DNA from: a virus
IMG/VR virus record: IMGVR_UViG_3300042465_006905
Span: 1 to 53,787 of that record
Strand: one strand, 5' to 3'
Length of the DNA: 53,787 bases
Below, one piece after another: positions 1 to 53,787 of this stretch. Numbering within the stretch: position 1 is the stretch's first letter; the number at the start of each line of letters is the position of its first letter. The translations under genes and the position numbers were made by a program. Under the pieces are notes generated by a model. It did not search any database. It was not told where the DNA came from and worked only from the letters and a program-made list of their open reading frames with translations.

Positions 1-2
1 TA

Positions 3-584
3 CAAAACAACATAGAAGGTCAATACTTGTTGGCCGCTATCACTTTCTTTCGTGCCGCAACTAAAATGTGGTTTGGTAAAAGCAAAGGTAACCTAGGTTT
101 CCCACCACCCATGGTATTTTTAAATGGCTACGGAGCCAATTATCTTCCCAATGTGCCTTGTGTGATCACAAGTTTTAGTCATACTATGCCAGCCGAAGTT
201 GATTATGTAGAAGTACCAATGGTCATGCCAGGCAGTGTGGGTGCCGGCGGCATTGGTGGTGCTATTGCTGCCGGAGTAAACGGCTTGATGCAAGGTGGCG
301 GATTGAGTGCCGCACAGTCTGCACTGTCGGGAGGAGTCAACAGTGTACTGGGATCCACAATGGGTCCAGGCGGCGCCGGACTCAATGGACTGCTTGGTTC
401 ACTGACTGGTGGTAAATTTGGAGCAGGAGCCGGTGGAACACAGTCAACCAGATTACCTACATCAAGTCAGTTGACAGTGACTCTACAACCTATCTACAGT
501 CGCACTGCTGTTACTAATTTCAACCTAGATGATTTTGCCGCAGGCCGAATGATAGGCAATGGCAACAAGGGAGGGTTTATTTAA
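3..584 (+). CDS. 48: Baseplate tail-tube cap, gp48-like (5' truncated)
   Basis: The frame is open to the left edge, so this is the C-terminal ~193 residues. In T4-type phages gp48 sits on the gp54 initiator and caps the baseplate end of the tail tube. What is seen: a RAATKMWFG segment near the start of the visible part, then PCVITSFSHTMPAEVDYVEV, typical of cyanophage-type gp48 sequences, and a C-terminal LPTSSQLTVTLQPIYSR strand. Between them lies a Gly/Ala/Ser-rich low-complexity stretch (about window positions 230-440), probably a flexible insertion. The stop codon overlaps the ATG of the gp53-like gene (TAATG). Assignment rests on motif recall plus the neighbouring gp53, gp25 and gp6 genes. 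Confidence 0.7.
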   Translation, partial: QNNIEGQYLLAAITFFRAATKMWFGKSKGNLGFPPPMVFLNGYGANYLPNVPCVITSFSHTMPAEVDYVEVPMVMPGSVGAGGIGGAIAAGVNGLMQGGGLSAAQSALSGGVNSVLGSTMGPGGAGLNGLLGSLTGGKFGAGAGGTQSTRLPTSSQLTVTLQPIYSRTAVTNFNLDDFAAGRMIGNGNKGGFI

Positions 585-886
585 TGGCAGCAAAATATAA
601 TAAAGCCAGCCCTTATTACAGTAGCGATCGATTCGGCCAATTCCTGGATGTCATGATTGATAGACCCATTACCAGCCAAGCCGCCGATGTGCTATACAAA
701 ATAGACAAAGTATACGAACACCGTCCCGACCTGTTGGCATTTGACCTGTATGGTAACCCAGCATTGTGGTGGGTGTTTACACAACGAAATCCTGACATCA
801 TTGAAGATCCCATATTTGATTTTAAGTCGGGTAGAAAAATTTATATTCCTACCAAGGACCAGTTGATGCTAGACCTGGGGTTATAA
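584..886 (+). CDS. 53: Baseplate wedge subunit gp53
   Basis: A 100-residue protein with the strong gp53 signature: YKIDKVYEHRPDLLAFDLYG, then NPALWWVFTQRNPDIIEDP, then FDFKSGRKIYIPT. In T4, gp53 is the last wedge protein added and helps join wedges around the hub. This version is about half the length of T4 gp53 (196 aa) and keeps the conserved core, as is common in marine relatives. The ATG overlaps the stop of the gp48-like gene by one base, which suggests coupled translation. The next gene begins 3 bases after its stop. Confidence 0.88.
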   Translation: MAAKYNKASPYYSSDRFGQFLDVMIDRPITSQAADVLYKIDKVYEHRPDLLAFDLYGNPALWWVFTQRNPDIIEDPIFDFKSGRKIYIPTKDQLMLDLGL

Positions 887-889
887 CCT

Positions 890-3800
890 ATGACCACCAT
901 CCATGTTAATTATGCTACTCAAGAAGAAAAAGATGCTTCCTTAGCAGATGAAAGAGAACAACTAGCACAACTGCAAGAACAATTCAATGCGGCAGACGAC
1001 GCAAGAACCGATGCATCTGCAGACAGACGAGTTGCTAGACAAGAATACATCAGTGCCAGAGCAGGCGTAACAACAGCAAGGCAAAGTGGTGATGCCGCGG
1101 CAATTGCGGCCGCAGAAGCGTTGCTTGCCGTGAAAACAAATGAATTAGATAGGGCCGCAGGTGTCAGTGCGGCCGCGGCCGATACAGCAAACGCACTGTT
1201 GGATCGATTAAACTCGGCCACAGACACACTGGTAGAAAACTCAAAAGCACCAATCTTTGAACAACTATCACCTGCGGCACAAGCACAAGCGGCACAAACA
1301 GCCGAAGATGCTGTAGACGATGACGAAGGTGAAGACCTTGACGATGACGAAAAAGCAAAACTAGAAAACAAAGAAGAAGAAGGCAACGAAAACGAACCTA
1401 GGTTGTTAAACCAAGAAGGTGAAGACAATGACGAAAATGAACGCGAGAATCAACGACTGTTGTCTAGATCGCCAGTCAAAACCAATGCAATAGATCACAC
1501 TCCTGGTGCTACAGATGTTGGCGAAATTATAATTACTGCTAAAAGAGTGTCGGTTCCTACCTACACTCCGCGAACCAATCCATTGCACAACTATGCCACT
1601 TACACTTATAGCATAGCATTATTCATCTTGACCAAAGATGATATTAATTTGTTGACTACCGATCCCGAAGAGTGGAGGCCTGGTGTCGGCACAAGAAAAA
1701 CTTGTTTAGTTGCCAGTGGCGGAAAAAATACCGGACCTTATCAACGAAATGAAAATTTTACTGATGACTTTTATTTTGACAATTTAAAAATGACCACGGT
1801 GATTGGATTAAACAACAGAAGTAAATCTAGTAATGCTGTAGAAATAACATTTGGAATACTTGAACCATATGGTATGAGTTTGTTAGATCGTATTATTGCA
1901 GTGGCCGATGATATCGAAGCACCAAACTTTAAGGCCATGCCATATCTACTAGAAGTAGATTTCTACGGATATGATGATACAGGCAAAGCCATCAAAATTG
2001 ATGACCAACGCAAGCGGATACCCATACAAATAATTGAAATAAAAATCAAAGCAGGAACCAAGGGCACAGAGTATGCAATAAGAGCTATTCCGTGGACTCA
2101 CCAGGCATTGAGTCAAAGTGCCGCTAGTACACCTATTAACCTAGAAGTTAAAGCAAGTACAGTGGCTGAATTCTTTTACAATAACAAAGCAGACCAAGTG
2201 GCTGTTACAGCAACTAACAATGCAAAAAAGACCGCCGATTCAGACTTTATGCGTAAACAACAAGCAAACACCGAAGCAAATCAAACAGATGCAAGGGGTA
2301 GACTAACCGGTAATAATGATCCGCGAAGCCTGAACAAAGTAGAACAAGATCCAGGCGCTCGCCAAATTGATGAAAATAATGCCAGAAGTATTTTAACTCG
2401 TGCATTTGGTGTTAGTAGTTACTGTGGAGGAGTCAATTCTTGGTTCACTGATTTGGTACTTAGGAAACAACGAGGCACAATGGATGAAATTAGAGTTGAG
2501 TTTGGAGCAAAACCGCCCGACTGCCCAATGGACATAGGTTCAAATTCAAATAAAATTACAATACCAAATAATAAAGATTTAACACGAAGTGCCAGCAAAG
2601 AAGATAAACCAGCGGATGCGGCCGCTGCCGCTGCCAAGAATGCAAATCGTGTATTTACAGACGCAAGTGCATTTGCAGTTAGTGCAGGAACCTCAATATT
2701 ACAAGTCATTGACATGGTAATGCGTAACAGCGAGTATATCACCAGTCAGGTTAAAGATCCTGGGAAAGCTCAGCCACAGGAATTGGCACAAAAAGAAGGT
2801 AAACCACTGTGGTGGTACAAAGTTGTTCCCACTGTACAACTTGGGCCCTATGACTATGCACTGAATAAGTTCAGTACCATAACAACTTATCATATTTTGC
2901 CATACCGTGTATACGACAGCAAGCACCCTAACGGTCCCAGCGTTGCACCGCAAGGCAGTATTAAGAACTACTACTATTCTTACACAGGAAAAAACACAGA
3001 CATATTAGATTTTCAAATTGACTTTGATACTTTGTTTTACACAGCAATGACAGCAGGATCTGCCAAATGGCAAGAGGCCCAAATAAACAAAGTAGAACAA
3101 CAAAAAGATGAAGCATCCAAGGAATTGTCTGCAAAAACGCCTGAGGCAGCCGAACTAGTTAATAGACAGATGCGTATAGTATCAACTTTGCCGCAGACCG
3201 CAGGTGGAACACAAAATGGCGTTAAACCAATTCTAGCCACAGACATACAAAATAGCCTATATAGCAACAGTCGTGGCGACATGCTGAACTTAAAATTAAA
3301 AATTATTGGAGACCCAGAGTTAATAAAACAAGACGATATTTACACAAACCCAAGTCAAGGTGGCTATGCCACACAGTCTAGAAGTACTGGTGTAACAGAT
3401 ACTGGTAGTGTTGTGATGGATTCGGGAGAAATATTGGCACAGGTTGATTTTAAAACCATTGTCGACATGGATGAAACCACAGGCTTACCTAGAAAAGATA
3501 AGTACGCAGAAAGTGCTGTGTTTACTGGACTTTATAGAATGTTAACTATTGACAATGTGTTTCAAAATGGTAAATTTGAACAGACAATTGACATGGTTCG
3601 TGTACCTGATGTTATTAACTCAGGTGGTGTGGCTGATAAAAAAGGAAAAGAAGTTATATCCAGTAGGTCTGTGGGTCCTGCCACAGACAATGCTGCCGCC
3701 GGCACACGGACAGTTGACAGCGATGCAGAATCCCAAGCCGACAATCCAAGCGACTTCCAAGGAACAGAAGTTGCGTCGCCGGTGACAGACCCAACTACCA

Positions 3801-3997
3801 CAGAAGGTTTTGGGGTTGATGAAACAGGTGCTACACTAGATGAATCAACACTAACAGAGCCTCCGGCATTGAGTGATGATGATCGACGGCTTTCTGCTAT
3901 AAATGAAACAGCACCTGAAGTAAATATAGATGACTACTATGCCACACAATCAACTGATGCTGAATCATCTGTGGTCAACGATTCAAATTTTGCATAA
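890..3997 (+). CDS. Baseplate hub-like structural protein
   Basis: A 1,035-residue protein. Residues ~5-130 are rich in Ala, Glu and Gln and look like a coiled coil. Residues ~140-195 are very acidic, with runs of D and E. The globular part starts near residue 230 (NYATYTYSIALFIL) and ends near 900 with MLTIDNVFQNGKFEQTIDM, a pattern found in hub or hub-associated proteins of marine T4-like phages. An Ala run lies near residue 577, and the Ser/Asp/Thr-rich C-tail looks disordered. It sits directly before the spike gene, where a gp27-type hub gene would be expected to pair with gp5. The gp27 role is inferred from position and weak motifs. The acidic N-terminal extension is unusual for a hub. 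Confidence 0.55.
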   Translation: MTTIHVNYATQEEKDASLADEREQLAQLQEQFNAADDARTDASADRRVARQEYISARAGVTTARQSGDAAAIAAAEALLAVKTNELDRAAGVSAAAADTANALLDRLNSATDTLVENSKAPIFEQLSPAAQAQAAQTAEDAVDDDEGEDLDDDEKAKLENKEEEGNENEPRLLNQEGEDNDENERENQRLLSRSPVKTNAIDHTPGATDVGEIIITAKRVSVPTYTPRTNPLHNYATYTYSIALFILTKDDINLLTTDPEEWRPGVGTRKTCLVASGGKNTGPYQRNENFTDDFYFDNLKMTTVIGLNNRSKSSNAVEITFGILEPYGMSLLDRIIAVADDIEAPNFKAMPYLLEVDFYGYDDTGKAIKIDDQRKRIPIQIIEIKIKAGTKGTEYAIRAIPWTHQALSQSAASTPINLEVKASTVAEFFYNNKADQVAVTATNNAKKTADSDFMRKQQANTEANQTDARGRLTGNNDPRSLNKVEQDPGARQIDENNARSILTRAFGVSSYCGGVNSWFTDLVLRKQRGTMDEIRVEFGAKPPDCPMDIGSNSNKITIPNNKDLTRSASKEDKPADAAAAAAKNANRVFTDASAFAVSAGTSILQVIDMVMRNSEYITSQVKDPGKAQPQELAQKEGKPLWWYKVVPTVQLGPYDYALNKFSTITTYHILPYRVYDSKHPNGPSVAPQGSIKNYYYSYTGKNTDILDFQIDFDTLFYTAMTAGSAKWQEAQINKVEQQKDEASKELSAKTPEAAELVNRQMRIVSTLPQTAGGTQNGVKPILATDIQNSLYSNSRGDMLNLKLKIIGDPELIKQDDIYTNPSQGGYATQSRSTGVTDTGSVVMDSGEILAQVDFKTIVDMDETTGLPRKDKYAESAVFTGLYRMLTIDNVFQNGKFEQTIDMVRVPDVINSGGVADKKGKEVISSRSVGPATDNAAAGTRTVDSDAESQADNPSDFQGTEVASPVTDPTTTEGFGVDETGATLDESTLTEPPALSDDDRRLSAINETAPEVNIDDYYATQSTDAESSVVNDSNFA

Positions 3998-4006
3998 GGA
4001 TATCAA

Positions 4007-7000
4007 ATGGATTTAAGACTAGGACGCAAATTACCAGATTGGGCAAACCAAGAATCTGTTGGCGGGATGAAGTTTGACAAAGGTATCTATGCTGGTATAG
4101 TCAAGTTAAATGTGGATCCTTTAAGATTGGGCAGATTGCGTGTATGGATATCCGACTACGGCGGAAACGAAGATGATGAACAGGGATGGCGTTGGGTAAG
4201 ATATGCTAGTCCTTTTTACGGCAGTACTACACAAAATGAACGCACTAAAACCAACAGTTATGATCAAACAGAAAGCGTGTACGGCATGTGGGCTGTGCCA
4301 CCCGATGTGGGAAATGAAGTACTGTGTGCATTTATCAACGGAGACCCTGATCGCGGCTACTGGTTTGCCTGCACTACTACACAGAATTTAAGTCATGGTG
4401 CAGTGCCAGCCATTGGTAGATATAGCGAAGGGGTAGACAAAGATGCTGTAAAAAGCAGTCTAGTACGAAACAGTCTCAATAGACCAGAACCAGTATTTTT
4501 ACCGCAGGCCGAGTTCAATGAAAATGATCCAGCCAATATGACAGGCGCTTTTTTAACAAACAAATTACCAGTGCATGAGCCACAGGCTGAAATTATTATC
4601 AATCAAGGCCTAGACACAGATAGAGTCCGTGGTGCCATTAGCAGTAGCAGTATGCGAGACGCACCAAGTAAAGTGTTTGGAATCAGTACCCCGGGTCGGG
4701 CTCCAGACGGCGGCGTTATGCCCAAAGTTAGATTGGGTGGACATACATTTGTGATGGACGATGGTGATAATTCTGGCACCGATCAGTTAATTAGACTGCG
4801 GACCGCAGGCGGTCATCAAATTCTAATGAATGACAGCGAGCAAATCCTTTATATTGCCAATGGTGCAGGCACTGCTTGGATTGAATTTGGAAACTCTGGC
4901 AGAATAGACATGTACAGCATGAAGGGCCTGGCAATACGTACACAGGGCACATTGGATCTACACAGCGATTCAAGTGTAAATATTCAAGGAGACAGTGTGA
5001 ATATCAAGGCACTTGGCAGTTTGCAGATGCAAAGTAGTTCATTCACTGCCAGAGCCAGCACAGGCATGACTTTGTACAGTGCCACAATGGGCCTGGCCTC
5101 AGCAGGCGCATTGACTGTGAATGCCGGCGGGGAATTGGGCATAGCATCAACTGCCGCAGAGCTAAAATTGGTTGGTAGTATGATCAGGCTCAACGAAGGT
5201 GGAGTCGGCACGGTTAGAGATCCCGGCGAAATACAAAACAATGCACTGGCAGACACCAACAGAGATGCAACTACAAGATTATGGAGCACAGTACCGGGAT
5301 CATTGCAGTCCATTGTTACTTCAGCACCAGCACATGAACCGTGGGAACGAAACACAACTGCTGTGTCTGCTGCCGATGCATTTGGTTCTGCAACAACTCC
5401 GGTGTGTACCGATCTTGCACCAATTCCTGTTTTGCCTTCGGGTGGCACAGGTGGTGCAGGGCCATTTGGTGCTTGGATTGCTGAGTACGAATCTAGTGTA
5501 GGTGGATATAATGCGTTTAATCGAGGTTCTAGTCCACCAAGAGGAACAGGATCAATTGGCGGAGAAACAATTAATCTGGTTGATATGTCTATTGCAGAAA
5601 TTTTATCTAAGAGCAAGGATAACGAATCAGATCCGTATAAACGATTATTTGCTGTTGGTAAGTACCAATGTATCCCAACAACTCTCAGCGATGCAGTAAA
5701 AAAATTAAATGTACCTACTACACAAAAATTTACTGTTGATTTTCAAGACATGCTGTTTGTTAAAATATTGTGTAGAGCAGGTATGGCCAGCTACCTTCGG
5801 AGTGGAAATCAAAATGACGAAGCCGCATTGCAACAGGCATGTATTGCAGCCGCGGCACAATGGGCATCAGTACAAGATCCACGAACAGGTCGAGGTGCAT
5901 ATGATGGCCAAGGAACAAACTCAGCCAAAGCCACTGCTGCCGAATGCAAAGCAAAATTAAAAGAACAATGGGCCTGGCTGCGTAAAGATCAAGATGCAGT
6001 TAAATCCAGTGATGGTAGTGTAATAACTGATGGATCAGGCAATGCTATCAAAACAGGTAGTTATGATTCTGATCTAGGAATCAAAGCTGCCGCGGGACAG
6101 ACTGTGGTGAAACAAGCACCTGCAGAGTTTATGAAAAAATCAGATGCTCCAAGTCCAGACTTTTCGTTGGAAGGGCGTGGCACTCTTGGCGATGCAAATG
6201 CCATTCCGGGACTAACCACCCCACAGGTCAAGTCACTAGCGGTACAAATGGCATTTGCAGAAAGTGATAGTAATCCGCAATACAAAACTCAATTCAGAAT
6301 TGGGCGTTATGCAGTAAATGCTGTGATATTATCCGAATATGGATTTATTAAACCTGACTATTTAAAACAGTACGGACAAGACGCAATTACCAAGGCCAAT
6401 GCCTGGACCGGCAAGGGCGGAATAGCCACTATTGACAGCTTCTTGGGAAACTCAACAGCACAAGACGAATGCATGTTTAGTTTTATACAAGATGCGTATA
6501 AAAAATTAACCACAAGCAGTCCCCGTGGAATTGACTTTGGAGATAGTATTTGCGTTGCCGCAGGCATGATCAATGTTGCTTACTTCTTCAGAGAACAAAC
6601 ACAGGTATTTGGCAGCGATGTTAATGCAATGGTTTTGGCAGCCGCACAGTGGCGTAAACAAAACACAGGCAAAGACAATGCAGGTGTATCTCCAGTTAAT
6701 AACTACAATCAAGGACGATATGCCATAGACATATTGAGCCAAGCACCTGCAGCCACATCAACTGCCCCTGTGGGGTCTGCAGGCCCAGGCGCAGACTACG
6801 GAACAGAGTCGGGTGTAGACCCCACAACAGTGATGACATTTACTTCAGGATCGGGCGATTTTGCACATTACAAACAGATGCCAGCTGATGTTAGAACTGC
6901 AATGGAACTGATGGCCAAGGATTATTTTGATCAAACCAGCAAGAAAATTACTATAAACAGTTCGTACAGATCTTTAGAAGAACAAACAGCAATATACAAT

Positions 7001-7219
7001 GCTTGGGTTTCCGCAGGTGGAACAAAAGAAAATCCAAGTGCAGGCGGATTCTATATGCCTAGTAAACCTGCTCCGAGCAGTCCGCACCTGCGAAAAGTTG
7101 CTTTTGATGTTGCCAAGGCAGATATTAACAAGCTAAATCAACTTGGTTTATTGGAAAAATATAACTTTGGCTATCCTTTCCCGGTCAATGACCCAGTACA
7201 CATACAATTTGTAGGGTAA
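4007..7219 (+). CDS. 5: gp5-like spike with three lytic domains
   Basis: A 1,070-residue baseplate spike. Residues ~27-140 match the gp5 N-terminal OB fold (GIYAGIVKLNVDPLRLGRLR; VPPDVGNEVLCAFINGDP). Residues ~240-400 are a short-repeat beta-strand region like the gp5/VgrG triple beta-helix. Three putative peptidoglycan-degrading modules follow. Residues ~485-660 are lysozyme or transglycosylase-like (Glu495 in YESSVGGYNAFNRG; GKYQCIPTTL at 551-560). Residues ~735-910 are a second such module (Glu752 in AFAESDSNPQY; RIGRYAVNA). Residues ~955-1070 resemble an M15/VanY D,D-carboxypeptidase (SSYRS; SPHLRKVAFDV with His1027 and Asp1034; His1065 in PVHIQF). T4 gp5 has one internal lysozyme domain. 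The likely role is to pierce the envelope and locally cut the wall during injection. Confidence 0.82.
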   Translation: MDLRLGRKLPDWANQESVGGMKFDKGIYAGIVKLNVDPLRLGRLRVWISDYGGNEDDEQGWRWVRYASPFYGSTTQNERTKTNSYDQTESVYGMWAVPPDVGNEVLCAFINGDPDRGYWFACTTTQNLSHGAVPAIGRYSEGVDKDAVKSSLVRNSLNRPEPVFLPQAEFNENDPANMTGAFLTNKLPVHEPQAEIIINQGLDTDRVRGAISSSSMRDAPSKVFGISTPGRAPDGGVMPKVRLGGHTFVMDDGDNSGTDQLIRLRTAGGHQILMNDSEQILYIANGAGTAWIEFGNSGRIDMYSMKGLAIRTQGTLDLHSDSSVNIQGDSVNIKALGSLQMQSSSFTARASTGMTLYSATMGLASAGALTVNAGGELGIASTAAELKLVGSMIRLNEGGVGTVRDPGEIQNNALADTNRDATTRLWSTVPGSLQSIVTSAPAHEPWERNTTAVSAADAFGSATTPVCTDLAPIPVLPSGGTGGAGPFGAWIAEYESSVGGYNAFNRGSSPPRGTGSIGGETINLVDMSIAEILSKSKDNESDPYKRLFAVGKYQCIPTTLSDAVKKLNVPTTQKFTVDFQDMLFVKILCRAGMASYLRSGNQNDEAALQQACIAAAAQWASVQDPRTGRGAYDGQGTNSAKATAAECKAKLKEQWAWLRKDQDAVKSSDGSVITDGSGNAIKTGSYDSDLGIKAAAGQTVVKQAPAEFMKKSDAPSPDFSLEGRGTLGDANAIPGLTTPQVKSLAVQMAFAESDSNPQYKTQFRIGRYAVNAVILSEYGFIKPDYLKQYGQDAITKANAWTGKGGIATIDSFLGNSTAQDECMFSFIQDAYKKLTTSSPRGIDFGDSICVAAGMINVAYFFREQTQVFGSDVNAMVLAAAQWRKQNTGKDNAGVSPVNNYNQGRYAIDILSQAPAATSTAPVGSAGPGADYGTESGVDPTTVMTFTSGSGDFAHYKQMPADVRTAMELMAKDYFDQTSKKITINSSYRSLEEQTAIYNAWVSAGGTKENPSAGGFYMPSKPAPSSPHLRKVAFDVAKADINKLNQLGLLEKYNFGYPFPVNDPVHIQFVG

Positions 7220-7226
7220 ATACAGT

Positions 7227-7601
7227 ATGGCAATATATCGCGGATTCAGCACACAAGGACAAACTAAGAAATTTAGAGCCACAGATGCGGCCCTGATCAA
7301 ACAAGACTTGATCAATCACTTCAATATACGCAAGGGTGAAAAACTCATGAATCCAAATTTTGGAACAATTATTTGGGGTATGTTGTTTGAGCCCATGACC
7401 AACGAGCTTAAAACTGCCATGGTAACTGATATTACAGATATTATCAACTACGATCCCAGAGTAAATGTCAACGATGTCACTGTGAACGAACTAGAACATG
7501 GCTTACAAATTATAATAGATTTGACCTATGTTAACAATAATCAAAGTGATGTGCTGTTGATGAATTTTGATAATCAAGCTCAACAAATTACCTACGCTTA
7601 A
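7227..7601 (+). CDS. 25: Baseplate wedge subunit gp25
   Basis: A 124-residue protein of the gp25/GpW-type wedge family. It shows the family core NPNFGTIIWGMLFEPMTN, followed by the aspartate- and valine-rich strands DPRVNVNDVTVNE and the closing LEHGLQIIIDLTY. gp25 joins the wedge to the tail sheath initiation ring and is one of the most conserved contractile-machine proteins, shared with type VI secretion (TssE). Length is normal for the family. It starts 7 bases after the spike gene and is followed by a late-promoter-like site and gp6, the usual order. Confidence 0.92.
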   Translation: MAIYRGFSTQGQTKKFRATDAALIKQDLINHFNIRKGEKLMNPNFGTIIWGMLFEPMTNELKTAMVTDITDIINYDPRVNVNDVTVNELEHGLQIIIDLTYVNNNQSDVLLMNFDNQAQQITYA

Positions 7602-7622
7602 TATAAGCCGTTTTTGTATATG

Positions 7623-7630
7623 AATAAATA
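7623..7630 (+). promoter_or_regulatory. Putative T4-type late promoter
   Basis: AATAAATA lies in the 47-base gap before the gp6 gene and matches 7 of 8 positions of the T4 late element TATAAATA. A start about 6 bases downstream (near 7636) would leave a short leader containing AAGG at 7638-7641, 7 bases before the ATG at 7649. Two more sites with the same core precede genes at 25,467 and 29,677. Confidence 0.55.
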
Positions 7631-7648
7631 CTAGAACAAGGTATATCT

Positions 7649-10600
7649 ATGGCTTTAACCACTCGTCAAACTAATCTCTTAGTCCAACAGGACTGGACCA
7701 AGATCTATCAGACATTCCAATCAGCTGATTTTACCAGTTACGATTTTGAAACCCTACGCAAGACCATGATTGATTACTTGCGTACCACATACCCTGAAGA
7801 TTTTAACGATTTTACTGACTCGAGTGAATACATTGCTCTGATTGACTTGATTGCCTTTATGGGGCAGAGCCTGGCATTCCGTGCAGACCTAAATGCCCGC
7901 GAAAACTTTATTGATACAGCACAGCGCCAAGACAGTGTGTTTAAATTAAGCCGCCTAGTAGGCTACAGTCCCAAGCGCAATGTTGCCGCCGAAGGATATC
8001 TAAAGATAGACAATATCAGTACCACCGAGCAGGTATTTGACAGCAATGGGTCAGATTTAACCAACTTGATCATCAACTGGAACGACAGCTCAAACGAAAA
8101 TTGGTATGAGCAAATGACTGCTGTACTAAATGCCACACTGGTTAATACACAGGTCGTTGGCAAGCCTGGTAGTACAGATATTATTAATAATATTCAAACT
8201 GATGCCTACGGCATCAGTATTGTGCCAAATCAAACACCAGTTTACAGCTTTAGTTCAACTGTGGAAAATCGTACTGTTTCCTTTGAAGCAGTGAGTGCCA
8301 ATACATCTGGCAAAAGTTATGTATACGAACCGGCTCCTATACCCCGTAGTATTTTCAATATACTGTATAGAAACGACAACCTGGGCAACAACAGTAACAA
8401 TACCGGATTCTTTGTATTCTTCAAGCAAGGAGCCTTAAACAAGATTGATTTTAGTCTCAGCGATGCAATTCCCAACAGGTCAGTGGCTATAAATTTCAAC
8501 AACATAAACAACACAGATACTTGGTTGTATGGTGTCACTGCTCAGGGAGTGGCAAGCCAGTCGTGGACACAGGTATCGGCAGTTGCTGGAACCAATGTGA
8601 TTTACAATCAAACTGCCAATAGAAATGTGTACCAGGTTAATACACGGGCAAACGATCAAGTTGACCTGGTATTTGGTGATGGGGTATTTGCCAACATACC
8701 CACAGGAAACTTTACTTTTTATTACAGGCAGAGCAACGGTTTAAATTATAAGATTACCCCAAACGAATTGAATCGTGTTAATATTCCCATTGCCTATGTC
8801 AGCAGAACCGGCAGAGTAGAAACATTGACAGTGACCGCCAGCCTGCATTATACCATTGGCAACAGCTCGTCGGCTGAATCGCTGGCAACTATAAAAACAA
8901 ATGCACCACAACAATACTACACACAGAATCGCATGATTACCGGTGAAGATTATAATATCTTACCGTTTAGTTTGTTTGATACTGTGGTCAAAGTCAAATC
9001 AGTCAACCGCACCAGCAGTGGTGTTAGTAGATTCTTGGATGTGTTGGATGTCACAGGCAAGTATTCAAGTACTAATATTTTCTGCAATGATGGCTATCTT
9101 TACAGAGATACAAATTCAATTGACTCGTTTAATTTCACATTTGAAACAGTTGGCGATGTTAATGAAATTGTGTACGACAGCATTAGACCACTGTTGAGCC
9201 TACAAAAACTTACACATTTTAGATACAATACCACACCTCGATATGCAGTAACTGACAACACAGGAACAAATCCAGTGTACTGGAGCAGCCTAACAAATAT
9301 AACCAATGCTGGAACAGGACAATTGATCAATGCATCAGGATCTGTGTTGAGTTTTGGCAAAGGCGCCAGCATAACCACAGGAAATAGAAACTATGTCAAT
9401 GAAGGTGCGTTGATCAAATTTACAGCACCCACTGGTCAATTCTTTTCTGCACAAAATACACTAAAAACTGGAGTGGCACAATACCAAGGTGAGAAGAACT
9501 ATATCTATGCCTGTGTATTGCGTGGCACAGGATTAGAAACCAATAAACAATTATCCATCAACCAGCATATTCCTGCTGGTGCAATTTTGTCTGCGGTGGT
9601 GCCCATGCAGTCAACAGATTTTGCATTAGATACCAAATCTGGATTGTATGACAATGAAGTGACAGCCACAAGATTGGCAACCGCTATTAGATCATATCAA
9701 AGTTTTGCATTGCGTTACGATTTAACAACACAAACCTGGCGCAAAATTGTTTCTTCCAATGTGAACTACGGAACATTTAGTTTAACTAACGCAGGAGATA
9801 CTTCCGGCACTGGCCTAGACGCCAGTTGGTTAATTTCTGTGGTGTTCAACAACAATCAATTTACAGTCACAACTCGTGGCCTAAATTATGTGTTTGAAAG
9901 TGTTGCAGAAACAACCTTCTACTACGACACAGCATTAAAAGTATACGACAGCAAGTTGGCAAGAACCTTGCATGATCAAATTACCATATTAAAAGTCAAT
10001 CAACAGGCAGATAGCCTGAGCCCCATTGGTCAAGATATCACATGGCAAATCTACAGTAATATTGTTTCATCAGATGGTTATAAAGATCCTACCAGAGTAT
10101 TGGTAACATTCCAAGATTCTAACAATGACGGTGTTCCGGACGATCCAGATTTGTTTGACACAGTGGTCAACTCAACAGTGAACCCTGTTAGAAAATTGGT
10201 ATTCTTTAAACAAATTGTTGACTCCAACAACAATGCATTTATCAATTTAAATCCTGTGGATACGGTGAATGTGGTATTAGATTATGCAACCCTGGGTGAC
10301 ATTAAGTTGGCTGGTGCAGGATATGTTCCTGGCCAAGTTTTCTATGCCAGTGGTGAAAATAAGTTTTACAGTTTGACCAGTACCAATCCCACAGTGATAA
10401 GCTCTGAATTGACAAATTATGTGGCCTACACCGGAAGACAAAGCCTAAGTTTCCAATATCAACACGTGAGTCCAAACAATCGTAGAATTGATCCAAGCCC
10501 AAATAATCTCATGGACTTGTTTGTTTTAACTAAAGATTATTCTAGTAGTTACCAATCCTGGTTACAAGACACCAGCGGCGCTGTTGCAGAACCAACACCT

Positions 10601-11086
10601 CCAACCAACGAAGAATTATCAAACGCATACGGGACGCTGAGCAACTACAAAGCATTGAGTGACACTATAGTTTTTAATCCGGCCAAATTTAAACCATTGT
10701 TTGGAGACAAAGCAGACACAAGTCTAAGAGCACGATTTAAAGTAGTGGCCAACCCAAACTTGGTTACTAGCGAAAGCGAAATTAAAAGTGCAGTGATTGC
10801 AACTATCAATACTTATTTTGATATTAACAATTGGGACTTTGGAGAAACATTTTATTTTTCAGAGTTGAGTGCATACCTACATCAGAAGTTAACTCCCCTG
10901 GTAGCAAGTATTATCATTGTTCCAGCTGATCCTAGAATTTCATTTGGTGCCATGTACCAAGTCAATTGCGACTCAAATGAAATTATCACAAGTTCTGCCA
11001 CAGTTAATAATGTAGAAGTTATATCTTCTATTACAGCAAACCACTTGAACCAAACTAATAGCTCTAGCGCACAACTTGGAATTTAA
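7649..11086 (+). CDS. 6: Baseplate wedge subunit gp6
   Basis: A 1,145-residue protein. The N-terminus is the clear gp6 signature: DFETLRKTMIDYLRTTYPED, then EYIALIDLIAFMGQSLAFR, ADLNARENFIDTAQR, and KLSRLVGYSPKRN. The C-terminal part (AVIATINTYFDINNWDFGE; FYFSELSAYLHQKL) matches the baseplate J/gp6 C-terminal domain. gp6 dimers tie the six wedges into the baseplate ring. T4 gp6 has 660 residues, so this form carries a large middle insertion (roughly residues 250-950) of beta-rich, Asn/Thr-rich sequence. The ATG has AAGG upstream. It is preceded by a late-promoter-like element and followed by the giant structural gene after 3 bases. Confidence 0.9.
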   Translation: MALTTRQTNLLVQQDWTKIYQTFQSADFTSYDFETLRKTMIDYLRTTYPEDFNDFTDSSEYIALIDLIAFMGQSLAFRADLNARENFIDTAQRQDSVFKLSRLVGYSPKRNVAAEGYLKIDNISTTEQVFDSNGSDLTNLIINWNDSSNENWYEQMTAVLNATLVNTQVVGKPGSTDIINNIQTDAYGISIVPNQTPVYSFSSTVENRTVSFEAVSANTSGKSYVYEPAPIPRSIFNILYRNDNLGNNSNNTGFFVFFKQGALNKIDFSLSDAIPNRSVAINFNNINNTDTWLYGVTAQGVASQSWTQVSAVAGTNVIYNQTANRNVYQVNTRANDQVDLVFGDGVFANIPTGNFTFYYRQSNGLNYKITPNELNRVNIPIAYVSRTGRVETLTVTASLHYTIGNSSSAESLATIKTNAPQQYYTQNRMITGEDYNILPFSLFDTVVKVKSVNRTSSGVSRFLDVLDVTGKYSSTNIFCNDGYLYRDTNSIDSFNFTFETVGDVNEIVYDSIRPLLSLQKLTHFRYNTTPRYAVTDNTGTNPVYWSSLTNITNAGTGQLINASGSVLSFGKGASITTGNRNYVNEGALIKFTAPTGQFFSAQNTLKTGVAQYQGEKNYIYACVLRGTGLETNKQLSINQHIPAGAILSAVVPMQSTDFALDTKSGLYDNEVTATRLATAIRSYQSFALRYDLTTQTWRKIVSSNVNYGTFSLTNAGDTSGTGLDASWLISVVFNNNQFTVTTRGLNYVFESVAETTFYYDTALKVYDSKLARTLHDQITILKVNQQADSLSPIGQDITWQIYSNIVSSDGYKDPTRVLVTFQDSNNDGVPDDPDLFDTVVNSTVNPVRKLVFFKQIVDSNNNAFINLNPVDTVNVVLDYATLGDIKLAGAGYVPGQVFYASGENKFYSLTSTNPTVISSELTNYVAYTGRQSLSFQYQHVSPNNRRIDPSPNNLMDLFVLTKDYSSSYQSWLQDTSGAVAEPTPPTNEELSNAYGTLSNYKALSDTIVFNPAKFKPLFGDKADTSLRARFKVVANPNLVTSESEIKSAVIATINTYFDINNWDFGETFYFSELSAYLHQKLTPLVASIIIVPADPRISFGAMYQVNCDSNEIITSSATVNNVEVISSITANHLNQTNSSSAQLGI

Positions 11087-11089
11087 TAC

Positions 11090-14000
11090 ATGGCCGCCAA
11101 TACTAGTACCTTAAAATTTTTACCAGCGATTTTTCAGACTGATACCAACGAAAAGTTCTTAAATGCAACGTTGGATCAGTTGACCTCTGAAGCTGACCTG
11201 CGTAGAGTAAATGGATACATAGGTCGTAAGTTTGCACCTACTTATAAAACCGCAGATAATTATGTAGCAGAGCCAACTGCCGCCAGACAAAACTATCAAC
11301 TAGAACCATCTGTCGTGGTACAAAACAAACAAGAAAGCACAGTTAGTTTATTTTCAACCTATATTGATTTAATACAACAAGTATCGACCTTGGGTGGAAA
11401 TACTTCTGACCATAGCAGAATGTTTGCCAATGAAAGTTACACATTCGACGGTCTGTTTGATTTTGACAAATTTGGAAATTATAACAATTACTACTGGCTG
11501 CCCAATGGCCCAGATGCAGTGGATGTTTATGCCGGCACAGTGGACACAGAAGAAACTTTTGTTGTTACTAGAAACTTGGCAGTCAACGGATATAATTTTT
11601 CTGGCAAAGGCGCAGGTGCCAATCCAGTATTGACATTGGCTCGTGGTGGTACATACAAATTTAATCTTGGCCAACAAGGTAATCGTTTTTGGATTCAAAC
11701 AGAACCTGGTGTGGCCGGAACCAAAGCGTCACAATCAAATGTTGGTACTAGAAACGTATACGGTGTGGCCAGCAACGGCGCAAGCATTGGTCAGATTGTG
11801 TTTACAGTTCCTAGAAAAACAGCACAAGATAATTTTAGTCAATTAACGTTGGCCGCTACCGTGGACATAGCAACAACATTTGGGTACACACAAATACAGC
11901 ATCAACTGCTGAGTGTTTTGTTACAAACATATCCTGGTGTATTTGATGGCGTAACAACAGATTTAAATAGGAAAACTTTAATTTTTACAAATTCTGAAGA
12001 GGATGATTTAAAATGGGAAACACCCGGTGTATTTGATAAATCTGATGAACCGTTTGACTTTGTGGCCTACGATCCAGGTGAAGTTGTTGAAACCGCCGAC
12101 AGAAGAGGTGTGTGGACCATAGATTTACAAGCATCAGACGGTGGCGATTACCTGGTTGTACTGATACCTAGTGCCGCAGTAGAAATCAATCAACGAGTGT
12201 ATGTGTCCAGCGGTATCAACAATGCAAATCAACAATACTGGCTTGAGCGCACTAACTTTTATAGTCTTGTGCCTGAGAATACTGCCGCGTTGGATAGACT
12301 GTACTATCAAGACGGCAGCAACCCCAATTTATTTGGCTTGATTCAGATTGTTGAATCTGAAGGATACAGTATAGATGTTGCAAGCAACATAATTGGACAA
12401 AAATCATATACCAGTCCCAATGGAGTTATTTTTACCAACGGATTGAAGATTCAATTTGATGATACTGTCACCGATCCTGTGTATAGTGGCAACGAATACT
12501 ATGTTGAAGGGGTTGGAGCATCAATACAATTGATAAAAACAACAGATTTAGTTACTCCAGAAGCTTATGCTGTGGATGGACTCTCAGTTCCTGACTATAT
12601 CACAATCAATAGAGATAGCATAGATCACAATGCCTGGAGCAGAAGTAATCGTTGGTTCCATATTGATGTAATTCAAGCCACAGCAGATTACAACAACACA
12701 GTGGCATCTCCTGATCAAGCCTACCGCGCCCAGAGACCAATCATCGAATTTGAAGGACATCTGCAATTGTTTGATGCAGGCAGAGTGGCCAAAAAACCGG
12801 TTGATTTGTTAATTGATGACGGCACTATCACTGATGCAATGAATCAACTTGAAGGGACTTTAGTCACCGCGGCGCCAACTTCTGTACTGTTGGAAGTTGA
12901 GAACACAGATCCTACCTATGGTATAATTGACATTTATGCTGCCGGTGTGGGTTACGAGCTGAATGATATACTGACAGTAACAGGAACAATTTCTGCAACA
13001 GCTTGGTCAGCTGGTGCCACTGCCACAACTGGTGTTTATTATTCTTATAATAATAATTTGTATCTGGCAACAACAAGTGGCACATTTTCAACAGAATTGC
13101 CGGTGCATACTGCTGGAACAAAATCAAATGGAACTGTTTCTTTATTGTACTCGGGTGCAAACGCAACTTTAAAAGTTACAGAAATTTCTGAGACCGGAGG
13201 CGTTACCAAACTAACAGTGTCTGCAGGCGGCGCCTATGCAATTCCTGTTGTGTCTGGAATAGTTTTAACTGGCGGCACCGGTACCGGTGCAAGAGCCAAC
13301 CTGACATATAGATTACAAAGTGTTAATTTTGAATCTTATGGCAGCGGATTTTTCTATGATGCACAGCCAACAGTAACTATCGATTCTACTTTTGCATGGA
13401 CTGCTGGCGCCACAGCAGAACAATTTAAATATTATTCATATTTAGATACCACTGTCGCTGCCAAACCTATTACCTATTATTATCAAGCCACCAGTGTGGG
13501 AACCTTTGCTAGTACAGCACCATCGCACACATCGGGATCCACATTAAACGGAACAGTGAGTTTGCAATTTTTAGGTGTAACCAATATTCCAACTTGGCAA
13601 GCGCCCGATACATGGTCAACTTGGGCTGTATCTGGCACAGCAATTTCAAACAACTATTATACATACGGCAACAAGTATTACTTGGCAACAGGTGCAGGTA
13701 CCTTTGGTAGCACAGCACCAACACATACCACTGGGTCTGTAACAAGTGGAACAGTTCCTTTATTGTACAAAGGAAAGATACTCAATCTCAACACAAATGG
13801 CACGGCACTGACCTTGCCTGGCATAGAAACCGTGACGCTTAACAAGTCTAGAGTGTATTCGTTAACCTTTGCATCCAAAGGCACTGGCTACACAGCAGTG
13901 CCAAAAGTTACGCTGTCATCACCTGCAGTTATGACACCTATTAGGGCGGTATTTGCTGATGATTTTGATCCCAGTATACAAAATTCTATTTTTGTAATAT

Positions 14001-17000
14001 CCGCTGTTGACACAACAGGCGGTAGCGCCAGCGATACAAAAGTGCATTTGACACTAGCAGATGATTATGAAGTACTGGAAGGTAACTGTTTAAATGTCAC
14101 CAGTGGTGATAACGCTGGTTATAATTTTTGGTACACTGGATCAAGCTGGAATCAAGGACAACTAAAAACATCAGTAAACCAATCTCCCTTGTTTGATATA
14201 GTTGACATCAATGGTGTTGGCCTTGGGGATACCACATACTATCCGGTGAGCAGTTTTGCAGGAACTGCAATATTTTCTTACAAAGTTGGCACAGGATCTG
14301 CTGACAGAATCCTGGGATTTCCTTTAAGTTACAGAAATTTTAACAGCATTGGTGATATCCAGTTCACCAACAACTTTGACTCTGAAACTATAACCTATGC
14401 CAGTGGGACAAGTACAGTATCGGTTCCAGTTAATTATAATTTCTTAAAACAAAACACAAGTATCAGCGCATACGATAACAGAAACATCTGGACTAAAAAT
14501 ACAGAAGATACCAAACAGTATCAAGTATTTTCCTTTGCCTATACCACAAGTAATTATTTTCCTGTGGACATATTGCCTGAAGAAGAAAATACTATCCCTT
14601 ACACCAAGGTGTTTGTTAACAACCAATTACTAAAAAGCAGTGACTATTCTTACACTCTTGTGGGCAGTAGACAAACTGTCAGAGTTGATTATACTCTTCT
14701 CAAAGAAAATGACAAAGTTGATATTTTAATTTACAGTAGATCTGTTAGCAAAACAGGATACTATGAAATTCCCAACAGTTTAGATTACAACAGCAAGAAC
14801 GCTAACTTTTCTTCACTGACATTGGGACAGATTAGAAGTCACATAACCAAAATAAAAGAAAATACCAAATTGGCAGTGGATGTTGGCAGTACCTTCTCTG
14901 GCCTGCGGGATATTCGTTACAAAGGCAACGGTGGCAACATTGTACAACAAAGTGCTCCGGCCATGTACAGTAATATTTTCTTAACTGATAAGAATTTAAA
15001 CTTTGCACAAAGCATTGATTACTCTGCAAGAGAATATACAAGGTTTAAAAATAAGTTTTTAGAACTGGCGACCAAATTGGATATAGCAAATGTCACAGAC
15101 ATTGCAGCCATTGTTGATGCAATATTGAAGAACATCAACAATATTAAAAATAAAACTTTCCCTTGGTACTATAGCGATATGGTACCATATGGTGATAATG
15201 CCAACGTGATCAACTACAGCATTATTAATCCGCTGACCAAACAATATGAAATCACACAGGTGTTCGAAGACACCAAACTAAGCAACCTGGCTGTGTTGGT
15301 GTACTTGAATGGGGTGCAATTGGTCAACGGAATTGATTTTTCATTCCTACAAGATCGTAGTGCTATTTTGCTTGGTGATACAATCACATTGGTCGCTGCC
15401 GACAAATTAAAAATTGTCGAATATAACGATACCGATGGCAGCTTCATACCAGAAACTCCCAGCAAGTTGGGATTATATCCAAAATTTGTACCTCAAAGAT
15501 TCACGGATACAAGTTATATTACACCTGTAGAAGTTATTCAGGGACACGATGGGTCAATTACTCCCATATTCAATGATATTCGAGATAACCTATTGTTGGA
15601 GCTAGAGAAGCGCATATACAACAATATCAAAATAGATTACGACACACACATATTTGATTTGTACGATCACTTGCCGGGCAAATTTAGAACAACTGACTAT
15701 TCCTTAACAGAATTCAATCAACTGCTAAGTAACAAATTTTTGCGTTGGGTTGGTGATAATCGTGTAGATTATAGCACCAACGAGTATTTTGTATCAGGTA
15801 ATCCCTGGACCTGGAATTATAAAAAGTTTAAAGACAGAGTCGATGGAGCCATGTTGCCCGGCACCTGGCGTGCCATCTTCAGTCACTTCTTTGACACATA
15901 TCGGCCCAATACACATCCATGGGAGATGTTGGGATTTGGCAAAAAGCCAACCTGGTGGGAAGAACGATATGGTGCCGCTCCGTACACCGGTGGCAACACG
16001 TTGTTGTGGGACGACCTAGAAACAGGATATATCCATGCAGGACCCACCGCCGGAACTGACACCAGATTTGCTCGTCCGGGATTGAGTCAGATTATTCCAG
16101 TGGATGAATACGGCGATTTATTAAGTCCTGAAAAATGGGCAACCAGTACATTTGACAGTTTAAAAGCCAACAGTAGTTATAGTGTTGGTGATCAAGGCCC
16201 TGTGGAATTTGCCTGGAGAACTAGTAGCTACTTCCCATATGCACTTCAATATGCACTGGCCTTGGCCAAGCCTGGTTATTATTTTGGTAGCTTGATCAAT
16301 GTTGATCGTTACTATCGTAACACCACAATTGATCAATTGGTCAACACAGAATCTCGCCAACGAATCACACCAACAACAGTGGTAGTTAATGGAGATACCA
16401 CCGCCGGAACAGTAGTTCGTAGTGCCGGTTATTTGAACTGGATCAGAGACTATGTGTTAAGTTTGGGCATGAATCCAGTCACAGCAATTCGCACATATTT
16501 AGACACAGTCAATGTACAGTTGGGATATAAGGTAGGCGGATACACAGATAAAAACTTTATTCAACTGCTGGCAGAACAAGGCTCTCCAACTAATACCAGT
16601 AACAGTATCGTTATTCCAACGGAAAATTACAGTATCCAGTTGAACTCCAGCACACCAATACGCAAGGCTGTGTACAGCGCCGTGGTGGTTGAACGAACAG
16701 AAAATGGATTTACAGTAAACGGATACAATCAAAATAGTCCATTTTTTACAATCATACCCAGTATGGCCAATAACAATTTCTACATTGTAGAAGTACTAAA
16801 ACGCCGCGGTATAATTTATAAAGATTATCAAAATATAAAATTAACTGTACCCTATGGTTTTGAATTTAATACAGAACAACAAGTAGTAGACTTTTTAATC
16901 AGCTACGGTCGTTTCCTTGTGGCACAGGGATTTAAATTTGACACACAAGATGACAACCTGGGTGAAACAAGAAACTGGGTATTGAGTACCAAAGAGTTTT

Positions 17001-20000
17001 TAAATTGGGCACAACAAGGTTGGAAATCAGGTAGTATTATTGTACTAAGTCCAGTCTACAACGAATTGGTAAACATACAACCAGATGGAGTAATCAATGT
17101 CATTGACAATACTCCCAACGGTACAAAGTTGCTTGACCAAAACTCTGACTTTATTAAAAATACACAATTTACAGAAAGTCGTATAGGCAATAAATTTACT
17201 TTGAAGAGCTTGTCTAATCAAACAATTTGTCTAGCAGACCTAACAGTGGTACAGTACGAACATGCCATCTTATTTGATAATGTCACGGTGTTCAATGACA
17301 TTTTGTATGTTCCTGAACTGGGCAATAGACAATTCAGATTGAAATTGGTAGGTAGCAAAACAGGATCCTGGACAGGTACACTGAGCCCTCCAGGATTTGT
17401 GTACAACAGCACTCTAGTAGATGCCTGGCAGCCGGGCGTAGATTATCTGTTGGGTAGCATTGTTGAATATAAAAATTTGTACTACACTGCATTGACCAAT
17501 ATTGTGGCCGACTCAGAGTTTGTACAAGACAAACAATGGAGACAGATCAACAGCGGCGATATCAAGACTGGCCTGTTACCCAATTTCACACACAGCGCCA
17601 AACGATTACAGCAGGTATATGATGTTGACAATTTGCCCAGTGACATGACCTTGGAGGGGTATGGAACAAGCCTGATTGGATTCCGTAAAAGAGGTTATCT
17701 GAGTAACTTTGGCCTGGATGAAACTAGTCAGGTAAAGTTTTTCCAGGGATTTATCAAGGAAAAAGGAACTTTAAATGCCATCACTGGACTAACCAATGCC
17801 GCAGTAAATGAATGGACCAGTGGCATTGACATATACGAAGAATGGGCATTGCGTGTGGGAGAATATGGATCACTTACCACAGACCAAATTGTGGAAGTTG
17901 AGCTGGATGAAACAGTGATCACAGCAAACCCAACTGCGATACAATTTTTAGACAGTGGAGAAATTGAACCACTCAAAGATGTGGTCAGCTTTCACCCAAC
18001 TGACCTTTACAAAGCCCCAGCAGGTTTTACTAAAAACTTATTTTTTAACCGCAATGGCCTAGCTGAAACAATCAACGACATACAAACTGCCGGTTATCCC
18101 AGTTTGATTGATGTAGATGAGACATTGTTTAGTTTTACAAAATACAATGAACTAGATACAGTCATTGCCAAAATAGGCCCTGGATACTATATTTGGGTTG
18201 CTAAAGATTATGCTAATGAATGGAACGTGTATCGAGTTACCGAAACACAGATAAATGTAGTAAACCTGACTTACAATATTGATAATTTAATGACAGTTGA
18301 ATTTACAGATGCCCCGGGATTGGTACGCGGCGATATTTTTGCAATAAAGTCATTTGATTCTAGACTGGATGGATTTTATCAAGTATATACCGTGAGCGAA
18401 ACAAGAAAAGTTCAGGTAGCAATTGTGAACGACGGAGTTGGTGTCAGCACAGGGATTGACAACTCTAGATCTAGCACAATTAAAGAACTTAAAAATATCA
18501 ATGGATATGGTGTATATTATAAACTACAGTCAGCAAGATTAAGCAGTCTAACAGATGCCAACAACATCATTCCGCTGAAGGGATGGGAAGCTGGGGATAA
18601 ATTATGGGTGGACTCAGCAGACGCCGACGGTAATTGGGGTGTGTACAACAAAGTTGATGCTTGGAATTCAACTTCAGAGTTGTTGACTGACGAGTCCGCA
18701 AGTATAAACGGGCAATTTGGAACCACAATCTCCAGTAACAAATTGGCCAATAATTTATTTGTTGGTTCTCCGCAGTACACAAATATTGATGGATCCACAG
18801 GTATTGTTAAAACTTTTTCTAGAGTCGGCACCACAGTTCGCCAGACAAGCAAGTTTGATGCCCGCTCAAATTTAGCAGGCAATTTTGGACAAACAATTAC
18901 AGCGTCAGACTATGTTGTGGCAATAGGTGCTCCGCTGAGCAATTCAGCTAGAGGCTATGTTTACATACAGAACTTGGCAACAGCAGAGTTACAGATACTG
19001 ACCAGTAACACCGCGGCCACAGGGGATTGTTTTGGCAATGCAATTGCTATTGCCGACGACAATGATTGGATGTACATCGGTGCACCTGGAACCAACGCAG
19101 TTTATATCTATAACTATCAAGACAATGTGACAATCAAAAGCAACACAATCACATATGGATCTGCAGACACAGTGGGAACCACCTACACAACCGTGTACAC
19201 TCCGGCCAGCAAATATGCATTGAGCATCAGTGATCAATATAAGAATTATGTTGTAGATGTTGACTTTACACTGTCGGGCAATGTGATTAATTTTGTTAAC
19301 CCACCGACTGTGTTAGACACCAAAATCTCTGTGCTACAATCAAAGTACTATGAAAACACCGGAACAGTGCCAGTGCCTGTTGATGTGGTTGCCGGTGATA
19401 TGTTTGGAGATGCTGTGGCCACCACGGATGACGGCAAAACATTGATTGTTGGTGCTCCGGGACAGAGTAGTGGCGCAGGCGCAGTTTACATATTCAAACG
19501 ATTTGAAGAAAGTTATAACAGTAACCTGGACAACATATACGATTCTGCTAAAAACTTTGGTACTTATACAAAAGTATATATCAACGGATCTATACAGTCA
19601 AGTTCTACCTACACAATAACCAATAACACAAGACTAAGTTTTAACAATCCCTTGGCCTTGGGACAGGTTGTTTTGGTAGTCAGCACTGATTGGGTTCTGG
19701 TACAAAAAATCACTGAACCAACTGCCAGTGCCGGAAACCAATTTGGTAGTTCAATTGCCATAGATCACCTACTGGGATCCACATTCTATGTGTCTGCTCC
19801 CAATACTCTACAGGCAACTGGCGAATCTGGAGCAGTTTACAGATACTCAGACACCGCAAAAGTTCTAGGCAGTATCACAGCGGCGTCAACTCCCGAATAC
19901 ACCATATCATCAATTAAAAATGGTGGGTCTACTTTTAACAGCAACATTGGTATCTACATCAACAGTTATTATGTTGATCTATCCAGTGCTGTTGTAACAG

Positions 20001-23000
20001 CCAATGTGGCATACAGTCCAAGTATAGGAGACATGACCACATGGGCCAACGTTGCTATTCCGGCCGGATATGCTGATCCAGCAACTTGTGTTGATTTGAT
20101 CAACACGGCAAAAATACCATTGGTAACTGCAACAACCACCGCAGATGGATTTTTTACAATCTCTACCACAAATAAAGTTGCAAATAACAAATTGTCTATA
20201 GTCAACAATGGATCGAACTTGTTTGACCTGGTTGGAATAACACCATATGGATTAGATCAAGTTATCGCTCATCCTGTTGGCTCAATTGGGTTTGGCTTTG
20301 CTAGTAGAATAAAGTATAGTCCAGAAACAGCAACATTGTTAGTTTCCAGCATTGAAGATGATGTGTACTACGAAGCTGAAATTGACGCAGGAAAAACTAC
20401 TTTTGATCAAAGAGCCACACGAGTGATAGATATTGTTAAATCATCGGGTAGCGTTTTTGTTTATGAATTGTTGTCGGACGCAGAAACAGGCACAAACAAC
20501 ACAGGTATAATGAGCTATGTACAACATATTAAATCAACAGGTCTAGGCAGCAATGATCAATTTGGTATCGGCCTAGACATTAATAAAGATTTGATCCTGG
20601 TTGGAGCGCCTGGCAACGACAGCATAGCACCAGGAGCAGGTGCGGTGCATGTGTATACAAACATGTCTCAGATACAGAGCTGGAACAAAATTCGATACCA
20701 AGAAGCCAAAGTTGACCTTGACAACATCAACAGATTCTTTATCTATGACAAAACGACAGAGTTAATTCGAACAACATTAGATTACATTGATCCAGTAAAA
20801 GGCAAGATACTAGGCATAGCTGAACAAGATTTGGACTTTAAGACAGCACTAGATCCTGCGGTGTACAATGCCGGCAACAGGACCAACATATCTAACAACA
20901 GCGGATTCCATTGGAATGAACGACAAGTTGGTAAACTGTGGTGGAATTTAAATGACTTGAGATATATCGACTACGAGCAAGGCGATTTAATTTATAGAAC
21001 TAACAATTGGGGTAAATTATTTCCTGGCAGCACAGTACAGGTGTGTGAATGGATAAAGAGTAAATTTCCTCCGGCACAATACATCATCAATGGCGGCGAT
21101 GGCGTACCATTATATACAAATGTATATTGTGTTGTTACCACTGTAATCGGCGGAGTAATTACTCCAGAGTATTATTATTGGGTCATTGACAAACAAAGTG
21201 CCGCACCAGGCAAACACTTTAGCGTTTCTATACTGTCAAACATTATAGAAAATCCACAATTACAAGGTATTCCGTATGGCTTTATGTCCAAGAATAACGC
21301 AATTGGCCTGGTCAATGTACAAAATTATCTAAATGCAGTGAATTCTGTTCTACACATAGACTATCAAAAGTTCTATAACGACAATAGTGTACATACCGAA
21401 TATGAATTGGTTAAGGAAGGCCAACCAAATATTCAACTCCCCACCAGAATTATTGACAAGTTGATTGATAGCCTGTCTGGAATTGATTCAATTGGACAAG
21501 TTGTGCCAGACCCAACGTTAACAGAATCTAACAAGATTGGATTAAATACCCGACCCGTGCAAACTTTAGTAATTGACAGATCAATGGCTGTGGAAAACTT
21601 TGTAAAATATGTCAACGGTGTACTGATCAAGTATCCCATTGTTTATCAATACAGCCTACTAGGAATAGAAAAAGTTGATCCCGTTCCGCCATCCACTGAA
21701 TATGATAAAGTTGTAACAACAGTTGAAGACATTGGATATATCGATACCAGGGCATCGATAGCAAATGCACTACCTGTTGGATATCGTGTATTGGTCACTT
21801 CGGATAGTTCCAACAGCGGGCTTTGGACAATCTATACCTTAGACAGTGACAGAGTATTTGTTATCAGTCGTATCCAGTATTACAATACTGCATTGTATTG
21901 GGACAAAGTTGATTGGTATGCAGAAGACTACGATCCAACCGGTCGTATCACTTATACCGTGACAGCATATAAAGATATTGCCACACTCACATTGGCCGCA
22001 GGCGATATTGTGCGAGTTAACTATGACGATAATGGTCAGTTCTCTATTTACAGAACAACCGCAGATTTAATACTGGAACGAGTTGGCATAGAAAACGGAA
22101 CCATACAGCTCAAATCCACCTTGTATAATCTAGCCGCAGGACAAATGGGATGGGACGAAGATCGATTTGACACTGTGCGATTTGATCAAACACCCAGTAT
22201 TGAAATTCGCAACATACTAACAGCTCTGCGTGATGATATCTTTATAGATTCACTGGGTGCAGAGTTCAATAAGTTATTCTTTATCATTGTTAATTATATC
22301 CTACAAGAACAAAAATCGGTTGATTGGATATTTAAAACCAGTTTTATTAGTATCTTCCACAACCTAAGAGAACTAAGTCAGCCACCTAGCTTTGTGTTGG
22401 ATAACCAAGAGTACTATCTTGACTACATCAATGAGGTCAAACCATACAGAACCATTGTGCGTGAGTATGTGGTTGACTACACAGGCTCAGACACAGTTGG
22501 TAGCAATGTGACAGATTTTGATTTGCCAAGTTTGTATAACAAAACACTGGGCAAGTATCGCCCACCGAGTGGTGAATTGAGTGGCGATACCACACTAATC
22601 AATATCACACCCGAATACCAATATTGGAAACAGTATCACACTTATACCATAGACACAATTGAAATCAGTAATCCCGGTACTGGTTATGTGATTGAGCCAT
22701 CGGTCACTGTCACTGGTGGTGGTGGTACTGGCGCAACAGCAACCGCGGCAATATGGGGCAATGGGGCAATCAGATCTGTTACAGTAACTAATAGCGGAAC
22801 CGGTTATACTTCTAGACCTGAAGTTAGAATCAACGGAACAGGCACAGGTGGCTTGGCTGCGGCACGAATCGTTAATCGTACAGCAAGACAATTTGATAGT
22901 GTATTGAAGTTTGACCGCACAGCATACGACTCTGATGTGTTATTGTGGACCAGCGCCAATAGTTATGCCTCTGGATCAGTGGTTGCCTATAACGGTCAAG

Positions 23001-24433
23001 CATATCGTGCCGCAGCCAATGTCAGTGCATCTGCCAACTTTAATTATGATACATTTGAGTTACTAACTGGTGAGGAAGTTGGCAATGCCAATGATAGAGT
23101 AATTGCTTATATTGCCAGTAACCAAGTTGACAATCTAGATACAACCACAGCACTTGGCAGTGAAGTTGCCAGATCACGAGATAACCAATATTGGCTAACG
23201 CAGTACTTCACTGGCATCGAATATCCCGGCGTGCAAGTACAGGGATTAAAATTTAACGCCAATGTTGCAGACCAGGCTCTATTAGACACAGTTATTCAAA
23301 GTCGTTATGTTGACACAGGCCTGGGAAGCAGACCGGAAGATATCAACGTTGACGGCGGTGCCTACATTGATTATTATTCCAGTCATGCCCCAGAGGAACT
23401 ATTACCTGGTGTTGTGCATGAAAGTGTAGACATCAGCGTGTTTACAGAAGAAGTAGTGGGATCTGCAAATTTAACTGTAGTTCCCGATGGTGTTACCTTT
23501 GCCTACAGAGAATTTTTTGATATCAATGGTAACCATGAGTACTTCCGCATCAGCGGATTTGCAACTACTCAGTTGATAGCCAACATAGACATTGATTCTA
23601 CAGTGATATTTGTTAGTAACAGTTCAGGGCTACCAACACCAGACACATATTTGGCAGTGCCTGGTCGCGTATTCATTGGCGGCGAGTTGATAACTTATTG
23701 GGAAAATGACAAAACTACTAGTACCTTGAAAAATATTCGTCGAGCAGTGGGTGGCACATCCAATCAACAGCATGAACAAGGAACAACGGTATATGATGTT
23801 AGCCAGGCTCAGCTGATTCCAGGTCTAAATCCTAGAACTGCAATAATTTCTAGCAACTCATCTTTCAGCAGTAATACATCAATCAACTACTGGAGATCAA
23901 ACGCCAGTAGTTCTGTGTTCACCGTGGCTGACAATCCCACTTATAAAGTAACCTTGACAGGAAATATCTCTGCCAATGTCGGAGATGTTGTAACACAAAG
24001 ATTTGGTAACGCTAATGTTGTTGTTCGCGGCAATGTAACCAGTGGCAAGTCTGTGGCAGTTGTATATCAGAGTGGAATCTTTACCACAGCCAATGCAAAT
24101 TGTGTGCTGTACATCAACGGAACTATCACCAGCGTGGCACCAAATGCTGTTGCTATACTGGGGTCGGTCAACTCCGATGGAACAGTTCAGATTACATCCA
24201 CTTCGGGCAATGTGTTAATCAAGCAAGACAATCTTGCTTGGCTAGATTACGACTTTAGGGATCAGGGATTGCAGTTCCAAGACGCAGAAAATTTACCTGC
24301 TAGAGCATTCTTAGGCGAAGGTGCAACCACATCAACCCTTGTACTAGATGATTATTATACTAACGAAGATGATACAACTACAGTAAATAACATTATGATG
24401 TCAGAAAACAACCAATTGTTAATTAAGGAATAA
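11090..24433 (+). CDS. Giant baseplate/tail structural protein (4,447 aa)
   Basis: One uninterrupted 13.3 kb gene with no internal stop. Position after gp6 and the N-terminal FLPAIFQTDTNEKFLNATLD and YYWLPNGPDAVDVYAG segments suggest a greatly enlarged gp7-like baseplate protein; this is an inference. Visible modules, with approximate residues: 180-210 beta-sandwich motif (GGTYKFNLGQQGNRFWIQT); 637-690, 767-835 and 842-900, three related units ending in S/TGTVxL; 2113-2155 (DAWQPGVDYLLGSIVEYKN) and ~3950-3990, CBM5/12-like patches; 2538-3190, seven FG-GAP-like repeats ending in GAP/GSP/SAP plus an aromatic strand; ~3855-3925, paired GTGY...P.V.I.G repeats. These modules suggest host-surface or glycan contact. 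Base composition looks uniform along its length. Confidence 0.8.
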   Translation: MAANTSTLKFLPAIFQTDTNEKFLNATLDQLTSEADLRRVNGYIGRKFAPTYKTADNYVAEPTAARQNYQLEPSVVVQNKQESTVSLFSTYIDLIQQVSTLGGNTSDHSRMFANESYTFDGLFDFDKFGNYNNYYWLPNGPDAVDVYAGTVDTEETFVVTRNLAVNGYNFSGKGAGANPVLTLARGGTYKFNLGQQGNRFWIQTEPGVAGTKASQSNVGTRNVYGVASNGASIGQIVFTVPRKTAQDNFSQLTLAATVDIATTFGYTQIQHQLLSVLLQTYPGVFDGVTTDLNRKTLIFTNSEEDDLKWETPGVFDKSDEPFDFVAYDPGEVVETADRRGVWTIDLQASDGGDYLVVLIPSAAVEINQRVYVSSGINNANQQYWLERTNFYSLVPENTAALDRLYYQDGSNPNLFGLIQIVESEGYSIDVASNIIGQKSYTSPNGVIFTNGLKIQFDDTVTDPVYSGNEYYVEGVGASIQLIKTTDLVTPEAYAVDGLSVPDYITINRDSIDHNAWSRSNRWFHIDVIQATADYNNTVASPDQAYRAQRPIIEFEGHLQLFDAGRVAKKPVDLLIDDGTITDAMNQLEGTLVTAAPTSVLLEVENTDPTYGIIDIYAAGVGYELNDILTVTGTISATAWSAGATATTGVYYSYNNNLYLATTSGTFSTELPVHTAGTKSNGTVSLLYSGANATLKVTEISETGGVTKLTVSAGGAYAIPVVSGIVLTGGTGTGARANLTYRLQSVNFESYGSGFFYDAQPTVTIDSTFAWTAGATAEQFKYYSYLDTTVAAKPITYYYQATSVGTFASTAPSHTSGSTLNGTVSLQFLGVTNIPTWQAPDTWSTWAVSGTAISNNYYTYGNKYYLATGAGTFGSTAPTHTTGSVTSGTVPLLYKGKILNLNTNGTALTLPGIETVTLNKSRVYSLTFASKGTGYTAVPKVTLSSPAVMTPIRAVFADDFDPSIQNSIFVISAVDTTGGSASDTKVHLTLADDYEVLEGNCLNVTSGDNAGYNFWYTGSSWNQGQLKTSVNQSPLFDIVDINGVGLGDTTYYPVSSFAGTAIFSYKVGTGSADRILGFPLSYRNFNSIGDIQFTNNFDSETITYASGTSTVSVPVNYNFLKQNTSISAYDNRNIWTKNTEDTKQYQVFSFAYTTSNYFPVDILPEEENTIPYTKVFVNNQLLKSSDYSYTLVGSRQTVRVDYTLLKENDKVDILIYSRSVSKTGYYEIPNSLDYNSKNANFSSLTLGQIRSHITKIKENTKLAVDVGSTFSGLRDIRYKGNGGNIVQQSAPAMYSNIFLTDKNLNFAQSIDYSAREYTRFKNKFLELATKLDIANVTDIAAIVDAILKNINNIKNKTFPWYYSDMVPYGDNANVINYSIINPLTKQYEITQVFEDTKLSNLAVLVYLNGVQLVNGIDFSFLQDRSAILLGDTITLVAADKLKIVEYNDTDGSFIPETPSKLGLYPKFVPQRFTDTSYITPVEVIQGHDGSITPIFNDIRDNLLLELEKRIYNNIKIDYDTHIFDLYDHLPGKFRTTDYSLTEFNQLLSNKFLRWVGDNRVDYSTNEYFVSGNPWTWNYKKFKDRVDGAMLPGTWRAIFSHFFDTYRPNTHPWEMLGFGKKPTWWEERYGAAPYTGGNTLLWDDLETGYIHAGPTAGTDTRFARPGLSQIIPVDEYGDLLSPEKWATSTFDSLKANSSYSVGDQGPVEFAWRTSSYFPYALQYALALAKPGYYFGSLINVDRYYRNTTIDQLVNTESRQRITPTTVVVNGDTTAGTVVRSAGYLNWIRDYVLSLGMNPVTAIRTYLDTVNVQLGYKVGGYTDKNFIQLLAEQGSPTNTSNSIVIPTENYSIQLNSSTPIRKAVYSAVVVERTENGFTVNGYNQNSPFFTIIPSMANNNFYIVEVLKRRGIIYKDYQNIKLTVPYGFEFNTEQQVVDFLISYGRFLVAQGFKFDTQDDNLGETRNWVLSTKEFLNWAQQGWKSGSIIVLSPVYNELVNIQPDGVINVIDNTPNGTKLLDQNSDFIKNTQFTESRIGNKFTLKSLSNQTICLADLTVVQYEHAILFDNVTVFNDILYVPELGNRQFRLKLVGSKTGSWTGTLSPPGFVYNSTLVDAWQPGVDYLLGSIVEYKNLYYTALTNIVADSEFVQDKQWRQINSGDIKTGLLPNFTHSAKRLQQVYDVDNLPSDMTLEGYGTSLIGFRKRGYLSNFGLDETSQVKFFQGFIKEKGTLNAITGLTNAAVNEWTSGIDIYEEWALRVGEYGSLTTDQIVEVELDETVITANPTAIQFLDSGEIEPLKDVVSFHPTDLYKAPAGFTKNLFFNRNGLAETINDIQTAGYPSLIDVDETLFSFTKYNELDTVIAKIGPGYYIWVAKDYANEWNVYRVTETQINVVNLTYNIDNLMTVEFTDAPGLVRGDIFAIKSFDSRLDGFYQVYTVSETRKVQVAIVNDGVGVSTGIDNSRSSTIKELKNINGYGVYYKLQSARLSSLTDANNIIPLKGWEAGDKLWVDSADADGNWGVYNKVDAWNSTSELLTDESASINGQFGTTISSNKLANNLFVGSPQYTNIDGSTGIVKTFSRVGTTVRQTSKFDARSNLAGNFGQTITASDYVVAIGAPLSNSARGYVYIQNLATAELQILTSNTAATGDCFGNAIAIADDNDWMYIGAPGTNAVYIYNYQDNVTIKSNTITYGSADTVGTTYTTVYTPASKYALSISDQYKNYVVDVDFTLSGNVINFVNPPTVLDTKISVLQSKYYENTGTVPVPVDVVAGDMFGDAVATTDDGKTLIVGAPGQSSGAGAVYIFKRFEESYNSNLDNIYDSAKNFGTYTKVYINGSIQSSSTYTITNNTRLSFNNPLALGQVVLVVSTDWVLVQKITEPTASAGNQFGSSIAIDHLLGSTFYVSAPNTLQATGESGAVYRYSDTAKVLGSITAASTPEYTISSIKNGGSTFNSNIGIYINSYYVDLSSAVVTANVAYSPSIGDMTTWANVAIPAGYADPATCVDLINTAKIPLVTATTTADGFFTISTTNKVANNKLSIVNNGSNLFDLVGITPYGLDQVIAHPVGSIGFGFASRIKYSPETATLLVSSIEDDVYYEAEIDAGKTTFDQRATRVIDIVKSSGSVFVYELLSDAETGTNNTGIMSYVQHIKSTGLGSNDQFGIGLDINKDLILVGAPGNDSIAPGAGAVHVYTNMSQIQSWNKIRYQEAKVDLDNINRFFIYDKTTELIRTTLDYIDPVKGKILGIAEQDLDFKTALDPAVYNAGNRTNISNNSGFHWNERQVGKLWWNLNDLRYIDYEQGDLIYRTNNWGKLFPGSTVQVCEWIKSKFPPAQYIINGGDGVPLYTNVYCVVTTVIGGVITPEYYYWVIDKQSAAPGKHFSVSILSNIIENPQLQGIPYGFMSKNNAIGLVNVQNYLNAVNSVLHIDYQKFYNDNSVHTEYELVKEGQPNIQLPTRIIDKLIDSLSGIDSIGQVVPDPTLTESNKIGLNTRPVQTLVIDRSMAVENFVKYVNGVLIKYPIVYQYSLLGIEKVDPVPPSTEYDKVVTTVEDIGYIDTRASIANALPVGYRVLVTSDSSNSGLWTIYTLDSDRVFVISRIQYYNTALYWDKVDWYAEDYDPTGRITYTVTAYKDIATLTLAAGDIVRVNYDDNGQFSIYRTTADLILERVGIENGTIQLKSTLYNLAAGQMGWDEDRFDTVRFDQTPSIEIRNILTALRDDIFIDSLGAEFNKLFFIIVNYILQEQKSVDWIFKTSFISIFHNLRELSQPPSFVLDNQEYYLDYINEVKPYRTIVREYVVDYTGSDTVGSNVTDFDLPSLYNKTLGKYRPPSGELSGDTTLINITPEYQYWKQYHTYTIDTIEISNPGTGYVIEPSVTVTGGGGTGATATAAIWGNGAIRSVTVTNSGTGYTSRPEVRINGTGTGGLAAARIVNRTARQFDSVLKFDRTAYDSDVLLWTSANSYASGSVVAYNGQAYRAAANVSASANFNYDTFELLTGEEVGNANDRVIAYIASNQVDNLDTTTALGSEVARSRDNQYWLTQYFTGIEYPGVQVQGLKFNANVADQALLDTVIQSRYVDTGLGSRPEDINVDGGAYIDYYSSHAPEELLPGVVHESVDISVFTEEVVGSANLTVVPDGVTFAYREFFDINGNHEYFRISGFATTQLIANIDIDSTVIFVSNSSGLPTPDTYLAVPGRVFIGGELITYWENDKTTSTLKNIRRAVGGTSNQQHEQGTTVYDVSQAQLIPGLNPRTAIISSNSSFSSNTSINYWRSNASSSVFTVADNPTYKVTLTGNISANVGDVVTQRFGNANVVVRGNVTSGKSVAVVYQSGIFTTANANCVLYINGTITSVAPNAVAILGSVNSDGTVQITSTSGNVLIKQDNLAWLDYDFRDQGLQFQDAENLPARAFLGEGATTSTLVLDDYYTNEDDTTTVNNIMMSENNQLLIKE

Positions 24434-24435
24434 AA

Positions 24436-25443
24436 ATGGCGATAAAATTTAGTCAATTACCAAAAATAGGCTCACTGAGTGCTAATGTAATTTTGCCGGT
24501 GGTAACGATAGGCGCATCGTCAAATGTACTTGGAGTTGCAACATATACTGTGTTCAGCGACTTTGTTAACTTGGTTACTGGCAACACCGTTGCCAATTTA
24601 CAAAGCAATGTCTCAAGTTTGCAATCTAATGCAGCCGCACAGGATACCAGTATAAACTCGCTGAGTTCTAGCATAAGCGGGCAAACAACAACTATCAATA
24701 TACATACAGGACAAATTACTTCATTACAGGCCAACAGTGTTAGCTTGGCCTCAGACATAGCCAATGTCAGTGGCACAGTATTGGGCGGTGTGGTCAACAG
24801 CATAACAGTAACAACACCGTTAGTTAAAGCAGGTAATGCTACCTATCCCAATCTGTCAATTGGTGTGGCAACTACTAGTACTGGTGGATATGTAACTAGC
24901 ACTGATTGGAATATATTTAACGACAAAGCACCAACTGCAGAACCAACCTTCACTGGCACAACCACAGTGGCAACACTGGCTACTGGCAATATTGCACCTA
25001 GCGCCAATGCCACAGCTAATATTGGATCGACCAGCTCGTATTATAACAATGTCTTTGGTATTAACTTTTATGGTAAATCTGTTTCGTCGCAGTACGCCGA
25101 CTTGGCAGAGATGTACTTGCCTGACGCAGAATATCCAGTGGGAACTGTGGTAATGATTGGCGGAGAAGCTGAAATCACTGCTTGCCAACCCAACTCAAGA
25201 GCCATTGGTGCTATAAGTGCCGATCCTGCATACCGAATGAACTCAGACCTAGAGAACGGAGTATTTGTGGCTCTTAAAGGACGAGTACCTGTGTTTGTAA
25301 AAGGGCCAGTACGCAAAGGACAAGACCTGGTAGCAGACACATGCGGTTGCGCCATTGCAATGGTGGGAGGTACGGCATTTGCCGTTGCATTGGAAACAAA
25401 TGACGATGCAGGCATCAAACTGGTTGAAGCCTTAATTTTATAA
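24436..25443 (+). CDS. Tail-fibre-like protein with conserved C-terminal domain
   Basis: A 335-residue protein. Residues ~1-50 form a small head (MAIKFSQLPKIGSLSANVIL). Residues ~50-110 are a heptad-like Ser/Gln/Asn stretch, probably a trimeric coiled coil. The C-terminal ~135 residues start at NIGSTSSYYNNVFG and continue with SQYADLAEMYLPDA, GTVVMIGGEAEIT and ALKGRVPVFVKGP. This C-terminal domain is paralogous to that of the protein at 29,677-31,197, where the motifs read AQYADVAERF, GTVVELGGIKEIT and VSGRVPVRVIGP. Such C-termini are common on cyanophage-type fibres. AAGGA lies 7 bases before the ATG. The receptor is unknown. Confidence 0.7.
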   Translation: MAIKFSQLPKIGSLSANVILPVVTIGASSNVLGVATYTVFSDFVNLVTGNTVANLQSNVSSLQSNAAAQDTSINSLSSSISGQTTTINIHTGQITSLQANSVSLASDIANVSGTVLGGVVNSITVTTPLVKAGNATYPNLSIGVATTSTGGYVTSTDWNIFNDKAPTAEPTFTGTTTVATLATGNIAPSANATANIGSTSSYYNNVFGINFYGKSVSSQYADLAEMYLPDAEYPVGTVVMIGGEAEITACQPNSRAIGAISADPAYRMNSDLENGVFVALKGRVPVFVKGPVRKGQDLVADTCGCAIAMVGGTAFAVALETNDDAGIKLVEALIL

Positions 25444-25454
25444 GCAAAAATAGC

Positions 25455-25462
25455 GATAAATA
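25455..25462 (+). promoter_or_regulatory. Putative T4-type late promoter
   Basis: GATAAATA matches 7 of 8 positions of TATAAATA. It is only 4 bases before the ATG at 25,467, so a transcript starting about 6 bases downstream would begin inside that ATG and favour the next in-frame ATG at 25,500. Confidence 0.5.
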
Positions 25463-25466
25463 ACAT

Positions 25467-26150
25467 ATGGAACAAGATAAACAGCAGGACACACCAAAAA
25501 TGGAAACTCAAACACCAGACCGCAAACCCAACGAAACCGGTGGAATTCATGTGCAAGGGCACATTAAGATTTTTGATCCGGAAACCAAAGAAGTTTTCAT
25601 AAACAAGCGCAATGCCATCCACTATGAAAACATTTCCGTGGCCCTGGCACAGAACTTGAGCAACAAGGCCCAGAGTTTTATCTACGAAATGCACTTTGGG
25701 AATGGTGGTACTGCCGTTGACCCCACTGGCGTTATCAGTTACCTGCCTGCCAATACAAATGCACAGAACAGTAACTTGTACAATCCCACCTATTTTAAGA
25801 TTGTCGACGATACCAGTGTTAAAAACACAGATCCTGCTAGAAATAAGATCACAGTACTGCACACTCCGGGCAACATCTACACAGACATCCTGGTAACCTG
25901 CCTGCTGGACTACGGCGAGCCTGCTGACCAAGCGGCTTTTGACAACAGTCAAAGTTTAAATGGTGACTACGTGTTTGACGAACTGGGACTAAAAGCTCGT
26001 AGCCTTGATGGCAGCGAAGGTCTAACCACCACAGGCCTGTTGTTGACACATGTGGTGTTCCATCCTGTGCAAAAGAGTCTAAACAGACTTATTCAAATCG
26101 ATTATACTGTGCGAATTCAAACTCTAACCGACTTGAGTTCAATAGGATAA
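25467..26150 (+). CDS. Virion structural protein, baseplate-associated
   Basis: A 227-residue protein. After a polar N-terminus it has GIHVQGHIKIFDPETKEVF, then NKRNAIHYENIS, and ends with VVFHPVQKSLNRLIQIDYTV. This pattern occurs in conserved structural proteins of marine T4-like phages encoded near the fibre genes; I do not know a defined role. Two starts are possible. ATG 25,467 has no clear ribosome-binding site and overlaps the predicted transcription start. ATG 25,500 has AGGA at 25,486-25,489 and would give 216 residues. The longer form is listed because the promoter is only predicted. Confidence 0.65.
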   Translation: MEQDKQQDTPKMETQTPDRKPNETGGIHVQGHIKIFDPETKEVFINKRNAIHYENISVALAQNLSNKAQSFIYEMHFGNGGTAVDPTGVISYLPANTNAQNSNLYNPTYFKIVDDTSVKNTDPARNKITVLHTPGNIYTDILVTCLLDYGEPADQAAFDNSQSLNGDYVFDELGLKARSLDGSEGLTTTGLLLTHVVFHPVQKSLNRLIQIDYTVRIQTLTDLSSIG

Positions 26151-26156
26151 ACCACG

Positions 26157-27374
26157 ATGAGCTATACCATATACAAAAGTAACGGACTACAACTACTGAC
26201 TCTATTAGACGGTACACTAGATACCAGCACTGGCCTGAACCTGGTAGGTAAAAATTACATCAACTATGGTACAGTTCAAAATGAAAACTTTGTTTGGCTG
26301 TTGGAAAACCAAGCCAGTGCCACTGCTCCGCTATATCCATTGACTGGTCAACTGTGGTACGATACTGCCACAGCCACTTTGAAATATTACACCGGTACTG
26401 CATTTAATCCACTGGCTATTGCAGGAAATTCTAGTGTTACGGTGGGACAATTGGAAACTCGATTGGCGGCCAATGTTGCCGCTTTGTATTCGGGATTAAC
26501 CGCCAATGTGATCACTGTGACCGGTTTGGTTACTGCGGCCAATACTGCAATGAAACTGTATGTGGACGCCAACAATGCCATACAGTTATCACAAATTACC
26601 TCAGCCAACACAGCAATTGGTGCTATACAGGCCAATGTTGGCTCATTCTACACCTATGCCAACACAACATTTGGAACCAGCAACTATGGCAATGCCAACA
26701 TAGCCGCATACTTGCCAACCAGTACAGTGATCACCGACATCAATGCCAATGTCACAGCGGCCACGGCCGCTATTGTGTCAGCCAATGTTGCCATGCAACT
26801 GTATGTGTCAGATCTCAACGGAGTACAAATAACTAGAGTTACCGGAGCCAATGCCTCAATTGCTGCCTTGTCAACAAATGTGGGAAGTTTTTATACCTAT
26901 GCCAACGCAACATTTGGAACCAGTAACTATGGCAATGCCACTGTAGACGCATACTTGCCAACCAGTACAGTGATAACTGGCATCAACAGTAATGTGGCCA
27001 ATGTGGTTTATAGTGTCACAAACCTTGACGCATCATTACGAGACTACATAGACACCGGCAATGTTGGCGTTAATAATAGATTTGCGTCGGGTGCGGCAAG
27101 CATTGCCGTCCTTAGTGCCAACCTTGGTGCATTCCAAACTTATGCCAATACAACTTTTGGCACCAGTTCGTATTCCAATGTTATACTGGCTGCCAACTTG
27201 CGAGCTCTGGCCAGTAATGTGTCAACCACTGCCAACATTGTTGCAACACAAAGTGTTTACTCCAATGGCAATATTACAATGACTTCCAATATTGCTCGCA
27301 ATGTATATGTTGAAAGTTATGCACCCGGACAATTTCAAGGCAATATTGGCGATATCTGGTACCAGCTTTATTAA
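26157..27374 (+). CDS. Tail-fibre-like protein with 81-residue repeats
   Basis: A 405-residue protein. The N-terminal ~85 residues (LDGTLDTSTGLNLVGKNYIN; NENFVWLLENQAS; LTGQLWYDTAT) form a module also found at the start of the proteins at 28,502 and 29,677, probably the part that docks the fibre on the virion. The rest is Asn/Ala/Val-rich fibre sequence with three repeats of exactly 81 codons, each containing GSFYTYANTTFGTSNYGN or a close variant. The last ~25 residues (YAPGQFQGNIGDIWYQLY) are similar in style to the end of the 28,502 protein (NAIGNNGDFWFQYQ). It starts 6 bases after the preceding stop. Fibre function is inferred from repeats and context. Confidence 0.7.
   Translation: MSYTIYKSNGLQLLTLLDGTLDTSTGLNLVGKNYINYGTVQNENFVWLLENQASATAPLYPLTGQLWYDTATATLKYYTGTAFNPLAIAGNSSVTVGQLETRLAANVAALYSGLTANVITVTGLVTAANTAMKLYVDANNAIQLSQITSANTAIGAIQANVGSFYTYANTTFGTSNYGNANIAAYLPTSTVITDINANVTAATAAIVSANVAMQLYVSDLNGVQITRVTGANASIAALSTNVGSFYTYANATFGTSNYGNATVDAYLPTSTVITGINSNVANVVYSVTNLDASLRDYIDTGNVGVNNRFASGAASIAVLSANLGAFQTYANTTFGTSSYSNVILAANLRALASNVSTTANIVATQSVYSNGNITMTSNIARNVYVESYAPGQFQGNIGDIWYQLY
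26634..27209 (+). repeat. Three coding repeats, 243-bp period
   Basis: Repeat units begin at 26,634, 26,877 and 27,120, spaced exactly 243 bp (81 codons). The first two are nearly identical over about 120 bp, including the segment encoding YLPTSTVIT. The third keeps the TYANTTFGTS core but has diverged after it. The fixed spacing suggests duplication inside the fibre gene, or a structural repeat of the shaft. Confidence 0.85.
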
Positions 27375-27376
27375 TT

Positions 27377-27547
27377 ATGTCAATAACTTCTAATGTGTCA
27401 TTGCCTATTAGGATTAAAACAAGTAGTAATACTTGGTCTAATGTTGCAAATGTAAAAATTAAAACAACCTCTAATACATGGAGTAATGTAAAGGCCATTT
27501 GGGTTAAAGATACTATTACTTGTGACTGGAAACAAGTGCATGGCTAA
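27377..27547 (+). CDS. Small protein with W-motif repeats (56 aa)
   Basis: A 56-codon ORF starting MSITSNVSLPIRIKTSSN that fills the gap between two fibre genes. It begins 2 bases after the upstream stop and overlaps the glycine-rich adhesin gene by 8 bases. It contains two copies of an IKTxSNTWSNV unit, then AIWVKD and WKQV. The C-terminus of the next protein has the same pattern (VGGVWKPVNTLAVKV; DVWRGIQAAWVKQ; WKLM). The shared motif and tight coupling argue that it is a real gene, perhaps a small fibre-tip or adhesin-associated protein. I know no named family. No strong ribosome-binding site is visible before the ATG. Confidence 0.6.
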   Translation: MSITSNVSLPIRIKTSSNTWSNVANVKIKTTSNTWSNVKAIWVKDTITCDWKQVHG

Positions 27548-28496
27548 TCAGCTAGTTAAACGATTTGTATACAACGGTGGCACAGAGTCTTTTACTGTGC
27601 CCGCTGGTTTTAAATCCGAAGTTGATGTTTACCTCTGGGGTGCTGGGGGTGGAGCAGGCGGTGTAGACGGCAACGGTCCTGCAGGCAATGGTGGCGGCGG
27701 CTGGTATTACAACAACTCAGTCACTTTGGCCGCAGGTGATACAGTATTGGTTGCAGTGGGCGGCCCCGGAGGCGGCGGCGGTAGCAGTTCCGGTGGTGGT
27801 GGTGGTTCAGCAGGTGCAGGATACACAATATCTGTCAACGGAAAATATTTAAATGGTGGCCGTGGTGGAAATGCAGGCCCAGCAGGTTGGTCAGGTGGTG
27901 GCGGTGGCGGTGGAGGAGCCACCTTGTTGCTGGTCAATGGGTCAACAGCATACTTTGCTGCCGGAGGTGGCGGTGGCGGTGGCGGTTCAAATAATCGCGG
28001 TGCTTCTTCAGCCAGCAATCCCACTGCTGTTACCAATGGAAATTCCACAGGTGGAGACTGTCCCGGTGATGGCGGGGGTGGTGGCGGGGGTGGAGGTGGT
28101 TCGGGTGTAGGCGGCGGCCCAGGATTTGACAATGCCTATGGGGGACTTGCAGGCAGTGCAGGTAGCTCAACTGCTGGAGCAGTGGGCGCAGATGGCAACA
28201 GCACAGGCGGGACCAACAGCCCATATTGGCCGGGCGGGATAGCTCAGGGTGGAATTGGCACAGGATCGGGCGGAAGCCCGGGGCAGGCGGTGTTGGTCTT
28301 CTCGGGTGGCGGAGCAGGCCGTGTAAAGGTTGGCGGAGTGTGGAAACCGGTAAATACATTAGCAGTTAAAGTAAGTGATGTTTGGCGCGGAATTCAAGCC
28401 GCTTGGGTAAAACAAGATGGTGAATGGAAACTTATGCCCAGTATTGGCATTCCCACTTCTTTAACTACCACATTTAGCAGAAACAATTTTGGATAA
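27540..28496 (+). CDS. Glycine-rich adhesin-like tail protein
   Basis: A 318-residue protein. It opens with FTVPAGFKSEVDVYLWGAGG, the entry motif of glycine-rich phage tail domains. About 190 residues of Gly-rich sequence follow, with runs of up to seven or eight Gly broken by Asn, Ser and aromatic residues. Comparable architecture occurs in Gp38-type receptor-binding adhesins, where polyglycine-II helices pack together and loops contact the receptor; the homology is not proven. The C-terminal ~60 residues carry W-motif units (VWKPV, VWRGI, AAWVKQDGEWK). ATG 27,540 was chosen because a TTG start at 27,522 would lengthen the overlap with the 56-aa ORF. Confidence 0.7.
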   Translation: MANQLVKRFVYNGGTESFTVPAGFKSEVDVYLWGAGGGAGGVDGNGPAGNGGGGWYYNNSVTLAAGDTVLVAVGGPGGGGGSSSGGGGGSAGAGYTISVNGKYLNGGRGGNAGPAGWSGGGGGGGGATLLLVNGSTAYFAAGGGGGGGGSNNRGASSASNPTAVTNGNSTGGDCPGDGGGGGGGGGGSGVGGGPGFDNAYGGLAGSAGSSTAGAVGADGNSTGGTNSPYWPGGIAQGGIGTGSGGSPGQAVLVFSGGGAGRVKVGGVWKPVNTLAVKVSDVWRGIQAAWVKQDGEWKLMPSIGIPTSLTTTFSRNNFG

Positions 28497-28501
28497 AAAC
28501 A

Positions 28502-29635
28502 ATGGCATATACAATAAATTATTATAACGGAACTATATTGGCCAATATCGCCGACGGAACTTTAAACACCAGTACATCATTGAGTCTGGCCGGTAAGAAT
28601 TTTGTTGGTTACGGAGAATATCTAAATGAAAACCAGCTGTTTTTGTTGGAAAATTTTGCCAGCAACAGTGGACCAACTAATCCAGTTGCTGGACAATTAT
28701 GGTACAATACCAGTACACAGGCAATCAGCGTTTACACAGGATCATCCTATTCTACTTTGACCAATGCCACTGTGACCGCAGGTGCAGTCAGCACAATAAA
28801 TGCACAAATACGGGCCAATGTTGATGTCATCAACACCAGCATACTGGCCAATGTTGCTGTGATAAATGCCAATGCAGGTGTACAAGACACACAGATTACC
28901 AGTTTATTGGCCAATGCTGCCACGCAGAACAGTTCGATTACAACATTGACTGCCAATGCTGGTGTTCAAAGCCAAAGACTAGACAGCATAGATGCCAATG
29001 TCACAGCAGCCAATGCCGCAATAGCCCTTAGGGCAACCACCTATAGCCCAACACTGACTGGAAACCCCAGAGCACCCACTGCCACAGTGGCAGACAACTC
29101 CACAACCATAGCAACCACAGCCTATGTGATGGCACAGGATGACCTACGCAGAGAATACGCAGATACCAGTATTTTGGCCAATGTTGGTGCACTAGAGTCA
29201 TCCACAACCACTGCCATTGGACTGCGGGCAAATATTGCCGACCCAACATTTACAGGTGTACCTGCCGCTCCCACTGCTGGCGCAGGAACAAGAACCACAC
29301 AAATAGCAACCACAGCCTATGTGATGGCACAGGATGACACACAACGCATTTATACTGATAATGCAATATCCAGCAATGTTTCGGCAGTAAATAATGCAAC
29401 CAACAACAATTTGGCATTTAAAGCCAATCTGGCAAGTCCTGCGCTGGCAGGCACACCCACAGCCCCGACTGCAACAGCTGGCACCAACACCACACAACTT
29501 GCCACAACAGCGTTTGTATCGGCAGCAATCACAGGCAATACAGCACTTTGGCAAGGAAGCCAACGATATATCGACTCGACTGCACCAGACAATGCCATAG
29601 GCAACAACGGAGATTTCTGGTTCCAATATCAGTAA
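28502..29635 (+). CDS. Tail fibre protein with phage-fibre repeats
   Basis: A 377-residue protein. The N-terminal ~85 residues (IADGTLNTSTSLSLAGKNFV; NENQLFLLENFAS; VAGQLWYNTST) are the docking-type module shared with the genes at 26,157 and 29,677. Residues ~95-175 are Asn/Ala/Ile-rich with heptad-like spacing. Three repeats with a 65-residue period follow, each with a G-x-P-x-APTA core ending in ATTAYV or ATTAFV, the pattern of the phage tail fibre repeat families (Phage_fiber_2 type). The last residues are NNGDFWFQYQ. The protein is likely a trimeric shaft-forming fibre. It starts 5 bases after the adhesin gene. Confidence 0.78.
   Translation: MAYTINYYNGTILANIADGTLNTSTSLSLAGKNFVGYGEYLNENQLFLLENFASNSGPTNPVAGQLWYNTSTQAISVYTGSSYSTLTNATVTAGAVSTINAQIRANVDVINTSILANVAVINANAGVQDTQITSLLANAATQNSSITTLTANAGVQSQRLDSIDANVTAANAAIALRATTYSPTLTGNPRAPTATVADNSTTIATTAYVMAQDDLRREYADTSILANVGALESSTTTAIGLRANIADPTFTGVPAAPTAGAGTRTTQIATTAYVMAQDDTQRIYTDNAISSNVSAVNNATNNNLAFKANLASPALAGTPTAPTATAGTNTTQLATTAFVSAAITGNTALWQGSQRYIDSTAPDNAIGNNGDFWFQYQ
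29045..29524 (+). repeat. Three fibre repeats, 195-bp period
   Basis: Units begin at 29,045, 29,240 and 29,435, exactly 195 bp (65 codons) apart. They encode SPTLTGNPRAPTA, DPTFTGVPAAPTA and SPALAGTPTAPTA, each followed after about ten residues by ATTAYV or ATTAFV. The segment encoding IATTAYVMAQDD is nearly identical in the first two units. Confidence 0.85.
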
Positions 29636-29642
29636 AAAACAT

Positions 29643-29650
29643 GATAAATA
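29643..29650 (+). promoter_or_regulatory. Putative T4-type late promoter
   Basis: GATAAATA lies in the 41-base gap before the gene at 29,677 and matches 7 of 8 positions of TATAAATA. The predicted start near 29,656 leaves a leader of about 20 bases containing GGAG (29,662-29,665), 11 bases before the ATG. Confidence 0.55.
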
Positions 29651-29676
29651 AACTTAATATTGGAGCGTTTACTTAA

Positions 29677-31197
29677 ATGGCATATACAATAACAAATTCA
29701 GATGGAACAACCCTGGTATCAATTGAACCGGGTACAGCAAATTCCACTACCACTAGCCTTACCTTGGTGGGTAAAAACTTCCCTGGCTATGGACAATTCC
29801 TCAATGAAAATTTTATACAGTTATTGGAAAATTTTGCCAGTGGAACTGCCCCAGTAAATCCTCAAGAAGGACAGTTGTGGTGGGACAAAAACGATGCCGC
29901 CAACAAAGTTCTTAAAATTTACATGGGCTCGTCTGTGGGTTGGAAGCGTATCAGCGGTGCCACATCCGGTGGTACTAGACCAGACACCACATACGATAAC
30001 ACAGCCACAGGTGATCTTTGGTGGGACAGTTCTAACGCACAATTAAAAGTCAACAATGGTGGTGTCGGCGATGCTGGTTGGACAGTAATTGGACCTGCGT
30101 TCACTGCCACCACAGGCCAATCAGGTGCCATTGCAGATATTCTAAGTGATGGTACAGCCACTCATGTTATAGTTAAGTTTTTAATCAATAACAAATTAGC
30201 GGCAATTTTGAGCACAGACACAGCATTTACACCCAGTCCTGCATTGACATCAAGTGGATTCAGCACTATCAATCCTGGTATGAATTTGGCCGATGACGCC
30301 ATAGGTGGCACCTTAATTGGACTGAGATATTGGGGCAATGCAAACAATGCAGATTATTTAGGTGGTTCCGCCGCCGCTGTGTTTGCTAGATTGTCTGGCA
30401 CTTCGCCTTTTACCACAGCACAGAGTATTTCTACCAATAGTGGACTCACAGTGGGTGCCGCAAGTGATCTTACAGTATCAGTGGTGTCTGGAGCCGCACG
30501 AGTTACTAGCACAGTAACTGGTCAGAATTTGGATTTCTTTGCAAATGTCAGTGGTACACCAACTAGATTATTGACAGTGGGTGGTGATGGTACTGTAAAA
30601 ATCACAGCCAACACAGCATTAGGCACTACTACCAGTGTGGCAACCAAAAAATATGTTGACGACTCAATCACCGGATTAGGCCTAGGTGGAACCGGTGGCA
30701 ACACCACTTTTGGCGCTAACCTAGTACCAACTGCAAACTTAACATATAACCTGGGCAGTACAACCAGTTGGTGGAACAACATATATGGTACAAGTATTCA
30801 CGCACAGTATGCGGACGTTGCAGAACGCTTCGAAGCTGATGCGGTCATCATGCCCGGAACTGTGGTTGAATTGGGCGGGATCAAAGAAATCACCGCTGTG
30901 GTGGCAGAATTAAGCGAAAACATCCTTGGAGTCATAAGTACTAGAGCAGCCTATTTGATGAACAGCGGAGCTGGATCAGATAGTACACATCCACCAGTTG
31001 CGGTCAGCGGACGGGTTCCTGTTCGCGTTATTGGCCCAATTAACAAGGGTGACAGATTAGTAAGTGCCGGCAATGGATTGGCCAGAGCAGGCGCAAGAAC
31101 AGAAATTTCACCTTGGAATGTAATTGGGCGAGCATTGTCTAGCAAAACTACTCCAGGTGAGGGTATAATTGAAGCTACAGTAAAATTAAATTCGTAA
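29677..31197 (+). CDS. Tail fibre protein, two-module paralogue
   Basis: A 506-residue protein that combines modules of two neighbours. The N-terminal ~90 residues (TSLTLVGKNFPGYGQFLNEN; LLENFASGTAPVNP; EGQLWWDKND) match the shared docking-type module. A second GDLWWDSSNAQLKV unit follows near residue 110. The middle is beta-rich and Gly/Thr-rich. The C-terminal ~150 residues (YNLGSTTSWWNNIYG; AQYADVAERF; GTVVELGGIKEIT; GRVPVRVIGPINKGD) are paralogous to the C-terminus of the protein at 24,436-25,443. It therefore links the two fibre sub-families in this cluster. Its own late-promoter-like site may allow separate expression. Confidence 0.75.
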   Translation: MAYTITNSDGTTLVSIEPGTANSTTTSLTLVGKNFPGYGQFLNENFIQLLENFASGTAPVNPQEGQLWWDKNDAANKVLKIYMGSSVGWKRISGATSGGTRPDTTYDNTATGDLWWDSSNAQLKVNNGGVGDAGWTVIGPAFTATTGQSGAIADILSDGTATHVIVKFLINNKLAAILSTDTAFTPSPALTSSGFSTINPGMNLADDAIGGTLIGLRYWGNANNADYLGGSAAAVFARLSGTSPFTTAQSISTNSGLTVGAASDLTVSVVSGAARVTSTVTGQNLDFFANVSGTPTRLLTVGGDGTVKITANTALGTTTSVATKKYVDDSITGLGLGGTGGNTTFGANLVPTANLTYNLGSTTSWWNNIYGTSIHAQYADVAERFEADAVIMPGTVVELGGIKEITAVVAELSENILGVISTRAAYLMNSGAGSDSTHPPVAVSGRVPVRVIGPINKGDRLVSAGNGLARAGARTEISPWNVIGRALSSKTTPGEGIIEATVKLNS

Positions 31198-31209
31198 TAG
31201 GAAAAAAAT

Positions 31210-32199
31210 ATGGCATATTCATCAGGCGGACTAATCCAAGCAACCGACTACAACGGGTTTGTTGGTTCAAGTCCCAGTTCAACAGCAAATACTCTTAATA
31301 CCATCTGGGCTGTGGGCAACGGCCAGAATGGTTATGGCCAAACTGCACTGAGTACTGTTAGCGCGGCAGGTTTAGTTACAGCCACACAATGGGCCACAGT
31401 AGTTAACACCCTGAACTCTATCAAAACACACCAGGATGGATCTGGTACAGGCATCGGCGCACCAACTGCCGGTACATTGATTTCTTACTTGGCCACATTT
31501 AGTTCTAGCCTTAACACAGCATACTCAAATAAATTAACAGCAGCCACCAACGGTACAGACATTACAGGCGCCGCACCTACCGCTACTACATGGAACACAG
31601 CAACTCCTACCACACAACAAATTACACGTACAGCAACATTTGCAAGTGCAGATCAAGCTCGTTATTTCTGGAATGCTGGTGGCAAACTGGTATTGACATT
31701 CAGTTGTGTCAACACACTGGGCAACGCAAAAGGCGCAGACTGGTTGGCATTACTTAATACCAGGTTTGCCAGTATTGTGGTCGGTGCCGCAACCAACGGC
31801 GGACGCACAGGTACAGGCGGCACAGTTTCGGCCAGTAATACAGCACTTGGCTATTGGGGTTGCACTACAAGCAACCAAAGTATTGTTACATTGACAAGTG
31901 CATCAGCCACAGCAGACTACGCCAGTAACAGCATTGCGGTTGGTATCAAGACCAACGGTGTGCAGGGAGCCAATGCCGATGTTGGCACGGTGTTTACATT
32001 CACTATTGATTTAACTGATGCGGCAGCTGACACAAACACAGCACCTCCAGGAATCCCAGTATACAGTCCAGTTGGTACTCCACCCGCACAGGGTGCATTT
32101 AACGATGGCTTGAACTTGGCCATCACCACAAACATCACTGTGCGTCCTCCAGAAACAACCAACTTGACCTCGAGTTGGGGTACTGTAACTATTGCATAA
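31210..32199 (+). CDS. Virion structural protein, T4-like
   Basis: A 329-residue, Thr/Ala/Asn-rich protein. Features: N-terminal GLIQATDYNGFVG, a segment ATFASADQARYFWNAGGKLV followed by a GxxKGADW-like stretch, and a C-terminal TNITVRPPETTNL. The aromatic RYFWNAGG segment resembles structural proteins in marine T4-like phages (RYFFNAGG-type). The exact position in the virion is unknown to me. AGGAAA lies 7 bases before the ATG. It is the last gene of the structural block and is followed by a UUCG hairpin. Confidence 0.6.
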   Translation: MAYSSGGLIQATDYNGFVGSSPSSTANTLNTIWAVGNGQNGYGQTALSTVSAAGLVTATQWATVVNTLNSIKTHQDGSGTGIGAPTAGTLISYLATFSSSLNTAYSNKLTAATNGTDITGAAPTATTWNTATPTTQQITRTATFASADQARYFWNAGGKLVLTFSCVNTLGNAKGADWLALLNTRFASIVVGAATNGGRTGTGGTVSASNTALGYWGCTTSNQSIVTLTSASATADYASNSIAVGIKTNGVQGANADVGTVFTFTIDLTDAAADTNTAPPGIPVYSPVGTPPAQGAFNDGLNLAITTNITVRPPETTNLTSSWGTVTIA

Positions 32200-32211
32200 C
32201 AGTCAAATAAC

Positions 32212-32244
32212 GGTAAAACTCGGCGGCTTCGGCCGCTTTACCTT
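32212..32244 (+). terminator. Putative UUCG-loop terminator
   Basis: GCGGC (223-227 of the 32,000s), a TTCG loop, and GCCGC (232-236) form a stable hairpin. GGTAAA (212-217) and TTTACC (237-242) extend the stem across a 5-base bulge. There is no long T tract. It lies between the fibre block and the downstream operon, where a terminator would be expected. Confidence 0.55.
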
Positions 32245-32265
32245 GGGTGCAATTTGTGTTATACT
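32237..32265 (+). promoter_or_regulatory. Candidate sigma70-like promoter
   Basis: TTTACC (32,237-32,242) and TATACT (32,260-32,265) are 17 bases apart. The -35 box is the 3' arm of the hairpin. A start 6-7 bases after the -10 box would fall on the ATG at 32,272, giving an almost leaderless message, which lowers confidence. Confidence 0.35.
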
Positions 32266-32271
32266 GTGCGT

Positions 32272-32586
32272 ATGAGCGACCTTAAACCCATTGTAGAACA
32301 AATTCGACAAGCAACAGACTACCATTTAAATGCCGAAATACTTCGAGAACGCATACTGACCAAAATGCACATCACACACAATGGTGGTATGTTTCGAATC
32401 ACTCCCGAGCTATTGGCATTTGTCAAAACCTGGCCCACAGATGAATTGTACTTGGAAGATGTATTTCACAATCCCATTGAAGTGGATCGTCAAGTATTCT
32501 TAGTCACAGCACAACAGCATTACCAAGAGGTAATGAACGAATGGCACCAACAACATGCCGAACTTAAACAAATCCGCAAAATCTAA
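32272..32586 (+). CDS. Conserved-looking small phage protein
   Basis: A 104-residue protein that heads the accessory operon. It is helical and charged, with ITPELLAFVKTWPTDELYLE and NPIEVDRQVFLVTAQQHY segments. I recall similar small proteins of unknown function in T4-like marine phages but cannot name a family. ATG 32,272 was chosen over an upstream TTG at 32,254 because that one lies inside the candidate -10 region. The last 32 bases overlap the next gene. It could be a regulator or a small assembly factor; nothing in the sequence decides this. Confidence 0.5.
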   Translation: MSDLKPIVEQIRQATDYHLNAEILRERILTKMHITHNGGMFRITPELLAFVKTWPTDELYLEDVFHNPIEVDRQVFLVTAQQHYQEVMNEWHQQHAELKQIRKI

Positions 32587-33352
32587 AGGCGTTGTAATAT
32601 TTGCAACCAATACTCGTGAAACAGATTATGTGGCTATTGCAGAACAAAACGCTAGACTAGTACAACATTTTTTGGGATTGCCCACAACCATTGTTGGTGC
32701 AACGGATACCGGCACCAACCAACGATTTAGTTCAGACACAGGTACATTTGTAGAATGGAATAATTTTGGAAGACACGAAGCATATGAAGCAAGCCCTTAC
32801 GACGAAACCATCATTCTTGATGCCGACTATCTTATACTTGACGATAGTCTTGATAAGTTATTTCAGTGCCCTTTCAATTACTTGCTTTTTAATCGAAACC
32901 ACACCGTCGATGGCGTATATGAGCCCTGTGTGATGGGACCACACAGTTTGCCTTTTGTGTGGGCCACTGCTGTGTTGTTTAGACGCAGTGAACAGACTCA
33001 AATGTTTTTTGAACTGGTGGCAAGAATCAAACGCAACTACGATTACTACAGATTGCTGTACAATGTTCGGGAAGGCAATTATAGAAATGATTATGCCTTT
33101 GCCATCGCTCACTATATTCTAAGTGGCTATCGGGTGGCAAAAAACACATTTGCACCACATAGTATCACAACATTTGCAGGTGCTATTACTAGCATGGAAT
33201 TACGAGACCATCGTGTTGTTGTGCGCTCAGATCAAGCCTATGTGTTGCCCCTGCAGAGCCTGCATGTTATGAGCAAACGATATTTGACCAGTCCCAATTT
33301 AAAGGAATTTGTAGATCAATGCCTAAGCACTATGCCCAGCAAGGCTTCTTAA
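32555..33352 (+). CDS. GT-A-like glycosyltransferase
   Basis: A 265-residue protein. A beta strand ending in ETIILDADYLI places a DxD motif (Asp89, Asp91) where GT-A transferases bind the metal and nucleotide sugar. Upstream, KGVVIFATNTRETDYVAIAE looks like the first strand and helix of a Rossmann-type fold. TAVLFRRSEQTQMFFELVAR resembles the acceptor-side region of GT8-like enzymes. The next gene encodes a related protein (similar TP/T..TDY start, YSETSRQFFELARQI and an LEAD motif), so the pair probably arose by duplication. Specificity is unknown. It overlaps both neighbours (32 and 34 bases). Confidence 0.6.
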   Translation: MPNLNKSAKSKGVVIFATNTRETDYVAIAEQNARLVQHFLGLPTTIVGATDTGTNQRFSSDTGTFVEWNNFGRHEAYEASPYDETIILDADYLILDDSLDKLFQCPFNYLLFNRNHTVDGVYEPCVMGPHSLPFVWATAVLFRRSEQTQMFFELVARIKRNYDYYRLLYNVREGNYRNDYAFAIAHYILSGYRVAKNTFAPHSITTFAGAITSMELRDHRVVVRSDQAYVLPLQSLHVMSKRYLTSPNLKEFVDQCLSTMPSKAS

Positions 33353-34167
33353 CTGTAGCAATTAATACCCCGATCACAGACTACCTACGGCTTGCTTACC
33401 TACAGGCGCTAAATATACAAGCAACGCAACGGATTAAGAACTGTAGTGTCATAGTTGATTCGGCAACACTACAGCAAGTCACTGAACAACATCGTCGTGT
33501 ATTTGAGCACATAATTCCCACAAATCGAGTTGAAGCACAAGGCCCATATGCCAACGAATGGCATGCTTGGTGGCTAAGTCCCTACAAAGAAACTGTTAAG
33601 TTAGAAGCAGACTTGTTGTTTACTCGTAGCATAGATCACTGGTGGACTGCTTTCAGATTGCAGGATGTTTGTCTGAGTTACGGATGTCGAACTTACCAAC
33701 AGCGTGAATCACATGTTAGAAAGTACCGGCAAGTATTTGATGCCAATCGATTGCCTGATGTGTACAATGGATTAATGTATTGGCGTTACAGTGAAACAAG
33801 TCGACAGTTTTTTGAACTAGCAAGGCAGATATTTGAAAATTGGGTGGATGTAAGAGCAGAGCTAAAGAATTGTGATGACCCTTACCCAACAACTGATGTG
33901 GTGTATGCTGTAGCGGCAAAAGTTATGGATACTGCCTGTTACAATCCCAGTTTGGATTTTGTAAACTTTGTACACATGAAGTCGGGCATACAGGACTGGA
34001 GCGATGATCAACCTTGGACCGAGTATTGTATAACTGAACAAGATGGTGACATGTTACGCATCAATAACATTAACCAATTTGCACCGGTACACTATCATGA
34101 AAAAAGTTTTGCCACAGATGAACTAATTGAATACTATGAGCGACGAGTTATACCAACAATTTCCTAA
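33319..34167 (+). CDS. GT-A-like glycosyltransferase, ExD variant
   Basis: A 282-residue paralogue of the preceding protein. The strand YKETVKLEADLLF aligns with its DxD segment, but the first Asp is replaced by Glu (Glu96-Ala-Asp98). NGLMYWRYSETSRQFFELAR aligns with the RRSEQTQMFFELVAR region. The enzyme may use an altered metal site or have lost activity and act as a partner. It overlaps the upstream gene by 34 bases and the downstream one by 32 bases, so its expression is likely coupled to both. Confidence 0.55.
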   Translation: MPKHYAQQGFLTVAINTPITDYLRLAYLQALNIQATQRIKNCSVIVDSATLQQVTEQHRRVFEHIIPTNRVEAQGPYANEWHAWWLSPYKETVKLEADLLFTRSIDHWWTAFRLQDVCLSYGCRTYQQRESHVRKYRQVFDANRLPDVYNGLMYWRYSETSRQFFELARQIFENWVDVRAELKNCDDPYPTTDVVYAVAAKVMDTACYNPSLDFVNFVHMKSGIQDWSDDQPWTEYCITEQDGDMLRINNINQFAPVHYHEKSFATDELIEYYERRVIPTIS

Positions 34168-34456
34168 ACAACAACTTGAATATCGGTTGTACTACGATGC
34201 AAAGGGACGACCAACATGCATGGCCAGTCACGATTATCCAGCAGGTGATTATGTTGTTATTACCAAAGAGCAATATGAACGACCAAATTACAATGTGCGT
34301 GTACTGAATGGCACCATTGTGTTTGACACCCGAGACCATTTTCATGTACAATTAAAAAGAAGCAATACAGGTGTGGCTGTAGTACGAGGCCACGCTAGCC
34401 TTGTACTAGAAAATGATCATTACAAAGAAATAGAATACTATGACAGAAATAGTTGA
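34136..34456 (+). CDS. Small phage protein of unknown function
   Basis: A 106-residue protein. It is mostly beta, with RLYYDAKGRPTCMASHDYPA, then GDYVVITKEQYERPNYNVRV and a short LNGTIVFDTR strand. I recall similar small proteins next to glycosyltransferase-like genes in marine phages but know no function. ATG 34,136 is preferred to the TTG at 34,127. It overlaps the genes on both sides (32 and 17 bases). It has no signal peptide, membrane segment or catalytic motif that I can see. Confidence 0.5.
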   Translation: MSDELYQQFPKQQLEYRLYYDAKGRPTCMASHDYPAGDYVVITKEQYERPNYNVRVLNGTIVFDTRDHFHVQLKRSNTGVAVVRGHASLVLENDHYKEIEYYDRNS

Positions 34457-35339
34457 TGTAGCAGACTTAGATTGTGTATACCTAACTTATGATGAACCTC
34501 GACGAGAAGAATTTTGGGTACAAATTCAAAATCTTGTACCGTGGGCAAAGCGTGTGGACGGCGTTAAAGGAAGCGATGCCGCTCATAAGGCGTGTGCAGA
34601 TATTAGCGACACTGATAGGTTTGTTCTTATCGACGGCGATAATATTCCTGACAGCAATTTCTTCAATCTTCAATTAGAGCTCAACGACACCAATAGGGAC
34701 TGTGTGTTCCGTTGGAGAGCCCGCAATGCTATCAACGGCTTGATGTATGGCAATGGTGGCATGAGTTCATGGACAAAGGAATTTGTCTATGCCATGCGTA
34801 CACATGAAGCCACAGATGGCACTGCGGCCAATGATGTAGAATTTTGTTTCTATCCCAACTATTGGAGTATGTATGACTGCTACTCAACTACCTATCCTGA
34901 CGCCACCCCGTTCCAAGCCTGGCGTGCCGGCTTCCGCGAGGGTGTTAAGATGTCATTGGATCGCGGTGTTAAACCATCATTGGTTGAGTTTGAAAGTCGT
35001 GTAAACAATCGCAACTATGATAACTTGTGTATATGGCAAACAGTGGGCGCAGACAATGAAAACGGTGCCTGGGCCATAATGGGCGCACGACATGGCACAT
35101 TCAAGACCATGTTAACTGATTGGGCCTACACACAAGTGCAGAGTTTCGATGCATTACAGTCTATATGGGACGCAGAAGCAAAGCACACAGATGTAGTTGA
35201 CGAAGCACACAGCTATGGCGATCACATACGCCGGCGATTAGGATTGCCCATTGTAGATATGGATTCGGCAGAGAGTCGGTTCTTCAAACATCACTACATG
35301 AGCCAGTACAAAAATAAAGGACCAATGATCCGTGAGTAA
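34440..35339 (+). CDS. Phage glycosyltransferase-like protein (DGD motif)
   Basis: A 299-residue protein of a phage family with a GT2-like N-terminal fold: CVYLTYDEPRREEFW, then AKRVDGVKGSDAAHKACAD, and TDRFVLIDGDNIPD, which gives Asp65-Gly-Asp67 as a DxD equivalent. NAINGLMYGNGGMSSWTKEFV is also characteristic. The same features recur in the last unit of the protein at 50,337-52,595 (WVRGVDGRVAAYQEAARQSS; NGLEYGHMGMIAYNKRLV). Sugar and acceptor are unknown. The stop overlaps the GTG start of the first radical-SAM gene. Confidence 0.62.
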   Translation: MTEIVDVADLDCVYLTYDEPRREEFWVQIQNLVPWAKRVDGVKGSDAAHKACADISDTDRFVLIDGDNIPDSNFFNLQLELNDTNRDCVFRWRARNAINGLMYGNGGMSSWTKEFVYAMRTHEATDGTAANDVEFCFYPNYWSMYDCYSTTYPDATPFQAWRAGFREGVKMSLDRGVKPSLVEFESRVNNRNYDNLCIWQTVGADNENGAWAIMGARHGTFKTMLTDWAYTQVQSFDALQSIWDAEAKHTDVVDEAHSYGDHIRRRLGLPIVDMDSAESRFFKHHYMSQYKNKGPMIRE

Positions 35340-36717
35340 AAGTGATTTCATGTCTGCGGCTGAGCAGATGAAACAACAACTGGGTCCTGCACTTTGCCTT
35401 GCCAAATGGCAACAGGTAAGCCTACACTTGCCCACTGGTCTTAACAACAGTTGTTACCATCCACCATTGCATAAAATAGATGTTGAACCGTTGAAAGCAA
35501 ATCCCGGCGCACTACACAACACCGCTTATAAAAAAGAACAGCGGAAGATCATGATCCGTAACGAAAAACCCAGTGAGTGTAGTTACTGCTGGAATATTGA
35601 AAAGCACGATCAGCTTAGTGATAGACATTATCGGTCGGGTGAAAAGTGGGCCGTAGAACATTTTGATGCCATACAAAATTCCTCAGGAGATGAAGATGTT
35701 GTTCCAAGTTATGTGGAAGTTAATTTTAATCATGCTTGTAATCTCAAGTGTAGTTATTGTAGCCCCCAGTTTAGTAGCAGTTGGCAAGCAGAAGTTGACA
35801 AGTTTGGCGGATATCCTACTAGCGTTGTTCATAATGACCCTGCTCACTTTGTTGGTAGCCGGCGTCCTATACCCCATTCTCAACCCAACCCCTATGTAGA
35901 TGCCTTCTGGGAATGGTGGCCTGAACTGTACCCCAAACTAAAACACTTTCGCATGACCGGTGGTGAACCCTTGATGGATCGTAACACTTACAAGGTATTT
36001 GACTATGTGTTGGCCATGCCCAATCCCGAATTGCACCTAGATGTTACCAGTAACTTCAGTGTAGAAGATGCCTTGATGGACAAATACCTTGGCTATGTTA
36101 AGCAGTTATGTAACACACAAATTGAACACTTCATGCAGTATGTTAGCTTAGACTCGGGCAACTATGCTCATGCCGAGTATATTAGACACGGATTAAACTA
36201 CAATCGTGTGGTTGAAAATGTCAACATGTTCTTGAGAGAAATTCCATATCGTAACAGTTTGACATTTATCATTACAATGAACAATCTCAGTGTGTTGGGC
36301 CTACAACAACAATTAGATTGGATACTGCGGTTGCGTAAGAACCATAGCACAACATATCAGCGTGTGTGGTTCGACACACCATTGCTACGCACACCCCGGT
36401 GGCAGAGTTTACAAATCCTACCGGCTGTGTATGTACGGCAATTGGAGCGTGTAGCGGACTGGATGGAACTGAATTTGGAAACACCAGATCGACCATTTCA
36501 AGGATTCAAAGATTACGAACTACAGCGTATGCGTCGCGATATTGCCTGGATGGAAGAAGGTCGCAATCTAGATCCTGAATATATTAAAATGCAAAGAGCA
36601 GACTTTTATCGGTTCTTCAATGAACACGATAAGCGTCGCCATACCAACTTTGAAGAAACATTTCCGCAAATGACGGAATTTTGGAAAGAATGTAGATACC
36701 ATGCCCAAAATAGTTAA
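35332..36717 (+). CDS. Radical SAM protein with N-terminal Cys cluster (1)
   Basis: A 461-residue protein. The radical-SAM CxxxCxxC motif is at Cys136, Cys140 and Cys143 (HACNLKCSYC), followed by RMTGGEPLMD, the GGEP motif that contacts SAM. An N-terminal region has further cysteines (LCLAKW, NNSCYHPP, ECSYCW) that may bind an auxiliary iron-sulphur cluster like SPASM or twitch domains, but placed before rather than after the core. It is a close paralogue of the next protein: SC+HPP, NPxAxHNT and CxYCWxIE are shared. Such proteins are annotated in marine phages without known substrates. GTG 35,332 overlaps the upstream gene by 8 bases; ATG 35,350 is an alternative. Confidence 0.8.
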   Translation: MSKSDFMSAAEQMKQQLGPALCLAKWQQVSLHLPTGLNNSCYHPPLHKIDVEPLKANPGALHNTAYKKEQRKIMIRNEKPSECSYCWNIEKHDQLSDRHYRSGEKWAVEHFDAIQNSSGDEDVVPSYVEVNFNHACNLKCSYCSPQFSSSWQAEVDKFGGYPTSVVHNDPAHFVGSRRPIPHSQPNPYVDAFWEWWPELYPKLKHFRMTGGEPLMDRNTYKVFDYVLAMPNPELHLDVTSNFSVEDALMDKYLGYVKQLCNTQIEHFMQYVSLDSGNYAHAEYIRHGLNYNRVVENVNMFLREIPYRNSLTFIITMNNLSVLGLQQQLDWILRLRKNHSTTYQRVWFDTPLLRTPRWQSLQILPAVYVRQLERVADWMELNLETPDRPFQGFKDYELQRMRRDIAWMEEGRNLDPEYIKMQRADFYRFFNEHDKRRHTNFEETFPQMTEFWKECRYHAQNS

Positions 36718-38062
36718 CGAAACAGATTTAGAATACAAGCACAGAGTAATCGACATCAAGTCAGCCAGTTTCTGTGGAGCCAAATGGTACAATGCCACCA
36801 TTTGGCTAGGATCGGGCCAGACAACCAGTTGTCATCATCCTTTGCCGCATGCCATTGATCGAGATGAAATTAAAACCAATCCCAAGGCAATTCACAACAC
36901 ACAAAAGAAAAAAATGGAGCGTGAGCAAATGCAAAAGGGTGAGCGTCCCGCAGGTTGCGAATACTGTTGGAAGATAGAAGATATTAAAACAGATCCTTTC
37001 CCTGCCGCTATCAGTGATCGTGTTTATAAAACCGTAATATACAGTGACGAGGATCTAGCCCATGCACATAGAACACCTGCCAGCGAAGATGTCGATCTTC
37101 AAACGCTTGAAATTGCTTTTGATAGAACTTGTCAGTTTGCTTGTAGCTATTGTAACCCTGCTTTCAGTAGCACTTGGGTTAAAGATATTAAACAGCATGG
37201 ACCCTACACCAACCTGGTTAGTGACGGCAGGAACCATTTTACTCATGCTCATGATAGCAGTCAACTTTATAAATTTGGTGAAGTTAATCCGTATGTGGAA
37301 GCATTCCATAAATGGTGGGAAACAGATCTCCACAGAACCTTAAAGGAACTACGCATCACCGGCGGAGAACCCTTGATGAGTGCAGAGACTTGGAAACTAA
37401 TTGACTGGTTCAAAACAAACAAGGGTAAAAGCACTACTCGCTTGGCCATTAACAGTAACTTGGGCACTGATGTCGACATTGATCGCTTGCTAGACAGCAT
37501 TGACGGTGTTGAAGTTGACCTATACACCAGTAACGAAAGTATGAGCCTACAGGCAGAATATATTCGTGACGGGCTTGTGTTTGATGACTGGGCCAACAAT
37601 GTAGAACGCTTATTAGACTCAGGTCGGTTCCGTGGCATACATGTCATGGCAACCGTTAACGCATTGTGTTTAGACAGCCTAGACAGCTTTTTGGAAATGG
37701 TTATGAATTGGAAACGCGAGTATGGCAAAGATGCTGTTAACTTTTCGCTAAATATATTGCGCTTCCCAAGTTTTCAATCACTCACAGTACTACCCAAAGA
37801 TATCCGCCTGACCTATCACAACCGACTACATGACTTTGTCAACGGTTATAGACACGGCACAGAGATGCATGAATTTGAATGGAATCAATTATCACGACTG
37901 CTGAGTTATATTACTGAAGTAAGCGAAGCACACAAAGAAGCCATGTCTCAAACAATATTGCAACGCGACTTTAAAAACTTTTATCAACAATACGATCAGC
38001 GTCGAAACAAAAACTTCGCAGAAACATTTCCTGCATTAGCAGATTGGTATGATATGATATGA
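36701..38062 (+). CDS. Radical SAM protein with N-terminal Cys cluster (2)
   Basis: A 453-residue paralogue of the preceding protein. It has the core motif at Cys144, Cys148 and Cys151 (RTCQFACSYCNPAFSSTW) and RITGGEPLMS. The N-terminal auxiliary cysteines are FCGAKW, TSCHHP and GCEYCWKIE, with KTNPKAIHNT matching the KANPGALHNT segment of its neighbour. The two genes overlap by 17 bases. The ATG lies just before the upstream stop. The next gene overlaps by 4 bases (ATGA). The reaction is not predictable from sequence; members of the wider SPASM/twitch group modify peptides, sugars or proteins. Confidence 0.8.
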   Translation: MPKIVNETDLEYKHRVIDIKSASFCGAKWYNATIWLGSGQTTSCHHPLPHAIDRDEIKTNPKAIHNTQKKKMEREQMQKGERPAGCEYCWKIEDIKTDPFPAAISDRVYKTVIYSDEDLAHAHRTPASEDVDLQTLEIAFDRTCQFACSYCNPAFSSTWVKDIKQHGPYTNLVSDGRNHFTHAHDSSQLYKFGEVNPYVEAFHKWWETDLHRTLKELRITGGEPLMSAETWKLIDWFKTNKGKSTTRLAINSNLGTDVDIDRLLDSIDGVEVDLYTSNESMSLQAEYIRDGLVFDDWANNVERLLDSGRFRGIHVMATVNALCLDSLDSFLEMVMNWKREYGKDAVNFSLNILRFPSFQSLTVLPKDIRLTYHNRLHDFVNGYRHGTEMHEFEWNQLSRLLSYITEVSEAHKEAMSQTILQRDFKNFYQQYDQRRNKNFAETFPALADWYDMI

Positions 38063-39144
38063 TAAGTATTAGACATTTTGGATATTTTAATATACCACCA
38101 CATGGAGTAATTGATAACATATTAGGAAAACTAGAATTTAATCGCCCAGCAATATTTTTTATAATTGACCCGTTGACAGGTGAAGAACTTCCCTATGATG
38201 AAATGAAATTATTAGACAAAGATAATTTGTTTGTGATAGTTCACACCGGAGAAGGACATTCGCATTTAGAATTTGATATTCTTTTAAATCAGTTGTTGAA
38301 TATTGTTGGTGTTGTTCCCTCCCATATAACTTTATATACTGGATGTTTGTATGATCCACAAAGTCCAGTTAACAGTATAGGAACTATTGTTCCGCATTGC
38401 GGTGTAACTGTATCTTCAATCACACAGCATTTTATCAACTATCCAACAACACACCATTATGTATGTTTAAATAGATTACCTAGATGGGAAAGAGAAGAAA
38501 TAGTTACTGCATTACTTGATCGTAAAATAGATATGTATGGAAAAATTTCTTTTGCCTCAGCATTTACAAAAAATGAATACAGGCAGAAATTTAAAACTGA
38601 CAAAAGATACCGTGATAATTTTCCTTTGTATTTAGATGGAGTGCTTAAAAACATCAATCAAAGTTTTCAAATCGAAGACCAAAGTATAACAGGAGCTTTG
38701 TTTAATGTAGTTACAGAAAGCTCGTATGAAATAGTAGATAAATTATACATGTCTGATGATTCTACTCAAGAAACTATAACTGGACAATCGTTGCCTGTAT
38801 TTTCAGAAAAACTGTATAAATCATTTTTAGTTGGGCAAATTCCCATATTAGTAAGTCCATATTATACTGTTAATGTTGCTAGAGAGTTTGGGTTTGACAT
38901 GTTTGATGACATAATAGACCATGGTTACGATTTAGAAAAAGACGCAATCAAACGAATTCAATTGATAGCAGATCAAGTTGAAAAAATTTGTAATATGAGC
39001 ATACAGGATCTTGTTGCCTTAAAAGAAAAAATCATGCCCAGGTTAATAAAAAATTATAATCGTGTACACCATTGGGCATTTAATATAGATGGAGATTTGC
39101 CTCGTTGGGAAAAATATTTTAGACAACTTGGCGTGTTGGCATGA
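38059..39144 (+). CDS. Glycosyltransferase-like protein in an AT-rich gene
   Basis: A 361-residue protein. Its C-terminal half resembles fucosyltransferase-like enzymes: FNVVTESSYEIVD (Glu220), FSEKLYKSFLVGQIPILVSP (Ser249-Glu-Lys251), and GFDMFDDIIDHGYD. The inverted gene at 49,154-50,338 has the same landmarks (Glu251; TEKTFKP; DESYD), and both have an aromatic-x-x-NRL strand earlier. The nucleotide-sugar donor would bind around the E...EK region. The gene is far more AT-rich than its neighbours: two 60-base lines counted 17 and 16 G+C, against 30 in a line of the upstream gene. It overlaps by 4 bases at both ends, so if transferred it has been precisely integrated. Confidence 0.58.
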   Translation: MISIRHFGYFNIPPHGVIDNILGKLEFNRPAIFFIIDPLTGEELPYDEMKLLDKDNLFVIVHTGEGHSHLEFDILLNQLLNIVGVVPSHITLYTGCLYDPQSPVNSIGTIVPHCGVTVSSITQHFINYPTTHHYVCLNRLPRWEREEIVTALLDRKIDMYGKISFASAFTKNEYRQKFKTDKRYRDNFPLYLDGVLKNINQSFQIEDQSITGALFNVVTESSYEIVDKLYMSDDSTQETITGQSLPVFSEKLYKSFLVGQIPILVSPYYTVNVAREFGFDMFDDIIDHGYDLEKDAIKRIQLIADQVEKICNMSIQDLVALKEKIMPRLIKNYNRVHHWAFNIDGDLPRWEKYFRQLGVLA

Positions 39145-39968
39145 AACCAACTCTACCCTTCCTTGAAACAATGGCCACACAGGTATGTAACCTTAGTTGT
39201 AGTGGGTGTACCAACTACAGCGATTTACCACATCAGGGCTATGTTAGATGGACGGACATGGAACAAGATTTGACTGCTTGGTTGCAGGTAATGGATATTG
39301 CTGATTTTGGTATTATGGGCGGAGAACCATTGATCAATCCTGAGATACGCGAATGGTTGTATGGCGTAAGAGGTTTGATGCCACAAAGTCAAATACGATT
39401 TACTACCAATGGTTTGTTATTGAATCGACATTTTGATGTGCTGGATATAGCTCATGAAGTTGGTAATACGGTATTTAAAATTACAGTACATACTCCGGGG
39501 TCAGAAATTGAATCAGTAATACAACAGATATTTGACAAGTACAATTGGGAACCAGTCATTGAACATGGAATACAACGCTGGCGCACCACAAACAATTTGC
39601 GTTTTCAGATCAATCGCCCCGTTCAGTTTGTGAAAAGTTACAAAGGTGTGTATAATAACATGAGACCGTATGACTCTATTCCTGCAGAGAGTTTTGGTGC
39701 TTGCATTCAACAAACATGCCCATTGTTGTACAAAGGTAGAATTTACAAGTGTAGCACACAGGGACTATTGAAAGAAACATTGGCAAAAGTGGGAGATCCC
39801 AATTTAACAGAGTGGAAACCCTACTTGGTAGATGGTATTGGAGTAGATGACATTGATGATATTGATCATTTCGTGTCGAATTTTGGTAAGCCTGCGGCAG
39901 TGTGTCGTATGTGCCCAAGCAAACATAATCTAGACGCATTTATTATACACAAGGCAGAATTAAAATGA
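39141..39968 (+). CDS. Radical SAM protein, SPASM-like C-terminus
   Basis: A 275-residue protein, the smallest radical-SAM member here. The core motif lies right at the N-terminus: Cys16, Cys20, Cys23 (QVCNLSCSGCTNYSD), then FGIMGGEPLINP and RFTTNGLLL. Unlike the other four, extra cysteines are C-terminal (FGACIQQTCPLLYKGRIYKC and VCRMCPSKH), the usual SPASM/twitch placement. The N-terminal 10 residues and first strand match standard activating-enzyme-like radical-SAM folds. It overlaps both neighbours by 4 bases (ATGA). Substrate unknown. Confidence 0.8.
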   Translation: MKPTLPFLETMATQVCNLSCSGCTNYSDLPHQGYVRWTDMEQDLTAWLQVMDIADFGIMGGEPLINPEIREWLYGVRGLMPQSQIRFTTNGLLLNRHFDVLDIAHEVGNTVFKITVHTPGSEIESVIQQIFDKYNWEPVIEHGIQRWRTTNNLRFQINRPVQFVKSYKGVYNNMRPYDSIPAESFGACIQQTCPLLYKGRIYKCSTQGLLKETLAKVGDPNLTEWKPYLVDGIGVDDIDDIDHFVSNFGKPAAVCRMCPSKHNLDAFIIHKAELK

Positions 39969-42490
39969 CAGACAAACTAGACAACTATTACGAAAACTAC
40001 AACTACGGTGCCCGTACGCCTGTATATATGAAACAAGAAGAAATGCGTCCCGAACAATGGGACCGGTTGATCAAAACCAACAACTTCTGCATGATCCCGT
40101 GGATCCACATGCATGCCTTTCCGGATGGTCGTGCATATCCTTGTTGCCTAGGCGATCCAGACCACAGTGTGGGCAATCTTAAAACGCACACCATGAAAGA
40201 GATTTGGAATCAAGACCCTCTTAAACAGATGCGATTGAATATGCTGGAAGACAAGTCTTGTAAGGAGTGTACCAAGTGCATTGAGCAAGAGCGCAGTGAA
40301 CTGTTTAGTATGCGTAACAGTAGCAACAAGAACTTTGGACACCTGATCAATCTAGTAGATGAAACCAATTCAGATGGCAGCCTCAACGACTTTAAACTAC
40401 GCTACTATGATGTGCGTTTTAGCAACATCTGTAACTTTAGTTGCCGTAGTTGCGGTAGCCTGTTTAGTAGCAGTTGGCATCGTGACGAAAAGGCAGCTGG
40501 GTGGAATCCACAGCATCCACAGATCATGTTTGCCGGCAAAACCAAAGATGACATGTGGAATCAAATGCAAGAGCATATTCCACATCTGGAACAGATCTAT
40601 TGGGCAGGCGGTGAACCACTAATCATGGAAGAACACTATCGTGTACTGCGTGAACTAGTTGATCGCAAAATGTTTCATGTGCGACTAATCTACAATACCA
40701 ACTTCAGCGAAATGAAATTCAAAGGCCAGGATGTAATGGAACTTTGGAAACTGTTTGACTGTGTTAGTGTTGGAGCCAGTTTAGATGCCAGTTACCACCG
40801 TGGAGAGTATATGCGTAAAGGACAAGACTGGAAGCAAACAGTTGAAAACCGCGAGCGTATGCTTAAAGTATGTCCCAATGTAGACTTCTATGTCAGTTCG
40901 ACTGTTAGTCTAATGAATGTTATACACATTCCGGACTTTCATCAAGAATGGGTTGATCTAGGCCTACTGCGCCCAATGGATTGGAACATCAATATGTTGC
41001 AACATCCATTGCGTTATCGTGTAGACGCCCTGCCACCCAACTTGAAACGCCAAGCTCGTGATCGCATTGAAGAACATCTCGAATGGCTTGAACCCCTAGA
41101 CACCTTGACTCGTGCAACATCAGGTTACAAGGGTGTGTTAAACTTTATGGAACACAATGATAGTACAGCATACTTGCCTGACTTCTTTAAGGTCAACGAC
41201 TTGATTGATCGAGTGCGTAGCGAAAGTTTCTTTGAAACTTTTCCAGAGTTGATGGAAATGAAAAACTACAAGTTACCACAGACCATGTGTATGCTTCCTT
41301 GGGTCAGCATTGAAACTAGTCCGGTTGGTAGTGCCCGTCCTTGCTGTTTGGCCACAGACGAAGTCACAGACGAGTCAGGCAACAAGTATGACATGAATAA
41401 ACATACTGTGACTGAAATATACAACAGCAAGTACATGCAGGACCTGCGTCGAACATTCCGCGAAGGCAACAAACCTGCTACTTGTACTCGTTGTTGGGAA
41501 GAAGAAGATGCAGGCCGTACCAGCAAGCGTATGCACACACTAACAAGATTTAAAGAACGATATGCAGAAGTAGATTGGGAAAATGACAAACCTAATCAAC
41601 TTTGGTTCTTGGATTTAAAACTGGGTAACATCTGCAACTTGAAATGTCGTATCTGCGGCTCCTGGTCAAGCAGTAAATGGGTTCCGGAAGAAATGGACTA
41701 TATTAAGAGCCGTGGTGGTGATCCTAAAAAGCATATTGCCTACACCTGGCTCAAACAAGGCAACTGGCCTCGTAACGAAAACAGTCCGCGTTTTTGGGAA
41801 GACTTAAAAACAATCCTTCCACAGGTCAAATACTTTGAATTCACCGGAGGCGAACCTTTTATGATTCAAGAACATTTTAACCTGTTGAAGTTTGCTGTAG
41901 ATAACGGATATGCAGACAATATCGAAATACACTACAATACCAATGGTACTCACTTTCCAGAAGAGTTTATTGATACATGGAAAAAGTTTCGCAAGGTAGA
42001 AATTGCATTTAGTATTGACAATACCGGTGAACGCTTTGAGTTTGAACGCTCAGGTGCCAATTGGACTGAAGTAGAAGCAAACATCCAACGCTTCCATGCC
42101 ATGAAAAGGGATTGGCCTAAACTACGCACACAAGTCTGCATGACCATCAATGTACAAAATGTGTTATACTTGGAAGATCTGTGCAAGTGGGTAATACTGC
42201 AAAACTTTGATTACGATTACTTCAATATGATGCATGATCCCAAACACATGAATATTGGCTCAATGACAGAAGAAGCAAAAGCACTAGTAATTGACCGTTT
42301 AACCACCGGGGACTTTATCCCTCGCCACCGCAAAGAAATAGATCGTATTATTCAATTTATTAAAAACGGAACAACATTAGACAATGCACAGTTCTTAAAA
42401 GAGATGCAACGCACCGATGCTTATCGTGGTGAGAATTTTGCAGAAACACACACTGATATTGCTCGTGCAATGGGCTATGACAAAACCTGA
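39965..42490 (+). CDS. Tandem double radical SAM protein
   Basis: An 841-residue protein built from two complete modules. Module 1 (~30-420) has auxiliary cysteines NFCMIPW, YPCCLGDP and CKECTKC, the core motif at Cys156, Cys160, Cys163 (NICNFSCRSC) and YWAGGEPLIM. Module 2 (~440-841) repeats the layout with TMCMLPW, RPCCLATD, TCTRCWEEE, the core at Cys557, Cys561, Cys564 (NICNLKCRIC) and EFTGGEPFM. Each module also has an EIWN or EIYN helix. Both appear intact, so the protein may carry out two radical reactions or act on repeated sites. The next gene encodes a single module of the same type, suggesting duplication and fusion. Confidence 0.82.
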   Translation: MTDKLDNYYENYNYGARTPVYMKQEEMRPEQWDRLIKTNNFCMIPWIHMHAFPDGRAYPCCLGDPDHSVGNLKTHTMKEIWNQDPLKQMRLNMLEDKSCKECTKCIEQERSELFSMRNSSNKNFGHLINLVDETNSDGSLNDFKLRYYDVRFSNICNFSCRSCGSLFSSSWHRDEKAAGWNPQHPQIMFAGKTKDDMWNQMQEHIPHLEQIYWAGGEPLIMEEHYRVLRELVDRKMFHVRLIYNTNFSEMKFKGQDVMELWKLFDCVSVGASLDASYHRGEYMRKGQDWKQTVENRERMLKVCPNVDFYVSSTVSLMNVIHIPDFHQEWVDLGLLRPMDWNINMLQHPLRYRVDALPPNLKRQARDRIEEHLEWLEPLDTLTRATSGYKGVLNFMEHNDSTAYLPDFFKVNDLIDRVRSESFFETFPELMEMKNYKLPQTMCMLPWVSIETSPVGSARPCCLATDEVTDESGNKYDMNKHTVTEIYNSKYMQDLRRTFREGNKPATCTRCWEEEDAGRTSKRMHTLTRFKERYAEVDWENDKPNQLWFLDLKLGNICNLKCRICGSWSSSKWVPEEMDYIKSRGGDPKKHIAYTWLKQGNWPRNENSPRFWEDLKTILPQVKYFEFTGGEPFMIQEHFNLLKFAVDNGYADNIEIHYNTNGTHFPEEFIDTWKKFRKVEIAFSIDNTGERFEFERSGANWTEVEANIQRFHAMKRDWPKLRTQVCMTINVQNVLYLEDLCKWVILQNFDYDYFNMMHDPKHMNIGSMTEEAKALVIDRLTTGDFIPRHRKEIDRIIQFIKNGTTLDNAQFLKEMQRTDAYRGENFAETHTDIARAMGYDKT

Positions 42491-43775
42491 TACATTATGC
42501 ATGGCGCCGTGGACGCACACATATCTAAGCCCGCAAACTGAGCGTAGAATGTGTTGTGCGTCACGAGAACCCGCACAAAACTTTCAGCAATATATTGACA
42601 CTGCCGCTGGTACTGGTAAGTATATCCCTATAACTTTAGAAGAACATTGGAATAGTGATCATATGCGGAGTGTGCGACAGCGCATGATGGCCGGAGAAAC
42701 GTTATCCGAATGCGAAGTATGCAATGATCAACTGTTGAATACCAGTGTTTACCGTAGTTATTTTAATCAGTTGTTTGAACATAAGTACAATGAGGCGATG
42801 GCGAATACTACCGAGGACGGCAGTACAACCATGCTTCCGGTATCGTGGGACTACAGGTTTAGCAACCTGTGCAACTTCAAATGCCGTATGTGTGGAGACA
42901 TGTTAAGCAGTGCTTGGGAAACCGAGCAACGGCAACACGGCATGATCGATTGGGCCAATCCGAAGAATAATTGGATGCGGCCTGAAATTAAGAAAGACAT
43001 AGAAGGTTTTCAGCAACGACAGATAGAATGGGAATTTGAAAAAGCTGTCGAGGAACACCGTGTTGAAGAAGTATATTGGGTTGGTGGCGAGCCACTCATG
43101 TACGAGCAACATTGGAGATACATGACCCGTATAATAGAATTAGGAGATGGTCACAATGTTTACGCTCGTTACAACACCAACTTATCTAGAGTTGATTACA
43201 AAGGTATCAATCTGTATCGCGATATTCTCAGCAGGGTTCGTGATTGGCAGATATGTGCAAGCCTTGATGGCACGGAACAGATTGGCGAGTACATTAGAAC
43301 TGGTCTTGTCTATTCTCAGTGGCTTGAAAATTTCAGTAAGGCAATTGAGATCCGACGTAACAGTCGTCAAGTCAGAATTGACTTCACGCTCACTTTGCCC
43401 GGAATGTTCGAAGTTACACGCATTGAACAACTTGCACAAGAATTTGGAGTCGAAGTCCTTGCCAAAGTAATTTTTAGTTTTAGCCCGGACATAGTTATGA
43501 GCCCGTTAGCACTACCCAGAGAAATTTTACATCCTTGGGTAGACGAAACTATTAACCAGATGCAACATTCTGGCGCTCTACGGGACATACTTGTCCAGCT
43601 AAAAACTAGACCTACTTTTGCGGAGCAGTGGCCTGATGAATATCAGGCAGCCATTGCACGGGGTAAAGCTCGCGTGTTAAAATTAGAACAGATTAGAACA
43701 CAAAGTGTAACAATGACAGATATACTGGGTGCCCGTCCCGATGTACTCAAATGGTGGATGCAAATTGAAAGTTGA
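42477..43775 (+). CDS. Radical SAM protein, single module
   Basis: A 432-residue relative of each half of the preceding tandem protein. Auxiliary cysteines are TLCMAPW, RMCCASR and CEVCND; the core motif is at Cys132, Cys136, Cys139 (NLCNFKCRMC) and is followed by YWVGGEPLMYEQHW. ATG 42,477 (MTKPDTLCMAPW) was chosen because it places the FCMIPW-like motif at the N-terminus as in the relatives; an upstream TTG at 42,417 would lengthen the overlap to 74 bases. The chosen start overlaps the tandem gene by 14 bases. Confidence 0.78.
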   Translation: MTKPDTLCMAPWTHTYLSPQTERRMCCASREPAQNFQQYIDTAAGTGKYIPITLEEHWNSDHMRSVRQRMMAGETLSECEVCNDQLLNTSVYRSYFNQLFEHKYNEAMANTTEDGSTTMLPVSWDYRFSNLCNFKCRMCGDMLSSAWETEQRQHGMIDWANPKNNWMRPEIKKDIEGFQQRQIEWEFEKAVEEHRVEEVYWVGGEPLMYEQHWRYMTRIIELGDGHNVYARYNTNLSRVDYKGINLYRDILSRVRDWQICASLDGTEQIGEYIRTGLVYSQWLENFSKAIEIRRNSRQVRIDFTLTLPGMFEVTRIEQLAQEFGVEVLAKVIFSFSPDIVMSPLALPREILHPWVDETINQMQHSGALRDILVQLKTRPTFAEQWPDEYQAAIARGKARVLKLEQIRTQSVTMTDILGARPDVLKWWMQIES

Positions 43776-44847
43776 AGTAGTATTAAGAAACCCGTTAGAC
43801 AAAACAGATAAGATTAATTATACAATCGATGTCTACAACACACCAATGGGCTATCGTTGGCACAGAGCATTGCAAGACATACTACAGAAAAATCAGTATC
43901 TTGAAAAGAACTTTTGCTTCTTGGGTTTCCCCGACAGTCCGCGTAATCTAGATTACATCTGCCAGGAACTTACTTGGGCTAAAAATCAAATTAACACTTT
44001 CTTCAATAACCGATATTGTATCGAAGAAAACTTTACTGTGGATACACTACGTACAGGGCTTGAACCTAACCAAGCGATAATGAATCAACTACACAATCAC
44101 TTTGAACATTTGCAGGGCACTGTTTGGAGACTAAGCGATTGGTACAAACACGCAGACTACGATACTAAATTTGCTATTAGGCAATTAAACAATCTTTGTC
44201 ACGAAGCAGAAAGCCTAATGCTAAGTCAGCGTAAGCAAGCACAAGACTCACAGTGGATTCGCCCCAGCCAAATTACCACATTCTTAAACGCAGAAAGATT
44301 GGACTTTCCCTACAACTATAAAACAACATTTGATGAAACAAGATATGACAGACGCTTTGGCGAAGTTTACTTACACTGGACACAGATAGGTAAAACACTT
44401 TACGAAGTCTATAGAGACGAGGCAGGTGCAGACATAGACAAGACGGTGTGTGATGCTATTACACATCTGCGTTATTACAGTGGTGAGTTTGATATTGAGT
44501 GGGCACAAGATGTTGTGTTCAACGGACCACATCCTTGGCACACAACAGAAATGTCTGGCTTCCGCGAATGGTTGGTTCGTAATCGATTTAAATTAGAAGA
44601 TGTAGAATACAACTACGGGTATCATCCTGTGGGACAAGTTGAATTGGAAAAAAGTTTTGGTACCAACGACTATGCAAAAATTTGGCCCATATTATCTAAG
44701 TATCTTGACATTTACAGTATAACAGCAGGCGAACTTCGATCTGGACCAATCACAGCAGTTTATGACTATGCTTGGACTGATGAAGATTATCAACAACAAC
44801 AAATAGCGAGGTTAAAGCCAGGATATGATTATAGCAGCCGGAGATAG
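43765..44847 (+). CDS. Unknown protein of the radical-SAM operon
   Basis: A 360-residue protein I do not recognise. It is rich in aromatic and charged residues with no membrane segment and no obvious catalytic signature. Segments that stand out are YNTPMGYRWHRALQDIL, FEHLQGTVWRLSDWYKHAD and LHWTQIGKTLYEVYRDEAG. The start is uncertain. TTG 43,765 has GGTGGA 6 bases upstream and a short overlap (11 bases); ATG 43,741 and GTG 43,729 are alternatives in the same frame. Its place between the last radical-SAM gene and the SGNH hydrolases suggests a part in the same process, perhaps a substrate carrier or partner. That is only inference. Confidence 0.55.
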   Translation: MKVEVVLRNPLDKTDKINYTIDVYNTPMGYRWHRALQDILQKNQYLEKNFCFLGFPDSPRNLDYICQELTWAKNQINTFFNNRYCIEENFTVDTLRTGLEPNQAIMNQLHNHFEHLQGTVWRLSDWYKHADYDTKFAIRQLNNLCHEAESLMLSQRKQAQDSQWIRPSQITTFLNAERLDFPYNYKTTFDETRYDRRFGEVYLHWTQIGKTLYEVYRDEAGADIDKTVCDAITHLRYYSGEFDIEWAQDVVFNGPHPWHTTEMSGFREWLVRNRFKLEDVEYNYGYHPVGQVELEKSFGTNDYAKIWPILSKYLDIYSITAGELRSGPITAVYDYAWTDEDYQQQQIARLKPGYDYSSRR

Positions 44848-45592
44848 TTTTGTTTATGGCAGTGAGTTAGAAAGTCCTAATAACACATTTACCGCCCTAC
44901 TGGGTGCAGAAGAATGCGTAGCATGGCCTGGGTACGGAAATGATGCAATTGCCCGTACCACAATTGAGCGTTGCGAACAAGGTGGAGTCAGTGGTGTAGT
45001 GGTAAGTTGGACATTCCCCGGACGCTACGAATTTAGATTTGCGTACGAAACCCTACAAAAACATAGTCCTTGGTATTGTATCAATGCATGGACCATCAAG
45101 CAAGATGTAGAAGAAATTGAACAAGAGTTTGTTACTAAAGATAATGTTATATTGAATCATCAAATTGCCACTATTAACAGGGCGAAAAGAACAGGAGTTG
45201 CAGATTTTGCAGAAGTATTTTATCGACACGTTGGTAGCACAGAGTATTGGGAAATATACAGTAGTCTAAAAGAAATTGTTTATTTGCAAAATTATTTAAA
45301 ATTAAAATCAATACCTTTTATGTTTACCTGTGCTGATACCATACTGTTTTACCACGCAACTAAACGAGATAGTGTACTTGATAGTTTGTTTAATCAAATT
45401 GATTTTGATCATTGGTTTTTCTTTCCTGGCGGAAACGAATGGGAAACCACAGACCCAAGAGGTTTTTACCAGTGGGCTGTGGAGAATAAATACAAAGTAG
45501 GAACTACGCATCCACTTGAAGATGCACATAAAGATGCCGCCCAATTAATGCAGGGAAAATTCAATGAAATGGTTAAAAAATCTATACTATAG
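44825..45592 (+). CDS. SGNH-type hydrolase-like protein (1)
   Basis: A 255-residue protein with SGNH landmarks. Block I is AAGDSFVYGSEL (candidate nucleophile Ser8), a GYGNDAIART segment supplies a Gly/Asn oxyanion region, and THPLEDAHKDAAQLM near the C-terminus resembles the block V Asp/His element. SGNH enzymes are often esterases or acyl and acetyl hydrolases acting on glycans. It overlaps the upstream gene by 23 bases and the 33-aa ORF by 29 bases. The gene is AT-rich (15 and 13 G+C in two 60-base lines counted). No signal peptide is seen, so it probably acts in the host cytoplasm. Confidence 0.6.
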   Translation: MIIAAGDSFVYGSELESPNNTFTALLGAEECVAWPGYGNDAIARTTIERCEQGGVSGVVVSWTFPGRYEFRFAYETLQKHSPWYCINAWTIKQDVEEIEQEFVTKDNVILNHQIATINRAKRTGVADFAEVFYRHVGSTEYWEIYSSLKEIVYLQNYLKLKSIPFMFTCADTILFYHATKRDSVLDSLFNQIDFDHWFFFPGGNEWETTDPRGFYQWAVENKYKVGTTHPLEDAHKDAAQLMQGKFNEMVKKSIL

Positions 45593-45665
45593 AATTGTAC
45601 TAGAAATACGGTACCGTAAGAAACTTAAAGAGTTACGCAAAAGAGATCCGTTTATTTACAAATGA
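45564..45665 (+). CDS. 33-residue basic protein
   Basis: A short ORF encoding MKWLKNLYYRIVLEIRYRKK, then LKELRKRDPFIYK. It spans the apparent gap between the two SGNH genes, overlapping the first by 29 bases and the second by 4 bases (ATGA). It is strongly basic, with about a third Lys or Arg, and likely one amphipathic helix. Small proteins with a closing KRDPFIY-type sequence occur in marine T4-like phages as far as I recall, with no known role. It might bind nucleic acid or membrane. Support comes from exact start/stop coupling and sensible composition. Confidence 0.6.
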   Translation: MKWLKNLYYRIVLEIRYRKKLKELRKRDPFIYK

Positions 45666-46309
45666 ACATATTGGCTGTTGGGTGTAGTTTTACGCACGGA
45701 TCAGAATTAACTAACCCAAAAATATCAGCATGGCCATACTTGTTGGGACAAAAAAATAACTGGAAAGTAAACAATCAAGGCATAGGTGGCGGAAGCAACG
45801 ACCGTAGTGTTCGTGTTTGTTTTGAAGAAGTGCCAAATAAGTATGATTTGATCATAGTGGCCTGGACAATACACGAACGAATTGAAGTTCCATCTGACTC
45901 GGGATTACTAAATGTAACGCTGGGCTATGCTGAGAAACATAATTTATCTTGGGCCACAGAATATTTTACCAAACATTACGATAGATTGTACAGCTACCAA
46001 CGCTGGCTGAGACAGGTAATTATGTTACAAAGTTATTTTAAACAGAATAATCAACGATACTTATTTTTAAGTACATTTGGTATTTGGTCTGATTTAAGAG
46101 AAGCACATTACGACGAGTATATGTTAAAATTGCAGTATTTGGTAGACCAAGTTGACAGTGCATGTTACATAGATTGGCCAAAATGGGGAATGGTGGACTG
46201 GCAAGGTGATTGCCCTAGAGGACCAGGAGGTCATCCATTGGAATTGGGGCATCAAAGAATAGCAGAAAGAATCAATGAACATATTAGGCATCTCGGCTGG
46301 CTTTCATGA
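45662..46309 (+). CDS. SGNH-type hydrolase-like protein (2)
   Basis: A 215-residue protein related in layout to the previous SGNH protein. Block I is AVGCSFTHGSEL (Ser9), the oxyanion region is NQGIGGGSNDRSVR, and block V is GGHPLELGHQRIAERI, a good SGNH C-terminal Asp/His-type motif although the Asp position is occupied by Gly-Gly-His. The central part is aromatic-rich. It overlaps the carbamoyltransferase gene by 35 bases. Two adjacent SGNH genes before a carbamoyltransferase suggest addition and removal of small ester groups on the same product; this is inference. Confidence 0.62.
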   Translation: MNILAVGCSFTHGSELTNPKISAWPYLLGQKNNWKVNNQGIGGGSNDRSVRVCFEEVPNKYDLIIVAWTIHERIEVPSDSGLLNVTLGYAEKHNLSWATEYFTKHYDRLYSYQRWLRQVIMLQSYFKQNNQRYLFLSTFGIWSDLREAHYDEYMLKLQYLVDQVDSACYIDWPKWGMVDWQGDCPRGPGGHPLELGHQRIAERINEHIRHLGWLS

Positions 46310-47765
46310 TGCGGCCGCCACAGTAATTGATCGCCATGGCGAGATACTATTTGCTGGCCATAGCGAGCGTTATAGTAAACGTAAGAATGATGAAAACTTC
46401 TGTGCACCATTGATCAAAGAATTGGAAAACTATAACCCAATCGATACAGTGGCATATTATGAACGCCCTTTAATGAAACAGTTGCGCCAATTGTACAGTG
46501 GTCAAGGGATTGAGTGGAATCGACTCAGTGTGAAGAAAAACATACACGATCAGATAGGTCATGCCAATTGGCAGGATGTCAAACACTACAAGAATTACAA
46601 TCATCATTTGAGTCATGCGGCAGCAGGGTTTCAAACCAGCCCATTTGATAGAGCCACTGTGGTGGTGATTGACGCAATAGGTGAATGGGATACCATAAGT
46701 ATATGGGGGGCTGAATATGATAAGAAAACTGGTCGAGCGAATTATACGAAGTTGTGGAGACAGAGTTACCCGCATAGCATCGGACTCTTTTATTCTGGAG
46801 CGACTGGCCGCGTTGGCCTACGCCCACTAGACGAAGAATACATCTTAATGGGCATGGCAGCCTATGGTGACCGTAGACATGCTGTGCCCATGCAGGATCG
46901 ATTGATAGCACACGAATACGACATACGATTCAAAGAAAATCTACATATAGGATTAAACGAAGATTTTATGCCTGGTACCAGTGATATGGATATTGCGGCT
47001 GGAGCACAGGAACTAGCAGAACAACTTATACTAAATGTCATGACTCGTGCAAAACGATTTGCTTGGAGTGACAATTTGGTTTACATGGGAGGTGTGGCCC
47101 TTAACTGCGCCGCTAACTCTAGAATAGGAAACTACTTTGAAAAAATTTGGATTATGCCTTGCCCTGGCGATAGCGGCAGTAGCCTTGGTGCCGCAGGCCT
47201 TGTTTGGGGCCGCCGTATTAATTGGAACAACGCTTTTCTGGGCCACCTTATTCCTGGGCCTTATCCTGTTAATGGTGCCTTGGATGCTCTTCTCACTGAT
47301 CGTATTGTGGGTGTGGCGAGCGGTCGTGCCGAGTTCGGCCCGCGAGCGTTGGGCAACAGAAGTCTCCTCGCAGACCCCCGCGGAAAGGAAATAAAGGATC
47401 AAGTAAATGAGATTAAACGCAGACAAAAGTTCAGACCCTTTGCGCCTGTTATTTTGGAGGAGTTGGCTGATACTTACTTTGATATGCCTAGGGGCTGGGA
47501 TCGCAGTAGGTATATGCAAACAATCGCTCGCTGTAGGTTACCTGACTTATTTCCTGCTATCATTCATCATGATGGCACTAGTCGTGTACAAACTGTGCCA
47601 CGAGACGGATCGGGAATACGAGAACTTCTTGAGAAATGGTATGTGATGACCGACTGCCCCATGTTGTTGAATACCAGTCTAAATATCAGGGGCGAACCAA
47701 TGGTCAACGATCGTGCAGATGCTGACCGTTTTGAACAACTGTACGGAGTACAAGTAGTATCATGA
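46275..47765 (+). CDS. Carbamoyltransferase (NodU/CmcH family)
   Basis: A 496-residue enzyme of the NodU/CmcH/TobZ family, which transfers a carbamoyl group from carbamoyl phosphate via carbamoyl-adenylate to sugar hydroxyls. Seen: MNILGISAGFHDAAATVID, the metal-site HHLSHAAAGF (His110, His111, His114), VVVIDAIGEWDT, YMGGVALNCAANSRI, PGDSGSSLGAAG, and the C-terminal family hallmark GRAEFGPRALGNRSLLADPR followed by KFRPFAPVIL. These occur in the right order, so the protein looks complete. The segment around 47,160-47,400 is GC-rich (139 G+C in four 60-base lines). It overlaps the next gene by 4 bases. The acceptor is unknown; phage or host surface sugars are plausible. Confidence 0.9.
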   Translation: MNILGISAGFHDAAATVIDRHGEILFAGHSERYSKRKNDENFCAPLIKELENYNPIDTVAYYERPLMKQLRQLYSGQGIEWNRLSVKKNIHDQIGHANWQDVKHYKNYNHHLSHAAAGFQTSPFDRATVVVIDAIGEWDTISIWGAEYDKKTGRANYTKLWRQSYPHSIGLFYSGATGRVGLRPLDEEYILMGMAAYGDRRHAVPMQDRLIAHEYDIRFKENLHIGLNEDFMPGTSDMDIAAGAQELAEQLILNVMTRAKRFAWSDNLVYMGGVALNCAANSRIGNYFEKIWIMPCPGDSGSSLGAAGLVWGRRINWNNAFLGHLIPGPYPVNGALDALLTDRIVGVASGRAEFGPRALGNRSLLADPRGKEIKDQVNEIKRRQKFRPFAPVILEELADTYFDMPRGWDRSRYMQTIARCRLPDLFPAIIHHDGTSRVQTVPRDGSGIRELLEKWYVMTDCPMLLNTSLNIRGEPMVNDRADADRFEQLYGVQVVS

Positions 47766-47938
47766 CAGAAACACACACAAGAACACTAGCAAGAACAATC
47801 GCATATAGAATTATTGCATTGCTTATAACTGCCATATGGACCGGGCTAGGTGATGCCGTGGCAATTCATATTGTATTGGCCACGGTACAATATGTTATGG
47901 AACGAGCCTGGCTCAAAATTAAATGGGGTAAACTATGA
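47762..47938 (+). CDS. DUF2061-like small membrane protein
   Basis: A 58-residue protein. RTLARTIAYRIIALLITAIW and ERAWLKIKWG match the DUF2061 pattern: a TisYR-type start, two short hydrophobic stretches, and a HERvW-like end. It should span the inner membrane, probably twice, with the charged tail in the cytoplasm. The function of the family is unknown. It starts by ATGA overlap with the carbamoyltransferase stop and ends by ATGA overlap with the next gene. Small membrane proteins of this type occur beside glycan-modification genes in phages and bacteria. Confidence 0.7.
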   Translation: MTETHTRTLARTIAYRIIALLITAIWTGLGDAVAIHIVLATVQYVMERAWLKIKWGKL

Positions 47939-48096
47939 CCGAAAAGAAAACAAACTTTGTGGAAGCTATCAAAGCCGCACAGGCAAATAAATCCAAAGTA
48001 CCATTAACCAAAGCACAACAGGTGCAACAGGTTAAATTTAAAAATCAAGTATCAAGTAACAAGCCAACTAAACGAACAGTGGGAAGGGGTGGATAA
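47935..48096 (+). CDS. Small Lys/Gln-rich protein
   Basis: A 53-residue ORF (MTEKKTNFVEAIKAAQANKS ... TKRTVGRGG). It is basic and low in hydrophobics, probably one helix plus a disordered tail. It overlaps the DUF2061-like gene by 4 bases and ends one base before the next ATG, and AAGGGG lies inside its end as a ribosome-binding site for the next gene. No family is recognised. The precise coupling on both sides is the main evidence that it is translated. Confidence 0.55.
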   Translation: MTEKKTNFVEAIKAAQANKSKVPLTKAQQVQQVKFKNQVSSNKPTKRTVGRGG

Positions 48097-48097
48097 A

Positions 48098-48940
48098 ATG
48101 AAACAAGCACAACGAATACTAATTATGGGCCTGCCGGGAGCAGGTAAAACTTATTTTGCAGAGCGACTAAAAACGTACATTGAAGGGCACATAACCGCCA
48201 TCGACGAGAACTCGTTAACACCCATATCGGATGCTCGAATTACAGTGGCATGGCTAAATGCCGATGAGGTGCGTAGACATTACAATGATTGGGACTTCAG
48301 TCAAGAAGGCCGCATACGCCAAAGTCAGCGTATGCGTGACCTAGCAGATGAAGCCAATACAGATTACTGTATTGTGGACTTTGTTGCACCCCTGGTTGAA
48401 ATGCGTAACAACTTCAAAGCAGATTGGACCATCTGGATTGACACAATTGAAAAAGGTCGTTTTGAAGATACTAATAAAATGTTTGTACCACCTGAGGTAT
48501 ACGACTTCCGGATCACCGAGCAAGCGGCAGAGAAGTGGGTGGAGTTTGTGGGCGAGCATATCATTGAGAACAGACGCAGACCTGTATTCAATTGGCAAAC
48601 AGAAACAGTACAAATGTTGGGTCGCTGGCAACCATGGCATGCTGGACACCGTGCGCTGTTTGATCGTGCCATTGCCAAAACTGGACAAGTGGTTATACAA
48701 ATACGCGACTGTCAGGGATGGCAAGGAACCAATCCCTTTGCCATTGAGCAAGTTAAATACTTTATACGCAGAGATTTAGATGCTCTGTACCAAGGCCAAT
48801 ATGAAATACAAGTGGTTCCTAATATTGTTAATATTACTTACGGTCGCGATGTGGGCTATAGAATTGAACAAGAGTCCTTTGATGAATCGATTACCGATAT
48901 CTCAGCGACCAAGATAAGACGGAGTATGGGTCTTGAATAA
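48098..48940 (+). CDS. APS-kinase-like / nucleotidyltransferase fusion
   Basis: A 280-residue two-domain protein. Residues ~1-155 are a P-loop kinase of the adenylylsulphate-kinase type: Walker A GLPGAGKTYFA (11-21), LNADEVRRHYNDWDFSQEGR, and MRDLADEA. Residues ~170-280 are a cytidylyltransferase-like nucleotidyltransferase: GRWQPWHAGH with the HxGH motif at 181-184, and ISATKIRRSM at 268-277. Domains of this type activate sulphate and make CDP- or NAD-type nucleotides; the phage substrate is unknown. ATG 48,098 was preferred to GTG 48,089, with AAGGGG upstream. It could supply an activated donor for the modification enzymes upstream. Confidence 0.82.
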   Translation: MKQAQRILIMGLPGAGKTYFAERLKTYIEGHITAIDENSLTPISDARITVAWLNADEVRRHYNDWDFSQEGRIRQSQRMRDLADEANTDYCIVDFVAPLVEMRNNFKADWTIWIDTIEKGRFEDTNKMFVPPEVYDFRITEQAAEKWVEFVGEHIIENRRRPVFNWQTETVQMLGRWQPWHAGHRALFDRAIAKTGQVVIQIRDCQGWQGTNPFAIEQVKYFIRRDLDALYQGQYEIQVVPNIVNITYGRDVGYRIEQESFDESITDISATKIRRSMGLE

Positions 48941-49157
48941 GTATCACATTAGATTCAATACCAAACATAATGGATCAGATCTAGTTTGGCGCATATTTGA
49001 AAACGGTGTGGAACATCTGGCAAAGGATGTTAGACTAGTTGGCGAAACATTCACTGAATGTACACATGAGCATGGCGAGACCAAATGGAACATTGCCTGC
49101 TATGGCAGACTGGTGTGGGAAGACACCGTAGCAGTAATTGTCACAGACAAAGATTAA
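48933..49157 (+). CDS. Small conserved-looking phage protein
   Basis: A 74-residue protein, TTG start, beginning MNKYHIRFNTKHNGSDLVWR and continuing IFENGVEHLAKDVRLVGE and KWNIACYGRLVWED. It resembles small proteins of unknown function in cyanophage-type genomes (as recalled: an RFNTKH-like start, WR.FENG.E core, and KWNI.C ending). The TTG overlaps the upstream stop by 8 bases. The stop codon is in the loop of the terminator-like inverted repeat and overlaps the end of the opposing gene by 4 bases. It is the last gene of the plus-strand operon. Confidence 0.62.
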   Translation: MNKYHIRFNTKHNGSDLVWRIFENGVEHLAKDVRLVGETFTECTHEHGETKWNIACYGRLVWEDTVAVIVTDKD

Positions 49158-49167
49158 GTCTGTGACA
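49139..49167. terminator. Bidirectional terminator-like inverted repeat
   Basis: TGTCACAGAC (49,139-49,148) and GTCTGTGACA (49,158-49,167) form a perfect 10-bp stem with a 9-base loop. The stop codons of both convergent genes lie in the loop. No T tract follows on either strand, so it may act as a bidirectional pause or an RNA-processing or stability hairpin rather than a full intrinsic terminator. Confidence 0.5.
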
Positions 49168-50338
49168 CAACAGATTGGTAACGATCTGCTCTCGGGATAT
49201 TATATTGTTGTAATACCGGAGCAGACTCTACAGCCTCTTTTAAATTAGTTGTTAGTTCTTGCCAGGCCAGGTTCACAAACTCTGGACTATTGAACAGTTT
49301 GAAATTGTGTTCTAGTACTGGCTCCATTTCGTGCAACATGGCAGTTAATTGACCCAATGTCAAACTAGATATGTATTCAACAATGTTGGCTACCGCTTGT
49401 AATCGTTGCACTGGATCTTCAATATGATCGTAACTTTCATCCCACCATTGGTCAAATGTTTGAAATCCATAGCTCTTAAAGTATTCTAAATTATGAGCAC
49501 AGCCCACTAGTACAAACGGTTGTTTAAGTATAACAGGTTTAAAGGTCTTTTCAGTTAAGTGACACTTTCTTTCCCAATAACAAGTTTCTGTGATAACATG
49601 TAGAAATGTTTCCATGCATTGATCTACTGCACTCAATACCATGCTGTTGTTGGGGATGGCATCTTTTTCTGGATAGTCTATACGCAACGGGTGTGCCAAA
49701 TGATCCAGCTGTTGTTTGATTTGATCTATGTATGTAGGGTCTATGTTGTATTCAGTAACAGCATAATCTAAGGCGGTGCTGTAGTGCCCATGTTCGGGAC
49801 ACTGATCACTGTAACTAACATAACCACTGCCAATAAGATTTCGTTTGGCCAACTCTCCTACAAATAAACTTCTATAAACTCTGGCGTTGCCTGTTAATCT
49901 GTTAAATGTAATATACTTTTTTCTAATAGTTCGTTTTGTTACTGGCAATATTGTTGAATCAAATTGATAACCGCGGAACCAATCATGCGCGGCAAATATA
50001 TGAAAGAATCCATAACAAGGTATAAAGTCGTATTTTTCAACAAAGTAATCTAGTGCGTCACTGTTGCGTTCTGTGGTAACTAATATTACAGGCCTCATGA
50101 GATTCCTGGCTTTTCGAAACACACAGCCAAATAGCAAATCGTTGTAGCCTTGGTACAACGGTTCCTGATCGTAACATAACACAATAGGATCTCGATCAAG
50201 ACTTTCGTCTGTGTCTAGTACTTCTATGTTTTCGAGCGAACTGGCACCAAATGGATATAGATATTCTAACCGGGGTTGTGTTATAATAGTTTTTAAAAAA
50301 CTAAAAAGATTAAAATAATGACTGTGGATATTGTACAT
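49154..50338 (-). CDS. Inverted glycosyltransferase-like gene
   Basis: A 394-residue protein, the only recognisable gene on the minus strand. PIVLCYDQEPLY and YITFNRLTGNARVYRS lead into a C-terminal half with FLHVITETCYWE (Glu251), LTEKTFKPVILKQPFVLVG (Thr262-Glu-Lys264), and GFQTFDQWWDESYD. These are the landmarks of fucosyltransferase-like enzymes and are shared with the protein at 38,059-39,144, though the N-termini differ. Its stop faces the operon end, with a 4-base overlap. Its ATG is within 2 bases of the start codon of the divergent gene at 50,337, so its promoter must lie inside that gene; none was evident. The orientation suggests a separate insertion. Confidence 0.65.
   Translation of the reverse strand: MYNIHSHYFNLFSFLKTIITQPRLEYLYPFGASSLENIEVLDTDESLDRDPIVLCYDQEPLYQGYNDLLFGCVFRKARNLMRPVILVTTERNSDALDYFVEKYDFIPCYGFFHIFAAHDWFRGYQFDSTILPVTKRTIRKKYITFNRLTGNARVYRSLFVGELAKRNLIGSGYVSYSDQCPEHGHYSTALDYAVTEYNIDPTYIDQIKQQLDHLAHPLRIDYPEKDAIPNNSMVLSAVDQCMETFLHVITETCYWERKCHLTEKTFKPVILKQPFVLVGCAHNLEYFKSYGFQTFDQWWDESYDHIEDPVQRLQAVANIVEYISSLTLGQLTAMLHEMEPVLEHNFKLFNSPEFVNLAWQELTTNLKEAVESAPVLQQYNIPRADRYQSVVSQT
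50279..50287 (+). promoter_or_regulatory. Candidate extended -10 promoter
   Basis: TGTTATAAT is a consensus -10 box with the TGn extension. No -35 match is present at the right distance. It lies within the inverted gene on the opposite strand, about 50 bases before the plus-strand gene at 50,337, and could drive it. Confidence 0.4.
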
Positions 50339-52595
50339 GTTTGATGTGTTTTACTCGGGACCAAAACCCAATCGGTTTGCGTTTGAGCGTCCTGCTGACT
50401 CTCTTGAACATGCGGCTAGTCTAAGCCGAACTGGATACTATTGGTATATTTATGGTGGCAATGATTACACCGACTTTGATTTCTCATTTGAGCCTGCTCC
50501 GTGGGAAAGTGATCAGGTACATGTGTTTCCCAGCCAATGGCAACCGGATGGCGGAGTGTATCTAGCAAATAAAGATACTGTGCATACCAAGCAATGGCAT
50601 TTTAGAACTGAACAGACAGTAACTAGAAAGCCACCAAATAATTTGTTAGACCATTGGCATATACCAGAGGAAGTTAATCGAGATGTTGTGGACTTTAGTT
50701 GGCATCCAAATCCCCTGGATCCACCTTACATATATCATTTTGGGTCAGACTATCAAGTCAGTGTTGGCCTAACATACACTGTCGACAATGCTACAGAAAT
50801 TAAATTTGCAGGACCTGTGCCTGGCACAGACAACCCATTAGAAGTCTTAGATATATTTTTTATTGATCGCTGTAACCCGTTATCACAACCACGGTATGAC
50901 AGACTGGCCGAACGCCATACTGTTACCAAAGTGAGATATGCCAACAGCATAATGGATACAGTACGCAGATGTATCACACGGGCTAAAACAAACAAATTTT
51001 GGATTATCAGCAGTGAATATGATTACAGCAACTTTGACTTTGCTTGGCATGCTGAGCCTTGGCAAAACTTTATGACACATGTATTTCCTAGTCAACATAA
51101 CCGATGGAGTGACACATTCTTAATTAACCGTTGGGAGTTTGAGCGACACAGTGAATGGGCCAATGGTCTAGAAGAGTTTCCTAATTTGAATTTTGTAACT
51201 AATCAGAGGGTGACTAAAACAGAAAACCTGCACAACATCTATTATGTAGATCATACCAACCCTGAAAGTCAAATTCAGTACAAGTTATTAAAGAAATTTG
51301 AACCAGATATTATTCTAACTCGCTTTGCTAACAGTTACCTTGATACAATGAAGCGTATTATGAGTATAGCAGACACTGAATATGTTTGGATAATAAACAG
51401 TGTTTGCAATTATGACTTCTTTGATTTTACTTGGCAACCAGAACCGTGGCAACGAGAAATGATACACTGTTTTGCCAACAGTAATGGACTTTGTGATTGT
51501 CCGCGTGGTGATACATTTTACATTCATGTTGAATCGTTTCGGAAACAAATGGTTGAGCTTGAGTTACTAGATTGGTTCAATGTAATCAACTATAATAATT
51601 TTCCTTCTGTACAACGCTGGCCCACTCCTGTAGTATATTATGAAACAGATAATTTAATAGAAGCTGTACAAAAACATAAATTTGAGACTCCGTATGCGTT
51701 GTTTACCAATCAAAAGGATATTTTGGATCCGTTGGGAAGTAGCACTTGTCTGTGGAGTGATAAAGACCGTGTAACAATAACATTTACACGCAGTCGAGCT
51801 ACTGCATTGGTACCCAGGGAAATAAAACGCTATTTAAAGACGCAAATCTACGATTATCCTTACCTGGAGAAGGAGAATTCACAGGATTTCTTTGCCGAGA
51901 AGCCGTTAGATATTGTGTACATCAGCAACGGCGAACCCGATGAACAACGTTATTACAACAACTTGGAAGATGATGTTTATGGTAATCCTTTAAGAGATCC
52001 TAGACATCGTATCAAATGGGTGCGTGGTGTTGATGGGCGAGTTGCCGCATATCAAGAGGCCGCTAGACAAAGCTCAACCGACTGGTTCTTTGCTGTGTTT
52101 GCAAAACTGGAAGTAGACTGTGTTGATTGGGCCTGGCAACCCGACTATTGGCAACAGCCCAAACACTATATCTTCAATGCCCGCAATCCTGTTAACGGAT
52201 TAGAGTATGGACACATGGGCATGATTGCTTATAATAAGCGGTTAGTGTTGGCAAACAATGCGCCTGGCATTGACTTTACCTTGAGTCAGCCACATGAAAG
52301 TGTACCCATACTGAGTGGAACAGCACATTTTAATCAAGATGCTTGGACCACTTGGCGCACAGCATTTAGGGAAGTGCTGAAATTGCGATTGTTTATGGAG
52401 ACACAACCCACTGTAGAAACCGAGCACAGGCTCGCAACTTGGCTATCAACAGCCCAAGGTAATTACAGCAATTATTGCTTGGCAGGTGCTAGAGATGCTG
52501 TAGAATACTACGAATCTGTTGCGGGAGACGCTGATAAACTGCAACTCAGCTTTGATTGGCGGTGGCTCCGGGATAAGTATGACGCTAAATACTAA
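50337..52595 (+). CDS. Repeated glycosyltransferase-like protein (752 aa)
   Basis: A 752-residue protein built from repeats. A unit of about 100 residues ends in a Y/FxxFDFxWxPxPWQ...HVFPSQ pattern: DYTDFDFSFEPAPWESDQ (~43-60), VVDFSWHPNPLDPPYIYHF (~116-134), DYSNFDFAWHAEPWQNF (~227-243), NYDFFDFTWQPEPWQRE (~358-374) and DCVDWAWQPDYWQQP (~600-614). The last unit matches the DGD-type glycosyltransferase at 34,440 (VRGVDGRVAAYQEAARQ; NGLEYGHMGMIAYNKRL). Acidic metal-site motifs are blurred in the earlier copies, so some units may only bind. ATG 50,337 is preferred to TTG 50,331. It is tightly followed by the next gene (no gap). Confidence 0.55.
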   Translation: MFDVFYSGPKPNRFAFERPADSLEHAASLSRTGYYWYIYGGNDYTDFDFSFEPAPWESDQVHVFPSQWQPDGGVYLANKDTVHTKQWHFRTEQTVTRKPPNNLLDHWHIPEEVNRDVVDFSWHPNPLDPPYIYHFGSDYQVSVGLTYTVDNATEIKFAGPVPGTDNPLEVLDIFFIDRCNPLSQPRYDRLAERHTVTKVRYANSIMDTVRRCITRAKTNKFWIISSEYDYSNFDFAWHAEPWQNFMTHVFPSQHNRWSDTFLINRWEFERHSEWANGLEEFPNLNFVTNQRVTKTENLHNIYYVDHTNPESQIQYKLLKKFEPDIILTRFANSYLDTMKRIMSIADTEYVWIINSVCNYDFFDFTWQPEPWQREMIHCFANSNGLCDCPRGDTFYIHVESFRKQMVELELLDWFNVINYNNFPSVQRWPTPVVYYETDNLIEAVQKHKFETPYALFTNQKDILDPLGSSTCLWSDKDRVTITFTRSRATALVPREIKRYLKTQIYDYPYLEKENSQDFFAEKPLDIVYISNGEPDEQRYYNNLEDDVYGNPLRDPRHRIKWVRGVDGRVAAYQEAARQSSTDWFFAVFAKLEVDCVDWAWQPDYWQQPKHYIFNARNPVNGLEYGHMGMIAYNKRLVLANNAPGIDFTLSQPHESVPILSGTAHFNQDAWTTWRTAFREVLKLRLFMETQPTVETEHRLATWLSTAQGNYSNYCLAGARDAVEYYESVAGDADKLQLSFDWRWLRDKYDAKY

Positions 52596-53787
52596 ATGCG
52601 TATTGATGATGTTATCACTGAATCCATTAACCCGGATATTTTAAATCCCGATTTTCAGCACCGCCAGAAAATTGATGGCTTTGTCTACACCGCTGAATCT
52701 AAAGTTTATTTTAACAAACTAGATACATTAAAAATACGGTGCTACAATCACAAAAACGAAGAAATTGCCAGTGTGTTGTTTGAAGTAAAACAGGGCAAGT
52801 GGCTTCAAGCAGTTCAAGTTGTTGTAGAACCTGAATATCGTGGTGAAGGTCTTGCCAACACCATGTATGCGTATGCTAAAATGTTGGGCAACACAATTAA
52901 ACCCAGTGGTACACAAACAGACCAAGGCAAGGCCATGTGGGCAAAATGGGGCGCCGACGCTAGACATTTGACGCACGAAGACAATAAAATTGTTAGAGAA
53001 ACAGAGCTGTCTGAAGCCTTTGATCAACCCAGAGGTATTGACTGGGAACAAAGTGAAGAAAGTGAAGCAGTTGACGCCATTGCTCGACTGTCGGACGGCA
53101 CCCCACTCACTGTGATGTTTGAGCCCGAGGCCTGGACAAATGACTCACCCACAGACTGGTCAGTCAGCTTCTGGAGAGGTCACAGTCAAGAGGTCACAGG
53201 TGCGGGCAATGCACAAGAAGTGTTTGCCACAGTACTGTCGGCCATTAGACAATTTGTTCACTCACACCAACCCGAATCAATCGAATTCTCAGCCAGCAAA
53301 GATCCCCAAGTGGACATGGCGCCATACGGTACCAATGTAAATCCTGAAAGTCGTGCCAAACTGTATGATAGAATGGTCAATCGTTATGCCAGTGCTATGG
53401 GTTACCAGGTTCAGCAACAACAAGGCAACAACAAGGTTACATACACATTAAGACAAGTTAAAAAAAGTGTAACAGAAGACCAAGACTACATGGCCGGACA
53501 TTGTCATGTGATGGCCATTGCACTGAAGATGTTGCACCCTGCGTGGCAGATCCGTGCTCATGTGGGCTGGGAAGATGATGAAGCTGAAGATGATGAATAT
53601 CGGGTGGATCATGTGTACATAGTTGCTCCTGATGGGTCAGCATATGACTGCCGCGGTCAATTTGACAGTGAAGAGGCCCTGGTAGGCGAAGATGTCACAG
53701 GCGGGTTTGAAACTCAGTATGCGGACTTTGATCTAGTAGATATTGAACAGTTGGTACAACGCGGTGAGTTAAAACGATTCACCCGAG
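52596..53787 (+). CDS. GNAT-containing multidomain protein (3' truncated)
   Basis: The ORF starts directly after the preceding stop (TAAATG) and stays open through the right edge, so at least 397 residues are present and the end is missing. Residues ~45-135 look like a GNAT acetyltransferase (VQVVVEPEYRGEGLANTMYA, followed by KAMWAKWGAD). A middle segment (ELSEAFDQP; GNAQEVFATVLSAIRQF; SIEFSASKDP; LYDRMVNRYASAMGY) is a pattern I recall from phage structural or injected proteins. A third part (AGHCHVMAIALKMLHP; VDHVYIVAPDGSAYDCRGQF) has Cys/His/Asp residues that could be catalytic. The function is unknown. Confidence 0.65.
   Translation, partial: MRIDDVITESINPDILNPDFQHRQKIDGFVYTAESKVYFNKLDTLKIRCYNHKNEEIASVLFEVKQGKWLQAVQVVVEPEYRGEGLANTMYAYAKMLGNTIKPSGTQTDQGKAMWAKWGADARHLTHEDNKIVRETELSEAFDQPRGIDWEQSEESEAVDAIARLSDGTPLTVMFEPEAWTNDSPTDWSVSFWRGHSQEVTGAGNAQEVFATVLSAIRQFVHSHQPESIEFSASKDPQVDMAPYGTNVNPESRAKLYDRMVNRYASAMGYQVQQQQGNNKVTYTLRQVKKSVTEDQDYMAGHCHVMAIALKMLHPAWQIRAHVGWEDDEAEDDEYRVDHVYIVAPDGSAYDCRGQFDSEEALVGEDVTGGFETQYADFDLVDIEQLVQRGELKRFTR

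Follow-up and report, generated by a model that had tools for sequence, protein, structure and literature searches.

Does the 752-aa protein encoded near the end of this metagenomic phage DNA consist of several glycosyltransferase (GT)-like units, as the initial annotation proposed, and what could such a protein do for a phage? The window, by which we mean the whole stretch of 53,787 nucleotides analysed here, carries the ORF at 50337–52595 on the plus strand with an ATG at 50337; the mechanical start of the ORF is a TTG at 50331. The divergent neighbour gene (49154–50338, minus strand) encodes a protein of 394 aa that has no Pfam match and is partly similar to the protein at 38059, and the start codons of the two genes overlap within CATG (50336–50339). 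On the first part of the question a repeat HMM, profile comparisons and the predicted structure agree, and as far as sequence comparison and modelling reach they demonstrate that the protein is built as a series of units that share homology with a glycosyltransferase-like domain of the GT-A type.

The chain begins with unit 1 (residues 1–104; 50337–50648, plus strand, as for all units), an N-terminal GT-A-like unit in which a short beta-alpha start is followed by the FDFxW...HVFPSQ core and YGG stands where a DxD would be expected. Next come a mini-unit (residues 105–166; 50649–50834) and two further GT-A-like units, unit 2 (residues 167–296; 50835–51224) with SSE and unit 3 (residues 297–437; 51225–51647) with NSV at the DxD position. 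A conserved linking segment without detected sequence homology to the units (residues 438–520; 51648–51896) leads to the C-terminal GT-A-like unit (residues 521–752; 51897–52592), which is strongly conserved, lacks a DxD and is homologous to a second protein of the same phage encoded at 34,440. Residues 437–522 were weighed as a further unit, since their predicted secondary structure looks alike, but they are not counted because profile comparison gave no homology.

Our 65-aa repeat HMM was seeded with 28 array modules from relatives, all of which lie within arrays by their coordinates and none of which comes from a GT-like unit or from the window. This array-only seed replaced that of a first HMM because the earlier seed could include GT-like units and thus be circular, and the matches of the first HMM to those units were discarded as evidence. 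With E-values set for 100 sequences, the HMM matched every one of the five motif sites, at residues 36–71 (1.8e-5), 105–159 (9.6e-23), 217–255 (2.9e-5), 350–382 (1.2e-5) and 585–615 (7.7e-4). The best control E-values were 0.41 among 19 matches to shuffled family proteins and 0.065 among 1,178 distinct neighbour proteins, the latter obtained from 1,486 proteins by first removing 84 that carried motif patterns of the family, most of them family members, and then the duplicates. Five copies of an FDFxW motif had been proposed; the five related sites are present, but the unit at about residues 105–166 is only a 65-aa fragment. Profile–profile comparison, with pairwise E-values that involve no database, connected residues 1–104 (S1), 101–166 (S2), 166–296 (S3), 296–437 (S4) and 521–752 (S6) with one another. 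The stronger pairs were S3–S4 (5.5e-37), S1–S3 (2.1e-22), S1–S2 (8.7e-11) and S3–S6 (3.7e-10), and the weakest were S1–S6 (5.8e-5) and S2–S6 (0.0018, probability 15%).

The structure predicted for the 752-aa protein (mean pLDDT 88) supports repeated GT-A-like units and not the single fold that would speak against them: GT-A and nucleotidyltransferase structures align separately at about residues 168–298 and 520–673 (VIA Z 9–11), with Z of 9.4 to 10.7 for the matches in unit 2. By prediction, the fold is that of GT-A proteins (Rossmann-like alpha/beta/alpha). The top Foldseek match was the two-domain chondroitin polymerase K4CP (E 1e-6), with low whole-chain TM-scores of 0.15–0.18. A GT-A-like fold alone is also found in nucleotidyltransferases such as IspD and MobA.

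The mini-unit, second in the chain, is a 65-aa fragment of a GT-like unit; it is present as a single copy in the window and amplified in relatives to arrays that follow unit 1 and precede the later units. Sequence comparison demonstrates that each module is homologous to part of a GT-like unit and that the number of modules evolves rapidly. The search for homologues that differ in unit count, which the initial annotation had suggested, was clearly successful: 99 complete distinct proteins contained 0–23 modules, one further completed protein (L265, 2593 aa) contained 27 together with the C-terminal head, and the complete proteins span 546–2593 aa. Close relatives also differ in copy number. 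The module period was 61–70 aa, mostly 63–68, in the 22 arrays listed, and the DxD-less C-terminal head was seen in 91 of the 94 proteins with at least two modules, the remaining three stopping at a contig end. The four-module alignment (A4) comprised 28 sequence windows with little overlap; another (A3, 72 overlapping windows), in which the register slipped, was dropped. A four-module array was predicted confidently (pLDDT 94), and its model gave no Foldseek match below E 2.4 in the PDB, while VIA, run against only 17 chains, gave none that reached Z ≥2; this is not proof of a new fold.

Judged from its sequence, the C-terminal unit is the most enzyme-like part of the protein. The resemblance to the protein at 34,440 noticed earlier is clear (BLASTP 4e-11), and hhalign against the 34,440 family gave an E-value of 1.7e-20 over 189 columns, most of the domain. 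This single-unit GT-like paralogue (34440–35339, plus strand) has DGD at residues 65–67, and all three residues (D65, G66, D67) are invariant across an alignment of 24 sequences; its only match to a GT model, Glyco_tranf_2_3, is sub-threshold (E 0.11). At the site of the DGD, the C-terminal unit of the window protein has F588-A589-K590 (52098–52106, plus strand). The family reads x-A-K here, usually FAK, and A589 and K590 are kept in 113 of 113 distinct aligned sequences, window included; the register of the triad was taken from an ungapped pairwise alignment, and hhalign sets a one-residue gap beside it. Most invariant residues common with the 34,440 family remain (N617, N620, L622, Y624, G625, W673, R674, F677, R678, E679 and K682). 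Eighteen residues were tracked because the first alignment showed them to be conserved; each of 17 recurs in 111 or more of the 113 sequences, and F588 in 110. The conserved basic residues of the unit are K590 and K682. D646 and H653, looked at as a possible xED base and C-terminal His, are present in all 113 sequences of the alignment; at the position of D646 the 34,440 family has an invariant Glu.

Because x-A-K replaces DGD in 113 of 113 sequences, the C-terminal unit, if catalytic, would not work by the usual metal-bound mechanism. The suggestion of a conventional GT that depends on metal, with its single active site in the last unit and scaffold units before it, therefore appears very improbable, even though that unit is homologous to a DGD protein. 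A canonical DxD is also absent from all units in 41 aligned members (0/41 in unit 1, unit 3 and the last unit; 0/28 ungapped rows in unit 2, where one row is a misaligned module). In favour of metal binding is the DGH that unit 1 retains in 2 of the 41 members: GT27 and GT60 are reported to have DxH (PMC7185993), so unit 1 of these few relatives might still bind metal.

The same absence of DxD from every unit would suit a catalytically dead scaffold or chaperone, in which all units are pseudo-enzymes that bind and stabilise or position active GTs such as the 34,440 protein. A precedent is COSMC, a GT31 member without DxD and xED that acts as scaffold and chaperone for T-synthase (PMC7185993), and a DGD paralogue is present in the same phage and co-occurs with a repeat-protein relative on contigs (e.g., IMGVR_UViG_3300010885_054974 and IMGVR_UViG_3300025358_000004). 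However, the C-terminal unit is conserved as strongly as an enzyme, as seen with the tracked residues, and such a role alone does not explain the variable array. A dead scaffold is possible but rather doubtful.

The gene lies downstream of baseplate and tail-fibre-like genes and on their strand, which, together with the fast copy-number change and the aromatic residues conserved within the modules, is what one would expect of a virion adhesin or fibre, an aromatic-rich multivalent rod that would read host surface sugars and whose copy number would tune reach and avidity, an effect that has been studied for the tandem BACON domains of crAss-like phages. We consider this unlikely, as the conservation of the C-terminal unit is enzyme-like, the nearest tail-fibre-like gene (29677–31197) is about 19 kb away with many sugar-type genes between, no tail family was matched by the repeat protein, and a hydropathy scan of it detected no membrane segment. 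The surrounding phage sugar genes encode a carbamoyltransferase, radical SAM proteins, a DegT aminotransferase, an NAD-dependent epimerase and other GT-like proteins, and this neighbourhood is conserved among relatives; a functional link of the repeat protein to these genes is proposed from proximity.

The repeat protein belongs to a widespread phage family without a name. In one scan at least 564 stretches, among the 600 pattern stretches listed, coded for a relative. Two homologues from uncultured Caudovirales phage, A0A6J5L5L5 (1076 aa) and A0A6J5LK21 (804 aa), which Foldseek aligned at 44 and 52% identity, carry only the name 'Uncharacterized protein'. Neither Pfam nor NCBIfam contained a match to the window protein, PHROGs gave entries no better than chance, and none of the three matched it with a GT model. 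Over 41 members, weak Pfam and PHROGs matches were scattered (5 to Kri1, 5 to Caps_syn_GfcC_C, and 2 to a nucleotidyltransferase family of PHROGs with a lowest E-value of 9.6e-4), with no GT model among them. The annotated phage collection contained no relative at E up to 1e-5 and, at E up to 10, a single 9% match (E 0.7). A lone array match in Stenotrophomonas phage Yut3 (E 0.6) is regarded as chance because a six-frame scan of the matching stretch with module and head models gave 0.27 and 1.9 at best. None of 52 pattern stretches in cellular genomes was confirmed as a relative by tblastn, and a PDB sequence search gave nothing for the repeat family and only chance-level matches for the 34,440 family. 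Moraphages (PMC12619734) were weighed as the lineage, and no link was established. The initial annotation knew of no such phage protein, and likewise neither the family nor its architecture was found described in the open-access literature.

The reading that we tentatively prefer is a protein that handles glycans and belongs to a phage locus for sugar modification, with a metal-independent GT-derived head and with the decayed units and the array as a length-adjustable arm. The conserved C-terminal residues would line a pocket, and the head probably binds a nucleotide sugar or a glycan without a metal ion, Lys590 taking the place of the metal at the diphosphate; it may still transfer sugar. A multivalent arm, made up of the decayed units and the modules of the array, could keep hold of the growing glycan or of the acceptor; the surrounding sugar genes would supply the substrate, and the virion or the host surface may be the target of decoration. 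A dead, purely structural protein would equally lose the DxD. GT-A enzymes that work without DxD via basic residues are found in GT14 and bacterial GT6 (PMC3961637, PMC7185993); because their diphosphate-contacting residues sit near the C terminus, outside the DxD position (PMC3961637), the proposed role of Lys590 has no exact precedent in these sources. It is also possible, though less likely than not, that a GT-domain fragment, starting with the strand ahead of the DxD loop and running to the strands behind it, was cut loose and amplified into a novel type of expandable repeat rod attached to a conserved GT-derived head with a lysine replacing the active-site metal. If so, phages would possess a glycan machine in which the number of repeats determines reach or chain length. 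The family provides a clear example of a repeat that expands quickly and was made from part of an enzyme-like domain, and the invariant lysine at the position of the DxD metal ligand offers a test of whether a GT-A domain can become metal-independent by a change in the motif itself.

Several known systems share single features with the repeat protein. The E. coli K4 chondroitin polymerase K4CP (PDB 2z87/2z86) likewise carries several GT-A domains per chain; this bifunctional enzyme has two of them and a DSD motif (PMC7826918), whereas the repeat protein has more units, no canonical DxD and the 65-aa array. PBCV-1 A111/114R is likewise a virus-encoded chain of several GT domains, but the passages describing it propose functions for three domains that differ from one another, place a DxD-type motif in domain 2 and mention no repeat array (PMC7826918). 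GT14 C2GnT-L and bacterial GT6 BoGT6a have the GT-A fold without DxD, and the basic residues that handle the diphosphate lie near their C terminus, whereas the invariant Lys of the repeat protein aligns inside the DxD position. The repeat array has no known counterpart in COSMC. COSMC (C1GALT1C1) resembles the repeat protein as a GT-A relative, a GT31 pseudo-enzyme that lost its catalytic motifs and serves as a scaffold and chaperone (PMC7185993). The module of the repeat protein is part of a GT-like unit, unlike the BACON domain of crAss-like phages. The two are not known to be related. What they have in common is tandem repetition in a phage protein: crAss-like phages carry tandem repeats of the carbohydrate-associated BACON domain (PMC6949934).

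The 752-residue repeat protein, encoded on the + strand at 50337-52595 of a single IMG/VR virus record (53,787 bases, with baseplate wedge genes toward the left end), contains real repeats. When 28 array modules from relatives were used to train a repeat model, this matched the protein five times (E-values set for 100 sequences), every time at an FDFxW motif (E 9.6e-23 to 7.7e-4). These values lie well below the best among shuffled sequences (0.41), confirming the five related sites of the initial annotation; the best value among 1,178 distinct neighbour proteins was 0.065, in a control set from which 84 of 1,486 proteins had been removed beforehand by family motif patterns. Profile comparison mutually linked residues 1-104, 101-166, 166-296, 296-437 and 521-752, some pairs weakly (101-166 with 521-752, 0.0018), and gave no link between residues 437-522 and the units. 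The unit at 101-166 has only ~65 residues, the others being longer; its counterpart in a full unit is the portion from the strand preceding the DxD position onward (residues 35-75 of the first segment against 6-46 of the second in hhalign).

Pfam, NCBIfam and a PDB sequence search gave no match for the protein, PHROGs gave a single match at chance level (E 0.33), and no annotated phage matched it at E up to 1e-5. When all 41 members of an alignment of the protein with 40 relatives were scanned, scattered weak matches to 6 Pfam and 10 PHROGs families (E up to 0.1) were the only ones seen, a PHROGs nucleotidyltransferase family being matched by two members (best 9.6e-4). Two homologues among predicted viral structures are each named 'Uncharacterized protein'. 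In the AlphaFold2 model (41 sequences; mean pLDDT 88.2, pTM 0.67), residues ~168-298 aligned with MobA, IspD-type and beta-1,4-galactosyltransferase structures (Z 9.4-10.7), and residues ~520-673 aligned independently with several structures of both glycosyltransferases and nucleotidyltransferases (best Z 11.0). Because GT-A and nucleotidyltransferase structures align separately to these two regions, the predicted structure argues for repeated units, as initially proposed, rather than a single fold. The top Foldseek match was a two-domain chondroitin polymerase (E 1e-6), with low whole-chain TM-scores.

The last unit (521-752) is homologous to the 34,440 protein (34440..35339, +), a single-unit paralogue in the same phage whose family (24 sequences) has an invariant D-G-D. 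In an ungapped stretch of the pairwise alignment, F588-A589-K590 occupies the place of this DGD; hhalign put a one-residue gap adjoining the triad. Among 117 distinct proteins or fragments, including that of the window, 113 span the last unit, and A589 and K590 are present in all 113; F stands at position 588 in 110 and P in the other 3. The L265 protein, in its full record, shows the motif as VPAK. Further residues, chosen for counting because they were conserved in the 41-member alignment, were kept in 113/113 (W583, N617, L622, Y624, G625, D646, H653), 112/113 (H610, W673, R674, F677, R678, E679, K682) or 111/113 (N620). N617, N620, L622, Y624, G625, W673, R674, F677, R678, E679 and K682 are counterparts of invariant residues in the 34,440 family, and D646 is aligned with an invariant Glu there. 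Judged from sequence, then, the usual active-site motif is missing from the last unit, and the idea that it holds a single ordinary active site is not supported.

The acidic motifs of the earlier units are blurred, as had been noted. In the 41 aligned members, the triad at the DxD position of unit 1 is YGG in 24, DGQ in 4, DGH in 2, DGN in 1 and others in the rest; that of unit 2 is SSE in 21 of 28 ungapped rows, one of the 28 being a misaligned module; that of unit 3 has V, I, L or T after NS or SS. The partial D-G-x triads seen in unit 1 look like remnants of an earlier DGD.

Homologues with different unit counts, for which the initial annotation proposed a search, were found. The 65-residue module varies in number and, in the sequences inspected, is placed after unit 1 and ahead of the later units; its period is 61-70 residues in the 22 arrays listed. 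Counting modules above 35 bits, we found 0 to 22 in the 74 distinct proteins collected first, whose C-terminal ends are intact (a few of them, such as L138, are cut on the 5' side); a further scan, with an array as query, gave 43 relatives. The enlarged set of 99 complete distinct proteins has 0 to 23 modules (546 to 2389 residues), and L265, additional to these, has 27 (2593 residues). Since loci were listed best-first by pattern and the final scan was aimed at arrays, this distribution is a non-random sample, and counts from assembled contigs may include assembly errors in repeats. Of the 10 complete proteins in this set that have at least 16 modules, 7 belong to a second subfamily, starting MLRDVFY (L257, L263, L267, L272, L274, L277, L280 and L265/L292), as does the 27-module protein.

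Among 94 proteins with at least two modules, L265 included, 91 have the C-terminal unit and the other three (L089, L264, L276) reach a contig end. Pairs differing in module number were 0/5 at core identities of at least 95%, 1/5 at 90-95%, 5/9 at 85-90% and 10/16 at 80-85% (one of these ten including the 5'-cut L138), four proteins in which no core start was recognised being excluded. L130 and L131, with 7 and 3 modules, have cores 93% identical; modules 1, 2 and 3 of L131 are nearest to modules 1, 2 and 7 of L130, and therefore the difference is internal. Neighbouring modules are 92% identical in DNA in L133 and 89% in L143, the remaining adjacent pairs examined being below 80%. A model of four modules of L070 (27 aligned windows; pLDDT 94.0, pTM 0.76) gave three strands per module, and Foldseek against the PDB found nothing below E 2.4 for it.

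Across 80 contexts, of which 68 are distinct when judged by the longest protein (more than 2.5 kb upstream in 71 and downstream in 71), relatives were found of the window's carbamoyltransferase (46275; in 68 contexts), the kinase/adenylyltransferase-like protein (48089; 62), the divergent 49154 protein (60), the 43729 and 45662 proteins (59 each), the radical-SAM-like 42417 protein (56) and the 44825 protein (52). With genes of the L109 locus as reference, DegT aminotransferase (70), NAD-dependent epimerase (67), thymidylate synthase (63) and dihydrofolate reductase (58) were also found. The 45662 protein matches DUF6071; it and the 44825 protein are called SGNH-like here on the strength of motifs. 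By proximity, the locus is a sugar-modification setting.

One CATG at 50336-50339 provides both start codons, that of the gene for the repeat protein and that of its divergent 49154-type neighbour. Among the 74 starts looked at (identical contigs kept), 58 have a minus-strand gene of more than 200 residues within 400 bp, 56 of them with this exact overlap, which leaves no room for an intergenic promoter. The proteins of 38059-39144 and 49154-50338, on opposite strands and both lacking a Pfam match, have a common segment (E 2e-9; residues 249-333 and 262-346). Five radical-SAM-type genes lie within ~8 kb at 35332-43775: 35332 and 39141 match Pfam Radical_SAM, and 36701, 39965 and 42417 resemble 35332. 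The 841-residue protein of 39965-42490 looks like a tandem fusion, because each half is similar to 42417; a 414-residue protein encoded next downstream of the repeat protein in L095 and L103, on the same strand, is weakly similar to this 39965 protein (22-23%). Three related proteins of virion or tail-fibre-like type (26157, 28502, 29677) are encoded downstream of a single 4447-residue ORF (11090-24433).

Tentatively, we read the repeat protein as a glycan-handling protein that may combine a metal-independent, glycosyltransferase-derived head with an adjustable arm, the reading that best fits the strong conservation of a last unit whose motif has been swapped, the decay of the motifs in the other units and the expandable array. 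Passages of PMC3961637 and PMC7185993 describe DxD loss with activity retained in GT14 and bacterial GT6, and DxD loss without activity in COSMC. A dead scaffold is somewhat less likely here than our reading, and a virion adhesin less likely still. The initial view that this architecture has no described phage counterpart agrees with the open-access literature searched, in which neither the combination nor the amplified domain fragment was found. The parts themselves belong to known kinds, the GT-A superfamily and tandem repeats.
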